NCBI GenBank assembly: GCA_030737835.1
Contig: JAUJYN010000025.1
Coordinates: 2,294,001-2,358,000, forward strand
Direction of reading: 5' to 3'
Length of the DNA stretch: 64,000 nt
Origin: Acorus gramineus
Taxonomy: Eukaryota > Streptophyta > Magnoliopsida > Acorales > Acoraceae
Part shown: piece after piece, positions 1-64,000 of the stretch
Numbering within the stretch: position 1 is the first letter of the stretch
How the letters are laid out: the number at the start of each line of letters is the position of its first letter
Position numbers and translations under genes: made by a program
The notes under the pieces: generated by a model
What the model was told of the DNA's origin: nothing
Databases searched by the model: none
Seen by the model: the letters and a program-made list of their open reading frames with translations, nothing else

Positions 1-322
1 GGATCACGGCCGGCCGTGCCTTTAGGTGGTACGAAGTTCTGGTTAGTCCTGTGGAAAACCCAAAGAGAAATGAAAACAAAAGAAAGAAAAATAAATGAAT
101 TCAAGAGAAGTGAAGATCGGAATTCAAAAAATGTAAACAAGATTGGGTAGAAAAGAATTAAAAAAAAGGAAACAAGCCTTTAAACAGTGGAAAAGTTATG
201 ATGGTCAATGAAAAAGATTTGGACAAACAAAATGAAAACTCGCCGGCTCTTGCAGGAGCCGTCGCCTGAGAAAGAGGAGATTCTGAGTAGAAAAGGGTGT
301 TTGAAAGAGTGAAGAGCCAACC
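1..322 (-). mobile_element. Element E 3' LTR, left segment
   Basis: This is the DNA into which A1 inserted. It joins 19509-19805 once A1 and one CAACC target copy are removed. It carries an imperfect inverted repeat of the GACGGCTC type near 241-267, the same module found in the right-hand parts of this LTR. No coding sequence is supported. The left LTR boundary is not visible, so the LTR may begin outside the window. Assignment to the LTR rather than to E leader sequence is inference. Confidence 0.55.
318..322. repeat. Target site duplication of A1, left copy (CAACC)
   Basis: CAACC directly precedes the A1 terminus TGTCGGTG at 323 and recurs at 19504-19508 directly after the other terminus (..TCTACA). 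A 5-bp duplication is the normal signature of LTR-retrotransposon integration and fixes the limits of A1. Confidence 0.9.
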
Positions 323-1031
323 TGTCGGTGTCGTTTTTCGGTGGGGTCGCTCCAGTTTGTCGGGGGCCTCCAAAAAAGGTGGTTTTTTTTGGGACGTGTG
401 TGAGGTTTTTTCAGGGACTCGGATCCAATTGCGCCCTCCGGGCCTGGCTGGATCGTTTCTTGGAAGGGGGAAGGGTGCTTGGTTCCTTGCTAAGGCGTTC
501 GACGGCTCCTCAGGAGGATTCAGGGGGGTATAGTGATCGCCACCTGCTTTCTCAAAAAGCAGGAAAAGTTGGGGTTGGATTTGATCGCCTTCGTGGGGGA
601 GTTTGTGGAGTCTCCGCTTTGAGGTACGGACTTGCTGCACACAGAGGTGAAAAACATGAATCATTTTCTGCTTCGGGACTTGACAAAGGGATGTTTAGAA
701 AGTTAGGGTGTAGGTGGGGGGCTAGTTGGGATTAGCCACCTAAAAGGGAGCGGTTAGTTAGGGTTAGCCGCCTGTTGTCTGGTTCTATTTGAGCAGATGC
801 TGGGTATGAAATGGGTTAGGGTTTGGCAGGGGTTAAGCTAGGTTTAACCTAGGTTTTGGAGAGGGTTTTGGGAGAGTAGATTGGGCTTGGAAATGGGTCT
901 TCTCTCTCACTTTCTCTCTAGGGTTTCAAGTAGGGGAAGAGGGAGCTTGTGAGTATGGTTGGGGAATGAAATGTATGTGTTTATTTGTATTGGGGGATTA
1001 TTGGATGTCTTAGACATGTTTTGGACCCCTC

Positions 1032-1039
1032 TATTTATA
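1032..1039 (-). promoter_or_regulatory. TATA-like box of the A1 3' LTR
   Basis: TATAAATA on the minus strand, in the middle of the LTR, as expected for the Pol II promoter between U3 and R. The same box lies at the corresponding place in A2 (35638-35645) and in A3 near 38123, each followed by AGGGGG in element sense. Confidence 0.6.
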
Positions 1040-1153
1040 GTAAAAAAGAGGCTGGGGAATATCCAATGGACAATAGATTAAAATGGATAATAGGGTGTTT
1101 TGATTTGACCCCCATTAGATCTTTGTTATTAAGATAAGGTCCAGCCAGGAAGG

Positions 1154-1439
1154 GGGCGGCTAGTTTCAACTAGCCGCCCAGTGAGGGGCGGTTACTTTGA
1201 TGTAGCCGCCCCTATGATGACCTGCCAAATGTCACATCTCTGACAAGCGGTGGCTTGGGTCGGCTACTAGGGTTGAACCGGCCAAGATGGGGCGGCTAAA
1301 TAAAACAAAGCGCCGCAATCATCAACATTAAATGCTGCTTTATGTCCCATCCAAGGGAAACGGTTTGGGGTTGGTCGGGGAGGCAGCTAGTTGAAACTAA
1401 CCGCCCAATATGGGGCGGCTACTCTCAAGTAGCCGCCCC
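1154..1439. repeat. Cluster of short inverted repeats (GGCGGCTA type) in the A1 LTR
   Basis: 1154-1179 is a perfect hairpin: arms GGGCGGCTAGTT and AACTAGCCGCCC, 2-nt spacer. 1185-1212 has 11-bp arms with one mismatch. 1412-1439 is perfect with 12-bp arms GGGGCGGCTACT and AGTAGCCGCCCC and a 4-nt spacer. 1382-1405 is a degenerate copy. A2 has perfect copies at 35288-35313 and 35502-35527; A3 has one-mismatch copies at 37772-37799 and 37986-38013. Function is unknown; dyad-symmetric protein sites or RNA hairpins are both possible. Confidence 0.85.
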
Positions 1440-1594
1440 TATCTTGGTCTAGAACTCTCTAAGTGTTGGACTAGGGTTTTCGATTTTGGTTTCTTTAAGG
1501 AAATTTTCTTTGTGGTATTCCAAAGGTGGTCATTTCTAAATATTACTTGAAGTATTTTTTGTCTCTTTGGACGGTCAAAATTGGGGTATCTACA

Positions 1595-1612
1595 ATTGTC
1601 CCTCATCGGACG
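1595..1612 (-). promoter_or_regulatory. A1 polypurine tract
   Basis: In element sense a purine-rich stretch (GATGAGGGACAAT) directly precedes the 3' LTR start TGTAGATACCCC. Element E has the equivalent GAGGAGGGGCAAT at 23763-23775. The position is that of the plus-strand primer for reverse transcription. Confidence 0.65.
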
Positions 1613-2149
1613 GAGTCTTTGTGCGAAGCAGAAAGACTTTGATCGATGATAAGGAAAGAGACCCCTATTTTGGCCCACCTGACTTTCAAGAAGTTTAGGT
1701 AACATGACCAATACTATTCAGAGAGTTGATTTAGACTGTCAGAGGCTAGGTCTTGACTAGAAACCGGAAGGAATGATCCAAGTGGAGGGTGGAAAAAAGT
1801 AAAGTAGCGAGTGATCCAACCCTCGGATGGGGTTCTTAGCCATCGTGCACAGAGCAGCCCGGTGTCAGTTTCCTTGTGCCTACCGTATCCGTGCTTGGGT
1901 AACTCAGCAAATCAAGGGGATATAGCCGACATAAAGCAAGTAAAAGGTGTTGAATTGGTGAATTGGATCATCCAAAGGATAAAAATTCTGGAAAAGAACC
2001 AGAACTGAAGAAATTTGAACTGAATGGTACTAAAAATGTGGTAAAACTTCGAGAAAGTTGTGTCTGATCAAGTAGAATTTTGGAAATAAACCAATACATG
2101 GCTGTTTGTTTAGAAAACTTGGAAATGAAAGTGCTTTTGGTAGAGGCCA

Positions 2150-2241
2150 GGGGGCGGCTACTTGCTTTTAGCCAGCGAGAAAGGGGCGGCATGTGGAACA
2201 CAGCCGTCAGGCCTGGGGCAGCTACTCGCGGGTAGCTGCCG
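2150..2241. repeat. Inverted-repeat modules upstream of the antisense gene in A1
   Basis: Between the 3' LTR and the antisense exon, 2217-2240 forms a perfect hairpin with 9-bp arms GGCAGCTAC and GTAGCTGCC and a 6-nt spacer. A looser copy lies at about 2153-2175. They are the A-family version of the CGGCT/AGCCG modules, here just 5' of the antisense reading frame that starts at 2450. Confidence 0.7.
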
Positions 2242-2449
2242 ACCAACTGGCCCCATAATAACTGAAAAGTCGCTCTCTCTCTCTCCATAACCGTTTCTCT
2301 CCCTCCATTATTTCTCCTTCTTGACTTTAAAACCGAACATCTTCATTTTCTTCACCTTCTCTTCCTCCATTTTGACCTAATCCATCTCTTCCTCTTGATT
2401 TTGAAAACACTAAGTTTGGGTTCTCCCTTTTCTTTTCAATCCGAGAGAG

Positions 2450-3102
2450 ATGATGAGGTCGAAGGCGATTGCTTCAGGAGAAACGACCGCGGGTGGATCG
2501 TGGAGAGCGTAGCATAAGCTCTTCGTCATTGGAGAGCAATAGGGCGGAGATGGAGGTCGTGGGAGAGGTCATGGGTGCGGCGGGGGTGCCGTCGGTGGGC
2601 ACCAGCGAGGTGAGGTCAGGGATACGCCTTTCGGGGCCATACCGGGGGTATGATAGGGCATTTGCGCAAGAGGAAGCGCGGTGATCTGTCGGTGGTGGCC
2701 GAAGGTGTTGGTTTGGAGGCCGAAAGGTCAGCCGAGGGTGTAGTTGAGAGGGTGGGGGCTGAGGGAGTTAGTGAGGAGGTGAGGGCTTCCTTGGATGCCA
2801 TCGTGGGCATGCTGGATAGGGAGGCCACAGAGGCCAGGGCTATGGAGGAGGAGAGAAGGGTTTTGGGGGATTTTGAGGCGTTGGCCTCCAGTGTGGTGGG
2901 CGCAGGAGTGGGTGAGGTTGTTGGGGCCAAGGCCGCGGATGCCGAGGGTGTCCATGTTGGGGCCGTAGAGGCCGATGTTGAGGGTGTTGGGCCTGCAAAG
3001 GCCATGGCTGAGGAGGAGGTGGATGAGGAGGAGGGAGACGATGACGGGATGGATGATCCTGATGAGGCTGAGACGGACGCTCTTGGGTCCACACGAGCCA
3101 CG
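2450..3102 (+). pseudogene. Antisense gene remnant in A1: first exon of the PMD-type gene
   Basis: This plus-strand reading frame is antisense to the host element. It begins ATGATGAGGTCGAAG and ends at a GT donor (3103), encoding an acidic, Gly/Val/Ala-rich stretch with an EEEVDEEEGDDD run. Element E has a similar low-complexity acidic first exon in the same antisense place, followed there by PMD exons. Here the later exons are absent: after 3102 the sequence is unrelated until a second partial copy of the exon start at 3342. A 2-bp deletion near 2473 relative to that second copy shifts the frame, so the product is broken. No domain is visible in this exon alone; the PMD link is by position and composition. 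Confidence 0.6.
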
Positions 3103-3341
3103 GTATTTGTCTCAATTTCCCTTTGTCTAATCTTTTAGATCATGTTAAATTATGTGTTTTTATTGATATATGTTAGTAATTTTTATATGGCATGAGTAGA
3201 AGTAGTATGTGTGTTTTAGATTTTCTAAGGGTATTTGTACAAATTGATCATGGTGGGATTTGCATGCATGTGAGTATGATATGTGGTATTTTAAAGGAAG
3301 GACAATTCTCATATGCATTGATTTCTATTTTGACATAGGCA

Positions 3342-3701
3342 TGGTAATAACCGAAAAGTCACTCTCTCTCTCTCCATACGTTTCAAAACCGTTTCTCTCC
3401 CTCCATTATTTCTCCTTCTTCACTTCAAAACCGAACATCTTCATTTTCTTCACCTTCTCTTCCTCCATTTCGACCTAATCCATCTCTTCCTCTTGATTTT
3501 GAAAACACTAAGTTTGGGTTCTCCTTTTTCTTTTCAATATCTGAGGAGATGACGAGGTCGAAGGCGATTGCTTCATTGGAGAAACGATCGCATGTGGCTC
3601 ATGGAGAGCATATCCCGAGCTCTTCATCATTGGAGAGCGATATGGTGGAGGTGGAGGTCATGGGAGAGGTCATGGGTGCGGCGGATTTGGTGTGTGAGTA
3701 G
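3342..3701 (+). pseudogene. Second copy of the antisense exon start in A1
   Basis: 3342-3690 repeats 2260-2590 closely: the same CT-rich leader and the same start region. From ATG at 3549 a frame of 50 codons runs to TAG at 3699-3701 and starts MTRSKAIAS. It is not shifted at the point where the first copy is. It then enters unrelated sequence, so it is a truncated fragment. The two copies probably arose by unequal exchange or template switching that also removed the PMD exons. Confidence 0.6.
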
Positions 3702-3959
3702 ATGAATCAACGTGTAGAGACAAGGATGTTTTGGCTTTGAAAAGTCTTTTGGATCTAATTTGGTGAGTGTATATATATGTGTATGTGTGGCGAATGGTTG
3801 GGTATGCGAATGGATGAATGTGTAAGAGTTAGTATGGATGTATGGATTGGTATATGTCTTCGGTTTTGGTTTTGAGAGTGTATATGTGTATGGAAGGTGT
3901 ATGTACAGGTTTTAGAAATAAAAAATTTTGACAGGTCTTGAAAAGGTTGAAGAGTTGAT

Positions 3960-5528
3960 TAAGCTAGACTGACAAAAACAGGTGAGGCAGCAGGTGAGGG
4001 GCGGCATGTTCAAAATTGCCGCCTAGGATCAAGCGGCTAGTCTGTTTTAGCCGCCCATGAACGATGGACTTAACCTGGAATAGTGGTTGGGCCTGCATGT
4101 TGAGAGCAGCTGCCCGGTACCCGGCCGCTTGTTTTCAGTAGCTGCCCCCTGCCTAGGGGAATCTCCTGATTCTGCTACCTATCTGCTGCTGTTGAAAGTT
4201 TTGTGAGTGCTTGGTCAACCTTAAAAACCTGTAAAAACATTCTTTCCATGAACCAAGTGTTAAATCTGTTCGGATTGCGCCCCTGCACTGACTTTTGAAC
4301 CCCTTTTGCTCGAATTGTCAAGGGCTACAACCCATCCAAGGTGATTGAAAGTAAAGTGAGAAAAGGGTGCGAGAGGCCGTGCCTGGCATAAAAAGGAGGC
4401 AGCCTAGGTGACTCTAAGTGTGAGGGTATGTGAGAGTGGGGCAATTTTCCTTCTCAAGTGTGTGTGGAGGGGTATAAAAATGGAGTAATAGGGGCAATTT
4501 TCTTTCGGTATGGGAGTCTAATTGGATGCCTAAGTGTTTGGAAAAGAAAAATACAAGCTTATGCATAAGTGTGAGCGACATAAGGGAGCATTTTAATTCT
4601 TTGATTGATTTCTCTTTTTTTCATGTGAGAGGGCATTGTTTTCAATTTCCTAAAGTAAAAGATACCATCAAGTCCTTGAGAAGGGGCTTTTGTGGTCACC
4701 TATGTCCAAACCAGGATTGTATTTGAAAGGTATTGGCTTTAGGTGTCAATTTCTCAAGTTCATAGTTCTCAAATGCTTGATCATATTATTTTAAACATGT
4801 TGGGAAATCCATGAATGTACCAGGAATCAAGTTAAATAATCTTCCTTTAGATAGGCAAGACTTTAAATGAACTCATGTGAGTGTGTGTGTTGTAAACATA
4901 GGGAAAGATCTGCTTTTGGCAGAAATTTTGCCTTTCCAAGTGAGAGTAATATCTTCCTTGGGGCAACTTTTTAGAATTGTCCCAGTCTGGCATATGTCTT
5001 ACTTTCTAGGTCCCTCTGGCTTTCTTCTTTTTACCACTTCTTTATTTGGGTGGAGAGTACAGCCCACCAATCGTGTACCCGTGTTTTGGGTGGACAATAC
5101 AATCCATTTGTTTGGATATGCACTAGTATAGCCTTTTGTTTAGCATATATTGTATAAAGGCATTTGCGCCTGGAAATAGAGAGTTTACCCATTTGTTTTG
5201 GATGTATTTTCTTTTGTTGGCCTCTCTTTTGCCTTTCTTTTTTGTTTTGAGGGGGGGGGGGGGGGGGGCTTTTCTATTTTTCACCCCTGTTCTTTTCTGC
5301 TTCCCCTCTAGAAGTGTTTGTATAGTGCCAGAGCCAGTTTTGGGACATATGCTAGGTCCAGGGTAATTCCTCATTTTATCTTTGGGTTGATATGAATAAG
5401 AGTGAGAATAAAGGAGAGATGCTTTGGGCTTAAAGAATTGTCCCAGTCTACAAGGTAGACAATTTTTCCTTTTATCAGGTAGACCAATTCCTAAGTCATA
5501 CTTGTGTGATGGAGGTGGCATAATTGGC
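3960..5528 (-). other. A1 3' noncoding region
   Basis: This stretch aligns in inverse orientation with 49600-51270 of A3, so it is the region between integrase and the antisense insert. It includes GGCGGCTA-type inverted repeats at about 4004-4055 and a run of 18 G at 5251-5268 that corresponds to 13 C at 49906-49918 in A3. I see no reading frame that is shared between the copies. It ends at the D1 target site and resumes at 13359. Confidence 0.7.
5251..5268 (+). repeat. Poly-G run (18 G)
   Basis: An uninterrupted G run in the A1 3' noncoding region. A3 has 13 on the complementary strand at the homologous place (49906-49918), so the tract is an inherited element feature whose length varies. 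Confidence 0.9.
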
Positions 5529-5533
5529 GAGTA
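5529..5533. repeat. Target site duplication of D1 (GAGTA)
   Basis: GAGTA at 5529-5533 and 13354-13358 flank the D1 termini TGTAGCG and CGCTATA. Confidence 0.9.
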
Positions 5534-7029
5534 TGTAGCGACTCTGACTTTTAGGCCGTAATTAACCTGCTTTTATGGTATGATTAGTATTCCAAATTTC
5601 TAATGGTTTGGCATAGTTAGATTCCTCATTTTGTTGGCTTCCAACGTTTTTTACGGATCGTAAATCAGATGCGTATAGATCAAGTTGTCACGCCCCAGGG
5701 CGGCCGTCCCCGATACGTGGCAAATATATATAATATCAGCAGTCTATACAGGAGATCAATAAAATACTCTAAACAACATCGAAAATGACAACACAATCAA
5801 TAATGTAGCTGACATAATATATATATACATATAGCGGAAGCTTAAACGACTGAGTCTGTAATTCAAAGACATATTACAGACCCGAATACATAATCAACTG
5901 TCCTGTGAGAGCCAATATAAACAAAGACATCCAATACAAGTGTTGTGCCCAAGCATGGATAACAATACATACAAGCAAGAAGGGGATGTTGATGGCCTCT
6001 CACTCGCAGAACCCAAAACGTGACGCTGCTCTGCTACTGCTGTGATGCCTCGGGGAGCTCCTCCTTCAGATCCGACTCAGATACAACTGGAGGAAAAGAA
6101 TATGCGAGGGGTGAGCCACACGCTCAATGAATGGCACAATCTATGCAACACAACTCATATTAACCTTAAAATAATTAAAATCCCTAAACGAAAGTAACTG
6201 TACAAGACAGTGGGTCGTAACATCGCCGACCCACCCCACCCTCACCCTCACCCTTTAAGGGGTGACATGGGCCTTTTGGGACAGACTAGACTGCTCTCCA
6301 CCCTTGGTCCACCAGTAGCCTCTCCCACACTCCGTAGCCTCTACCTGGTATACTCCCACGATCAACACCCTCCGACGCATCGGAGGTACCTACAGATGGG
6401 AGCCCTCTGTCAGGACAGCTTTCCAACGCCGGGGAGTCCCTACTCGGATCCAACGAAGGGGAGAAAACAGCCTACCCACACGGATATGATTCTCTTGGAT
6501 CCGTCGACATCGCTCCCTAACATTTCTAATGTCATGAATTCTCAAGAATTCCTCCAGGGCGCATAACTAAGATGCGGGGAAACATATATTATAACAACAA
6601 GGTTATAATATTCTCTAAGGCATGCTTATAACAATATATTCTCATTTTGATTTAAATAAATTAAACTAAATGGGAAACATGCATAGATCTAGGCTTTTCA
6701 AGCATGGGACATGGTGTCTAGGCATGTATGGGCCTCTATACATAATACATGGATGTATATCCCTAGCATACAATGTCTAATATGGCATGGTTACATCATA
6801 TTAAAACATGCATTACATAGTTTTTCATTTAGCACAAGTTAATATACAATTATGGTGCCCCAGGGGAGGGCAATGCACGCCTACGTGCATCGAACGCCTC
6901 CCTACTGGGTTGGATTGACCCACTCACCGAAACCCGGGTCGTTGCGTGACCGTTCGCCAAGATCTGCAAGACATGGGCATTCAATATGGTGAGTAAACTA
7001 CACAATACACATGAAATTTACTAGAAATA

Positions 7030-7350
7030 CCCAATTACTCGGACAAGCATGCATACGGACTCGCACGCATGCGAGCACGCACGTACGCACGCGAGTCCGA
7101 GTGCCCCGACACCCCCCCCCCGAACCCTCGGGCAGCCACACGCATGGCCTCCCCGCACGCGCACGCACAAATGCGCACGCACGCATGCGCCCCAGCACCC
7201 CTGGCGCACTGCCCGCACGCCTGCCCGGGCTCCCAGACGCGCTGCCGCGCGCACGCGCACGCTCGCGCCCAGCCCGCGCGTACCCGCGCATTGCGCCCCC
7301 GCGCAGCACCCCGCGCGCCTGCGCGTACGCGTGCGCCCACCACCGCGCCC
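7030..7350. other. CpG-rich alternating purine-pyrimidine tract in C1
   Basis: Dense CGCGCG/CACGCA runs in an otherwise AT-balanced region. All six frames are partly open because of the composition; the translated Pro/Ala/Arg-rich strings are not conserved between copies, so no gene is called. Equivalent tracts lie at 8600-9030 (C2) and 20770-21000 (C3). Confidence 0.75.
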
Positions 7351-7488
7351 AAACCCCTTCCACCCTCTCCTCAGCTCTCCCACACCCCCCACCACCCATG
7401 CAAGGCATGCTTGACCACTTATAAACCCTAACAATCATCTAAACAAAGCTAAGGGAGGAGGAGGCCTTACCCAAGGAGAGGAAGAACA

Positions 7489-7503
7489 GGGGGGGGGGGG
7501 GGG
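7489..7503 (+). repeat. Poly-G run (15 G) in C1
   Basis: It lies in a segment that corresponds to the GGT-rich block of other C copies. C6 has 17 G at 45296-45312 in the matching place and orientation. Confidence 0.9.
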
Positions 7504-8599
7504 AACTCGGGTGCCCTTTGCGCACCAAACCACCTCTTCCGCCACCACCAACACCACCACCTCCTCAGCCACTCTCAAGCCCTAAAAATGGCTGAAAACA
7601 GGGGTGGGGGAAGCCATGAGAGGGAGATAGAGAAAAGGGAAAACAAAACAAACACCATACAAAGGTTGCACACACTCTTACCTTTCTTTCTCCCTTCTAG
7701 GGTTTTCTTCTTCTTCTTCTTCTACTACCTCTAATGGACAAAGGAAAGAAGAGGGAATGGGTGATGGAGTGTGTGAGAGGGAGATGGAGTGTTATATATG
7801 TGTCACTTTTTGGCCTGCTGGTAACCATTGGAGCATTTTGGCAGTTTTTGAGTTTTTTTCGTTTTTCGATCGGAACCGCAAAATTTTGGACTGTTAGCTA
7901 TCGTCCTGAGCTAGAGGACTCTGATTGAAAATCAAACTGCATATTATGTGTCCTGGTACCATTCTAAGCCACTCATGAAAATTTCATCGAATTCCGGTAA
8001 CGTTTCCAAAATTTCACAGTTCCGGGGCGTATCCGGGTATTTTAAGTGACTTGCTATATAAATGAAATCTAAAACTTGGTTGGCACTATTCATCATCCCT
8101 TCCAAAAGCTTTTTCTCTCTCCCCTCTCTCCTTTTCTTCCATTTGAGCCCCTTAGAGCCCTCAAACCCAAAAACCTAAAGCATAGAAAGTGTAGATCGGG
8201 TCCCGATCTACACCCCGGTGCTTTCAAATCCGGATTCTGGCCAACCTAGCCCTCCCATCCGCCCTCTCTTCTCCTCAGATCCGAGCCAAATCGGAGGTGG
8301 GAGTAGGTCTCGGTGGTAGAGACCGTTGGGGGAGCGTTTCGGTGCGCGGAGAGCAACCGGACACCTCTTCCTCCCCCTTGGTAAGCTCTTTTTCCTCTTC
8401 TTTTTGGCTTAGATGTATGTTAGGAAGGGGGTTTTGTGTTTGGGTGGTGGTCGGCGGCTGTGGGAGGCTGTCGGAGGTGGTTGGGGGTGGTCGGAGGCCG
8501 TCGGAGGCCGGTGGATGGGTGGTGGAGGTGCTCGGGCATGGAGGTTGCTGTCTCGGGCAGGGCAGCAGCACAGGCAGCAGCACAGGCAGCACAGGCGCA

Positions 8600-9030
8600 G
8601 CAGGCAGAGCCGCTGGCAGGGCGCGCGCGTGCGTGCGCGCGGGCGTGCGCTCGGGGGGAGCTGGTGGCCAGCAGGGTGCGGGCGCTGGGCATGCTGTGCG
8701 CGGGTGTGCTGGTCGAGTGGGCATGCGTGCAGGGCGTCGCGCGGGGTGCGCGCGGAGCGAGGCGAGTGCAGCGGAGGTGCGCACAGGGCGAGGCGTGCGG
8801 GGTGCGCGCGGGCTGCTGCGCTGGGGCGCAGTGGGCGCGCGGTGCACCCGGGAGGCTGGGCGGCAGGTCCAGGCGTGCGGGCAGGGGCCGGCGGTGCGCC
8901 TGGGTGCGCGGGCTGAGGCGCGGCGGTGCATCCGGGGTCGGGAGGCCGTGCGGGTGGTTGCCGGGGGTGCGGGAGTGAGTCGGGGTGCTCGGGCTAGCGT
9001 GCGTGCGGGTCGTATGCACGTTTGCCCGAG
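8600..9030. other. CpG-rich tract in C2
   Basis: Rich in GCGCGCGTGCGTGCGCG-like runs and CAG-type repeats (8560-8600). Long open frames on both strands here are compositional. They differ from those in C1 and C3, so I do not call a gene. Confidence 0.75.
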
Positions 9031-10028
9031 TGTTGGGTGTTTGATTTTGGGATTTTGGGTATTTATTTGTGTATTTTGAGTATTTTGTGGATTTTTACTC
9101 ACCAGTTGATACCCTGTCTTGCAGATCTCGACGGACGGTCGCGCGTCCGACTTCCGGTGAGTGGGACAACCCAACCCAGTTTGGGAGGCGCTACATGCAC
9201 TTGGGCGTGTACCGTCCTCCCCTGGGGCACATAGTTAATATTAACTGTTTTATTGTAATCCATGCAAGCATGATCTATGTGTAGAATGCATGCCACCCTA
9301 GACTTGTATGTTAGGGACTTGCACCCTTAGGATATGTGCATGAGCCGTGCATCCTGTCACCCGTTATCATGCTAGGAAAGCCCCGACCTATGCATGCGTC
9401 CTATTAGTTTGATTTATTTAAATGCAAACTTGTAATATTGTTAGCATGCTTTGGGGAATATAAGGGGGCCTTGCGAGGTTAACATTGAGACCCAGGTTAG
9501 GGTACTCCGTGTTCCTTGTTTGGTTGGCGGGATGTCCTACATCGGGACCTCAGGTTACCCTCCCAAGGTCTCTTTTCCTCATTATTATCTTATGTTTCCC
9601 CGCATCTTGGTTATGCGCGCTGGAGGAATTCTGAAAGAATTCAAGACATTAGAGTTGTAGAGATGTGCTGTCAGCGGATCCGAGTGGATCATATGCGATG
9701 GATAGGCTGTTCTGTTCCCTTCGTTGGATCCGTGTAGAGACTACCTCAGCGTTAGAAAGGTTGTCCCGTGCAGGGGCTCCCATCAGTAGGCGCCTCCTGA
9801 TTTGGTAGAAGGACTGTGCTGAATGTGGGAGTGGCCAAACGATCTACGGAGTGGGGAGAGACTATCGGTGGACCAAGGGTGACCAACAGCCTAGTCAGTC
9901 CCAAGAGCCTATGTCACCTATTGAGGGGTGAGGGTGAGGGTATGGTGGGCCGGCGATGCGGCGACCCACAGGATTGTGTATGGATGATTATCAGCCCATT
10001 AAGTCCCAATACCCTTTGTCACCTATTG

Positions 10029-10058
10029 AGGGGTGAGGGTGAGGGTGAGGGTGAGGTG
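10029..10058 (+). repeat. GGGTGA repeats, possible G-quadruplex
   Basis: Four GGG runs spaced by TGA, then GAGG. The same GGGTGAGGGTGAGG block is kept in C3 (21789-21808), C5 (42509-42522) and C7 (57207-57224), and as its complement in the minus-strand copies (6239-6256, 62860-62886). Confidence 0.7.
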
Positions 10059-11086
10059 GTTCGGCGATGTAGCGAACCACCGGACTTGTGATTGATTATG
10101 CCACTTTGAGGCTTTTGCTATAAATTGTGGTTAATATAAACTGTATGCACGGGTTGTGCTATTCACTGAGCGTGTGGCTCACCCCTCGCATAAAATCTTT
10201 TTCAGTGATCACCGAGGAGGACTTGAAGGAGGAGCTTCCCGAGCGACTACACCAGTAGCGGAGTAGCGCCACGTCCCTCGAGTTTTGAGGCCATCAGCAT
10301 CCTTCTCTTCGTTGTATGTATATATTTCTGTGCTTGGGCACCTAGTTTGGATTATGTATGGATTGTATTTGTGTGTATATGGACATGTTGGCTCTCACAG
10401 GACATATGATTATGTATCGAGTCTGTAGTATGTTTTGATTACAGACTCAGTCTTTTTAGCTTCCGCATTTGGTGTATATATTATGTCAGCCCTGCTTTTA
10501 TCTGTGTTGTCATTTTAGCTGTTGGTTATGGTATATTGTTGATCTCCTGTTTACTGATATCATATATACACTTGCCGCGTCCCGGGGACGGCCGCCCTGG
10601 GGCGTGACATGGAGATGGGGAAGAAGGGGGACGCCCACTAATAGGGCCACACACACACACACACACACTCACACACTTAATGAAAAAAAAAAAAGTTGGT
10701 GAGGCTTGACTTTGAGTCAACCCAACCACACAAAAAAAACAAAAGGGCTTGACCAAGTCAATGGTCAAATTTGACTTGGTCCAAGTCTCCTTGACTTGGT
10801 CAAGTCTCCCTTTGACATTCCAAATCGGTCAAAACCTGGATACGATTCGGAACTGCCAAATTTCTAAAACGTTACCGGAATTCGATGAAATTTTCGTGAG
10901 TGGCTCAAAATGGCACCAGGACTCATAATGTGCAGTTAGATTTTCAATCGGAGTTCTCGAGCTCATGAAGATAGCTAAAGTCCAAAATTTTAGCGGTTCC
11001 GATCGAAAAAAAGAAAAATTGGAAAACTGCCAAAAATGTCCCAAATGTGACCAAAAGGCTAAAAGTGACACATATATAACACAAGT

Positions 11087-12908
11087 AATGGACCAAACAG
11101 TTACAGGGTGTCAGATAGTGTATGATGGATCTTATAGCTGCGGTCGGGCACATGGGCGATGGATCGGGGAGAGCCGTCAGACGCCTAGGTGATGGATGCC
11201 ATAGGAGCCGTCGATCTGGAAAATCGTATTTTTGAAAATAGGTTCCGTTTTTTGAAGGAACAGGTGCATTAATCGGGATTAATGCAAATTATTGGTGTCG
11301 TAATTATTTCCTTACGTGTGTGAGAGGCTTATAAACCTCTTTTCCTCTCTCATTGCCTTGAAACCCTAGAAATTTCAAACCATAAAAGATCTTCTTCTTC
11401 TTGTTTTCGGCACCATTGTTGAGAGGCTCAGGAAGGGAGCTCGAGCAAGGGTTTAGGTGAGTTTTCTAAAGAGTTTTGAAGAGTTTTTGGTTTAAAATGA
11501 TTCCCTTTAGATGTTCTTTTAATATGATCTCGTTTTCAAGGTTTTCCAAACAAAGAGGATAGTTTTCTTCTTGTTTCTTAGGTGCTTTCGCGTGATTTCA
11601 AATTGCTATGTTTTAACAATGATATAATGATGATTTTATGATGTTTTTGTAAGCTTTGATGATAGTATTATGTCTCACATGAATATATTGGAAGTTTATG
11701 CTTTCTTTAGTTTTCTTATGGTTTTTCATATGATTTTAAAGGGTGTGGGATCTTATGATATAGCCATGATGTTAAGTTTTTTTTTAAAGGATGATTTATA
11801 AGTCTTTCATGTAAAAATAAATATGCTTATGTATATACCATGTTTAGGTTAATTCGTTTAAGGTAGAAATCATGTTTTTATGATCTTTAGGCCTTATTTT
11901 GAACCTTGTACACATAGATCCAAACCTATGCATATATTTATGATTTTTGGGGGTTTAAACATAGATCCATATTGGTTATTTATAACTATGATAGACCTAG
12001 GGTTTTCAAAGTTGTTTTCAAAGAGTTTTGATTGGTTTTAATCGGATTTTTGGTACGAATGATTTGATTTCGACAATCAATTCTTTTCTGATTAAAACGT
12101 TTTAAAAAACGAGTCGTGTCTTGTTTTCAATGGTAGAATGTTTTTAAGTATTTCTACAAGAAAATTTAGGGTTTCATGCTTCCGCCTCGGGACGACTCCA
12201 ATGAGAGCCGTCGGGTATGTTTCGGACAGCCCCTATGGGAGCCGTCGGATTTGTTAATAATAGCCACAATGGGAGCCGTAAGGTTGGCCAGTGACGGTCC
12301 TTGTGGGAGCCGCCATTTTTGGCATATACGGGTACCATCAGGTTCCGTGCTGTATGTATGTATTTTGATCGGTTCACATCGTTTCAGGTCTGACTAGAGT
12401 GCTTTAGGCCTCCTGGAGTTGTTTATGTGTCATTGGACCTAAGGTGAGTGGGTTTAGACTCTACGTAGATTTCAAAACTATTTATATTTATATCATGATC
12501 GCATCATGCCTATTTTACGAATACAACTGTTATCTTGATTATGGAATACATGAGCATGACACCATGATTTTAAAGTATTATTTTACGTATAATCTATATT
12601 GGAGTCTATGCTATTCATGCATGCAAATTACAGTTTGATAAATTGATCTTGCATGCATATCATCTGTCTGCGTGACACCTGTCTGCGTGACATCGTCTGC
12701 GTGACGACCGGTCTGCGTGACCAAGCTCTAGATGGAGCATCTTTTAGCTGCGTGCCATACGGGCATGCGTGTCCGTTGCATCATACGCATCATGTAGTTA
12801 GTATGAGATTGTGGCTATTCCTCTAAAGAGATGCATTATGTTTTATCGTTACACTTGTGACAATTATATGTATATGTTTATAATCTGTTAGTTTGGATTT
12901 TGGGACTA

Positions 12909-12948
<40 letters not shown>

Positions 12949-13353
12949 GGGATGCTATAGGTCCATTCATTGAGCGTGTGGTAGCTCACCCCTCTTTTCC
13001 CAACCTTTCAGGGTAGGTGTTGGTTATCATTGTTCGTGGAGGGGCGTTGGCAATCTAGTTCGCGTTTTATCTTCGTTGCATCGTAGGTGTTGAATAAGCC
13101 TTCTTCTTGGCATGTAGTGGACGTCCTTTGCCTTATTAGCAAAACTAGAGGAATTATTATCAATATTAAATAAAGAACTCGTGTGTATTCATTCAAACTT
13201 AAGAATGGATTATTGAGATCCCGTGGTTAGTTTATGTTTTAAACTTTTGAGTTTATGAGTTTATTTATATTATTCGATATATTGTGGATTGTGCTGCAGT
13301 AACGCACCGTATCGCATGCCTTAATTAAGAATAATGGGTACGGGGGCGCTATA
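11087..13353 (+). repeat. D1 LTR, main segment after C1
   Basis: Aligns with 59490-61898 of D2. No open frame is shared between the two. 12191-12212 is an inverted repeat with arms GACGACTC and GAGCCGTC (one mismatch), followed by three more AGCCGTC/AGCCG half-sites to 12320. 12665-12721 holds four spaced TCTGCGTGAC copies. The TGAGCGTGTGGTAGCTCACC block at about 12974 is shared with C units. Confidence 0.8.
12909..12948 (+). repeat. TTA microsatellite in D1
   Basis: About 13 TTA/ATT units. D2 carries a shorter tract at the same LTR position (about 61470-61495). Confidence 0.9.
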
Positions 13354-13429
13354 GAGTATGAATTCAAGTAAAATACAAGTCATCTTTGAGAGTCTTATAA
13401 TTCCATTATCAAGCATTAAACGCTGGAAT

Positions 13430-13732
13430 TCACAAGAAGGAAGAATAATATTTCTCAAGTATTGATAGTTTTATGCATGGAATTTCTTTAGATAAAGTGC
13501 ATTCCACGAACCTGAGACTTCGACTCCTTCGGCATCCACCAAGCGGTAGGCATTCCCGGAGTAGGCATGGGTGATCACATAGGGTCCCTCCCATGTGGGT
13601 TTGTAGCTTGCCTTTGGGGTGGGGCTGTCTTGATTTCATAATTTGCTTAAGTACCATCTCCCCAACTTTAAATTTTCTCTCATACTTTTTTTTCAAATGC
13701 CCTTCCCACCCTCCTCTAGTAGGCCTCGGCAT
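13430..13732 (-). pseudogene. A1 integrase C-terminal fragment
   Basis: The minus-strand frame encodes KFKVGEMVLKQIMKSRQPHP, matching the end of the A3 integrase (49236-49529: KFKIGELVLKQIMPSRQPHP). The C-terminal part after LQTHMGG is read in a shifted frame compared with A3, where the same DNA gives the chromo-independent end ..GSWNALYLKKFHA. The integrase zinc-binding and catalytic domains are missing; a repeat array lies immediately upstream. It is a dead remnant. Confidence 0.8.
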
Positions 13733-13839
13733 GGTCTGCAGCTTTTAACTTCTTCCTTTTCTTCTTCCGTTTTGTTGATTTATATTTTGTTGTTGTTTTT
13801 TTTTTTTTTTAAGAAAGCTTGCAAGGAAGCTAGGAATGA

Positions 13840-14233
13840 ACAAATCTTTGTTTTTGTCCATTTTGTCTGTAAGCATGTAAACAAATATATATATGAGTTT
13901 GAGAGCATGAGCTGATAAATAAATCTTTGTTTAAGAAAGCATGGAAACGAATATGTACAGGAGTTTGAAATGAAAGCTGTTTAGAAAATCTTTTTGTTTG
14001 TTTTTTTTTTTTTTTTTTGGGAAAACATGTAAACAAATATGTATAGGAGTTTGGAATGAAATCTGTTTAGCAAATCTTTGTTTGTTTGTTTGTTTATTTA
14101 TTTTTTTGGGAAAGCAGGTAAACAAATATGTGTAGGAGTTTGGAATGAAAGTTGTTTAGCAAATCTTTTTTTTGAGTGTTTTTTTTTTGTCTTGAGAAAG
14201 CATGTAAACTAATATGTATAGGTGTCTGAAAGC
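13840..14233 (-). repeat. Five-fold degenerate tandem repeat in A1
   Basis: Units of roughly 70-90 bp each contain AAACAAATATGTATAGGAGTTT (or close variants, split here by its varying bases), at about 13877, 13946, 14028, 14119 and 14203, and T-rich runs. It stands where RT, both RNases H and most of integrase should be. A3 has no such array between protease and RT, so either the array replaced that region or it lies in a stretch A3 has lost. Confidence 0.75.
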
Positions 14234-14347
14234 GTAAAGGCTTGCTTGGGTGGATCAGGCCCAGGCTCGTGGATCAGTCGGCTAGCCTTTATAGGCCGAC
14301 GCATATCCGGTGGAGGTTTTGCAGGTTCAGCTTCTTCTTCTTCCCCT

Positions 14348-15052
14348 TTACTTCTTGGGTTTTCGCCCTTTACTAAGTATGTCTTTGGGTGAGTAGTTTT
14401 TCATGTTGTATGAGTACATCTCCCACTTAATGTGCAAGGCGCAGATGGTCCAGTTGTGGACTTGTGCTCCGTTAAAGCGCGCCTCTACCCAAATAGATAT
14501 GACTTCTCCATGGTACGGGAAGCGGAGGCACTAGTGTCGGGTAGACGAGACAGCTTCGATGCTGTCGAGCCATGTCCTTCTGACGATATGGGGGTGAGGT
14601 GATTGGATGTCCATCACCATGCAGTTGACTATCGTGGCTACCGCGCCGATCTTGAGTCGGAGTGTGACTAGCCCGCAGATGTCCTTGCGCGTGCTATCAA
14701 ATGCATTGATGAACTCGTCCGATGGCTCGAACTTGGGGACTTTACCCTTCAGCTTTTGGTAGGCGGAATAGGTTAGGATGTTGGTTTCTGCTCCCGTGTC
14801 AATGAGGATGTGCTTGAATTCTCTTCCTCCGAGGTCCGTGGTGATTGTGAGGGGCATGGAGCGTGCCCCGATTTTGGCGACCTCATGGGGGAGGAAGGCA
14901 ATCTGATTGGGCTCTACGCGGTTGTTCACCGAGTTCATTGTCCCGACCGTTTCTTCTGAGGGGTAGTGGTTGTTGTAGGGAGATCCAGGTAGGCTATTAC
15001 CTTCAGATTCGATACCTGGGTGCAAGGTTAGTGCGAACATGTTGTGTAACAC
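14348..15052 (-). pseudogene. A1 second retropepsin-like domain (PR2)
   Basis: This minus-strand frame holds a canonical aspartic protease active site DTGAETN (14786-14800 for DTGAE) in the context FKHILIDTGAETNILTYSAY, then a domain ending RRTWLDSIEAVSSTRH. A TAG at 14531-14533 interrupts it, after which the same frame continues with CLRFPYHGEVISIW to TAA at 14348-14350. The end parallels that of PR1 (GRPWLDSIQAICSPRH, then CLRLPFMGHVLTIW), so PR1 and PR2 are paralogous. PR2 is in the same frame as PR1, separated by one TAA codon. Retropepsins act as dimers to cut Gag-Pol; here the gene is broken. Confidence 0.8.
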
Positions 15053-16063
15053 TTAGTTATCTTCTTTCTTATACCTGAGGCGTGCCTCTCCCCATATGGT
15101 TAGCACGTGGCCCATAAATGGCAGGCGGAGGCATTGGTGCCGCGGGGAGCAGATGGCTTGGATGCTGTCCAGCCATGGTCGTCCTAACATCAGCGGGTAT
15201 CTTGTGTCAATGTCAGCCACGAAGCATTCTGCTTCACAAATTAGGGGACCGATGGCCAGTTCAAACAATCCGGGGCCACAAATGACCTTCCCGGAATGGT
15301 TAAATGCTTGGATGGTGGAGTGCACTGGCTGGACGAAGGGACGGCCTCGCCTGGGCATCTCCTGGTAGGTGGAGCAAGTCATGATGTTCATCCCTGACCC
15401 CGGGTCAATGAAAATGTTGTTCAGGGGTATGGCCTGGAGTCGCCCGCGAACGTGGAGGGGGTATACTCGCAGCCTTCGATCAGGGAGGTCTTTGTTGGTA
15501 AAAGATATGGTCATTGGACGGCAGGGGCCGTTAACCGTGTCAGTGCTTTTGGAGGACCCGTTGTCGTCCGGATGCAGATCATCTGAAGTACATTCCCCTT
15601 CCTCGGGTCCTTCGCTTGCTCCTTCGGGGACCTCCTCAAACGGTTCCTCTTCTTCTTCTTCGGGCTCGACTTCTCCCGGGCCACTCTCGTCTGATTCGAT
15701 GTTGATCACGTTGCCAATGGCCGGGGCCTCTTCTTCTTCCTCACCATAGAGTATGGCGAGGTCGTGATCATTCAGGTTCAGGTTGAAGGGCTCCTCCTCT
15801 CCTTCTTCTTCGGACTCTTCGGATGAGCTACTGTCGGTCGAGCTATTCGAGTCGTTTGGTACGGGGGAAGGGTGTCTCCCTCTGTTGATGGCATGGATCC
15901 TGGAGGTGGAAGCTTGGTTGTGGTCTGGCATAGGGTTAGAGTGAATGCCAAGTGGCTTTGCAGTTTGATGAGGGGGATTGCCCCGGCTTAGATGGTCTCT
16001 AATCATGGTCCAGTCTAGGCGCCTGTCATCATTTAAATCATAAACAAAGTCACGAAAATGCAT
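15053..16063 (-). pseudogene. A1 gag C-terminus, acidic linker and first retropepsin-like domain (PR1)
   Basis: The frame continues gag after its zinc knuckle (FRDFVYDLNDDRRLDW), passes through a Ser/Glu-rich linker with several EEEEE runs, and reaches a protease fold with DPGSGMNIMT (DPGSG at 15393-15407) and the C-terminal ILG-like element LMLGRPWLDS. The usual D-T/S-G is changed to D-P-G, the same as in A3 (41431-41445), so this is a family trait and not a recent mutation. It may be an inactive or altered domain with PR2 as the enzyme. It ends at TAA 15053-15055. Confidence 0.8.
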
Positions 16064-17605
16064 GCATTGTTCCGTGGTGTGACCATGCTATTGGTGATAT
16101 TGACAGTAGCGTGTAGTGTTGGCCCCTGGGAGTGGAGGCTTGGCCGCGGGGAGAGAGATACTATTCATTTCTACCATTACCTTAAAAATGTTCGTTAAGA
16201 TCTCTGGGAGTAGCGGATAAGAGTCCCTCTTACTTAACCATCCCGAGCCATAGGATGAGGGAGGGGAGACTTTGCTGTAAGGGCTTGGTGTGGGTTGCCT
16301 GGGAATTAAATTTTGTGCTCTTGGGGGAGCAAAGTAGGCAGGGGAAGTTCTAGTATGGCCCTGGTTTTGGACTAGAGGACTTTGGATCGATTATGGGGTT
16401 CTGTCGTGCCGGCACAGGGATGGGCACTGGTTGATAATTGGAATTGTAAGTAGCTTGCCGAGGCGGCGCATATTCGGATGAACCGGTGTGTACTGTCTTG
16501 GAGCTGGTCCTCGATCAGGGACTCGCGCTCCATTTGGGTAGAGTGCCGAGACTTGCGGTGTGATCCCCTCTACCGTGGGGGTTTGCGCCTTTCGTGGTGG
16601 TTGTCCAACCCTATGGCTGATAGGTGGGGACTGGGTTTGGACTACTAGGGCTGCACAATGGGAAATCCTATTGTGGCGGTCAATCAGAAGCTGGTACATA
16701 GTGCAGTCTCCGTACGAAAGGCTCGTACAAAGTTTTGGACTCAGGTTTTGCACCATCATGTCAATTTCTTGACATTCTGTGAGTTGTAGACCGGTTCTAT
16801 GGACTAGGGTGTGCCACCTAGACACGTACTACTCAAATTGCTCTGTAGGCCTCATTCTTTCTACAGTTAGGTCGGAGATAGAGGGGGTCCTAATCCTCTG
16901 GTAACCGTAGCGGCCTAAAAATTTCTCGCTTACAGCCGAGAAATCTGACAAATGGTCTATAGGGAGGGTGGAGAACCATTGTAGTGCTTCTCCTTCCAAT
17001 GATTTCTAGAAGAGGAATACTAACAGAGGTTGATTATCTAGAAAAGGTCGAGCATCTAGATAAAAGGCAGTTAAATGAATGTCTGGGTCTCCACGACCGT
17101 TGTACCGATAAAATTTTGGGATTTTAAATCCCTCCGGTAGGTTGACTGACGGGATTTGTCTCAAATTGTGCAGAGACATGTGTTTGGGAGCCGAAGGACC
17201 AGTCTCGGAGAGGATTCTCCAGATGGTTTCGTCTAAAGTTTCTGCCCGGGGTGGGCAGTTTAGTGGCCCTAGGCCGGATGTGGCCTGATAGGGGCTTGGG
17301 GGAGAAGGTGTCGGGAACATTGGATTCACGGGGGAAGGCGGGGTAAATGAAAATGGGCTCAGATTGACTGAGAAATTGGGTGTTGGCAGGGTTTCGGGGG
17401 TAGGGCAAGCCTTGGGGGTCTTGACAGGGGCTTCCTGCTTCAAGGTCTTGGCCTAGCGGAGATTGATGAGGTCATCGAACATGTCCTCCACCGATAGGTA
17501 TCCTAAGGTAGCCACCCTTTCCTCTAGATGGCTAAGGAATTGTTTGGTTTGGTTTCCCTGGTTGTCCTCCTCCTCTACTATATCATCTCGGGTGTAACCT
17601 TCCAT
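16064..17605 (-). pseudogene. A1 gag (capsid and zinc knuckle), broken
   Basis: It starts at ATG 17603-17605 (MEGYTRDDIVEE), equal to the A2 and A3 starts METYTQ and MEAYTQ. Conserved pieces are a Pro-rich segment, KHMSLHNLRQIPSVNLPEGF, FYRYNGRGDPDIHLTAFYLD (Tat-type capsid core), and ERMR..FE.YVSRW. A variant zinc knuckle C-X2-H-X4-H-X4-C lies at 16064-16105. Stops interrupt it at about 17455 (after INLR), 17007, and within the knuckle (TAG at 16089-16091), so no full protein can be made. Gag would form the virus-like particle that packages element RNA. Confidence 0.85.
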
Positions 17606-17624
17606 GATATGGAATAGTTGTGAA

Positions 17625-17945
17625 TGAATGCAAATTTTAAAGCAGTAATGAAGGGTGTGATAAAGCAGTAAAAGGGTGCACAGTTGGTGTGCGGCTTAAA
17701 GCAGTAAAAGAGTGTGATGAAAGTAGTAAAGGGTGCACAACTATGTGCAGCTTAAAGCAGTAAAAGGATGTGATGAAAGCAGTAAAGGGTGCGCAGCTGT
17801 GTGTGGCTTAAAGCAGTAAAGGATGTGATGAAAGCAGTAAAGGGTGCGCAGCTGTGTGCGGAGTCAAGCAATAAAGGATATGATTAAAGCAGTAAAGGGT
17901 TCACAACTGTGTGCAGCTTAAAGTAGTAAAGAAAGTTGTAATGCA
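17625..17945 (-). repeat. Tandem repeats in the A1 5' leader
   Basis: Five to six units of about 55-60 bp containing AAAGCAGTAAAGGGTGCGCAGC and TGTGTGCGGCTTAAAGCAGT-like pieces (each split in practice by variation). A2 (36416-36625) and A3 (39030-39185) carry the same unit in different copy number, between primer site and gag. Confidence 0.85.
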
Positions 17946-18071
17946 AAGTAGAGGAGGGTCTGACTTGAAGGGTGGAAAATTTTGGTTTTCCAAAGGGGAG
18001 TTATAGGGTTTTTGTCAAGTTTTGGAAGGAGGCAAAAGGGGATTACCTTTTGTTGTTTTTCACGTGGGATG

Positions 18072-18092
18072 TCCCACCGTGATTACCAGGTT
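18072..18092 (-). promoter_or_regulatory. A1 primer binding site region
   Basis: In element sense, directly after the LTR end (..ACCGACA), AACCTGGTAATCACGGTGGG. A2 and A3 have TGGCGATCACGGTGGGAC at the same place. The TGGCGA.. start resembles the tRNA-Arg-type sites of Tat/Ogre elements; the exact tRNA is not established here. Confidence 0.55.
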
Positions 18093-19503
18093 TGTCGGTG
18101 TCATTTTTTGGTGGGGTCGCTCCAGTTTGTTGGGGCCTCCGAAAATAGGTGGTTCTGTTTTGGCGTGTGTGGGGTTTTTTTTGGGGATTCGGATCCGAAT
18201 GCGCCCTGCGGGCCCAGCTGAGGTGCTCGATAGCTTCTCAGGAGGATTCTCGGAAAGGGGAAGGGGGTTTGGTTCCTTGCTGAGGTGCTCGATAGCTTCT
18301 CAGGAGGATTCACGGGGGTGTAGTGATCGCCACTTGCTTTCTCAAAAAGAAGGAAAAGTTAGGGTTGGATTTGATCGCCTTTGTGGGGGAGTTTGTGAAG
18401 TCCCCGCTCTGAGATACAGGCTTGCCGCACACAGAGGTGAAAAACAGGAATCCTTTTCTGCTTCGGGACTTGACAAAGGGATGTTTAGAAAGTCAGGGTG
18501 TAGGTGGGGGTTGGCTAGTGGGAATTAGCCGCCTAATAGGGAACGGCTAGTTTGGGTTAGCCGCCTGGTGTTTGGTTTTATGTGGGCAAAGCTTGAGTAG
18601 GAAATGAGTTAGGGTTTGGCAAGGGTTAAGCTAGGTTTAACCTGGGTTTTGGAGAGGGTTTTTGGAGAGTAGATTTTGCTTGGAAATGGGTCTTCTCTCT
18701 CACTTTCTCTCTAGGGTTTCAAGCAGGGGAAGAGGGAGCTTGTGAGTATGGTTGGGGAATGAAATGTATGTGTTGATTTGAATTGGGGGATTATTGGATC
18801 TCTTAGACATGTTTTGGACCCCTCTATTTATAGTAAAAAAGAGGCTGGGGAATATCCAATGGACAATAGATTAAAATGGATAATATGGTGTTTTGATTTG
18901 ACCCCCATTAGATCTTTGTTATTAAGATAAGGTCAAGGAGGGGGGTGGCTAGGTGAAACTAGCCGCCTAGTGAGAGGCGGCTACTTATAGATTAAAATGG
19001 ATAATAGGGTGTTTTGATTTGACCCCCATTAGATCTTTGTTATTAAGATAAGGTCAAGGAGGGGGGTGGCTTGGTGAAACTAGCCGCCTAGTGAGGGGCG
19101 GTTACTTTGATGTAGCCGCCTCTATGATGACCTGCCAAATGTCCCATCTCTGACAAGCAGTGGCTTGGGTTGGCTACTAGGGTTGAACCGGCCAAGATGG
19201 GGCGGCTAAATGGAACAAACCGCTGCAATTATCAGCATTAAATGCTGCTTTATGTCCCATCCAAGGGAAACGGTTTGGGGTCGGTCGGGGAGGCAGCTAG
19301 TTGAAACTAACTACCCAATATGGGGTGGCTACTCTCAAGTAGTCGCCCCTGTCTTGGTCTAGAACTTTCTAAGTGTCTGACTAGGGTTTCCGGTTTTTGT
19401 TTCTTTATAGAAGTTTTCTTTGTGGTATTCCAAAGGTGGTCATTTCTAAATATTACTTGAAGTATTTTTGTCTCTTTGGACTGTCAAAATTGGGGCATCT
19501 ACA
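18093..19503 (-). repeat. A1 5' LTR (1,411 bp)
   Basis: Pairs with 323-1594. It is longer because of two tandem duplications: a direct repeat of about 121 bp (starting 18868 and 18989), which includes an inverted-repeat module, and one in 18215-18315 (GAGGTGCTCGATAGCTTCTC twice). The first base of the element in its own sense is at 19503. CAACC follows at 19504-19508. Confidence 0.88.
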
Positions 19504-19508
19504 CAACC

Positions 19509-19805
19509 GAAAACCAAATTTGTAAACCGAAGAGAAGGGGATTGAGAGCGATTTAATAGAAACAAAACTTCTTCAAAACAAAGAATTGCAAATCGACGGC
19601 TCCAGGAGGATCCGTCGTAGGAAAACCAAGAGAATTTGAGATAATGATTTACTAAGGAGAAGAAATGTGAATAAATCTTCAAAGCGAGAATTTGAAAATC
19701 GACGGCTCCTGTCGGATCCGTTGGGTGAAAATAGGAAGAAGTTGAGAAAAATGATTCACTTAAACAGAGGGACTAAAAAAACTAACTTTCAAACGGGTAA
19801 CTACA
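19509..19805 (-). mobile_element. Element E 3' LTR, middle segment
   Basis: Lies between A1 and C3 and continues both 1-322 and 22328-23762. Two inverted-repeat modules, at about 19592-19615 and 19698-19720, have arms CGACGGCTCC and GGATCCGTCG-like. No coding sequence. CTACA at 19801-19805 is the C3 target copy. Confidence 0.7.
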
Positions 19806-22322
19806 TGTTATGCCTGTGTCATTTGAAGCGCTCTGATTGAAAATTTGGCTACATAATTTTTCTCCTCGAAGTTATGTATTTCCAATTTGGTATTTGGATT
19901 TGATTTTGTTAAAATCGAAGATGAAGAGGTTTAAATATGATTTTATTATGAGATGCTCATTTTCGAGTTAGCTTTCATACAAAAGTGGAATTAGATCAAC
20001 TGGATTCTTGTAGTAAAAGTTATGGGTATTTTTCCAAGTATACCCCGGGGATGAAAAATTCTGGCAGCAGCCCTGTTCAATGTTTAGCTCACATTTCAGA
20101 ATAGCTGGAGGGATTATTTGATCGTGGAATAAACATGAAAGTTATAGATAATCTTCTTGGATTTCCAACGGACTTTGAATTGTGCAATTCAGAGCTATAT
20201 TGAGGAAGTTATGGCTGTTATAGTGAAGCATGCTCAGAATTTCTAGTCAAGGATAAATAGGTCATTTCTATCCCTCCTTTAGATATTTATGTGCCAAAAT
20301 ATCTCTCCCTCTCTCTCTCCCACTCACACGTCTACACTTTCTTGGCTCTCTTCTCTCTCCCCCCCCCCAAGTGTTTGTATTATCTCCTCAAAGAGAAGAG
20401 AAGGAGAAGGTGCAAGTGCAAGTCTAGGGTTGTGTAAGTGTTGTTGTTGTTGTTGATCTCCTCTCTCTCAAGTTCCCTTTCATGAACTTTTCCCCCCTGA
20501 TTTGCAGCCAAAGGAGGGCTGAGGAGGGCTGAGGAGGTGGTGGTAGTGGTGGTGGTGGTTGAGGTGGTCGCGGGTGCGTCGAGGGCCCCGAACCTCCCCC
20601 TTTCATTTCCCCTCCCAAGGTGAGCATTTCCCCCTTCTTTTCTTGGTTTTTATTGCTTAGGGATGGTTGGGGAGGTCATGCATGTTGGGTAGATGTGTTA
20701 GAATGTGTGTGAGGGGTTGGGGAGGGTTAAAAAGGGGTTAGGGAAGAGTGGGCGTGTGTTGGGAGCTGTCTGTGCACGTGCGCGCGCAGGCGGGCGCTGG
20801 CAGGCGCAAGCGGGCGCGCGCGAGGCAGTGCGCCTGGGCATGTGCCTGGGTGCGCGGCTGAGCACCAGTGCGCGCGCACGAGTGCGTGCGCGTGCGGGGG
20901 GCCATGCGTGTGGCTGCCCGAGGGTTCGGGTGGGTGTCGGGGCACTCGGACTCGCGTGCGTACATGCGTGCTCGCATGCGTGCGAGTCTGTATGCATGCT
21001 TGTCCGAGTATTTGGTATTTCTAGTAAATTTCATGTATATTTGTGTAGTTTACTCACCATATTGAATGCCCATGTCTTGCAGATCTTGGCGAACGGTCAC
21101 GCAACGACCCGGGTTGCGGTGAGTGGGTCAATCCAACCCAGTAGGGAGGCGTTCGATGCACGTAGGCGTGCATTGCCCTCCCTGGGGCACCATAATTGCA
21201 TATTAACTTGTGTCAATGAAAAATGATGTTAATGCATGTTTTACTATGATGTAACCATGCCATATTAGACATTGTATGCTAGGGATATACATCCATGTAT
21301 CATGTATAGAGGCCCATACATGTCTAGACACCATGTCCCATGCTTGAAAAGCCTTGATCTATGCATGTTTCCCATTTAGTTTAATTTAATTAAATCAAAA
21401 TGAGATTATGTTGGTATAAGCATGCCTTAGAAAATATTATAACCTTGTTATTATAATATATGTTTCCCCGCATCTCAGTTATGCGCCCTGGAGGAATTCT
21501 TGAGAATTCATGACATTAGTAGTGTTAGAATCGTTGTCGACGGATCCAAGAGGATCGTATCTGTGTGAGTAGGCTGTTTTCTCCCCTTCGTTGGATCCGA
21601 GTAGGGACTCCCCGGCGTTGGGAAAGCTGTCCTGACAGAGGGCTCCCATCTATAGGTACCACCGATGCGTTCGGAGGGTACTGATCGTGGGAGTATACCA
21701 GGTAGAGGCTACGCGAGGGAGAGGCTACTGGTGGACCAAGGGTGGAGAGCAGTCTAGTCTGTCCCAAAAGGCCCATGTCACCCCTTAAAGGGTGAGGGTG
21801 AGGGTGGGGTGGGTCGGCGATGTTACGACCCACTAGCTTATACAGTTACTCCCGTTTAGGGACTTTAATTATTATAAGGTTAATATGAGTTGTGTTGCAT
21901 AGATTGTGCCATTCACTGAGCGTGTGGCTCACCCCTCGCATATTCTTTTCCTCCATTGTTACTGAGTCGGATCTGAAGGAGGAGCTCCCCGAGGCATCAC
22001 ATCAGTAGCAGAGCAGCGTTCACGTTTTGGGTTCTGCGAGTGAGAGGCCATCAGCATCCCCTTCTTTGCTTGTATATGGATGTCTTTGTTTATATTGGCT
22101 CTCACATGACAGTTGATTATGTATTCTGGTTTGTAATATGTCTTTGAATTACAGACTCAGTCGTTTAAGCTTCCGCTATATGTATATATATTATGTCAGC
22201 TACATTATTGATTGTGTTATCACTTTCGATGTTGTTTAGAGTCTTTTATTGATCTCCTGTATGGACTGCTGATATTATATATATTTGCCACGTATCGGGG
22301 ACGGCCGCCCTGGGGCGTGACA
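19806..22322 (+). mobile_element. C3: LTR-like unit in the E LTR
   Basis: Starts TGTTATGCCTGTGTCATTTG and ends GGCCGCCCTGGGGCGTGACA, with CTACA at 19801-19805 and 22323-22327. Length 2,517 bp. It carries the family landmarks: GGT-rich block (20530-20575), CpG-rich tract (20770-21000), splice-like block (21083-21118), GGGTGA repeats (21789-21808) and TGAGCGTGTGGCTCACC (about 21917). It lacks any internal retrotransposon region. Confidence 0.92.
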
Positions 22323-22327
22323 CTACA

Positions 22328-23762
22328 AATCGACGGCTCCTGTAGGATCCGTCGATAAAAAAGAGAAAGAAGTTGAAAAAATAATTCACTTAAACAGAGA
22401 AAGTATTCAGATTTGAACACAAGATGCAACTGAACCAAAACAAATTGTAAAATTGCTTAACAGAAAATTACAGAAACAAATAAAGCAGGAAACCAAATAG
22501 AACTTGATTAAAACTTCCCCAAATCGATAGCACTGGTAATAGCCATCGATATGCAAGTAAAGAAAAGTAAGTGTAGCTTCAAAATAACACAATGAAATGC
22601 AAATGCAGATAACAAAATCGACGGATCCTGGTGGAGCCGTCGCTCAAGAAACTTCAGAATTTAAATAAAAGAGAGTAAGAAGCAGTTATTTAGAGTAAGT
22701 AGGCAGTAAATGTAAAAGAAATGAGCAGAAATGGAAATAAACAGTAATGAAACAAAACAAAAAAAAGAATAATTAAAGCAAAATGTTAGTAGTCCTTGGG
22801 TTCAAACCCAAATCTAATGGAGAGCCAAAGGGGAGGTTCCAAATATTCCCTAGACCAACTAAGGGCCTCAAGAAAGGTAGTCCATCAGGTGAATCTTGTT
22901 TCCAAATAGAGGGTTTTAGTTCAATAGAAGATCTTTCACATGCACACCAATTATTTAAAACCTAAGTTTATATATATAATCTTAAATTGGTTTACAAGTG
23001 AGTGATTACAAAGGTTTTTTCAATAGCGGGAACCAAAGTCCTTCACTTAAACTCTTAGTGAAGAAACAAAGAAAGAAAAGAGAACAAAGTGGTATAGACA
23101 AGTTATGGGAGTGAAAGGGTATTTGTTTCTATTAAAGTGCTCTCTTTCTCTCTGGTTTCCGGTGGTGGGAAGGCTGACTACGAACTCTAACAAGGTATGG
23201 GTTCCTACTTGCTTCTCTTGCTTGCTTTTTTTGTTCCTTTTTCCTTCACAAATGGCATCTATTTATAGAGTTCTCAAGCCCACATAGGGGGCATCATCAC
23301 CCATTTCCCGTTGATCAGGGGCTGGTAGGGGCGAAGGATAGCAGCTGTAGTCGAAAGGAAGAGCACCACTGTGAGTTTCGTCAACTATTGTGACCCAAAC
23401 ATGCCGACGGATCTGACTAGTGCCGTCGGGCGGATTAGGGCATCCCTTTTGCATGTGCCCAAACCGACGGCTCCTCAAGCATCCGTCTCGCATGTACCCG
23501 ACGGATCCTAGAGCATCCGCTAGATAGGTTGTCGACGGCTCCTTCACCATCCGTCTCCTGGTAAGGTTTTTTTTGCTTTGGCTGGTTCACCTTAGGGTTC
23601 CATCTTCGAGACTTCTTTTCATCTTTTGATCTCTTTGCCTGTTGTCTCTTTTATTTCCTTTAATGCCTCCCAATGGGCTTTTAGTCACATATCTGTAGAG
23701 AAAAATATTATTAGTGATATGTATTTCATTATCCAGATAGGTAAAAAAATGGGGTATCTACA
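22328..23762 (-). mobile_element. Element E 3' LTR, right segment
   Basis: In element sense the LTR starts TGTAGATACCCCATTTTT (complement ending at 23762) with a TATA-like box at 23260-23267. It holds many CGACGGCTCC/GGATCCGTCG inverted repeats, for example 22331-22354 and 22618-22641, and single half-sites at 23400-23550. The same LTR start and following sequence recur in plus orientation at 58394-59078. With 1-322 and 19509-19805 this LTR exceeds 2 kb. Confidence 0.8.
23260..23267 (-). promoter_or_regulatory. TATA-like box of the E LTR
   Basis: TATAAATA on the minus strand about 500 bp into the LTR. Downstream in element sense lies the transcribed R/U5 part. Confidence 0.5.
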
Positions 23763-23780
23763 ATTGCCCCTCCTCGAAGG
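23763..23780 (-). promoter_or_regulatory. Element E polypurine tract
   Basis: In element sense CCTTCGAGGAGGGGCAAT precedes the LTR start directly. It matches the position and form of the A1 tract at 1595-1612. Confidence 0.65.
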
Positions 23781-24508
23781 GTGTTTCAAATGAAACGAGA
23801 ATCATTGTTCGAGGATAAGAAGAGAGACCTCATTTTTTACTCATCAAATGACACGATGTTATTCTCATGATCAATCAGCAAAACAGGCAATAATTTTTCA
23901 AATAATATTCTTTAAGTTGTCAATGAAATAGTCTTGGGGGAAAGACAAAACTAAAATATTTTGACAAACAATCCAACCCTCGATCGGGGTTCCTAGCCTT
24001 CGTGTGCTGTAGCCCGGCATCGAATTCTCTGTGCCTGCCGTGGATTGCGATTCGGCCAACAAGGGGATATAATAAATAAAAATATTGATAAATAAACAAG
24101 AAATGACCATTTTAGTAATAAGTTTTAAGAAAATTGAATGATAAATTTTATCTGATTGTTATGAATCATAGAAAAATGCAATGTGCCAAAATAACTTAGA
24201 TAGGATGAGTTTAGAAACATACCACTGTGACGATAATCCTCACTAGAGATTCACGTGATCAGATGAGTGCTGTAGCATACCTGGGTGGCTTGTCCAAAAG
24301 AATTTTCATGGAGCCAAATTTTCCAACCCGACGGCACCTGGCTCGACGGATCCTTTTGGATCCATCGATCTGGGGAGTTATCTGAATCCCACCTTTTGCG
24401 GGACGGTTTCATTTCAAATGCTTCTTCCTCAAAATCGTCAGACCTTAATATCAAAACCGCCCCCCTTTTTTTTGTCGAACCCTAGAGATCAAATTTCTCT
24501 TCAACAAA

Positions 24509-27500
24509 ATGGGGAAACAATCGACAAAATGGCTGCGGCTTTTCACGGGGAGAGCGGCAGATCCGTACTCGTCGGGCAGTGACGGGTCCCCTTCGGTTGA
24601 GGGGGTTCCAAGGGGGACTTGGGCAGGTCGACAAGGGTGTTGGTGATCAGATCGGTGGTCGCGAGCGGCGGCGGAGATGAAGCTACGGAGAAGGGGACGA
24701 CAAGCGCACACGAGGTGTTTGTCGAAATGCCCGAGAGAGCGTTTGGGGCTTCAAATGTCACGGTCGAAGGCGCGATGACTATGAGAGAGGTAGGGGGTTC
24801 GGCCGAGGTCCTTGGGGAGGCACTGGTGGTGGTTGGTGACGGTGTTCGCAGCGCGACGGAAGCGGTCCGTGTGGGGGTGTATATGGGTGATGATGCGGGG
24901 GTCGTGGCCGCGGCGGATTGAATCGTACCATTGGACGAGACGGAGGAGGTCGCGGTGGCAGTGATCATGGGTGCTCCGGTGGTGGGAGAAGGTGGCACGG
25001 AAGTGGGTGGCACGACGGCCGTGGAACATGAGGCGCAGGCAGCAGGGGTGGAGTCAGAGGTAGGGGGTGAGGGCCGTTTGGGTGACGTGGTGGTTGGAAC
25101 GGGTGCGAGGGTCGAGGTCCGGGGGATGGTGATGACGGGGGAGGATGAGGAGGAGTTCACGTGGACCGAGTCCGATGCAGGTTTTGAGGGGGGCGCGGAT
25201 GGTACCGATTCGGTGGAGGGGGGTGGTGCCGACCTCAACGAGTCTTTCGGTGCGGATGGCGGTTCCGATGAGGTTGGTGGGGATGAATTTGATGAGGATT
25301 CGAAGCTGGCGGTCGAGGAGGTAGCGGGGGCGCGGACCGTTGGGGCTCGAGAGGTTGCAGCGGGTTCAGCCGAGGAGGAGGACGATCGTCCACGCATTTT
25401 GGTAAGCTTTTGCTATTCCTCTGCTTTTATTAGTCCTGTAGTGACCAAATAATTTAGATTAGATATTTATTTACACCTATATATATTTATGTCTTTCTTA
25501 TACTCTTTTTATTGCAGCCCATGAGACTCCGGGCACTTTGGCATGGAGTGAGAAGTTGGTACGACGCTTTGGCGCAGCCCAAAAGAGATTTGGTCAATGG
25601 GGCCAGTTTTTGGGACTTCTTCCACATTCAGCCCTTCATCGTTGATCGTTCCTACATCGAGGCGCTGAGCGAGCGGTGGGACCCTAGCAGCTGTACTTTC
25701 ATTTTTCCTACAGCCGCTTTGATGCCATCTTTGGAGGACGTGTTTCGGATCACAGGTCTTCCAGTGGTGGGTCGCCCAGTCACTGGGGGAAGACGTATTC
25801 CGGATCACTGGTCTTCCAGTCGTGGGTTGCCCAGTCACTGGGGTGACTCTTCCGGACTATCATAGGTTTCTTCAGGTGCTTTATCAGCAGATGGGACTTC
25901 GTAGAGCAAGGCCGCAGCCTCAACCGTATCCCCCTTCGTCGCCTCTCCTTTAAGTATGGGCTTGGGAGGTTCACCGAGCAGCGTCCAAAGAAGTCGGATG
26001 AGGAATATCTACGTCGGACTCACATGATTGACTAGAGGACAGCTGCAGCTGACCCGAGGAGGGCCTAGAGAGAGTTGAGGGCCTTCTATCTGTACTTTTT
26101 TTGAGCGATTGCTTTTCTCCAACGCTTTTGACCGGGTGGCATCACATTTGCTGCTCTTCATGGAACGCCTGGGGCAGATGGGGACCTATGCTTGGGGAGC
26201 AACGATGTTGGCTCACCTCTTTGCTGAGCTTTCTAAGAAACAGAGGAGGACCAAGAGCAAGAATCATGGTGGATTTACGGCATTCCTTCAGGTATATCTC
26301 TCCCTTTAAGCTGAGCTTCCCCTTTTCAGTTCCTTCTTTTAACATTTAGTCGTACCATTCAGCTTTTCGGATATGAGCACATTGTTGTGGCTCGTCCCAT
26401 GTCGATAGAGCTGGAGGAGCCTTTTCTGCATGCCTTGCTATGGGTCACTTTTGATTCGTATTATGATCACACCTTGGCATCCTTGCGTGAGCGCTTCCGC
26501 ACTTTGACAGAGGAGGAGGTAGAATTTTGATTTAGTAATTCTTTCTTTCTCAATTCCATTTTGTTTTGGTGACACCAAGCCTATTCTTGCAGATTTCATG
26601 GAGGCTCTATACAAAGGCTCCTCCGGACGCGATGTCCCGTGACACTTGGCTGATGTTCTTTGACGAGGTGGTGTATCATCCTATCAGCTGGGTGGTCCGA
26701 CAGTTGGGATATCTTCAGTGGGTCCCTACTCCTCTTCTGACCATGCCTCGCTTGACAGTTGCTAGGATCCCGAGGCGCTTTGATCCGAACAAGAAGTTTG
26801 CCGCTCATCTACGGCTATGGGACGATCTAGATTACCCAGTTAGAGCCCAGGATGGCCTTACTGATAGTCATGCTTATATGGAGTGGTTCCACTGGGTGTA
26901 TGCTCAGGCCCTTTGAGCTCTTGATGAGCGTGTCCCAGATGCAGTGGTAAGAAAAGATCTTCTCATAATTTCCTATTTGCAGTCAATGTCATGCTTTGCT
27001 TAACTCTTCTTCCTTTCGGATAGATTGGCCGTTCCCATGCGGCGAGGAGGCTGAGAGTCCTGAGTGAGGACTTCACCGCTCAAATGACTCTGGTGGACGA
27101 GCTCCGGAACGAGAGGGATGGGCTTCTCTGACAGGTTGGGATCCTCTAGGGCCGCCATAGAGATTTGGAATTGGCTCAAGCTGCAGGCGCCTCATCTTCT
27201 TCGGCTCCTCCTATCGTCTTTATCTGTGGCCAAGTTGACGATTGAGTTGAGCACGACCGGCAATGAGTTGATGGCCATTCAGATGCAGTTGGAGGAGGCC
27301 AGGATGCAAGTGGAGAGGGAGAGGCAGGAGAGGATCAGCTTGCAGGGTGTGCTCTGGTAGATCCGAGAGGAGGCTGAGGCACAGATAGAGCAGGAGAGAC
27401 GAGAGAGGGCCAGCCTGGAAAGTGAGTTGTCATAGGCCTGAGAGGAGATCTCTTCTTTACCCCGGGAGAATGAGGCCATGCAGTCCAGAGTGGTGGATTA

Positions 27501-27984
27501 TGCGGCGTCTTCTGATGGAGCTGGAGTCGGTTTTGAGAGAGAGATGATCCGCAGTCTCCAGGCTTCATTAGATGTGGAGAGGATGAGCATGCGGAGCATG
27601 GAGGAGGAGCACAACCGCTTTCGATAGAGGATGGAGGAGGAGCAGGCACATCTCCGTCGGAGGCTCGAGAGGAAGAGCAGGGAGGTGGGCGCTTATCAGA
27701 CGATGGAGCAGTTTGTGAAGGCGAAGGCGATGAGGGGTGAGACCTTTACGATGGACGAGCTCAAGATCTTTTCTCCCCCTGAGCGTTCGACTTCGACTTC
27801 CATGCGGAGTGGCACTTCTCATTCTTATTCCCACTCGATGGGACCTCCACGTCCTCCTCCCAAGTTCGAGGAGTCGGCCACCTCTCAACCTTCTCCAACC
27901 AAGCAGGATGATCAGGGAGATGAGTCCATTCTGAAGCAACCTCCCCCACCGCCTCCCCCGAGTCAAGATGATGATCCTCAGTAG
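24509..27984 (+). pseudogene. Antisense plant mobile domain (PMD) gene carried by element E
   Basis: A five-exon gene remnant on the strand opposite to E gag-pol, between the 3' LTR and integrase. Inferred exons: 24509-25401, 25518-26291, 26363-26518, 26593-26946 and 27024-27984, all with GT..AG introns of 71-116 bp. Exon 1 is acidic and low in complexity. Exons 2-4 give a PMD: RLRALWHGVRSWYDALAQ, FWDFFHIQPFIVDRSYIEAL, TYAWGATMLAHLFAELSKK, LFGYEHIVVARP, ISWRLYTKAPPDAM and RFDPNKKFAAHLRLWDD. Exon 5 is coiled-coil-like (Glu/Arg-rich) and ends in a Pro run, DDDPQ. PMD proteins (MAIN/MAIL family) act in gene silencing and genome stability; transposon-borne versions are known. It is broken by stops, a frameshift near 24646 and a 55-bp duplication in exon 2. 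Confidence 0.8.
25734..25843 (+). repeat. 55-bp tandem duplication in PMD exon 2
   Basis: 25734-25788 and 25789-25843 are near copies (GAGGACGTGTTTCGGATCAC and GAAGACGTATTCCGGATCAC at their starts). As 55 is not a multiple of 3 the frame shifts. The two copies encode the same PMD motif, DVFRITGLPVVG. Confidence 0.9.
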
Positions 27985-29380
27985 AAAGTCCTTTATCTCT
28001 TTCTTTGAATTTCTGAGCTTTTAAGACTTGTAATCAATATCCTCTTCTGACTTTTAATTTCTCTGGGTTTTGGGCACAGGTAACACCCTCTTTTCTTCTT
28101 CTGGATTTCTTTAGGGGCTTTCGTAAGAACACTCAGCCCATACTCTCGTCTTTTCTTCTGATTTTGTTGATCATGCAAAGACTCCTTTATTGTATGGTTT
28201 GTAGTAGTTTGGCTTTGGAATATTGGAATACTTTTTTTGGTTTTCTTCTGAATGAATGCTTGGGCCATGGTAGGGCTTATGTGCTTTGAAATGATGAAAT
28301 GTGTTTGGGATTTGTTTGGTGTGTGTATGAATGTAAGGATGGATGTATGGATATCTTGTTTGCATGGATGTCTTGGTCTTGCAGTGGTTTTATATTTGCA
28401 GGGTGAATTGAGAGAAGAGATTCAGGTAGTGGGGCCAAATAGGAGTGCTGCGGCTGCTCCAGATCGACGGCTCTGAGGAGAGCCGTCACTTGGTGAGGGA
28501 CGGCACCTGCAGGAGCTGTTGGTAATGAAGTGACGGTTCCTCCAAGATCTGCCCCGAAACCATTCCATTCTCCTTCTTTCTTTCTTATCCTTATCTTGTA
28601 GAATACTGAAAACACTAGACCCAATGATCAAATCTGTTCTATTTGGGCCCTTGCTTAGTGTTATTTCTATCTTCTTCCTATTTTGTCAAGGGCCCAAATT
28701 CTAACATAAAATTGGAAGGATTAGTTGTTTTAAAAGAGCAAACCTAATACGGGCCGGATGTTGAGGGAAGATGGCACATTCACATATTATTCTACCAACT
28801 TGGGAATTGCATTCGTTATGCTACATCAGGGTTTGCCTTGCTAGGTATAGCTTATAGAGAGGATTCCTAGATGTGAAAAACTTTAACCCTCTTGATTGTG
28901 TTACTCAAAGATACTGGAAAAACCACAAACATGTCAAGATAACAATGAAGACCAACGTTCAGAATTACAAAGCTTTAAATGAACTCATGTGAATGTGTCT
29001 GATATGTCAATTTATAGATGGTTCGCTGTGCGCTATGTTAGTTTAATAGATGGTTCGCCGTTAGACTGGAGACTTCACTTATCCTGTAATTCTGGTCTAA
29101 TCCCATATTGCCAAAGGGGGAAAGTGAATGAACGGTGGTGAGGGTAATGTTTTCTTTGAATCATTTTAAAATTGCCCCAGTCCTAGCACATATCCTAAGT
29201 CACTCGGTCCTTCTAGCGTTCTTCTTTACTACTTCTTCTTTCTCTTTTTTTTGGTGAAGGATATGGACCCGCACTGGATATCCATTTTTATTATCCTTAA
29301 AGCTATTCAGTCATATTATCATGCACAAATACTGGAATTCGTAGAAGCTAATAGTAAAATTTCTCAAAAATGCTAAAGAA
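27985..29380 (-). other. Element E 3' noncoding region next to the antisense gene
   Basis: No gene seen. It contains a perfect hairpin at 28466-28487 (arms GACGGCTCT and AGAGCCGTC, 4-nt spacer) and further half-sites to 28560, so E-type modules lie 3' of the PMD gene. 28900-29300 aligns loosely with A3 49600-50960 in inverse orientation. Confidence 0.6.
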
Positions 29381-29634
29381 TCATGCATAAAATTTCTTTA
29401 AGTAGAGTGCATTCCACGAACCTGAGATTTCCTCTCTTTCAACATCCACCAAGCGATAGGCATTCCCAGAATAAGCATGAGTAATCACATAAGGTCCTTC
29501 CCAAGTTGGTTGTAATTTATCTTTAGGATGCGGAGATCGAGAGGGCATGACTTGCTTGAGCACCATTTCTCCAATTTGAAATTTCCTCTCAATTACCTTT
29601 TTCTAGAAAGCCTGGGACACTCTCTTTTGATGGA
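29381..29634 (-). pseudogene. Element E integrase C-terminus
   Basis: Encodes GEMVLKQVMPSRSPHPKDKL and ends GSWNALYLKKFYA, near-identical in form to A3 49236-49529. It is the part of the integrase that lies 3' of the C4 insertion; the upstream part is at 33581-34499. A TAG codon follows the QAF motif near the insertion site. C4 removal restores continuity of the same domain order, so the gene was whole when C4 arrived. Confidence 0.85.
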
Positions 29635-32462
29635 CTTGGTGTTATGCCTGTGTAATTTGACGCCTTATTTTTTTATCGGAATCACTAAAATTTTGGCTTT
29701 TAGCCCTTGTGGGAGTTGGAGTACTCTTATTGAAAATCTGACTACATAATTGTTCTCCTGGTACTGGCATTGGCCTACCTGTAATTTTTTGTCACAATCT
29801 GACGTCTTTTTAGAAGTTATGCAATTTCAATTGGTATTCAGATTAATTTTGTTAATATCCAATATGAATAGGTTTAAATCTGATTTTATCATGAGATGCT
29901 CAGTTTTGAGTTAGCTTTCATAAAAAAGTGGAATTAGATCATCTGGATTCATGTAGCAAAAGTTATGGGCATTTTTCCAATTATATCCTGGGGATGAGGA
30001 AATCTTGGCAGCAGCCCTGTTCGATGTTTAGCGCACATTTTGAAATAGATGGAGGGATTTTTTTATCTTGGCAGAAACATGAAAGTTGTAGATAATCTTC
30101 TTGGCTTTTCAATGGATTTTGAATTGTACAATTCGGAGCTTGATTGTTGAAGTTATGGATATTCTAGTGGTGGTGCATGTCCAGAATTTTTAGTCAAGGA
30201 CAGCCTGGTCATTTCGCCCCCACTAAATCTGATGTATTTAGGGCAACAAAGAGGGGTTTTTGCTGCTGTTTTTGGGGGTCCAGCAGAGGAATCTGAGAGA
30301 GAAGAGGAGAAGAAGATGGAGCAAGAAGAGGAAGAGTTAGAAAATGTGATCAAGGTTTGTTTGTTTGTGTCCTCTAGCTGATCCCCTGTTTTCCCCTCCC
30401 CTTTTGGTTCAGCCAAGTGAAGAGAAGCAAAGATTGAGGTGGTGGTAGTGGTGGTGGCGGTCGAGGTGGTCAAGGGTGTGCTTGCGAGCCCCTATACGGA
30501 GTCCTTCCCTCCCCCTCTCTTTTGGTTAGCTTTCCCTTCCCTCTTTGTGAGTGTGTTTGTGCTAATGTGGGTAAGTGTGGGTGCTGTTGGGGAGTATTGT
30601 TATGGGTAATTGCTGCACATGAGGTCTTTGTGTTTATGCATGAATGGTGGTGGTTTTGTATTGTAGTAAGGCAGATTTGTCTTCTTAAAATATTTGTGGA
30701 ACTAGTACCTAGAGACATATTCTAAGGATTATGTCTTCATATGATATAATCATCCATATGTCTAGATTCTATATATGAAATTTGGTATCATTTTATTATC
30801 TGTGTTGTAAGTTATAACTTGATTTGCATAGCCTGTCCAGATTCGCGTGGGAATTGGCCAGTTTCTGGAAACATTTTATTTTGGACATGTAGAGGCTAAA
30901 TTAGGTTATGATGTCTTCACAAATTATGATCCCAACATGTCAGATAACATGTATGATTTATTAATTTATTTTTGGATGTGTATTTGGTGCTATGGAGATC
31001 AAATAGTAGGGCTTGTTGCAGCAGATATACCAGTTTTGCTTGATTGTGTGTCAAGGAGTTGTTATGCATGTTGTGAAAAATATTAGGAGTCGTTGTTTTC
31101 ATGAAGTAGGCTTGTATATCTGTCAGGAGGCTTCATATTTTAATTGAGCATCATTGGTTGTGTTTTGCAGCTTTCGTTGGCGGAACTCGCGATGAATGAG
31201 TCATTAGGTGAGTGGTTCGATCCAACTTTTCGAGAAGTGTTGGATGTACGTAGTCGTGCGTCACTCATCTGTAGGGCACCCTAACTATACTACTTGTTTA
31301 GATGAGTAGTATGGTCATATCTAACCCATATTATGATTAGATATCTTGCATGCTAGGCTTGTATAGCTCGTATATTGCGTAGAACCCCCTATTCTACCAT
31401 ATACTTGCCTATATATTTTATTCATTAATGAATAACCATGTTTGCATGCGCCCTGTTTGTACGCGCATGCATCTCTTTGTATTTATATGGATGTATAGAA
31501 TATGGCATACCTTAGGTAGTCTTGGTTGTAATACTACCCCTTCATGTTAGTAATATCTAACCTGATTAAGCCTAGGATAATTACCGGGTACATACTTAAT
31601 ATTCCCTGGTTGTAGGATTTGAGGGTATGGTGTAGTTGTTGCGCCCATGTTATTGGGGCAAACTATGACCAACTTCTAGAGATGATGAGCTCTCTCGCCC
31701 TCTCTCTTTGTGCGAACTGAGTAAGTAGATGTGGTTCCTACTTGACTCAGGTTCGCTTGGGAATATTGGCATGCACCTGTTAGTGTGCGAGATCGCGCTT
31801 GACCCTTCCCTTTTAAGTTGGTGATATCCAACGCATGTTAGGGTACACTTGTATGCTTGTATGATTAATGGCTTTGTATGCATATTATTTAGGCCACACC
31901 TGATATGTATGTTGCATATATATTGTTTATGCTTTTTATCCATGTTAGGGAGTACCCCTATAATTAATTATTATGTTATCGTGCATGTGGTTCATGTACA
32001 TAACTGCGGTAGAATTCTCCTATTATGATTATGCGCATGTTAGACTAATTGGGTCTATCTGTAATAAGCGTGGGTATGACCCTCTATCGGGTTGTACCTT
32101 ATTAGTTAGAGCGCTAGCGATGTAATCGCCCCCTTGCATCCGAGTGATGCACTCGATTGGAATTCAGGAGAATTCATTGTCATATCGGTTTCGTTAAGCC
32201 GGTGGTTATGGCATTAAGCTAGGCTTACCCGTGCTAGGCGCGTGTATGAACCGCTCATTGGGTTATGCCTTGGGCTTATTTTCGGTGCGAGAGTCGAGGT
32301 AACTCCCTGCGTCCGAGCAACACATCTGTGTGGGAGTTCATGTGTATTCGATAGCATTGGTAGGTGATTACCGAGAGTAGTTGTTTTTCCATTGGGTTTG
32401 TATTGCAAACATGGAATGTTTCCTCCCAATATTGTCCGTGTTGAAGCGCCCCGGGTTGTAGC

Positions 32463-32800
32463 TGTCCTGACAGAGGGCCCCCACCTGTAGGTACTATCGA
32501 TGCATGCGGCAAGATATACTGATCATGAGAGTATACTAGGTAGAGGCTACCCGGGAGAGGCCTACCGGATGATATTGTGAGCGTGGAGTTGTTCTCCCCT
32601 TCATCGGATCCGTGTTGGAGCTGTCGGCTTTGAAGCTGTCCTGATAGAGGGCTCCCACCTGTAGGTACTACCAATGCGTTCGATAGATGTACTGATCATT
32701 GGAGTATACCAGGTAGAGGCTACCCGGGAGAGGGCTACTGGATGACCAAGGTCGTAGAGAAAAAGTATTTATCCTAAAAGTCCCTAGGGTCACCCCTCCA
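32463..32800 (+). repeat. 174-bp tandem repeat within C4
   Basis: CTGTCCTGACAGAGGGC starts at 32463 and recurs (CTGTCCTGATAGAGGGC) at 32636. Each unit includes a CAGGTAGAGGCTACCCGGGA-like piece. C7 shows the same doubling (56643 and 56820) and C5 as well (41928, 42117), so the repeat predates these insertions. Confidence 0.8.
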
Positions 32801-32817
32801 GGGGGGGGGGGGGGGGG
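32801..32817 (+). repeat. Poly-G run (17 G) in C4
   Basis: It stands where other C copies have the GGGTGA repeats' flank (CACCCCTCCAGGGG). Its length is characteristic of a replication-slippage tract. Confidence 0.9.
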
Positions 32818-33580
32818 CTAGGGTGAGGATTAGTTGGGAGTCATGTAGTCATGTGACTCTTATACCCATCAAGTGTACTCTGGGTATGTTACTCTTAATG
32901 CTTGAGATATCATAGTGTATCTCTACCTTGTAGTGGATGGACTTGTTGTATCTCATTATTCAGTAACACCATGCGTTATGGTTAACAGTTATTCCTCCCC
33001 GAGTGTCCCAAGAGCCTCCCTCCGAGAGTGAGGGCAAGGGGGACGACGTATGGTCACACCGTCGCGTATTATCATTTGGGTTTCTACCCATATTTTTCCT
33101 TGAAAGGAAATTGCCTTAGTATTGAATTGTTGTGATGATGTTTGGTTTTCAGCCACTCACTGAGCTTGTAGCTCACCCCTCGCGCACTGTTTCTTCTACA
33201 GGGGCTGTGTTGGGCATGGAGCTGGAGCTTCCCTATGGCGTGGTCGCGTGGTCCTGTCCGGCGGTTGGCGAGTACGAGGTTGTCAGCAGTCCTACTATCG
33301 TATGTATTGCTAAATCGTGCGTGTTGCATTGGTTGAATTTTATTTGGACTAGACTTGGCTCTCACAGGACAGTGATTGTGTATTCGAGTCTGTAATAATG
33401 TTTTGGTTTACAGACTTATTGGTATTTTTATGCTTCCGCATTTTCAGTTGAGCTATCATTTATCTTTGCCTTGCCACCTTGTATGTTGTTGTTGGAGTCT
33501 TTGTAACCTTAGGTATTGATAACTGATATTATATATATTGCCACGTCTCGGGAACGGCCGCCCTGGGGCGTGACACTTGG

Positions 33581-34499
33581 GCGTGCTCAGCTGCACGCAA
33601 CCTTTTCTCATCCAAAAGTTTGAGTTGTACAAGAAGCGCTTCCCTCCTATCCTAGGGTTGCAAATCCTTGTCCAACTCTATTCTTAAAAAAAGGGACAAG
33701 AACCTCATAGGGAACAACTGCTTCCATTCCAAATGTTAGAGAGTAAGGAGTCTGACCTATGGGGGTTCTGATGGAAGTACAATAAGCCCAAAGTGCATCG
33801 ACCAACTTATCATTCCAGTCAGTGGATTTTTGAGTTTCCACTGTCTTCTTGATGATCTTCAAGAGAGTATTGTTGGTTGCTTTAGCTTGACCATTTCCTT
33901 GTGGGTAATATGGGGTGGAGTGATGCAGCTTGATGTGGTGCTTGTCATAGAGGTCTTGAAATTTTTTGGAAATAAATTGCGGGCCATTGTCAGTGATAAT
34001 TACCTTTGGAGTACCAAATCGTGCGAGGATGTGCATGCAGACAAAGCGGACAAAGGTAGTGCTTTTGGTGGTTATGTATGACTCGGCTTCAACCCACTCG
34101 GTGATGTACTCCGTGGCAGTGAGAATGAAGGCTTTCTAACTTGTGTTCTCAACAGTGTCCCAGAAGGGGCCCACGATGTCAAGAGCCCACATGGAAAAGG
34201 GCCAAGGGGACGTCATGGAATGGAGTGAGGAGGCAGGCGCGTGGATTTTGTTGGCATGTGTCTGGCATTGGATGCAGCGCTTGACGAACTTGTTGCAATT
34301 GTCCCCCATGGTGGGCCAGTAATAACCCATTCTTAGTACTTTCTTGCCCAACATTTGTGAATTCACATCCTCCGCATACTCCGGAGTGTGCTTCTGTTAC
34401 AATAGTAAAAACCTCTTTGTCCTCCAAGCACCTCAACAATTCTCCATTGAAAGATGTATGAAACAAGACACCCCCTCGAAGACAGTACTTCGTAGCCAT
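33581..34499 (-). pseudogene. Element E integrase: zinc-binding and catalytic domains
   Basis: Minus strand. The N-terminal HHCC part has RMGYYWPTMGDNCNKFVKRC and IQCQTHANKIH. The core has SMWALDIVGPF (first Asp), IITDNGPQFISKKF (second Asp) and STPYYPQGNGQAKATNNTLL. In A3 the last piece reads VEATNK, so E has Lys where the catalytic Glu belongs. Frameshifts near 34366 and 33650 split the frame. Integrase would insert the cDNA; this copy lacks the D-D-E triad. C4 cuts the gene after the DEKRLRAAEHAQ region. Confidence 0.85.
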
Positions 34500-34535
34500 T
34501 CTCTTAACAGCTTTTCGATCATCACTGGCTGCATA

Positions 34536-35140
34536 TTATGGAAAAGAACCATATTCAAGGTAGTTCTTGATGTCAAAGAACCATGGATTCCCATCATCTG
34601 GCTCCTCTATTTCCATAGCTGAAATTTTTGCACCTTCAAAGGTCTCATCTTTCTTTTCTTGTTCCATGAGCAAGTCCTGACTTTTGTGATTCTGAAGCTC
34701 AGTCGCTGGGGCTTCCAACTTTTGGATGGTGACAGTTTCTTCTTTTCTGGATATTGGGAGAGTGAGTGATGAAGCTAGTGAGGCCAGGGCGTCAGCAAGA
34801 ATGTTGCCAGCTCTGGGGGTGAAGATGTGCACAACCTCTTGAAACTGATGTAGCAAGGCCATGGTCAATTCTTTGTAGGGCTTAAGCTTTGAGTCCCTTG
34901 TTTGGCATTTCTTCAAGGTCTGGCGAATCACGAGAAGCGAATCACCAACAATCTTTAAGTGTCGGACTCCGAGTTCCAATGCAGTCTTCAGACTTGCAAT
35001 CAATGCCTCATATTCTGCAATATTGTTAGTAGCATTGAAAACAAGCTGAAAAGCACGGGGAATGAGACAATAGGGCGATGCCAATTCCTCGCCCTTTTTG
35101 GTTGACCGCTCCATCAAAAGTAGAGTGTCCAAGTCCTCCT
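34536..35140 (-). pseudogene. Element E second RNase H (archaeal type)
   Basis: Encodes AFQLVFNATNNIAEYEALIA, KIVGDSLLVIRQTLKK and GNILADALASLASSLTLP, typical of the additional RNase H of Tat elements. The start of the domain (YFDGA..) is shifted by one extra T near 35105. It ends LEYGSFP. The RT and first RNase H that should precede it are missing: the sequence stops at about 35145, where A2 begins in opposite orientation. Confidence 0.85.
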
Positions 35141-35145
35141 TGTCT

Positions 35146-36278
35146 TAAATTTTGACCGTCCAAAGAAATGAAAATACTTCAAGTAATATTTAGAAATGAC
35201 CAATTTGGAAATCTAATAGAAAACATCTTTTGAAGAAACAAGAGGAACCTTGGCCACAACACTTAGAAAAATCAAAAGGCCAGAGATGGGCGGCTAGTTT
35301 CAACTAGCCGCCCCCAACCGCTTCTCTTGGATGGGACATAAAGCAACATTTAATGCTGATGATTGCGGCGGTTTGTTCCAATTGGTCGCCCCTTCTCTAA
35401 CGGGTCAACACAAGTAACTAGCTCAAGCCACCACTTGTCAGAGATTGGACGTTTGGCAGGTCATCATTGGGGTGGCATCTTGTAAGTAGCAGCCCCTCAC
35501 TGGGCGGCTAGTTACAACTAGCCGCCCCTCACCTAGACACTGTCAGAAGAACAAAGATCTAATGGAAGGTAAAATCAACAACCCTATTATCCAATTTGAT
35601 CTATAGTCTAGCGGATACTCCCTTGCCTCTCTTTTACTATAAATAGGGGGTCCCCAAGCACTTCTTCAAAAATCACTCATTCAATCAACCATAATCAATA
35701 ACCACATTCCATCATACACTAGTTGAATCAAACCAGCACATCCACTACTTTAAAACCCTTGAGAGAGAAAGAGAGAGAGAAACCCATTCCCTACATAAAT
35801 TCACTCTCCAAAACCCTCTCCAAAACCCAGGTTAAACTTAGCTTAACCTGTGCCCAAACCCTAATCCTTTTCCTACCCAGGTTATGTCCAAATTAAACCA
35901 GGACCTAGGCGGCTAATCACCACTAGCCGTCCCTTTTTAGGCTGCTAAACTCCATTAGCCGGCCCTCCCTCATCCCCTATCTTTTTAAACCTCCATTTGT
36001 CAAGGTCTCGGAAGCACAAAAGGATTCCCCATTTTCACCTCTATGTGCGGCAGGCCCGTATCTCAGAGTAAAGAATCCACAATCCTCCCCACGAAGGCGA
36101 TCAATAGCAACACCCAACTTTTCTTGTTTTTTGAGAACGCATGTGGCGATCACAACAAACCCCGTCTTTCTGAGAAGCTGTCGAGCAGCTCAGAAACGAC
36201 TCTCTGAGCGGTGATCTGATCAGTCGTGAGACGGACCAGGACCCAGTTAGCAGAACCCCCAAGTTTTACATACCGACA
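35146..36278 (+). repeat. A2 5' LTR, lacking its first bases
   Basis: Begins TAAATTTTGACCGTCC, so the expected TGTAGATACCC start is gone. It ends ATACCGACA at 36278. TATA-like box at 35638-35645. Perfect hairpins at 35288-35313 (arms GGGCGGCTAGTT, AACTAGCCGCCC) and 35502-35527 (same arms, spacer AC). No target duplication is visible because the 5' end is truncated. Confidence 0.85.
35638..35645 (+). promoter_or_regulatory. TATA-like box of the A2 LTR
   Basis: TATAAATA followed by GGGGG, as in A3. It precedes the probable transcript start by the usual few tens of bases; the start itself is not visible. Confidence 0.6.
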
Positions 36279-36282
36279 AAAT

Positions 36283-36300
36283 TGGCGATCACGGTGGGAC
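36283..36300 (+). promoter_or_regulatory. A2 primer binding site
   Basis: TGGCGATCACGGTGGGAC, four bases after the LTR end. A3 has the identical 18 bases at 38891-38908. The TGGCGA start suits a tRNA-Arg-type primer of Tat elements, but the tRNA was not matched. Confidence 0.6.
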
Positions 36301-36415
36301 ATCCCACGTGAAAAATGACAAAAGGTAATCCTTTTCTGCCTCCTTTAAAACCTTGATAAAAGTTCCCCCCCTTTGGAAAACCAAAATTTTCCACCCTTCA
36401 AGTTAGATCCTCCTC

Positions 36416-36625
36416 TACTTTGCATCACAACATCCTTTACTACTTTAAGCCGCACAAAGCTGCGCACCTTTTACTGCTTTCATCACACTCTTTACTGCTT
36501 TAAGCCGCACACAGCTGCGCACCCTTTATTGCTTTCATCACATCTTTTACTGCTTTAAAACCGCACACAGTTGCGCACCCTTTTATTGCTTTATCACACC
36601 CTTTACTACTACTTTAAACTTTCAT
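36416..36625 (+). repeat. Tandem repeats in the A2 leader
   Basis: Three to four units with TTTACTGCTTTAAGCCGCAC and ACAGCTGCGCACC, the complement of the A1 array at 17625-17945. Confidence 0.85.
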
Positions 36626-36659
36626 CCATTTTACCCCTGAGTTATTCCATATTCACACC

Positions 36660-37616
36660 ATGGAAACCTACACCCAAGAGGACATAGTAGAGGAGAAAGT
36701 CAACCAGGGAGACCAAACTGGACAGTTCCTTAGCCTCCTAGAGGAGAGGATGGCTACCTTAGGATACCAATCGGTGGAGGACATGTTCAATGACCTCGCC
36801 GACTTTCGCCAGGCCAAGACCTTGAAGCAGGAAACCCCTGTCAAGACCCCCAAGGCTTGCCCCACCCCCAAAACCCCACCAACACCCAGTTTCTCGGTCA
36901 GCCCGAGCCAAGTTTCATTTACCCTGCTTCCCCCGTGAATCCAATATTTCCAGTAGCTTCTGCCCTAGGCCCTTACCAGGCCACATCCAACCCGGGACCA
37001 CTAAACTGGCCTCCCACGGCAAAAACGTTTGATGAAACTATATGGAGAATCTTCTCTGAAATTGGCCCTTCTACTCCCAAACACATGTCTCTACATAATT
37101 TGAGACAAATCCCGTCAGTCAACCTATCGAGAGGGATTTAAAATCTCAAAATTTCACCAGTATAACAGTCGTGGAGACCCAGATGTCCATTTAACTGCTT
37201 TTTATCTAGATGCTCGACCTTTTCTAGATGGTCAACCTCTGTTAGTCTTCCTTTTCCACAAATCATTGGAAGGAGAAGCACTACAATTGTTCTCCACACT
37301 CCCTGTCTGTCGAATTTCTCGGCTGTAAGAGAGAAAATTTAGGCCGCTACGGTTACTAGAGGATTAGGACCCCTTCTATCTCTGACCTAACCGTAGAAAG
37401 AATGAGGCCTAGGGAGGAATTTGAGCAGTACGTGTCTAGGTGGTGAACCCTAGTCCACATAACCGGTCTGCAACTAATAGAATGTCAAGAAATTGACACG
37501 ATATTGCAAAACCTGAGTCCAGAACTTCGTACGAGTCTTTCGTACAGAGACTGCACCACGTACCAGATTTTAATTGACCGCCACAACAGAATTTCCCGTT
37601 GTGTAGTCCCAACCAT
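36660..37616 (+). pseudogene. A2 gag, 5' part, cut by A3
   Basis: Starts ATG 36660 (METYTQEDIVEEK). Frame 1 runs to TGA at 36936-36938, where a frameshift in the Pro-rich region ends it; the frame continues elsewhere with KHMSLHNLRQIPSVNLS. The capsid core DPDVHLTAFYLDARPFLD-like text follows at 37170-37230. The gene stops inside TTYQILIDRHNRISRC at the A3 LTR start (37617). The remainder of A2 is not found in the window. Confidence 0.8.
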
Positions 37617-38887
37617 TGTAGATACCCTAATTTTGACCGTCCAAAGAAAAGAAATTTAATTCAAGTAATATTGGAAAAAATCACATTTGGACATCTAAAA
37701 GAAAACTCCCTTAAAACCCAAGACCGGAAACCCTAAGTCAAACACTTTGAAAAATCTAAAAGTCTGGACAGGGGCTGCTACTTGAGAGTAGCCGCCCCAT
37801 ACCGGACGGCTAAAATCAACTAGCCGCCCCCCTGACCGACCCCAAACTGCCTTCCTGGATGGGACAATTCGCAGCATGATTGCTGCGAATTGTCCCGTTT
37901 AGTTGCCCCGTCTCAGCCGGTTCAACCTTAGTAATCGACCCAAGCCACCGCTTGTCAGAGATGGGACGTTTGGTAGGTTATGATGGGGGCGGCTACTTGA
38001 GAGTAGCCACCCCTCACCTGGACATTGTCAGAGAACAAAGATCTAATGGGAGGTCAAATCAAGCACCTTATTATCCATTTTGATCTATTGTCCAGTGGAC
38101 ACTCCCCTACACCTCTTTTACTATAAATAGGGGGCATCCAATTCATATCCATAAATCAATTCATTCCCAAGCATAAGCAATAACCCATAAGAATTCATTC
38201 CCAATCATCCCTTCACAAACCAACCCATATCCCTTCCCCATTCAAAACCCTTGAGAGAGAAAGTGAGAGAGAAACTCATTTCCTACACCAACTCCACTCT
38301 CCAAATCTACTCTCCAAAAACCCAGGTTAAACCCAGCTTAACCTCTGCCAAACACCCAAATCAAACCCTACCCAGGTTCTGCCCAAATTGAACCAGACAC
38401 CAGGCGGCTACCCACAACTAGCCGCCCCCCACCAGGCGGCTAAATCCAACTAGCCGGCCCTTCCCCTAGCCCATCTAAGTCCCAATTCTCCTTTAGTCAG
38501 GTTCCCGAAGCAGAAGAGGATGCCTGTCTTCACCTCTGTGTATGGCATATCCGTGTCTCAGAGTGGAGCCTGCACAAACTCCCCCATGAAGGTGATCAAA
38601 TCCGCCCCAACTTTTTCTGCTTTTTGAGAAAAGCAAGTGGCGATCACAACCACCCCTGAATCCTCCTGAGGACCCGTCGGCCGCCTCAGCCAGGAACGAA
38701 AAACCAACCCACCACCCCTTCCGAGAGACGATCCGACCAAGCCTGCCAAGGCGCAGCTCTTCGGATCCAAGCCTCCGAAGAACCCCCACACACGCACAAC
38801 CCCGAAGGACCAGGAGGAAGAGAGGGAGGAAGGCTTTCCGGAGCACCCCCCAACCCCCCCCCCTTTTTCCAAAATCCGATACTGACA
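37617..38887 (+). repeat. A3 5' LTR (1,271 bp)
   Basis: Starts TGTAGATACCCTAATTTTG, ends GATACTGACA. Close in length to the A1 3' LTR. TATA box about 38123-38130. Inverted-repeat modules at 37772-37799, about 37806-37828, 37986-38013, 38402-38430 and 38433-38455. Confidence 0.92.
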
Positions 38888-38890
38888 GCC

Positions 38891-38908
38891 TGGCGATCAC
38901 GGTGGGAC
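38891..38908 (+). promoter_or_regulatory. A3 primer binding site
   Basis: TGGCGATCACGGTGGGAC, three bases after the LTR end, identical to A2. Confidence 0.6.
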
Positions 38909-39029
38909 ATCCCTTGTGGAAGACAACAAAAGGTAATCCTCTTCTGCTTCCTTCCGATAAACCTGACTAGAATGCCATCACCCCTCTAGGAAAACTGGGA
39001 TTTCCCCACCCCTCAAGTCTGACCCTCCT

Positions 39030-39185
39030 CTACTTTGCATTACAACATCCTTTACTGCTATAAGCCGCACACAGCTGCGCACCCCTTTACCACTTTAAGC
39101 CGCACACTACTGTGCACCCCTTTACCACTTTAAGCCGCACACAGCTGCACACCCCTTTACCGTTTTATTTACTGCTTTAAGGCTG
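39030..39185 (+). repeat. Tandem repeats in the A3 leader
   Basis: Three units of about 42-45 bp with CCACTTTAAGCCGCACAC and GCTGCGCACCCCTTTA. Shorter than in A1. Confidence 0.8.
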
Positions 39186-39221
39186 CATTGATTCACACCT
39201 AGGTTTTTCCATATTCACACC

Positions 39222-41100
39222 ATGGAGGCCTACACCCAGGAGAAAATAGTAGAGGAGAAAGACAACCAGGGAGACCAAACCGCCCAATTCCTCAGCCACC
39301 TAGAAAATAGGATGGCTACCCTAGGATACCAGTCGGTTGAGGACATTTTCAATGACATCACCGACTATAACCAGGCCAAGACCTTGAAGTAGGAAATTCC
39401 TGTTAAGACCCCCAAGGTTTGTCCCACCCCTAATACACTACCAACACCTGACTTCTCGATAAATCCGAGTCCAAGCCTCTTTTCCTTTGCCCCACCTTCC
39501 CCCGCGAATCCAATATTCCCAACCGCTTCTGCCCCGAGCCCTTACTAGGCCACCTCCCCGGGACCACTAAACAGCCCTCCCAGGGGAGAAACGTTGGATG
39601 AAACCATCCAGAGATTTCTCTCTGAGACTGGCCCTTCTACCCCCAAACACATGTCTCTGCACAACCTTAGACAAATCCCGTCAGTCCACCTACCTGAGGG
39701 ATTTAAAATCCTAAAATTTCGTCGGTACAACGGTCGTGGAGACCCAGACGTTCATTTGACCGCCTTTTATCTAGACGCCCGACCGTTTCTAGATAACCAA
39801 CCTCTGCTAGTATTCCTCTTCCAAAAATCATTGGAAGGAGAAGCACTACAATGCTTCGCCACTCCCTGTAGATCATTTGTCAAACTTCTCGGTTATAAGC
39901 GAGATGTTTTTAGGCCGCTACGGTTATTAGAGGATTAGGACCCCCTCTTTTTCAGACCTGACCGTAGAAAGAATGAGGCCTAGGGAGGAATTTGAGTAGT
40001 ACGTGTCCAGGTGGCGCACCCTCGTCCACTGAACTGGCCTGCAATTAACGGAATGTCAAGAAATTGACATGATGTTGCATAGCCTAAGTCCAAAGCTCCG
40101 TACGAGTCTTTCGTACGGGGACTGCACCACGTACCAGCTTCTCATTGATCGCAACAGCAGGATTTCTCGTTGTGCAGCCCCAGCAGTCCAAACCCAGTCC
40201 CCACCTATCAGCCATAGGGTTGGAAAGCCACTGAGAAAGATGCACACCCCCACGATAGAGGGGATAACACAAATTTTGACACTCTACCCGAACGGAGCGC
40301 GAGTCCCTGATCAAGGGTCAGCCCCAAGACAATACACGCCCGGTTCGTCAGGATATGTGTCACCTCGACAAGCCAATCAAAACTTCATTCATCGATCAGT
40401 ACCCGCCCCCGTGCTGATAAGACAAAACCTAGTAGCCTGAAGTCCTCCAGTCCAGAGCCCCATAATTCAAAGCCAAGGCCAAACTAGGACCCCCCCTGCT
40501 TATTCCGCTCCCCCAAGAGCGCAAAACCTAACCCGTAGATGACCACCACAAAACTCCTACAATGAAGTCTCCCCTCCAACCTCCTATGGCCCAAGATGGA
40601 TGGGAAAGAGGGACTCTTACCCACCCCTCCCAGAAACCTTAACGAGGATTTTTAGGGTAATGATGGACACCAATAGTATCTCCCTCCCTGCTGCTAGGCC
40701 CTCACTCCCCGGGGCCAGCACCACGCATTACTGTCAGTACCATCAACAGCATGGTCACACCGTAGAACAATGCATTGTCTTTCGGGACTTTGTTTATGAT
40801 TTAAATGATGACAGGCGCCTTGATTGGGCCATGATCAAAGGCCATCTGAGCCGGGGCAATCCCCAAGCAAACAAGCCACTTGGCATATTCACTGACCCTA
40901 TGCCAGATCATGACCAAGCCTCCACTTCCAGAGCCCACGCTGTCAACATGGTTAGGAGGGAGAGACATCCATCACCAGAGCCAAGCAACTCAGAAAATAC
41001 TACCGACGGTAGTTCATCCAAAGAGTCCGAGGAGGAAGGACAGGACGAGCCTTTCCAGCTGAACCTCGACGACCATGACCTCGCCGTACTATATGGCGAG
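39222..41100 (+). pseudogene. A3 gag with zinc knuckle
   Basis: Starts ATG 39222 (MEAYTQEKIVEEK). TAG at 39390-39392 interrupts it after KTLK. Later segments: KHMSLHNLRQIPSVHLPEGF, FRRYNGRGDPDVHLTAFYLD and RTSLSYGDCTTYQLLIDRNS. The knuckle C-X2-H-X4-H-X4-C is intact at 40732-40773. Frameshifts near 39930-39960 and 40440 split the frame. It is the structural protein gene of the element. Confidence 0.85.
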
Positions 41101-41584
41101 GAAGAACAAGTAGTCCCTGTCCTGCCTGAAGTCATCAACATAAAGTCCGATGAAAGCAGACTGGACAACCCAGGAGAAGAGGAAGAGGAGGAACCATTCG
41201 AAGAGGTTCCCGAAGGAGCGAATGAAGGACCCGAAGAAGGGGAATGTACTTCGGATGATTTGCATCTAGACGACAACGGGTCCTCCAAAAGCATTGATAC
41301 AGTAGACAGCCCCTGCCGTCCAATGACCATCTCCTTCACTCACAATGACCTTCCTGATCGAAGGCTGCGAGTATATCCCCTCCATGTTCGCGGGCGACTC
41401 CAGGCCATCCCGCTAAACAACATCTTCATCGATCCAGGATCAGGGATGAATATCATGACTTGTTCCACCTACCAAGAAATGCCTAGGCGAGGTCACCCCT
41501 TTGTTCAACCGGTACACTCCACTATCCAGGCTTTCAACCATTCCGGAAAGACCATCTACAGTCCCGGGATATTTGAACTAGCGA
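41101..41584 (+). pseudogene. A3 first retropepsin-like domain (PR1), truncated
   Basis: Continuous with the gag zinc-knuckle frame through an acidic linker. Contains IFIDPGSGMNIMTCSTYQEM (DPGSG at 41431-41445), as in A1, and stops at FELA where C5 sequence begins. The rest of PR1 and all of PR2 are lost. The break lies at a short shared string (CTAGC) between the element and C. Confidence 0.8.
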
Positions 41585-43069
41585 TGTAATCACCCCTGCA
41601 TCAGTGTGATGCACTTGAAGGGAATTCAGGAGAATTCATTTGTTGTATCGGTTTTGTTAAACCGGTGGCTATGGCATTAAGTTAGGCCTACCCGTGCTAG
41701 GCGCGTATATGAACCGCCTGTTGGGTTATATGCCTTGGGCTTATTTCTGCGTGAGAGTAGAGGTAACCCCTCGCGTCTGAGCGATGCACTCGTGTGGGAG
41801 TCCAAGAGTATTCGTTATAGTCGATATGTGATTATCAAGTGTAGTTTACTTTCCCATAGGGTTCGCTTTGCTAACGTGGGGTGCTTCCTCCCGATATCGT
41901 CGTGTGTCGACCCACCCCAGCGTCAAAGCTGTCCTGTTTGGGTGCAACCACTTGTAGGTGCTACTGATGCGTATCGCGGTACGCATCTGGCTGATGTACT
42001 GATCGTGGAAGGCCGACAGGTAGAGGCTACGCGGGAGAGGGCTACCGGATGATATTGCGAGCGTGGAATCGTTCTCCCCTTCTTTGGATCCGCGTTGAAG
42101 CTACCCGACGTTAAAGCTGTCCTGACAGAGGGCTCCCACTTGTAGGTACTACCGATGCGTTTGGCAGATGTACTAATCATGGGAGTATACCAGGTAGAGG
42201 CTACCCAGTAGAGGGCTACTGGATGACGAAGGGTGTAGAGCATAAGGATGATACCAAAAGTCCATAGGGTCACCCCTCCTTGGGCTAGGGTGAGGATGAG
42301 TTGAAGTCACATCACTGAGTGACCCATTTCCTGGTTCGTCCATTACCATAGTTGTTGGGCCCGGTTATGTAGCGATGTTCAAAGACATCGTTGGGCAGTT
42401 ATCTCGATGTAGATAATCTAGTAGTGTTGTGTAGACCAGTAATTCCGCGTCTCTTCGACCAACGGTATGGTCTCTCCCCAAGAGTCCCAAGAGTCTCCCT
42501 CCGGGAGTGAGGGTGAGGGTGAGGTTGGTCGCGCCGCCGCGTGACCTTGTTATCCATTGGGTTTCTACCCATGTTTTCCTTGAAAGAAAATTGCTTTGGT
42601 ATTGAACTGTTGTAATGGTGATTGGTTTCCAGCCACTCACTGAGCTTGTAGCTCACTCCTCGCATACTGTTTCTTTTCAGGGGCAGTGTTGGGTGTGGAG
42701 CTGGAGCTTCCCTATGGCGTGGTCTTTTGTGCGTGGAACGTTCTGTCCAGCGGGTGGCGAGTGCAAGGTTGTCAGCAGTCCTAGAGTCATTTTATGTATT
42801 ATAAATCGTGCATGTGGCACAGGTTGTATTTTATTTGGACTAGACTTGGCTCTCACAGGACATTGATTGTATATTCAAGTCTGTAATGATATTTTTGGTT
42901 TACAGACTTATTGATATTTTATGCTTCCGCCTTTTTTGTTGAATTATCAGTTATCATTGCTCTACCAGCTTGTGTGTTATTTATTTGAGTCATTGTTGAC
43001 CTCTTGTACTTGATAGCTCATACTATATATATTGCCACGTCTCGTTGGCGACCACCTTGGGGCGTGACA
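41583..43069 (+). mobile_element. C5: 3' part of a plus-strand C unit
   Basis: Begins within the family at AGCGATGTAATCACCCCTGC (compare C7 56294) and runs to the normal end ..GGGGCGTGACA at 43069. The 5' part is missing. The next base starts minus-strand C6 sequence (GGTAGCCCTCT), the likely target copy of C5 in C6. Confidence 0.85.
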
Positions 43070-45884
43070 GGTAGCCCTCTCCCGAGTAACCTCTACCTGG
43101 TATACTCCCATGATCAGTACATCTGCCGAACGCATCGGTAGTACCTACAGGTGAGAGCCCTCTATCAGGACAGCTTTAACATCATGTAGCTTCAAAGCGG
43201 ATCCGAAGAAGGGGAGTATGATTCCACACTCGCAATATCATCCGGTAGCCCTCTGTCACGTAGCCTCTACCTATCGGCCTTCCACGATCGGTGCATTAGC
43301 CAAATGCGTAACGCGATACGCATCAGTAGCACCTACAATGGTGGCACCCAAACAGGACAGCTTCGACGTTGGGGTGTTCGACACACGACGATGTCGGGAG
43401 GAAGCACCTCACGTTCGCAAAGCGAAGCCTTTGGAAAAGTCAACTATGCTCGATAATCACATATCGATGATATCGAATACTCTTGTACTCCCACACGGGT
43501 GCGTCGCTCGGACGCGAGGGGCTACCTCTGCTCTCATGTAGAAATAAGCGCAAGGCATATGACTCAACAGGTGGTTACAATACGCGCCGAGGGTAGGCCT
43601 AACTTAATACCATAGCCACCGGTTTAACAAAACCGATACAACAAATGAATTCTCCTGAATTCCATTCAAGTGCATCACACGGATGCAGGGGCAATTACAT
43701 CGCTCGCGCACTAACTAATGAGGTACATCCCGACAGCTGGTCGTACCCACGCATATTTTCGGATAGCCCTAATTAGTTTTAACATGAGCATATATTTTAC
43801 AGGAGAATTATATCTTAGTTATGTGCATGAATCTTATGCACAATCACATATCAATTTATCATAGGGATACTCCCTAACATGGATAGAAAGCATAAACAAT
43901 ACACATATACAACATACATATCATGCATGGCTAAATAATATGCATACAAGTGTGCAAACATATAAGCATACCTCATACAACCATATAAGCATACAAGGTA
44001 TACTTTAAAATGCGTTGGATATCACCAACTTAAACGGGAAGGGTCAAGCGCGATCTCACGCACTAACGGGTGCATGCCAATATATTCCCAAACGAACCTG
44101 AGTTGAGTAGGAAATCGCATCTACTTACTCAGTTCACGCAAAGAGGGAGGGTGAGAGAGAGGGAAAGTCTCATCCTCTTCGGAAGCTGGTCATAGCTTTG
44201 CCCCAACGAGATGGGTGCAACAACCATACCACGTCCTCCAGTCTTATGACCAGGGAATATTAAGTATGCACCCGGTTATTAACCCAAGTTTAATCATGCT
44301 AGATATTACTAACATAGGGAGGTAGTACTATAAATAGGGACTACCTAAGGCATGCATATTCTATACATTCATGTAAACACATATCACACATGCCCATACA
44401 TGAAGGGCACATGCGAACATAATAATTCACACATGAATGTGATACGTTAGCAAGTATTTGGTAGAATAGGGGGTTCTACACAACATACGAGCTATACTAA
44501 CCTAGCATGCAAATACTTAGCATATTATGGGTTAGACATGACCATACTACTTATCTAAATACAACGGATGCGCGACGCACGACTACGTGCATCCAACGCT
44601 TCCCGAAGGGTTGGATCAAACCACTCACCGATACCCGGATCACCGCGCGTCCGGTCTACGAGATCTGCAAAACACAACCAATGATCCACAATTAAAATAT
44701 GGAACCTCCTGACACTCATATAAGCCTACTTCATGAAGTCCCTAACTCCTGATATTTTCCACAACATGCATCCCACTTCTTGAAACACAATCGAGCAAAA
44801 CTGCTAAACCTGCTGCAACCAGCCCTACTAATTGATCTCCACAGCACCAAATACACATCCACAAATTATGAAATAAATCATACACATTCTCTAACATGCT
44901 GGGATCATAATCCATGAAGACATTATAACCTAATTTTGCCTCTACATGCCCGAAATAAATCACTTCCAGAAGCAGGTCAATTCCTACGTGAATCTGGACA
45001 GGCCATGCAAAACAGGTTCTAACTTACAACATAGATATCATAATGACCCCAAATTTCATATATAACATCTAGACACATAGATGATCAAATCATATGAAGA
45101 CATAATCCTAAAAATATGCCTCTAAATACTAGATTCACTGAGATCTTTAGGAGACAGAGATCTGTCTTACCAAAACAGGGGGAGGGAAATGGGGAGATGC
45201 GGGGTTCTCGACACACCCACGACCACCTCAGCCACCACAACCACTACCACCACCTCATCAGCCACTCCACCAGTCCTTCCTTGGCTGAAAACGGCGGGGG
45301 GGGGGGGGGGGGAAGGCATGAGAGGGAGCTAATGAAAAGAGAAACAACAACAACTACAACAACAACACACACACTCACCCTTTTTCACTCTCTCTACTTG
45401 ATCCACCTCCTTCATGTTCCTTCTTCACCATCTTCTTTTCCAACACAAAGGGAAGCAAAAGAGGGGAAAGGAAGAGAAGTGGTCGGATGGGTTGGGAGGG
45501 AAGAGAGAGAGAGAGGGGTTTTCACTTAAGAGGGGCATTTATCATGAATAAAGGGGTTGGTGGGGTGGGTTGACAAGTCAACCTAACCAAGAAAGAAAAC
45601 AAAACATCAAGACTTGGTCAATACCCCCATTTAGACGTGCACATGAAATCCCACCTCCCAAACCAGTAACGACCAAACCCGGATGCGATTCAGAACTGCA
45701 TATTTTTTTGAAACGATACCCGAATTAGATGAAATTTTTATGGGTAGTACAAAACGGTACCAAGACCCATAATATGCAGTTAGATTTTCCAATTAGAGTA
45801 CTCCAACTCCTGCAGTAAAAGCCAAAATTTTAGCGACTTCGATCGAAAAAAAATTTAAGACTCCAAATGACACAGGCATAAACA
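43070..45884 (-). mobile_element. C6: minus-strand C unit lacking its left part
   Basis: Runs from GGTAGCCCTCTCCCGAGTAA to its 5' terminus (complement of TGTTTATGCCTGTGTCATTT) at 45884. It holds the family blocks in inverse order, with a splice-like block at about 44636-44671 and 17 G at 45296-45312. Most simply C5 inserted into C6, then one deletion removed A3 DNA, the left of C6 and the left of C5. Confidence 0.8.
45296..45312 (+). repeat. Poly-G run (17 G) in C6
   Basis: Follows TTGGCTGAAAACGGC and precedes GGAAGGCATGAGAGGGAG; the C1 counterpart is 7489-7503 in similar surroundings. Confidence 0.9.
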
Positions 45885-46302
45885 CTAGTACCCCACTTAA
45901 GGCAGCCAAGCCCTCTAGAAGTCAGATACCTGACCATATCATTAACCAAATAAAAGGACATAGTGGGACCCTTTTTGGCCTACAAAAGTTTGAGTCTATA
46001 ACAGTTATAGAAGAACCAGACCTAGATAATATAGAAAACCTGGATGACGGTTTGGGAGTCTTCAAAATCTGCAATGAAGACAGCAAAGAAGAAGAAGACA
46101 TCTCCAAGGAATTTGAGCGGAGCCTCCAAAGGTTTGATGAGAGGACGGAAGCAGCAGACCAGAAAGTGGAAGAACTAAACCTAGGAACTGAAGCCAACCC
46201 CAAGATCATTCTAATAATGCGGAGCTAAAACCCGATGAAAAGGAAAGTCTAGTCAAAATACTACGTGAGTATATTGATGTCTTCGCCTGATCTTACAAAG
46301 AC
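45885..46302 (+). pseudogene. A3 linker between protease and RT
   Basis: An acidic stretch readable as QIPDHIINQIKGHSGTLFGL and ending KVEELNLGTEANPKII, then a shifted part matching the usual lead-in to RT (LREYIDVFA, TGA, SYKDMPGFD). It has no catalytic motif. Frameshift near 46210 and TGA at about 46288 break it. Confidence 0.65.
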
Positions 46303-46970
46303 ATGCCCGGGTTCGATACCTCTTTGGTCGAGCACCGATTAATCCTAGAGCCTAACACAAAACCAGTGAAACAAAAACTGAGGCGCCTTCATCCGGAGGT
46401 GGCTTTGAAAATTAAAGATGAGGTGGACAAACTCCACCAGGCTAAATTTATCCGGGTAGTCTTATACCCGAAATGGGTGGCTAATATTGTTCCGGTATCC
46501 AAAAAAGACGGCAAGATCCGGGTATGCATTGACTTCAGGGACCTCAATCGAGCGTGCCCGAAGGATGATTTCCCACTTCCACATATTGATCTCCTTGTCG
46601 ATAACACGGCAGGATATGAAATGCTCTCTTTTATGGATGTCTTTCCAAGATACAACCAGATTCGGTTGGCAGAAGATGACCAGGAAAAAACTTCCTTCAC
46701 CACACCCTGGGGGACCTACTGCTATGTTGTAATGCCCTTCAGACTTAAAAATGCTGGTGCAACGTATCAAAGAGCAATGACTTCAATATTTCATGATATG
46801 ATGCACAAACTAGTAGAGGTGTACGTAGATGACATCCTAGTTAAATCCAGGACTCGAATAGGACATGCGGATATACTCAAGCAAGTACTACAAAGATGCA
46901 GGGAATTCTCACTTAAGATGAACCAAAAAAATGTCGCTTCGGTGTCTCTTCCGGGAAACTCTTAGGGTTC
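46303..46970 (+). pseudogene. A3 reverse transcriptase
   Basis: RT of Ty3/gypsy type. Motifs: LRRLHPEVALKIKDEVDKL, VANIVPVSKKDGKIRVCIDF, RDLNRACPKDDFPLPHID, YNQIRLAEDDQEKTSFTT, CYVVMPFRLKNAGATYQRAM, and the catalytic YVDD at 46822-46833 (VEVYVDDILVKS). The frame ends at TAG 46963-46965 because of a shift in an A-run near 46925; the thumb continues in another frame (LGFMVSRRG). It would copy the element RNA into cDNA. Confidence 0.92.
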
Positions 46971-47531
46971 ATGGTAAGCAGAAGGGGGATTGAAGTTGAT
47001 CCAACTAAAGCAAGGGCCATTGCCCAAATGCCCCCACCCAAGAACTTAAAAGAATTAAGAGGACTCATCGGTCGGCTGCAATTCATTAGGAGATTTATCT
47101 CACAACATGCCGAACGATGCCGCCCCTTTTATAAACTACTAAAAGGAGGAGTCAAATTTAACTGGGACGGCGAATGCCAAAAGGCCTTCGATAGCTTAAA
47201 AAAATACCTCCTTAATCCCCCAGTCCTCTCATCCCCGGTACCCAGACGACCCCTACTTCTTTATGTAGCAGCAACCGAGGAGGCCATTGGTGCTGTGCTT
47301 GCACAACACGATGACACGGGAAGGAAAGAAAAGGCTGTTTACTATCTAAGTAAGACATTAATTGAATATGAGCAAACCTACCCTCCCATAGAAAAGACTT
47401 GCTTAGCTTTAGTATGGGCTTCCCAGAAGCTACGCCATTATTTTCTCGCCCACAAAGTCAAGTACTTTGCCAAAATAGACCCGGTAAGGTTCCTATTCGA
47501 GAAAGCTGTATTAACTGGTCGCTTGGCCTGA
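46971..47531 (+). pseudogene. A3 RT connection and first (gypsy-type) RNase H
   Basis: Contains MVSRRGIEVDPTKARAIAQM, LRGLIGRLQFIRRFISQHAE, then RNase H text LLLYVAATEEAIGAVLAQHD, AVYYLSKTLIEYEQTYPPIE and LALVWASQKLRHYFLAHKVK. The usual first Asp of this RNase H is not evident (LYVAAT), as is common in Tat, where the second RNase H is thought to take over. It ends at TGA 47529-47531. Confidence 0.88.
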
Positions 47532-48374
47532 TGGCAAGTCCAGTTAAATGAGTTTGACATCACTTATGCCACTCAGAAGTCCGTTAAAGGTCAAGCCATT
47601 GCTGACCATCTCGCTCAGCTCCCTCTCCCTGATTACGAACCAGTAAAGACCGACTTCCCAGACAAAGAAATATTTGCGCTCATTGAAGAAAAAGATAGGA
47701 CAACATGGACACTTTACTTCGATGGAGCAATTAATCAACAAGGAAGAGGGATAGGAATAGCATTAATCTCCCCCGAAGGCGTCATTATCCCGCGGGCGTT
47801 TCAGCTCACATTTAACGCCACCAACAATATTGCAGAATATGAAGCTCTGATAGCAGGTTTGAAGACAGCTCTAGCCCTGGGGGTCAAAAATCTAGACATT
47901 ATTGGAGACTCACTTTTAGTAATTTGCTAGACCTTGAAAAAATGTCAAATTAGGGACCCAAAATTAAAACCATATAGGGAGCTAACTATAATCCTATTAA
48001 AACAGTTCTGTAAGGTCACCCACATCTTTATACCTAGAACAGGCAATATCCTTGCAGACTCTTTAGCCTCATTAGCTTCATCACTTGCCTTCCCCATATT
48101 CAAGAAGTCTGAAACAGTCGCTATCCAAAGGCTAGAAGCTTCTACCACCGAACTTCGAGATTGTGAAACTCAAAGCCTCCTAAATCAACAAAACCAAACA
48201 GAAGGAATCACTAGTACCACAGAGATCCTAGCCCTTGATCTAGAAGATATGGATGATGGAAATCCATGGTACTTTGATATCAAAAACTACCTCGAAGACG
48301 GTTCATTTCTAGAATACGCTACAGACGGCGATCAGAAGATGGTTAAGAGGATAGCAATCAAATACTGCCTCTGA
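47532..48374 (+). pseudogene. A3 second (archaeal-type) RNase H
   Basis: Follows a short bridge (VQLNEFDITYATQKSVKGQA). Key pieces: TWTLYFDGAINQQGRGIGIA, with catalytic-type Asp, FNATNNIAEYEALIAGLKTA and GNILADSLASLASSLAFP. TAG at 47928-47930 interrupts it after LLVIC. This extra domain is the mark of the Tat lineage (Ogre, Retand, Grande). A tail of linker (DMDDGNPWYFDIKNYLEDGS) leads to integrase. Confidence 0.9.
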
Positions 48375-49529
48375 GGGGGAATACTCTTTCGAGCATCCTT
48401 TAATGGGGAGTTACTCAGATGCCTAGACGATGAGGAAGCATACACCATTGTGGAAGAAGCTCACTCAGGAGTCTACAGAGGTCATGTCAATGCTCAAATG
48501 CTAGCCAAAAAGGTACTAAGAATGGGCTATTACTGGCCCACACTCGAAGGGGATTGCAACAAATATGTTCGACGCTGTGTCCAATGTCAGACTCATGCCA
48601 ACAAAATACATCCACCAGCATCTTCCTTACATCCCATGACTTCACCATGGCCATTTTCTATGTGGGCATTAGATGTAATAGGGCCATTCCGAGATACAGT
48701 AGAAAATACCACCCAAAAAGCTTTCATCCTGACTGCCACAGAATATTTTACCAAATGGGCCGAAGCTGAGTCCTATGTACTAATCAAAAGCTCCACCCTG
48801 GCCCGTTTCGTTCGTACCCATATCCTTGCACGGTTCGGCACCCCCAGAATGATCATAACTGATAATGGCCCCCAATTCATTTCCCAAGAATTCTGGGATC
48901 TGTGCGATAAACACCACATAGAGCTTCATCACTCCACACCATATTACCCTCAGGGAAATGGGTAAGTGGAGGCCACCAACAAAACCTTGCTCAGAATCAT
49001 AAAAAAGACAGTAGAAACCCACAAGGCTACTGACTGGCCAGACAAGTTAGTTGACGCCCTTTGGGCTTACCGAACCTCTATCCGAACACCCACCAGCTAG
49101 ACCCCATATTCACTCACATTCGGGGTAGAAGCAATAGTACCTTACGAAATTCTTATCCCATCCTTAAGGATAGTATTAGAAGAAGACCTACAGATCGAAG
49201 AAAGAAGAGAGGCGCTCCTGTTACGCCTCGAACTATTGGACGAAAAGAAGTTAAGAGCCGCGGACCATGCCCAGGCCTACCAGAGGAGGGTGGCAAGGGC
49301 ATTCGAAAAGAAGGTAATAGAGAGAAAATTTAAAATTGGGGAGCTTGTACTCAAGCAAATCATGCCATCAAGGCAGCCCCACCCCAGAGGCAAGCTGCAA
49401 CCCACATGGGAGGGACCCTATGTGATCACCCATGCCTATTCCGGGAATGCCTACCGCTTGGTGGACGCCGAAGGAGTCGAAGTCTCAGGTTCGTGGAATG
49501 CACTTTATCTAAAGAAATTCCATGCATAG
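48375..49529 (+). pseudogene. A3 integrase
   Basis: N-terminal zinc domain: EEAHSGVYRGHVNAQML, RMGYYWPTLEGDCNKYVRRC, VQCQTH. Core: MWALDVIGPF (Asp codon 48672-48674), IITDNGPQFISQEF (Asp codon 48861-48863), and VEATNK with Glu at 48969-48971. A TAA at 48963-48965 lies just before the Glu; a TAG falls near 49099. C-terminal domain 49236-49529 ends GSWNALYLKKFHA. No chromodomain is seen, as expected for Tat. Confidence 0.92.
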
Positions 49530-51275
49530 AAACTCTCAATACTTGAGAAATATTATTCTTCCTTCCTGTGATTTCCAGTGTCTAAACCTGATGATAGAAT
49601 TGCAAGACTCTCAAAGATAGCTTGTATTTTATTTGAACTCATATATTCACCACTCATGCCACCTTCATCACACCAGTATGACTTAGGAACTGGTTTATCT
49701 GATAAAAGGAGAAATTGCCTACCCTGTAGACTGGGACAAATTTTTAAACCCAAAGCATCTCCCCTTATTTTCGCCCCCACTTGTATCAACCCAAAGACAA
49801 AATGAGGAATTACCTGGACCTGGCATATGTCCCAAAACTGGCTCTGGCACTGTATAAACACTTCTAGAGGGGAAGCAGAAAAGAACAGGGGTGAAAAACA
49901 GAAAACCCCCCCCCCCCCTCAAAACAAAAAAAACAAAAGGCAATGAGAGGCCAAAGATCAAAACAACACCCAAGCAACAGGTTAAACTCTCTACTTTAGC
50001 AGGCATGAACGCCTTTACGCATAGTATATGCTGAACAAAAGGCTATACTAGTACACATCCAAGCAAACAGATTGTACTCTCCACTCGAAATATGGGTACA
50101 CGCCCGGCGGGCTGTACTCTCCACCCAAATAAAGAAGTGGTAAAAAGAAGAAAGCCAGAGGGACCTAGGAAGTAAGGACATATGCCAGACTGGGACAATT
50201 CTAAAATGTTGCCCCAAAGGAAGATATTACTCTTACCCCATTCACCCCCCACCCTTTTTATTTCTTGCTGTGGAGTTGGAATTAAACCATGTCTACTTGG
50301 AAAGGCAAGATCTCAACCAAAGATAGACCTTTCCTATGTTTACAACAGCACACACTCACATGAGTTCACTTAAAATACTTGCCTATCTAAAGGAAGCTTG
50401 CTTGACTTAAATCTTGGTGCATTCATGGATTTCCCAGCATGTTTAGAATAATGTGATCAAGCATTTGAGAACCATGAACTTGAGGAATTGACACCTGAAG
50501 CCAATACATTTCAAATACAATCCTGGTTTGGACATGAGTGACCACAAGGACCCTTCCTCAGGGACTTGATGGTATCTTTTACTTTGGGAAATTGAAAACA
50601 TTGCCCTCCCACATAAAAGATCCTTTGAAGAACTAAAATACTCCCCTATGTCTTTTACACTTATGCATAAGGTTGTATTTTCCTTTTCCAAACATTTAGG
50701 CATTCAATTTCCTTAAAATATCACAATTGACTCCCCATACCAAAGGAAAATTGCCCCTATTACAATCATTTCATGCCCATCCACACACACTTGAGAAGAA
50801 ATTGCCCCACTCTCGCCCACTTGAGGTTCCTTTTCATTCTCACACTTGGAATCACTCGGACTCCCTCCCTTTTTTATGATTAGCACGGTTTCTCGCACTC
50901 TTTTCCTCGCATTACTTTTTTATTACCTTAGATGGGTTGTAGCCCTTGACAATTCGAAGAAGGACTTGAAAGTCAGTGTAGGGGCACAATCCGGACAGAT
51001 TTAACACTTGGTCCATGTTTTTACATGTTTTGAAGGATGAACAAACACTCACAAGGACTTTTGGCAGCAGCAAACAAATGGCAGAATTAGAAAATTGTCC
51101 CAGGCCAGGGTTGGCTAACCCTGACTAGCCGCCTGCCATCAGACGGCTGAAACCAAGTACCCGTTGCCCTACAAGTATATTCTACCAGTCCTGGGGTGGC
51201 TAAAAACAACTAGCCGCCCCTCACCTGCTGCCCAACCTGCATTGTCAGTCAAGTTTTAAATCAGCTCTTCAAACC
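49530..51275 (+). other. A3 3' noncoding region
   Basis: Aligns in inverse orientation to A1 13359-13429 and 3930-5528. It contains the 13-C tract 49906-49918 and inverted-repeat modules at about 51107-51225 (GGCTAACCCTGACTAGCCGCC; GGCTAAAAACAACTAGCCGC). I see no conserved reading frame. Confidence 0.7.
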
Positions 51276-51276
51276 T

Positions 51277-51801
51277 TTAAATTAGGAATATTTCTTCCCA
51301 AAACCTGCATACACCCTGTCTCAAAACGACCCGAACTCTAGTAGTTCCCAAGCTTCCCCATCTTTTGACGAGCAGCTCTTTGATAGAAGACAAGGATGGT
51401 GACCACCCGCGTGCCTCCGCTAGCACACTCTGTCTCAAAAAGTCTGTCTCCTTGTTTGGATTGAAAGACTCCGACAGGTTCACCGAGAGCAACCCTGGGT
51501 TTGGGCTCATACCCGCCCTCTTTGGACTGGCTGAGGCCCTGTGCCCGGTGCCCCGGCAGAGGCGACAAATGAGTGGGTCGCAACAGTCCCTTCTCATATG
51601 GCCCTGCCCCAAACAACAAAAGCATCTCCCAGTCCATTTGTCTCCCCGGGCAGAGGAGGTTTGATCCCTGTAGGAGTGGGGGGGGGGGGGGGGGGGGGGG
51701 AACCCCACTCTGCCTTGTAGCCTCTGCCCAGATGTCTCCCGCTGCAAACTTCCTCGGTCTGTCTTCCCACTCGTCGGCGCTTGCTCCAGCTCTCTTCCCA
51801 T
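51277..51801 (-). pseudogene. Antisense zinc-knuckle ORF fragment, LINE ORF1-like
   Basis: A 174-codon minus-strand frame, antisense to A3. It holds CFCCLGQGHMRRDC (a full C-X2-C-X4-H-X4-C knuckle) and CRLCRGTGHRASAS (a second knuckle with Ser for the last Cys). Paired knuckles of this type occur in plant LINE ORF1 (DUF4283-like) proteins. A Pro run encoded by 23 G (51678-51700) precedes it. The frame's last codons run into A-family sequence that also lies next to the antisense gene of A1 (about 3905-3950). Whether it is element cargo or a later insertion is not settled. Confidence 0.5.
51678..51700 (+). repeat. Poly-G run (23 G)
   Basis: The longest G run in the window. On the minus strand it would encode a Pro run in the zinc-knuckle frame, and slippage there would shift that frame. 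Confidence 0.95.
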
Positions 51802-52090
51802 TCTAAAGTCCTGCCGCCAGAGTCTTCAAGCAACGCCCATTCTCTTCCCATTAAACGCTTTAGCCTTGATCTTCAAATTTTGATGAAAAATCTCTTCGTC
51901 CCTTTCTTCGCGCAAAGATCTTTTAATGTACGAAGTGTCCTTCGTTCCCTCAATTTCAGTTTTCCATTTCAAAAGGCGAGAAATGGAGGACTTGGATTTG
52001 TAGGAAATATAGCTAGAAGTTCACATTGTACTCCACTACAAGGCTACCAAAACTAATGGTTTTTATCATCCGACTCCCCTCTTATTATGC

Positions 52091-52309
52091 ATAACCCTAT
52101 ATGCATAAAAGAAGAGATCCTCAAATCAATAGCCCCATGTGAGATTGAAAGCCAACTATATGCATAACCCCATATGGATAAAAGAAGAGATCCTCAAATC
52201 AATAGCCCCATGTGAGATTGAAAGCAAACTATATGCATAACCCCATATGCATAAAAGAAGACATCCTCAAATCAATAGCCCCATGTGAGATTGGAAGCCA
52301 ACTATGATA
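52091..52309 (+). repeat. 73-bp tandem repeat, three copies
   Basis: Units start at 52091, 52164 and 52237 with ATAACCC(T/C)ATATG and contain AGAGATCCTCAAATCAATAG. Near-identical, so recent. No open frame spans them. Confidence 0.92.
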
Positions 52310-53232
52310 TAGAAAAAAAAATGAAATAAACCCATAAAATGTATTTTGAGGCAATAAAACTTCAACGGCCTTCTGACTCGGCATCTGCAGCACTATCAGC
52401 ATACCTCGAAGTGAAGATGAATTCGCTGAACCTGCAGAGGATCCAAAGAAACCCATAAAATCAGTTTCGAAACGACAGAAAAATAGTTTGAAGAGAAAGA
52501 GAGGGAGAGAGAGAGAAATCAACAGTCTATGCCATCATGATGAAATTTAAGGAGGAGATGATGAAGGGATATCATGATATGCCATCTATTCGTTGAACGG
52601 TCTATGATTAAAGATAGAAATTTAAGAAGGGAGAATACGAAAGGATACCCGGATATTTAACATCAGACGATGACAAGTATGAATTTTCATTAATATTAGA
52701 GGGTCAAAGCGTCCGAACAAAAGTATTTTTCAGGATTGATAAACAATATAGATATTAATATAAAAATAGATAAGTCATAGGGAATAAATCATGATCTATG
52801 AAAAAAAACAAATTTAAAACAAAAGGAATGAACAAATGTAGTGAATGTATTGTCATGGGATTAAAGAGATTAATAAGATTAAATATGGTGATTTGATTAA
52901 TTTCCTTGTTAAGAGCTTTTTATATAGTAATATAATATAGATAAGAGCCTTTTATATAGTAATATAGATATAGATAAGAGCCTTTTATATAGTAATATAG
53001 ATATAGATAATATAGATATTGTCTTTAAAAATGAGTATCATTTTTAATTTTTCTATATGTATTATAAGTGGGTGAGTGAATCTGATATTAATTAGTTAAG
53101 GATATTAGTAGTGTAGGATTGAAGAGGTGTGAATGAATTTGTCATGGGATTGAATAGATTAAGATTGGTAAAATAGTCAAATGCCCATGTGAATTGATTT
53201 TCATGGGATTGAAGTGATTGGTAGGGGTAAAA
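52310..53232. other. AT-rich intergenic segment
   Basis: No gene seen. It includes repeated TTTTATATAGTAATATAGAT pieces at 52917-53010 and a roughly 90-bp direct repeat containing TTTTCATGGGATTGAA (53105-53225) that continues after C7 at 57950-58075. It is the host DNA of C7. Confidence 0.6.
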
Positions 53233-53676
53233 TGTTATGCCTGTGTCATTTGGAGCCATTTCGGTTAAGCCTTGGTCACATCTGGGTTATTTAGGGCCTT
53301 TTTCTTTTTCGATCGGAGTCGCTAAAATTTTGGCTTTTAGCCACCTGCGGGAGTTGGAGTACTCTGATTGGAAATCTAACTGCATATTATGGGTCCTGGT
53401 ACCGTTTTGTACTACCTATAAAAATTTCATCGAATTTCGGTAACGTTTTGAAAAATATGCAGTTCCGAACCGTATCCGGGTTTTGAGAGTTCCTAGTTGG
53501 TCGAATAGTGTGAGATATTTTGAGGATGTGGTGACCTTTGGTAACCTTACCCCCACCTTGCTTAGTGATGAAGAAACATTTGATTTTTTGGTACGTGAGT
53601 GGGTGAGTCTAACCCTAACCTCACCCCCCCTTATGGTCACCCCTAAACACTATTTGGGCATAAAAATGACATTTTT

Positions 53677-53678
<2 letters not shown>

Positions 53679-53713
<35 letters not shown>
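53679..53713 (+). repeat. CT microsatellite in C7
   Basis: About 17 CT units, then CCCCTCTCTCCC. It lies in the CT-rich leader of the unit. Confidence 0.9.
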
Positions 53714-53716
<3 letters not shown>

Positions 53717-53778
53717 CCTCTCTCCCATTTCGTGAATCTCTCTTTCTCTCCCTCTCTTGATTTCTTTTTCCCCTCTTT

Positions 53779-54684
53779 GGGTCTGTTTGGTTGACAAGTG
53801 GGATTGAGATTCTGTGAATCCTAGGATTCTAAATCCAGGTGGATTGTGATTGACTGATTGTGAATCATGTCAACCTGTTTGGTAAGGAACATGATTAAAA
53901 AACAGGATTGAGATTCTCAATCTCAATCATGTGTTTGGTAATGCATGGATTACAATATAAAAAATATATATTGCTAAAAATTAGTTATGATATCATAGCA
54001 AAATAGTTATGATAGTAATATAATATATATATTTTTTATATATATCATAGCAAATTAGTTATGATAAATTATATGAATCTCATATCATCCAATCAATAGG
54101 TTATGAAAGCTTCCTTATTCATATATTATATAAATAAAGTAAATCAAGAGGATTTATGAACGTGTGCATCACAATTAATGCTTGAATATATATATGTGTA
54201 TGTATGTATATTTTTAAATATATTTATATTCTTTATTTAAATTTATATTATATTATATTATATATATACATATATTTATATTAAATATATTATGTTTTAT
54301 ATATATTATATATATGTATGTATGTATGTATATTTTTTAATATATTTATATTATAAATTTAAATATATTATATTATATTAAATATATATATACATATATT
54401 TATATTAAATATGTTATGTTATATATATATATATATATATATATATTATGTGTTAAGGGAGATGAAGAGCCTGGGTAAAAATGTCTTTTTTCAATCCACT
54501 TAGATTGGGATTGAGGGAATACCACCTCTTGAGGGGGATTCCCAATCCCCCTAATCAAGGATTCCCAATCCCACTCTCTCAATTCCAATCCCCCTTTTAA
54601 AATTTATCCAAACAACTTATTGACCTAGATTGGGATTCTCAATCCCAATCCAAGCGCACCCAATACTCCTATCCAAACAGGCCC
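53779..54684. mobile_element. 906-bp non-autonomous TIR element (MITE-like) inside C7
   Basis: Ends are GGGTCTGTTTGG and CCAAACAGGCCC (11 of 12 inverted), flanked by TTT at 53776-53778 and 54685-54687. The paralogue C6 has CCCTTTGTGTTGG at the empty site, which confirms the insertion and the 3-bp duplication. Sub-terminal GATTGAGATTC and GAATCCC repeats flank an AT-rich core with TATGTATGTATG and long TA runs. A 3-bp duplication and GGG..TGTTTGG ends suggest PIF/Harbinger-like origin; no transposase is present. Confidence 0.8.
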
Positions 54685-57600
54685 TTTGTGTGTGAAGAAG
54701 GTGGAGGAAGAAACAATTGAAGGAAAAGATGAAGAAGAAGCACAAGAAAGAGTGAGAAAGGGGTGAGTTTGTGTTGTTGTTGCTGTTGTTGTTTGCACCC
54801 CTGTTTTCTGCCATGAAGGGCTTGAGGAGATGCTGATAAGGTGGTGGTAGTGGCGGTGGTGGTTGAGGTGGTCGTGGGTGTGTCAAGAACCCCGCATCTC
54901 CCCATTTCCCTCCCCCTGTTTTGGTAAGGCAACACTCTGTATTTTAAAGATCCCAGTGCATCTAGTATTAGAGGCACATTTCTAGGATTATGTCTTCATA
55001 TGATATGATCATCTATGTGTCTAGTTGTTATATATGAAATTTGGGCTCATTATGATATTTGTGGTGTAAGTTAGAACCTGTTTTGCATGGCCTGTCCACC
55101 TGCTTCTGGAAATAATTTATTTTGGGCTTGTAGAGGCAACATTAGGTTCTAATGTCTTCATGGATTATGATCCCAGCATATCAGAGAATGTGCACGTTTT
55201 ATTTCATAATTTTTGGAAGTGTATTGGGTGCTGTGGAGATCAATTAGTAGGGCTGGTTGCAACAGATTTGGCAGTTTTGTTTGGTTGAGTGTTAAGGAGT
55301 TGTTTGCATGTGTCTTGTGTGATAATATGGAAGTATCAGGGGTTAGGGTTTTTATGAAGTAGGCTTATATGTGTGATAGGAGGTTCCATAATTTAATTAT
55401 GGATCATTGGTTGTGTTTTGCAGATCTCGTAGACCGGACGCGCGGCGATCCGGGTATCGGTGAGTGGTTTGATCCAACCCTTCGGGAAGCGTTGGATGCA
55501 CGTAGTCGTGCGTCATGCAACCGTTGGGCACCCTGACTATACCACTTAATTAGATAAATAGTATAGTCATGTCTAACTCATAATATGTTAGATATCTTGC
55601 ATGCTAGGCTTATATTGCATGTATTGTATCCATGTATGAATGACTATATCGCATGCGCCCCTCTAGTATGGGCATGTATTCTGTAATGTGTATAGATGTA
55701 TAGAATAGGGCATGTCTTAGGTAGTATTGTAATACTACTCCCACCATATTAATTGGAATATCCAGCATGATTAAGTGTGGGTTAATAACGGGCACCTGCC
55801 TAATATTCCCTTGCGATAAGACTCGAGGGCGTGGTGTAGTTGTTGCGCCCATGCTAATGGGGCAAGGCTATGACCAACTTCATGAGATGATGATCTCTCT
55901 CGCCCTCTCCCTCTGCACGAACTGAGTAATTAGATGCGATTTCCTACTCGACTCAGGTTCGTTTGGAATCTTGGCATGCACCTGTTAAGTGCGCGAGATT
56001 TGCACTTGACCCTTACCTTTTAAGTTGGTGATATCCAACGCATGCTTAAGTTAGGCCTTGTGTGCTTATGTGATTAATGGCCATGTATGCATGTTGTATG
56101 ATTTATTATGATGTAAATCCATGTTAGGGAGTATCCCTATAATTATTTGATAGGTTATCGTGCATGTAGTTCATGTACATAACTAAGATATAATTCTCCT
56201 GGATATATATGCGCATGTTAAAACTAATTAGGCCTATCTGAAATAGGCGTGGGTATGACCCGTTGTCGGGTTGTACCTTATTAGTTAGAGCGCTAGCGAT
56301 GTAATCGCCCCCGTGCATCCGAGCGATGCACTCGTTTGGAATTTAGGAGAATTCATTATCTTATCGGTTTTGTTAAGCCGGTAGTTGTGGCATTAAGCTA
56401 GGCATACCCGTGCTAGGCGAGTATGTGAACCGCCTGTTGAGTTATGTGCCTTGGGATTATTTCTGCGTGAGAGCAGAGACAACCCCCTTGTGTCAGAGCG
56501 ACGCAACCGTGTGGGAGTACAATGGTATTTCATATTATCGATATGTGATTATCGAGAGTAGTTGTTTTTCCATTGGGTTCTCTTTGCGAACATGGAGTGT
56601 TTCCTCCCAATGTCGTCCGTGTTGAAGCGGCCCGGGTTGTAGCTGTCCTGACAGAGGGCCCCCACCTGTAGGTACCACCGATGCATTCGAAAGCGTACTG
56701 ATCGTGGGAGTGTACCAGGTAGAGGCTACCCGGGAGAGGGCTAACGAATGATATTGCGAGCGTGAAATCGTTCTCCCCTTCGTTGGATCCGATGTAGGAA
56801 CTTTCCGGCATTGGAAAAGCTGTCCTGACAGAGGGCTCCCATCCGTAGGTACCACCGATGCGTTCGGAAGTGTACTGATCGTGGGAGTATACCAGGTAGA
56901 GGCTACCCGGGGAAAGGGTTACCGGTGGACCAAGGGTATAGAGTAGTCTAATCTCTTCCAAAAGTCCTATGTCCCCTCTAAAGGGTGAGGGTGAGGATGA
57001 GGTGAAGACACGTCGCCGCGTGACCCATTCGTTGTTCGTCCGTTCCCATAGTTGTTGGGTCCGGTTGCGTATCGATGTTCAAAGACATCGTTGGGCAGTT
57101 ATCTTGATGTGGATGATCCAGTAGTGTTGTGTAGACCAGTAATTCTGGGTCTCTTCGACCAACGGTATGGTCTCTCCCCAAGAGTCCCAAGAGTCTCCCT
57201 CCGGGAGTGAGGGTGAGGGTGAGGTTGGTGATTCAGTAGTGTTGTGTGGACCAGTAATTCCACGTCTCTTCGACCAACGGTATGGTCTCTCCCCAAAAGT
57301 CCCAAGAGTCTTCCTCCGGGAGTGAGGGTGAGGTTGGTCGCGCTGTCGCGTGACCTTGTTATCCATTGGGTTTCTACCCATGTTTTTCCTTGGAAGGAAA
57401 TTGTTTTAATATTGAACTGTTGTATTGGTGATTGATTTCCAGCCACTCACTAAGCTTGTAGCTCACCCCTCGCATACTGTTTCTTTTCAGGGGCAGTGTT
57501 GGGCGTGGAGCTAGAGCTTCCCTGTGGCGTGGTCTTATGGGCGTGGAGCGTTCTTCCGACGGGTGGTGAGTGCGAGGCTGTCAGCAGTCCTAGAGTCATT

Positions 57601-58125
57601 TTATGTATTGTAAATCGTGCATGTGGCACAAGTTGTATTTTATTTGGACTAGACTTGGCTCTCACAGGACAGTGATTTTGTATTCGAGTCTGTAATAATG
57701 TTTTTGGTTTACAGACATTGTTGATATCTTATGCTTCCGCTTTTCAGTCAATTATCATTATCTTTGCTTTGCCACCTTGTGTGTTGTTGTTGGAGTCTTT
57801 GTTGACCTCAGGTATTGATAGCTGATACTTCATTATTACCACGTCTTGGGGACGGCCGCCCTGGGGCGTGACATAAAATGATCAAATGATAATTTTTTTG
57901 GCTTAAGAGACTTTTATACAGTATAGATAGATGTGTATGATTAAAGAGGTGTGAATGAATTCTCATGGGATTGAATAGATTAAGAGGGGTAAAATGCTCA
58001 AATGGCTGTGTGAATGGATTTTCATGGGATTGAATTGATTGATAGGGGTAAAATGATCAAATAACTATTTTTTTTTTGCTTAAAAGACTTTTATATAGTA
58101 GTATATAAATATAGGGAATAATCAT

Positions 58126-58260
58126 CCATATAACCCCCTGGAATTTATCACATATCCACAAAACTGCTTGATTTTTTCATATATCCATATAACCCCCTGG
58201 AATTTATCACATATCCACAAAACTGCTTGATTTTTTCATATATCCATATAACCCCGTGTA
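58126..58260 (+). repeat. 59-bp tandem repeat
   Basis: CCATATAACCCC starts at 58126, 58185 and 58244. Each unit contains GGAATTTATCACATATCCAC and AACTGCTTGATTTTTTCATA. The first two units are nearly identical; the third is partial. Confidence 0.93.
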
Positions 58261-58393
58261 AAGACACCCAAAATCCAAAAAGCCCCCTCCGTCTGTTAAT
58301 CTAACCATCAATTAACCCCACAAAAGATATGTCTATTTTACCACCACCAGCCCACTTGACAACAATATATCCTAAATTCCCCCTCTCTCTCCT

Positions 58394-59078
58394 TATAGAT
58401 ACCCCATTTTTGATCCATTAGGATAATAGAACACATATTACTGATAACATTTTTTTTCATAGAGGGTTTATGGCCAAAAATTCCTTGGAGGCATTGAAAG
58501 ACTGAAAAACAGGTTGACAGGCTAAGAAATCAAAAAGAGCTGAAGAGAAATCTCGAAAAAGAAACTCTGAAGAAGACTAGCCAAGAAAAAAGTCCCCACC
58601 ACGCGGCGGATGGTGGAGGAGCCGTCTGATCCCTGCGCGGAAGATGCTCCAGGAGCTGTCGGATCCAAGCGCGACGGATGCACGAGGAGCCGTCGATCTG
58701 GGAACATGCAAAAGGATGCCCTAATCCACCCGACAGCACTGGTCAGAGCCGTCGGCCTATCTGGGTCACAACAATTGGCGAAACTCGCAGTGGCGCTCCT
58801 CTGTTGGGAAAGGAGTGATGATGCCCCCTATGTGTTGTATAAAGTCCATTAGTTCAAGAAACCTATAGATATGTACCATTGGAGAGCAAAGAAAAAAAGC
58901 TAAGCAAGAAGAAGCAAGTAGAAGTCCATACCTTGTTAGAGAGTTCGTAGCTAACCTTCCCATCACTTGAAACTAGAGAGAGAGAGCATTTTAGCATAAA
59001 TAAACACCCTTTCACTCCCATAGTTTACCGAGTCACTTTGTTCTCTTTTCTTTCTTTGTTTCTTCACTCTACCCATTT
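58394..59078 (+). mobile_element. E-type LTR 5' fragment, plus strand
   Basis: Starts TATAGATACCCCATTTTTG (from TGTAGATACCCC) and follows the complement of 23762 down to about 23050 with gaps. Inverted-repeat half-sites GGAGCCGTC, GACGGATGC and AGAGCCGTCGG lie at 58600-58765. The TATA region (near 58848-58870) reads TTGTATAAAG. Homology stops near 59078. No coding sequence. Confidence 0.75.
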
Positions 59079-59341
59079 GGATCAAGGAATAAGCTATTAT
59101 GGGCTTTATACCTATTCCAGGAACATATAACTTTATCAATGGAATAAGTGATTTTTTATTTGGTTGTGTTTTTTTATTCTCATTGGAAAACATAAGAATA
59201 AAAGTTGAGTTGTTTGGTTGATGAAAAATAAAATGTGAATAAGGTGTAAAAAGTTGATTTGTCATGTGAACACTATTGATGTATAAGAGGTGTTGATAGG
59301 TGATTTGATGTGATGAGATATGACTTTTTTTTATGTGTTGG
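59079..59341. other. Unassigned segment before D2
   Basis: No gene or recognisable repeat seen. GTTGG at 59337-59341 would be the left target copy of D2; its partner is outside the window. Confidence 0.5.
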
Positions 59342-61898
59342 TGTAACAACTGTGACTTTTAGGACATAATTAATCTGTTTAGTACTCCAAATTATCATAA
59401 TTTGGCATGGTTAAAATTATTTGTTTCATTGGCTTTCCCATGCTTCTTAAGGATTGTAAATTGGATGCGTATTGGTCAAGTTATGGATCAAACCATAACA
59501 AGGAGTCGAGCTGTGTTTCTGACGGCTCGTAAGGGTGCCATCAGATCTGGACCTGACGGCTCTTGTAGGTGCCGTTGGGTATTGGGCGATGGGCTCAACC
59601 GGAGCCGTCGATCTTGAAAACTTCGTATTTTTGAATATTCAGTTCGTTTTTGGAAAGAACAAATCCTTTGATTGTGAATTATTTCGGATTAATTGGGTCG
59701 TATTTTGTCCCCCACGTGTGTAAGAGGTTATAAACCTAAAAGCCCTAAAAGCTCTTTCTCTTACCGTTTGTGGTGACGTTGTTGAGGAGCTCGGGATGGG
59801 TTCGAACAGAGGGTTCTTGTGAGCATTTTTAATCTTATATATATGTTAATTCTTTGATGTTTGTATTAGTATAAGATGATCTCACATATGTATTTTGGAT
59901 TTCATTAAATTCTTGAGTTTTCTTCTTGAGTTTTTCGTAGTGTTGAAGTTTTTCATTTGATTTTCAGACCCTTATCTTGTAGCCATGAAATCATGTTGCT
60001 TTCAAAGTATTTTGCAAATCTTTTATGACAAAAAGAAGGGGATATGTATATATCACGTCTAAGGTTGTTTATTAAGGGTAGAAAGCATGCTTACAATCAT
60101 TTAAAGTTTCGTTTTAACCCTTATATGCATAGATCCGAACCTATACATGCTTTCATGATTATTTTAGAGTTTTATCATAGATCCATGTTATTGTTTTCTC
60201 CATATAATAGATTGATAGTTTTCAAAGATTTTGAGATATGGTTTATTGGTTTCTTATGAATGTTTTGTGAATCCTTTTAGATCTAGGGTTTTGAATAGAA
60301 GGATATCATACTAGGTGTAATAATACGTTATCTCTTGCATGTTTCGAAGGATTTTACCAAGTATAATCAGATCCTTAGGTGTACCAAGCGTTTTAACGCT
60401 TTATCGATAGTTTTATCATCTTTCCATAAGCTAGGGTTTCGAATGAGTTTTCTTTATACAATCTTCTATCTCTCTCTTAAATGTTTTGTATCATTTTACC
60501 TATTATATATTACTTTTATACCTATGTTAGATATATGGTTTTCAAAGATGTTTTCAATATATTTTGATTGGTTTTAATTGGATTTTTTGTACGCATTATT
60601 TGATTTCGATATGAGTTATCTACTATTTTACAACGTTTAAACGGCTCATGTATGTTTTTCAATGATAGAATGTGTTAGGGTATTTTTAACAAAAAATATA
60701 GGGTTTTGCTTTCTGTTCGGGACGGCTCCATTAAGAGCCGTCGAGTATGCTTGTGGACGGCTCCCAGAGGAGCCGTCGGTTCTGGCATGGGGGAGCCGTC
60801 GGTCTGCCTCTGGACGGCTCTACTAAGATCCGTCGGTTTTCTGTGAGTACGGATACCATCAGGTCTCGTATTATTTGCACACATTGTGACCTAGTCGTAC
60901 TATTTCAGGATTAGTTAGGTTGTTGTAAGATTTTTTGGCTTTGTTTGCGTGTCATTAGACCAAAGATGAGTGTGTCTAGTCTCTATGTAGATTTCGAAAC
61001 TACTTTTATTTATATCATATTCGCATCATGCCTATGTTATGAATACAACTGTTATTTTGAGTATGGAATACATGAGCATGACATCACGTTTTGAGACATT
61101 ATCTTATGTATGAACTATATATTTGATACTATGTTATTCTTGCATGCAAACTATGGGTTGATGAATTGACCATGCATGCATATCATCTGTATGCATGACC
61201 CCGTCTGCATGACGACCGGTCTGCATGATCCAATCCAGTGGGACCTTGTCTACGTGACATCTGCGTGACCAAGCTCTAGATAGAGCACCTTTTGGTTGCG
61301 TGCCATACGGGCATGTGTGTCCGTTGCATCATACGCATCATGTAGTTAGTGTTGTGATTTGTGGCTATTCCTCTAAAGAGATGCATTATGTTTTATCGTT
61401 ACACTTGTGAAAAAATATATGTGTGTTATATTCTGCTCATTTCAGATTTTATGGGATTGTTCTTTAAAATTATTATTATTATTATTATTATTATTGGGAC
61501 ACATTAGGTCCATTCACTGAGCGCGTGGTAGCTCATCTCTCTTTTCCCAACCTTTCAGAGTAGTTGTTGGTGATCGTCGCTCGTGGTGAGGCGTTGGTGA
61601 TTTAGTTCGCATCTTATCTTCGTTGCATCGTAGGTGTCGAATAAGTCTTCTTCTTGGCATGTAGTAGACGTCCTTAGCCTTATCAGCAAAACCAGAGGAA
61701 TTATTATTAGTATTAAATAAAGAACTCATGTGTATTCATTCAAACTTAAGAATGAATTATTAAAATCGTGTAGTTGGTTTATGTTTTAAACCTGCGAGTT
61801 TATAAGTTTATTTATATTATTCGATATTTTGTGGATTGTTTACGTAACGCACCATATCGCGTGCCTTAATTAAGGATAATGGGTACGGGGGTGTTGCA
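59342..61898 (+). repeat. D2 5' LTR (2,557 bp)
   Basis: Starts TGTAACAACTGTGAC and ends GGGGGTGTTGCA. Perfect hairpins at 60721-60742 (arms GACGGCTC, GAGCCGTC, 6-nt spacer) and 60756-60777 (arms GACGGCTCC, GGAGCCGTC, 4-nt spacer), more copies at 59520-59610 and 60785-60840. Repeated CTGCATGAC/CTGCGTGAC at 61190-61272, TTA microsatellite about 61470-61495, and CTGAGCGCGTGGTAGCTCA near 61517. No gene. Confidence 0.9.
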
Positions 61899-61901
61899 GA
61901 A

Positions 61902-61913
61902 TGGTATCAGAGC
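61902..61913 (+). promoter_or_regulatory. D2 primer binding site, initiator-Met tRNA type
   Basis: TGGTATCAGAGC, three bases after the LTR end. This is the standard plant initiator-Met tRNA complement used by many Ty1/copia and chromovirus elements. It proves that the preceding TG..CA unit is a 5' LTR. Confidence 0.9.
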
Positions 61914-62013
61914 CTAGGTATTCCTGTTAGGCCTAAGGATTAGGAGGCATAAGCTTGCATACATATAGGATACGTTCTAACTGTGTGTCGATTCATATTA
62001 AGGGAGATCAAAA

Positions 62014-62310
62014 ATGGCGGGAAATACCAACACTTTGCGTCAGGATCTCCAAACCCTGGTAAACTTGGTGGCGTAGACAATCCAACACCAGAACGACATG
62101 GCGTTACGTCTTTTAGGAGAAAACCAGGACCAGCCGAAACAACTGGTGATGAGGTTCAAGAAAATGGATCCGCCAGCATTCCAAGGAGTTGGCAGTGACC
62201 CGATGGCCACGAATCATTGGATCACAGAGTTGGAGCAAATCGTCAAATGGATTCAGCTGACTGATAGCCGTCGTATCCTCTTGGCGGCTCATCAACTACG
62301 AGGAACCGCT
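62014..62310 (+). pseudogene. D2 gag, N-terminal fragment
   Basis: From ATG 62014 (MAGNTNTLRQDLQTLVNLVA), TAG at 62074-62076, then the same frame continues with NDMALRLLGENQDQPKQ, FKKMDPPAFQGVGSDPMATN and HWITELEQIVKWIQLTDSRR. The F..PP.F.G..DP..A..W pattern is the start of the retrotransposon capsid domain of Tekay/Del-like chromoviruses. C8 cuts it at 62310. The lineage is a reasoned call from LTR size, primer type and capsid pattern; pol is not in the window. Confidence 0.8.
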
Positions 62311-64000
62311 TGTCACGCCCCAGGGCGGCCGTCCCCGAGACGTGGCAATATATAAAGTATCAGCTATCAATTACAAGAGGTCAACAATGACTCCAATAAA
62401 TAACACACAAAGCTGACAAAACAATGATAACTGATAGATCAACCAAAAATGCGAAAGCATAAAAATATCAATAAGTCTGTAAACAAAAAAAAATATTATT
62501 ACAGACTCGAATACACAATCACTGTCCTGTGAGAGCCAAGTCTAATCCAAATAAAATACATCATGTGCAACATGCACGATTTACAAATACATGACTCTAG
62601 GACTGCTGACAGCCTCGCACTCGCCAACCGCCGAACAGAACGCTCCACGCACGCAAGACCACGCCACAGGAAAGCACCAGCTCCACGCCCAACACTGCCC
62701 CTGAAAAGAAGCATTACGTGAGGGGTGAGCTACAAGCTCAGTGAGTGGCTGGAAACCCAACACCATCACAACAATTCAATATTAAGGCAATTTCCTTTCA
62801 AGAAAAAAAAACATGGGTAGAAACCCAATGGATAACAAGGTCACGTGGCGGCACGACCAACCTCACCCTCACCCTCACTCTCACTCCGGAGGGAGACTCT
62901 TGGGACTCTTGGGGAGAGACCATACCGTTTGTCGAAGAGACGCGGAATTACTGGTCCACACAACACTACTGGATTATCTACATCGAGATAACTGCCCAAC
63001 GATGTCTTTGAACATCGCTACATAACCGGACCCAACAACTATGGGAACGGACGAACAACGAAATGGGTCACGTGGCGACGTGACTTCACCTCATCCTCAC
63101 CCTAGCCCCCGGAGGGGTGACCCTAGGGACTTTTGGGATCATCCTTATGCTCTACACCCTTCGTCGTCCGGTAGCCCTCTCCTGGGTAGCCTCTACCTGG
63201 TATAATCCCATGATCAGTACATCTGCCAAACGCATCGGTAGTACCTACAGGTGGGAGCCCTTTGTCAGGATAGCTTCGACGCTAGGCAGCTTCAACACAG
63301 ATCCAATCAGAGGGGAGAACGACTCCACACTCACAATATCATCCAGTAGCCCTCCCCGCTTAGCCTCTACCTGTCGGCCTTCCACGATCGGTACATCAGC
63401 CAGATGTGTACCGCGATACGCATCGGTAGCACCTACAAGTGGTGGCACCAAACAGGACAGCTTCGACGCTGGGCAGCTTCGGTGCACGACGATATTGGGA
63501 GGAAGACTTCACGCTCGCAATGCGAACCCTATGGAAAATCAACTATCCTCGGTAATCCCATACCGATGCTATCGAAATAGGCTTGAACTCCCATAGAGGT
63601 CAGACGCGGTGAGTCACCTCTGCTCTCGCACAGACAAGCCCTGAGGCATAACCCAACAGGCGGTTCATACACTCACCTAACCTGGGTAGGCCTAGCTTAT
63701 TGCCATAACTACCGGCTTAACAAAACCGATACGATAATGAATTCTCCTGAATTCCAAATGAGTGCATCGCTCGGATGCAAGGGGTGATTACATCGCCAGC
63801 GCTCTAATTAATAAGGTACAACCAGACAGCAGGTCATACCCTCGCCTATTTCAGATAGGCCTAGTCACTTTTAACATGCGCATATATATATACAGGATAA
63901 TTATATCTTAGTTATGTACATGAACTACATGCACGATAACATATCAAATAATTATAGGGATACTCCCTAACATGGATAAAAAGGATAAACAATATATATA
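62311..64000 (-). mobile_element. C8: minus-strand C unit, running off the window
   Basis: Starts TGTCACGCCCCAGGGCGGCC inside D2 gag; CCGCT at 62306-62310 is the expected target copy. In inverse order it has the GCTTCCGC block, GTGAGCTACAAGCTCAGTGAG (62723-62743), CACCCTCACCCTCACTC (about 62868), the doubled CAGGACAGCTTCGACGCT-type unit (63266, 63455) and CTTATTGCCATAAC. The family start is not reached. Confidence 0.88.

Follow-up and report, generated by a model that had tools for sequence, protein, structure and literature searches.

Family-typed dyad sites in Tat-type Ty3/gypsy elements of Acorus gramineus, possible docking sites for a regulator

Results

Layout of the locus

The window analysed here is a stretch of 64,000 nt of Acorus gramineus (JAUJYN010000025.1, 2,294,001-2,358,000), and all positions are window coordinates. 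It contains LTR elements of families that we call A, E and F, and in each of them mirror-image pairs of half-sites, hereafter dyads. The principal elements and genes are as follows.

1..322, - strand: third piece of the E 3' LTR, beyond A1, assigned from the A1 insertion (A1 TSD CAACC at 318-322 and 19504-19508)
323..1594, - strand: A1 3' LTR, with dyad pairs 717/749, 1155/1187 and 1382/1414, 32 bp apart
2560..3135, + strand: A1 antisense exon 1 region; PMD exon not recognised in this copy
5534..13353, + strand: solo F LTR nested in A1 and in turn interrupted (TSD GAGTA), with E-type dyads at 11158-11212 and 12191-12314
18093..19503, - strand: A1 5' LTR, with A-type dyads
19509..19805, - strand: second piece of the E 3' LTR, between the solo LTR and A1 (TSDs CTACA and CAACC)
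22323..23762, - strand: main piece of the E 3' LTR, starting TGTAGATACCCC at 23762, homologous to E2 and interrupted by a solo LTR at 19806-22322 (TSD CTACA)
24509..27981, + strand: E antisense PMD gene, apparently broken; PF10536 matches in two ORF pieces, and all-frame stops in four of the five stretches tested
33578..35147, - strand: E pol, from domain matches (RVT_3 34539-35144, rve 33650-34135)
35148..36184, + strand: first A2 LTR, with A-type dyads
37617..38794, + strand: second A2 LTR, with A-type dyads
58394..59341, + strand: E2, a second E-type LTR, with dyads 58605, 58639 (weak), 58673 and 58732
59342..61898, + strand: F LTR, followed by a primer site, with E-type dyads at 59521-59610 (the last one weak) and 60721-60834

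A and E are Tat-type Ty3/gypsy elements. Both have the additional RNase H between RH and INT of the Ogre/Retand arrangement, a role that the place of RVT_3 in pol suggests for this domain. In A2 the order is RVT_1 (46291-46962), RT_RNaseH (46917-47528), RVT_3 (47532-47927) and H2C2 with rve (48375-48962); in E, RVT_3 adjoins rve, and the window is without the RT and first RH of E. The A1 5' LTR is followed by AACCTGGTAATCACGG, which differs from the iMet primer site, and the 5' LTR of E lies outside the window. PMD, given for 57% of Ogre elements in excerpts of PMC6317226, is present in E and in other copies of A. The Retand marker Transposase_28 (PF04195) had no match in the pieces of E and A searched (parts of each gene), which carry PMD instead. 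The insertion of A1 into the 3' LTR of E (TSD CAACC) was absent from the initial annotation of this DNA.

Three bases past the F LTR at 59342-61898 begins TGGTATCAGAGCC, which we take to fit tRNA-iMet, as in a chromovirus or Ty1/copia element, so F should not be a Tat element. According to excerpts of PMC6317226, a tRNA-Met primer is not used by non-chromoviruses. One insertion-riddled F copy has a Retrotrans_gag domain and a zinc knuckle downstream, whose belonging to F is not certain.

An antisense PMD gene in E and in other families

PF10536 matches lie on the + strand of E, in ORF pieces at 25458-25862 (E-value 2.5e-9, 37.2 bits, above the Pfam cut-off of 34.9 bits) and 26079-26306 (1.7e-8, 34.5 bits, just below it). 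Because the - strand carries the RVT_3 and rve ORFs, the PMD gene is antisense to pol, as had been proposed. From its sequence this copy looks broken; all-frame stops occur in four of the five stretches tested, the limits of which were guessed. Elsewhere in the genome PF10536 exceeds the cut-off at the A-clade loci L086 (44.9 bits) and L104 (37.4 bits) and at L088 (40.9 bits), which belongs to a third PMD clade, H.

The antisense gene of family A is a PMD gene in other genomic copies and is not recognisable as such in the window, where a Pfam search of A1 2614-3135 returned no match. The A1 exon 1 region has 40 genomic matches, ten of which adjoin PMD exons among those listed. Two FastTree trees agree with the PMD clades, with low support within clades. 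The E exon found no relative in a protein database search or in a PDB search with E-values up to 1. In IMG/VR the E PMD exon matched four loci, and the two dyad patterns matched 19 and 2 stretches; the four loci were dropped as relatives, since each match is overlain by long opposite-strand ORFs and the contigs appear to be phage.

Dyad sites in the window

The A-type dyad is GGCGGCTA-N8-TAGCCGCC and the E-type dyad GACGGMTC-N6-GAKCCGTC. A rescan recovered every place for which the initial annotation had named a dyad, within a larger overall set, and the sites are family-typed and placed as it had described: in the LTR, before the antisense gene, and between that gene and pol. Beyond the LTR sites given above, the set includes the following.

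242..263: E-type dyad in the third piece of the E LTR
2153..2240: on a 32 bp lattice upstream of the A1 antisense gene, A-type dyads 2153, 2185 (weak) and 2217
4000..4146: A-type dyads 4000, 4032 and 4123, downstream of the A1 antisense gene
19595..19722: two E-type dyads in the E LTR (19595, 19701)
22332..22353: E-type dyad in the E LTR
22620..22641: E-type dyad in the E LTR
23406..23555: array in the E LTR with E-type dyads 23406, 23466, 23500 (weak) and 23534, followed in the LTR sense by TATAAATA (about 23267)
24330..24366: E-type half-site and dyad upstream of the E antisense gene
28466..28553: three E-type dyads, spaced 33 bp, between the E antisense gene and pol
51110..51218: A-type dyads 51110 and 51195, past the pol of A2

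The perfection claimed for 28466-28487 in E is borne out over 8+8 bases, and the A LTR dyads at 1155, 1414, 35289 and 35503 are present and perfect. Elsewhere the places stood and the details needed correction. The E LTR sites at 22332, 22620 and 19595 each pair one GACGGCTC with one GACGGATC arm, and the site upstream of the E PMD gene, at 24345-24366, has the arms GACGGATC/GATCCATC. The upstream A site at 2217 carries one change per arm, and the downstream A site at 4000-4055 consists of two dyads. E-type dyads are also found in the LTRs of F (59342-61898 and 5534-13353), which the annotation had not reported; given the tRNA-iMet primer site of F, the suggestion that each family has its own protein-site pair is not supported in the sense of exclusivity.

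Enrichment over chance and fixed spacing

Both dyad types are in large excess in the window over dinucleotide-shuffled controls, the comparison that the annotation had suggested. Against 60 dinucleotide shuffles of 200-base blocks, the A-type scan found 28 dyads (shuffle mean 0.6, maximum 2), all 28 at gap 8 with gaps of 3-10 allowed, and the E-type scan found 29 (mean 2.15, maximum 6), 24 of them at gap 6. The other five E-scan matches comprise one gap-5 site in F, two chance-like matches and two A sites. Scanning for a common 6-base core at gaps 0-20 gave 63 inverted pairs against a mean of 15.0 in 200 shuffles (maximum 27). Its gap-8 pairs (19; shuffle mean 0.62, maximum 4) all lie in E or F, and its gap-10 pairs (22; mean 0.69, maximum 3) comprise 21 in A and one in F; within the window, no pair at these two gaps fell in gag-pol, the PMD gene or the other nested LTR elements. 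A motif-free count showed inverted 8-mers in excess in the A, E and F regions, with a milder excess in the remaining window too. The mirror-image sites are not due to chance.

Genome-wide, A-type dyads number 1606 at gap 8 versus 15 over gaps 9-20, and E-type dyads 352 at gap 6 versus 9 over gaps 7-20; H-type dyads, described below, number 602 at gap 8. Backwards-read control patterns returned 0 for each of the three types and 1 for each wide-gap search. Gaps shorter than each type's own were searched within the window.

The sites often stand in arrays, with a period of 32 bp in A and about 34 bp in E. The E-scan sites alone are spaced 33, 33, 33, 34, 34 and 35 bp, with three spacings of 68 and others of 57, 59, 60 and 106. 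For the spacer, half-site and lattice analyses of E and F we dropped 5652, 32603, 35908 and 37805 (chance-like or A sites) and added weak 34 bp lattice sites at 23500, 58639 and 59589; as these three were added by choice, the count of 34 bp spacings is helped by them.

An array stops about 100-140 bp short of a TATA box in the LTRs of A, E and F; for E2 this distance is 85 bp, to the closest TATA-like string. The boxes were chosen among pattern-matched strings, of which F has several more further along. The distance from the last dyad to the TATA in H LTRs is 155-183 bp at 6/6 loci, with the number of dyads varying from 6 to 12; a TATA string search at L085 found none. Further dyads lie downstream of the LTR TATA box.

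PMD clade and site type

We examined 36 PMD-exon loci (L060-L089, L104-L108 and L110), 12 of which were readable for LTR or promoter sites. Clade and site type agree at all 12 (five A, six H and one E, that is, three clades with E represented by one element). The expected covariation of arm type with PMD clade is thus upheld, within the limit of three clades, and extends to H, which has its own LTR array of CGACRATC-N8-GATYGTCG dyads with a 28 bp period. This agreement follows descent, and so argues weakly for PMD as the reader of the sites. The 24 loci left out are L061 and L062 (wedged LTR), L064, L065, L066, L089, L106, L107 and L108 (own LTR outside or almost outside the sequence covered, or displaced by inserts), and, of L068-L083, the 15 other than L071, where the sequence covered reached only -1500. 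A-type dyads beside L061 and L062, the closest relatives of the E PMD (82% and 79%), were rejected as a counterexample: an A LTR, together with another LTR, is wedged in beside the gene.

The E-type sites of L110 fall beyond the A element, within an apparent older E-like LTR (175-base match, 67%). A second E copy, L111 (73% alike), carries E-type sites in its LTR, with at most 3 changes, and, before the antisense gene, two dyads 34 bp apart with two changes each in one arm. H-type dyads at up to 3 changes were absent between the LTR and the gene in 5/5 H loci checked, two of these only to -1500. The arrangement of dyads both at the LTR and around the antisense gene, as first described, therefore stands for A and E, whereas H shows LTR dyads only in the parts examined.

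Discussion

Proposed mechanism

We propose that a sequence-specific DNA-binding protein would dock at each dyad as a dimer, the half-sites being inverted at a fixed distance around a free spacer. From the sequence pattern, the dyads are probably dimer sites of some protein. The likeliest reader would be the element's own antisense PMD product, which we guess with some doubt; family-specific dimer sites for a regulator, in the likeliest case this product, is the best explanation overall, tentatively held. Arrays stand upstream of the LTR TATA and, in A and E, on both sides of the antisense gene as well, the second of these towards pol. From such positions the protein may set transcription in the sense (LTR) and antisense directions, or the chromatin state of the noncoding parts. 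Half-site and spacing would have diverged along with PMD in each family, as VANC and its motifs have in VANDALs. As to the direction of the effect, our guess is that anti-silencing or activation would be preferred over repression. The E-type dyads in F imply that a reader serving E also meets F, which a host factor explains as easily. A fully VANC-like, family-private cis-trans system, in which a dimeric antisense PMD protein keeps its element active through its own dyads and F has gathered E-type dyads to ride on the E protein, seems rather unlikely.

Alternative explanations

Host transcription factors may instead read the dyads, the elements having gathered host-regulator sites in their LTR promoters, a possibility that we regard as doubtful. 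F shares E-type dyads with the Tat-type element E despite its different primer site, and arrays upstream of LTR TATA boxes occupy the usual enhancer place. The A half-site TAGCCGCC contains AGCCGCC, the GCC-box bound by AP2/ERF factors, but ERF sites are usually single and require no fixed inverted spacing. Moreover, arms and spacing vary among the related families A, E and H, which share one host, and the same site type also stands near the antisense gene in A and E. An improbable reading is that the dyads are a by-product of tandem duplication and descent, readerless palindromic minisatellites in LTRs. H arrays are indeed tandem repeats of similar spacers and varying number, so that their regular spacing is partly due to copying, and tandem arrays are published for Retand elements (PMC11963269, in excerpt). 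Arm conservation counts on both sides. Arms are better kept than the remaining LTR in A (0.84 versus 0.73) and between E and E2 (56/64 versus 431/561 outside), which speaks for dimer sites; the excess in A is modest, equalled by 98 of 5000 random placements, and that in F small (72/96 in arms versus 1476/2050 outside), which fits a by-product. The E and F counts include the weak sites 23500 and 59589. Against a by-product, individual sites of A and E/F have different spacers, gaps of other lengths are scarce across the genome, and LTR copying cannot spread one type to positions before and after the antisense gene.

Hairpins, whether RNA stems (for packaging, export or 3' end formation) or cruciforms, are very improbable. 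Several A copies have perfect arms of 8-10 bp, and J arrays show a two-sided arm variant. In A, arm complementarity (192) is slightly above the shuffled mean of 188.8, reached by 190 of 2000 shuffles, so hairpins are less clearly excluded there. In E and F, however, pairing between the arms is not favoured: complementary bases stand at 168 of 224 position pairs versus 169.2 after shuffling the right halves, and among the 50 genomic E sites listed 12 are mixed, and so mismatched, at the C/A position, about as for independent halves (14.8 expected). This independent variation of the half-sites speaks against hairpins, as does the mismatch between CGACAATC and CGACGATC, the arms combined in most of the H sites listed. 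Loop length is fixed and loop sequence free, with 27 different spacers among 27 E/F dyads in the window and 32 among the 50 listed genomic dyads.

Relation to known systems

The open-access literature, in its titles and the starts of abstracts, gave no description of these dyads. The proposed regulation by an element's own PMD product most resembles VANC and the VANDALs of Arabidopsis in its working, not in membership. In excerpts of PMC5735166 and PMC10398659, VANDALs, like A and E, have their own gene and short, often tandem noncoding motifs that differ between related families, and the VANC6 motif also occurs in the unrelated element AT9TSD1, as E sites do in F. Family-specific motifs in noncoding parts are found in A, E and H alike. 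The excerpts also mark differences: VANDALs are MULE DNA transposons encoding VANC, whereas the pol domains of A and E mark them as LTR retrotransposons, with PMD in place of VANC; VANDAL motifs are given as 8-9 base sites, with no fixed-gap dyads described; and VANC binding to its motifs is demonstrated, in a system where the element protein lifts DNA methylation, while the A, E and H dyads are known from sequence alone.

Retand elements with antisense TRP28 (Vicient 2025, PMC11963269) are, in the excerpted text, Tat-type with a long pol-3'LTR region and an antisense gene, as are A and E; a DNA-binding regulator is proposed for that gene, and tandem arrays occur in about half of the elements. 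They differ in carrying TRP28, for which the searched pieces of A and E had no match, where A and E have PMD, and in arrays that are internal, beside pol or the 3' LTR, with no dyads or binding sites described in those excerpts.

Family-private promoter sites of fixed spacing make the function of Tat antisense genes and of PMD directly testable. If PMD proteins read the dyads, class I elements would have a VANDAL-like, sequence-specific self-regulation, and the silencing proteins MAIN/MAIL of the host may be descendants or sources of an element protein that reads DNA. In excerpts of PMC5418596, PMC7156037 and PMC6317226, Gypsy PMD-A clades have PF10536 in Gypsy elements, as in E; MAIN/MAIL1 have roles in silencing, with a MULE anti-silencing role offered as speculation; and a promoter 'DOWN' motif whose reader is unknown is linked to MAIN/MAIL1 targets. 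MAIN/MAIL1 are host proteins, and unlike for A, E and H these excerpts describe no family-specific dyads. The Grande paper (PMC7264820), in the text available, makes no mention of 'plant mobile domain', 'PMD' or 'palindrom'. It describes Grande gene23 and other extra ORFs that are likewise antisense, situated between pol and the 3' LTR, with a promoter of their own.

Nested LTR elements in the window

The window (G000:C63:2294001-2358000, in an assembly of 398.6 Mb) is composed of nested plant LTR retrotransposons, among them the Tat-type elements A (copies A1 and A2) and E, and a further LTR element, F.

Elements of the window
323-19503, gag-pol on the - strand: element A1, TSD CAACC at both ends, inserted within the E 3' LTR
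23762-22323, 19805-19509 and 322-1, beginning at 23762 and running downward: E 3' LTR, split by a solo LTR and A1
19806-22322: solo LTR splitting the E 3' LTR, TSD CTACA
24509-27981, + strand: E antisense plant mobile domain (PMD) gene
33578-35147, - strand: E pol, truncated by A2
59342-61898 and 5534-13353: F LTR copies, E-type dyad arrays in both

The pol domains run RT, RNase H, RVT_3 and integrase in A2, and RVT_3 then integrase in E within the window; an excerpt of PMC6317226 gives an additional RNase H ahead of integrase as the Ogre/Retand arrangement within the Tat lineage. The A2 region (35148-41586) is a tandem LTR-gag-LTR-gag, with 36283-37611 similar to 38891-40182, an arrangement such as recombination between elements leaves. 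The A1 antisense region has an internal duplication (2256-2583 versus 3345-3684, 89%). Two A elements are associated with E-type LTRs: A1 is inserted in that of E (1-23762), and the one at locus L110 lies beside an E-like LTR stretch.

Dyad enrichment, spacing and position

The dyads are inverted half-site pairs with a gap of 8 (A-type) or 6 (E-type, GACGGMTC-N6-GAKCCGTC). Those in the window are not due to chance: 28 A-type dyads were found against a mean of 0.6 and 29 E-type matches against a mean of 2.15 (60 shuffles), a comparison with shuffled sequence that the initial annotation had called for, and a motif-free scan (10-base arms, at most one mismatch, 20 shuffles) returned 41 GC-rich dyads versus 5-15 per shuffle. 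The gap was 8 in all 28 A-type dyads and 6 in 24 of the 29 E-type matches. When one neutral core was used for both families, all 19 dyads with a gap of 8 by that definition lay in E or F, 21 of 22 with a gap of 10 lay in A, and no dyad of these two telling gaps lay inside gag-pol in the window. Inverted 8-mers were over-represented in the A, E and F regions in a motif-free scan; a milder excess elsewhere (at gap 4, for example, 15 observed versus 2.7) shows that other parts of the window contain inverted repeats as well. Across the genome, few dyads have a different spacing: the A-type pattern occurred 1606 times at its own gap versus 15 across twelve others and the E-type pattern 352 times versus 9 across fourteen others, gaps shorter than the A and E spacing being scanned in the window only.

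Dyads are frequently arrayed, with successive A dyads 32 bp apart (nine instances in the window) and those of E and F 33-35 bp apart. The count of 34s in E and F was raised by adding weak lattice sites at 23500, 58639 and 59589; without these the distances are 33, 33, 33, 34, 34, 35 and three 68s, with 57, 59, 60 and 106 also present. A LTRs carry three dyad pairs at common alignment columns, the second followed by the TATA box and the third lying past it, with single members lost or degraded in some copies. The E LTR has an array at positions about 208-357, TATA at 496 and five more dyads past it, and the F LTR (positions from 59342) an array at 180-269, TATA at about 388 and a second array past it. 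The proposal that dyads lie near the antisense gene as well as in the LTR held in both A and E.

PMD clade and dyad type

Genome searches gave at least 163 matches to PF10536 (117 of 1380 candidates scored), at least 150 to the E PMD exon (150 of 768) and at least 40 to A1 exon 1 DNA (40 of 395). For ten of the 40 A exon-1 matches listed, the PMD exon list has an entry on the same strand no more than about 1.5 kb away (lists compared by eye), and two such PMD exons, at L086 and L104, exceed the Pfam cut-off. These matches indicate that the A family antisense gene is a PMD gene too, which is not visible from the window alone. PMD exons form clades E, A and H, 80-96% identical within A, 92-99% within H and 57-64% between the three.

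In LTR stretches from 14 loci, five more and L110, every readable locus had, inside its own element, dyads of its PMD clade and none of the others among the four types searched, as anticipated: 5/5 for A (L085, L086, L104, L105, L110), 6/6 for H (L063, L067, L071, L084, L087, L088) and 1/1 for E. This agreement is descent within three families, not a dozen independent events. Dyads stand ahead of the antisense gene in all five readable A loci. The H type, CGACRATC-N8-GATYGTCG, is repeated in tandem 6-12 times with a period of 28 bp, and its last dyad lies 155-183 bp from the LTR TATA box at 6/6 loci; its exact form occurs 602 times genome-wide, and a backwards control 0 times. No H-type site, at up to 3 changes, was found between LTR and gene at the five H loci checked, two of them covered to -1500, which counts against the PMD reading. 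Among the best 30 matches of the E PMD exon search are four H-clade matches on contig C1; among the H sites listed, arrays 19-20 kb apart flank three (13637705, 21583416, 27433523), and for the fourth (32297743) the far array alone is among those listed.

On contig C74 a second E copy, 73% alike, bears E-type sites in its LTR and, ahead of the antisense gene, a further two spaced by 34 bp, with at most three changes per dyad; an insertion occupies the position where its PMD exon should lie, and the exon was not found there. The PMD exons of L061 and L062 are 73-74% identical to E in the clade alignment. At both loci an A LTR is followed by another LTR and then by the E-like PMD gene; they are probably one rearranged copy, duplicated.

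Candidate readers of the dyads

Spacers are constant in length and free in letters, and in E and F the dyad halves vary independently in the window and among the genomic sites listed; to judge from these features, the pattern fits a pair of half-sites bound by a dimeric protein rather than a stem. The same test of half independence gives no decision between dimer site and stem for A dyads. Arms are somewhat better conserved than the remaining LTR in A and in E versus E2 (the second E LTR), and hardly so in F.

Most likely, a dimeric protein binds the arrays and affects transcription from the LTR and of the antisense gene, or the silencing of these noncoding regions. We tentatively consider the element's own PMD product the best single candidate reader, because all three readable Tat-type families with such arrays carry a PMD gene, because excerpts of PMC5418596 and PMC7156037 link this kind of gene to host silencing, and because VANC offers a precedent: the part of PMC5735166 consulted describes proteins of VANDAL elements (VANC) whose motifs differ by family and stand in tandem arrays in noncoding parts, one motif being common to an unrelated element too.

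A host factor reading the dyads is a close second, in which we place less confidence, and stays so because of element F, which also carries E-type dyads. The F primer site we take to be tRNA-iMet. This primer is not used by non-chromoviruses, according to an excerpt of PMC6317226; together with the F arrays, it argues that E-type dyads are not confined to PMD elements, and the idea of a private protein-site pair for each family is thus not upheld. Since CCCAGA, the spacer of an F dyad (60756), is also seen in the 50 genomic E sites listed, many genomic E-type sites may sit in F-like LTRs. F is a candidate hitchhiker on the regulator of another element.

Excerpts of PMC11963269 describe Retand antisense ORFs between pol and 3' LTR, with tandem arrays there, and suspect them of binding DNA and of regulation; Gypsy elements with PMD are already published (PMC6317226, PMC9289625, PMC5418596). 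We found no report of these dyads in the titles and abstract openings of the open-access papers searched; what is new is the cis sites, their fixed spacing, positions and family typing.

A further dyad, the J type (GACGGATT-N6-AATCCGTC, with AT spacers), lies beside 8 of the first 30 listed PF10536 loci (L031, L032, L036, L037, L038, L052, L053, L057), about 2.2 kb past the PMD match start. It is arrayed at five of the eight, and in L031 and L032 one unit is altered on both arms (GACGGGTT/AACCCGTC).
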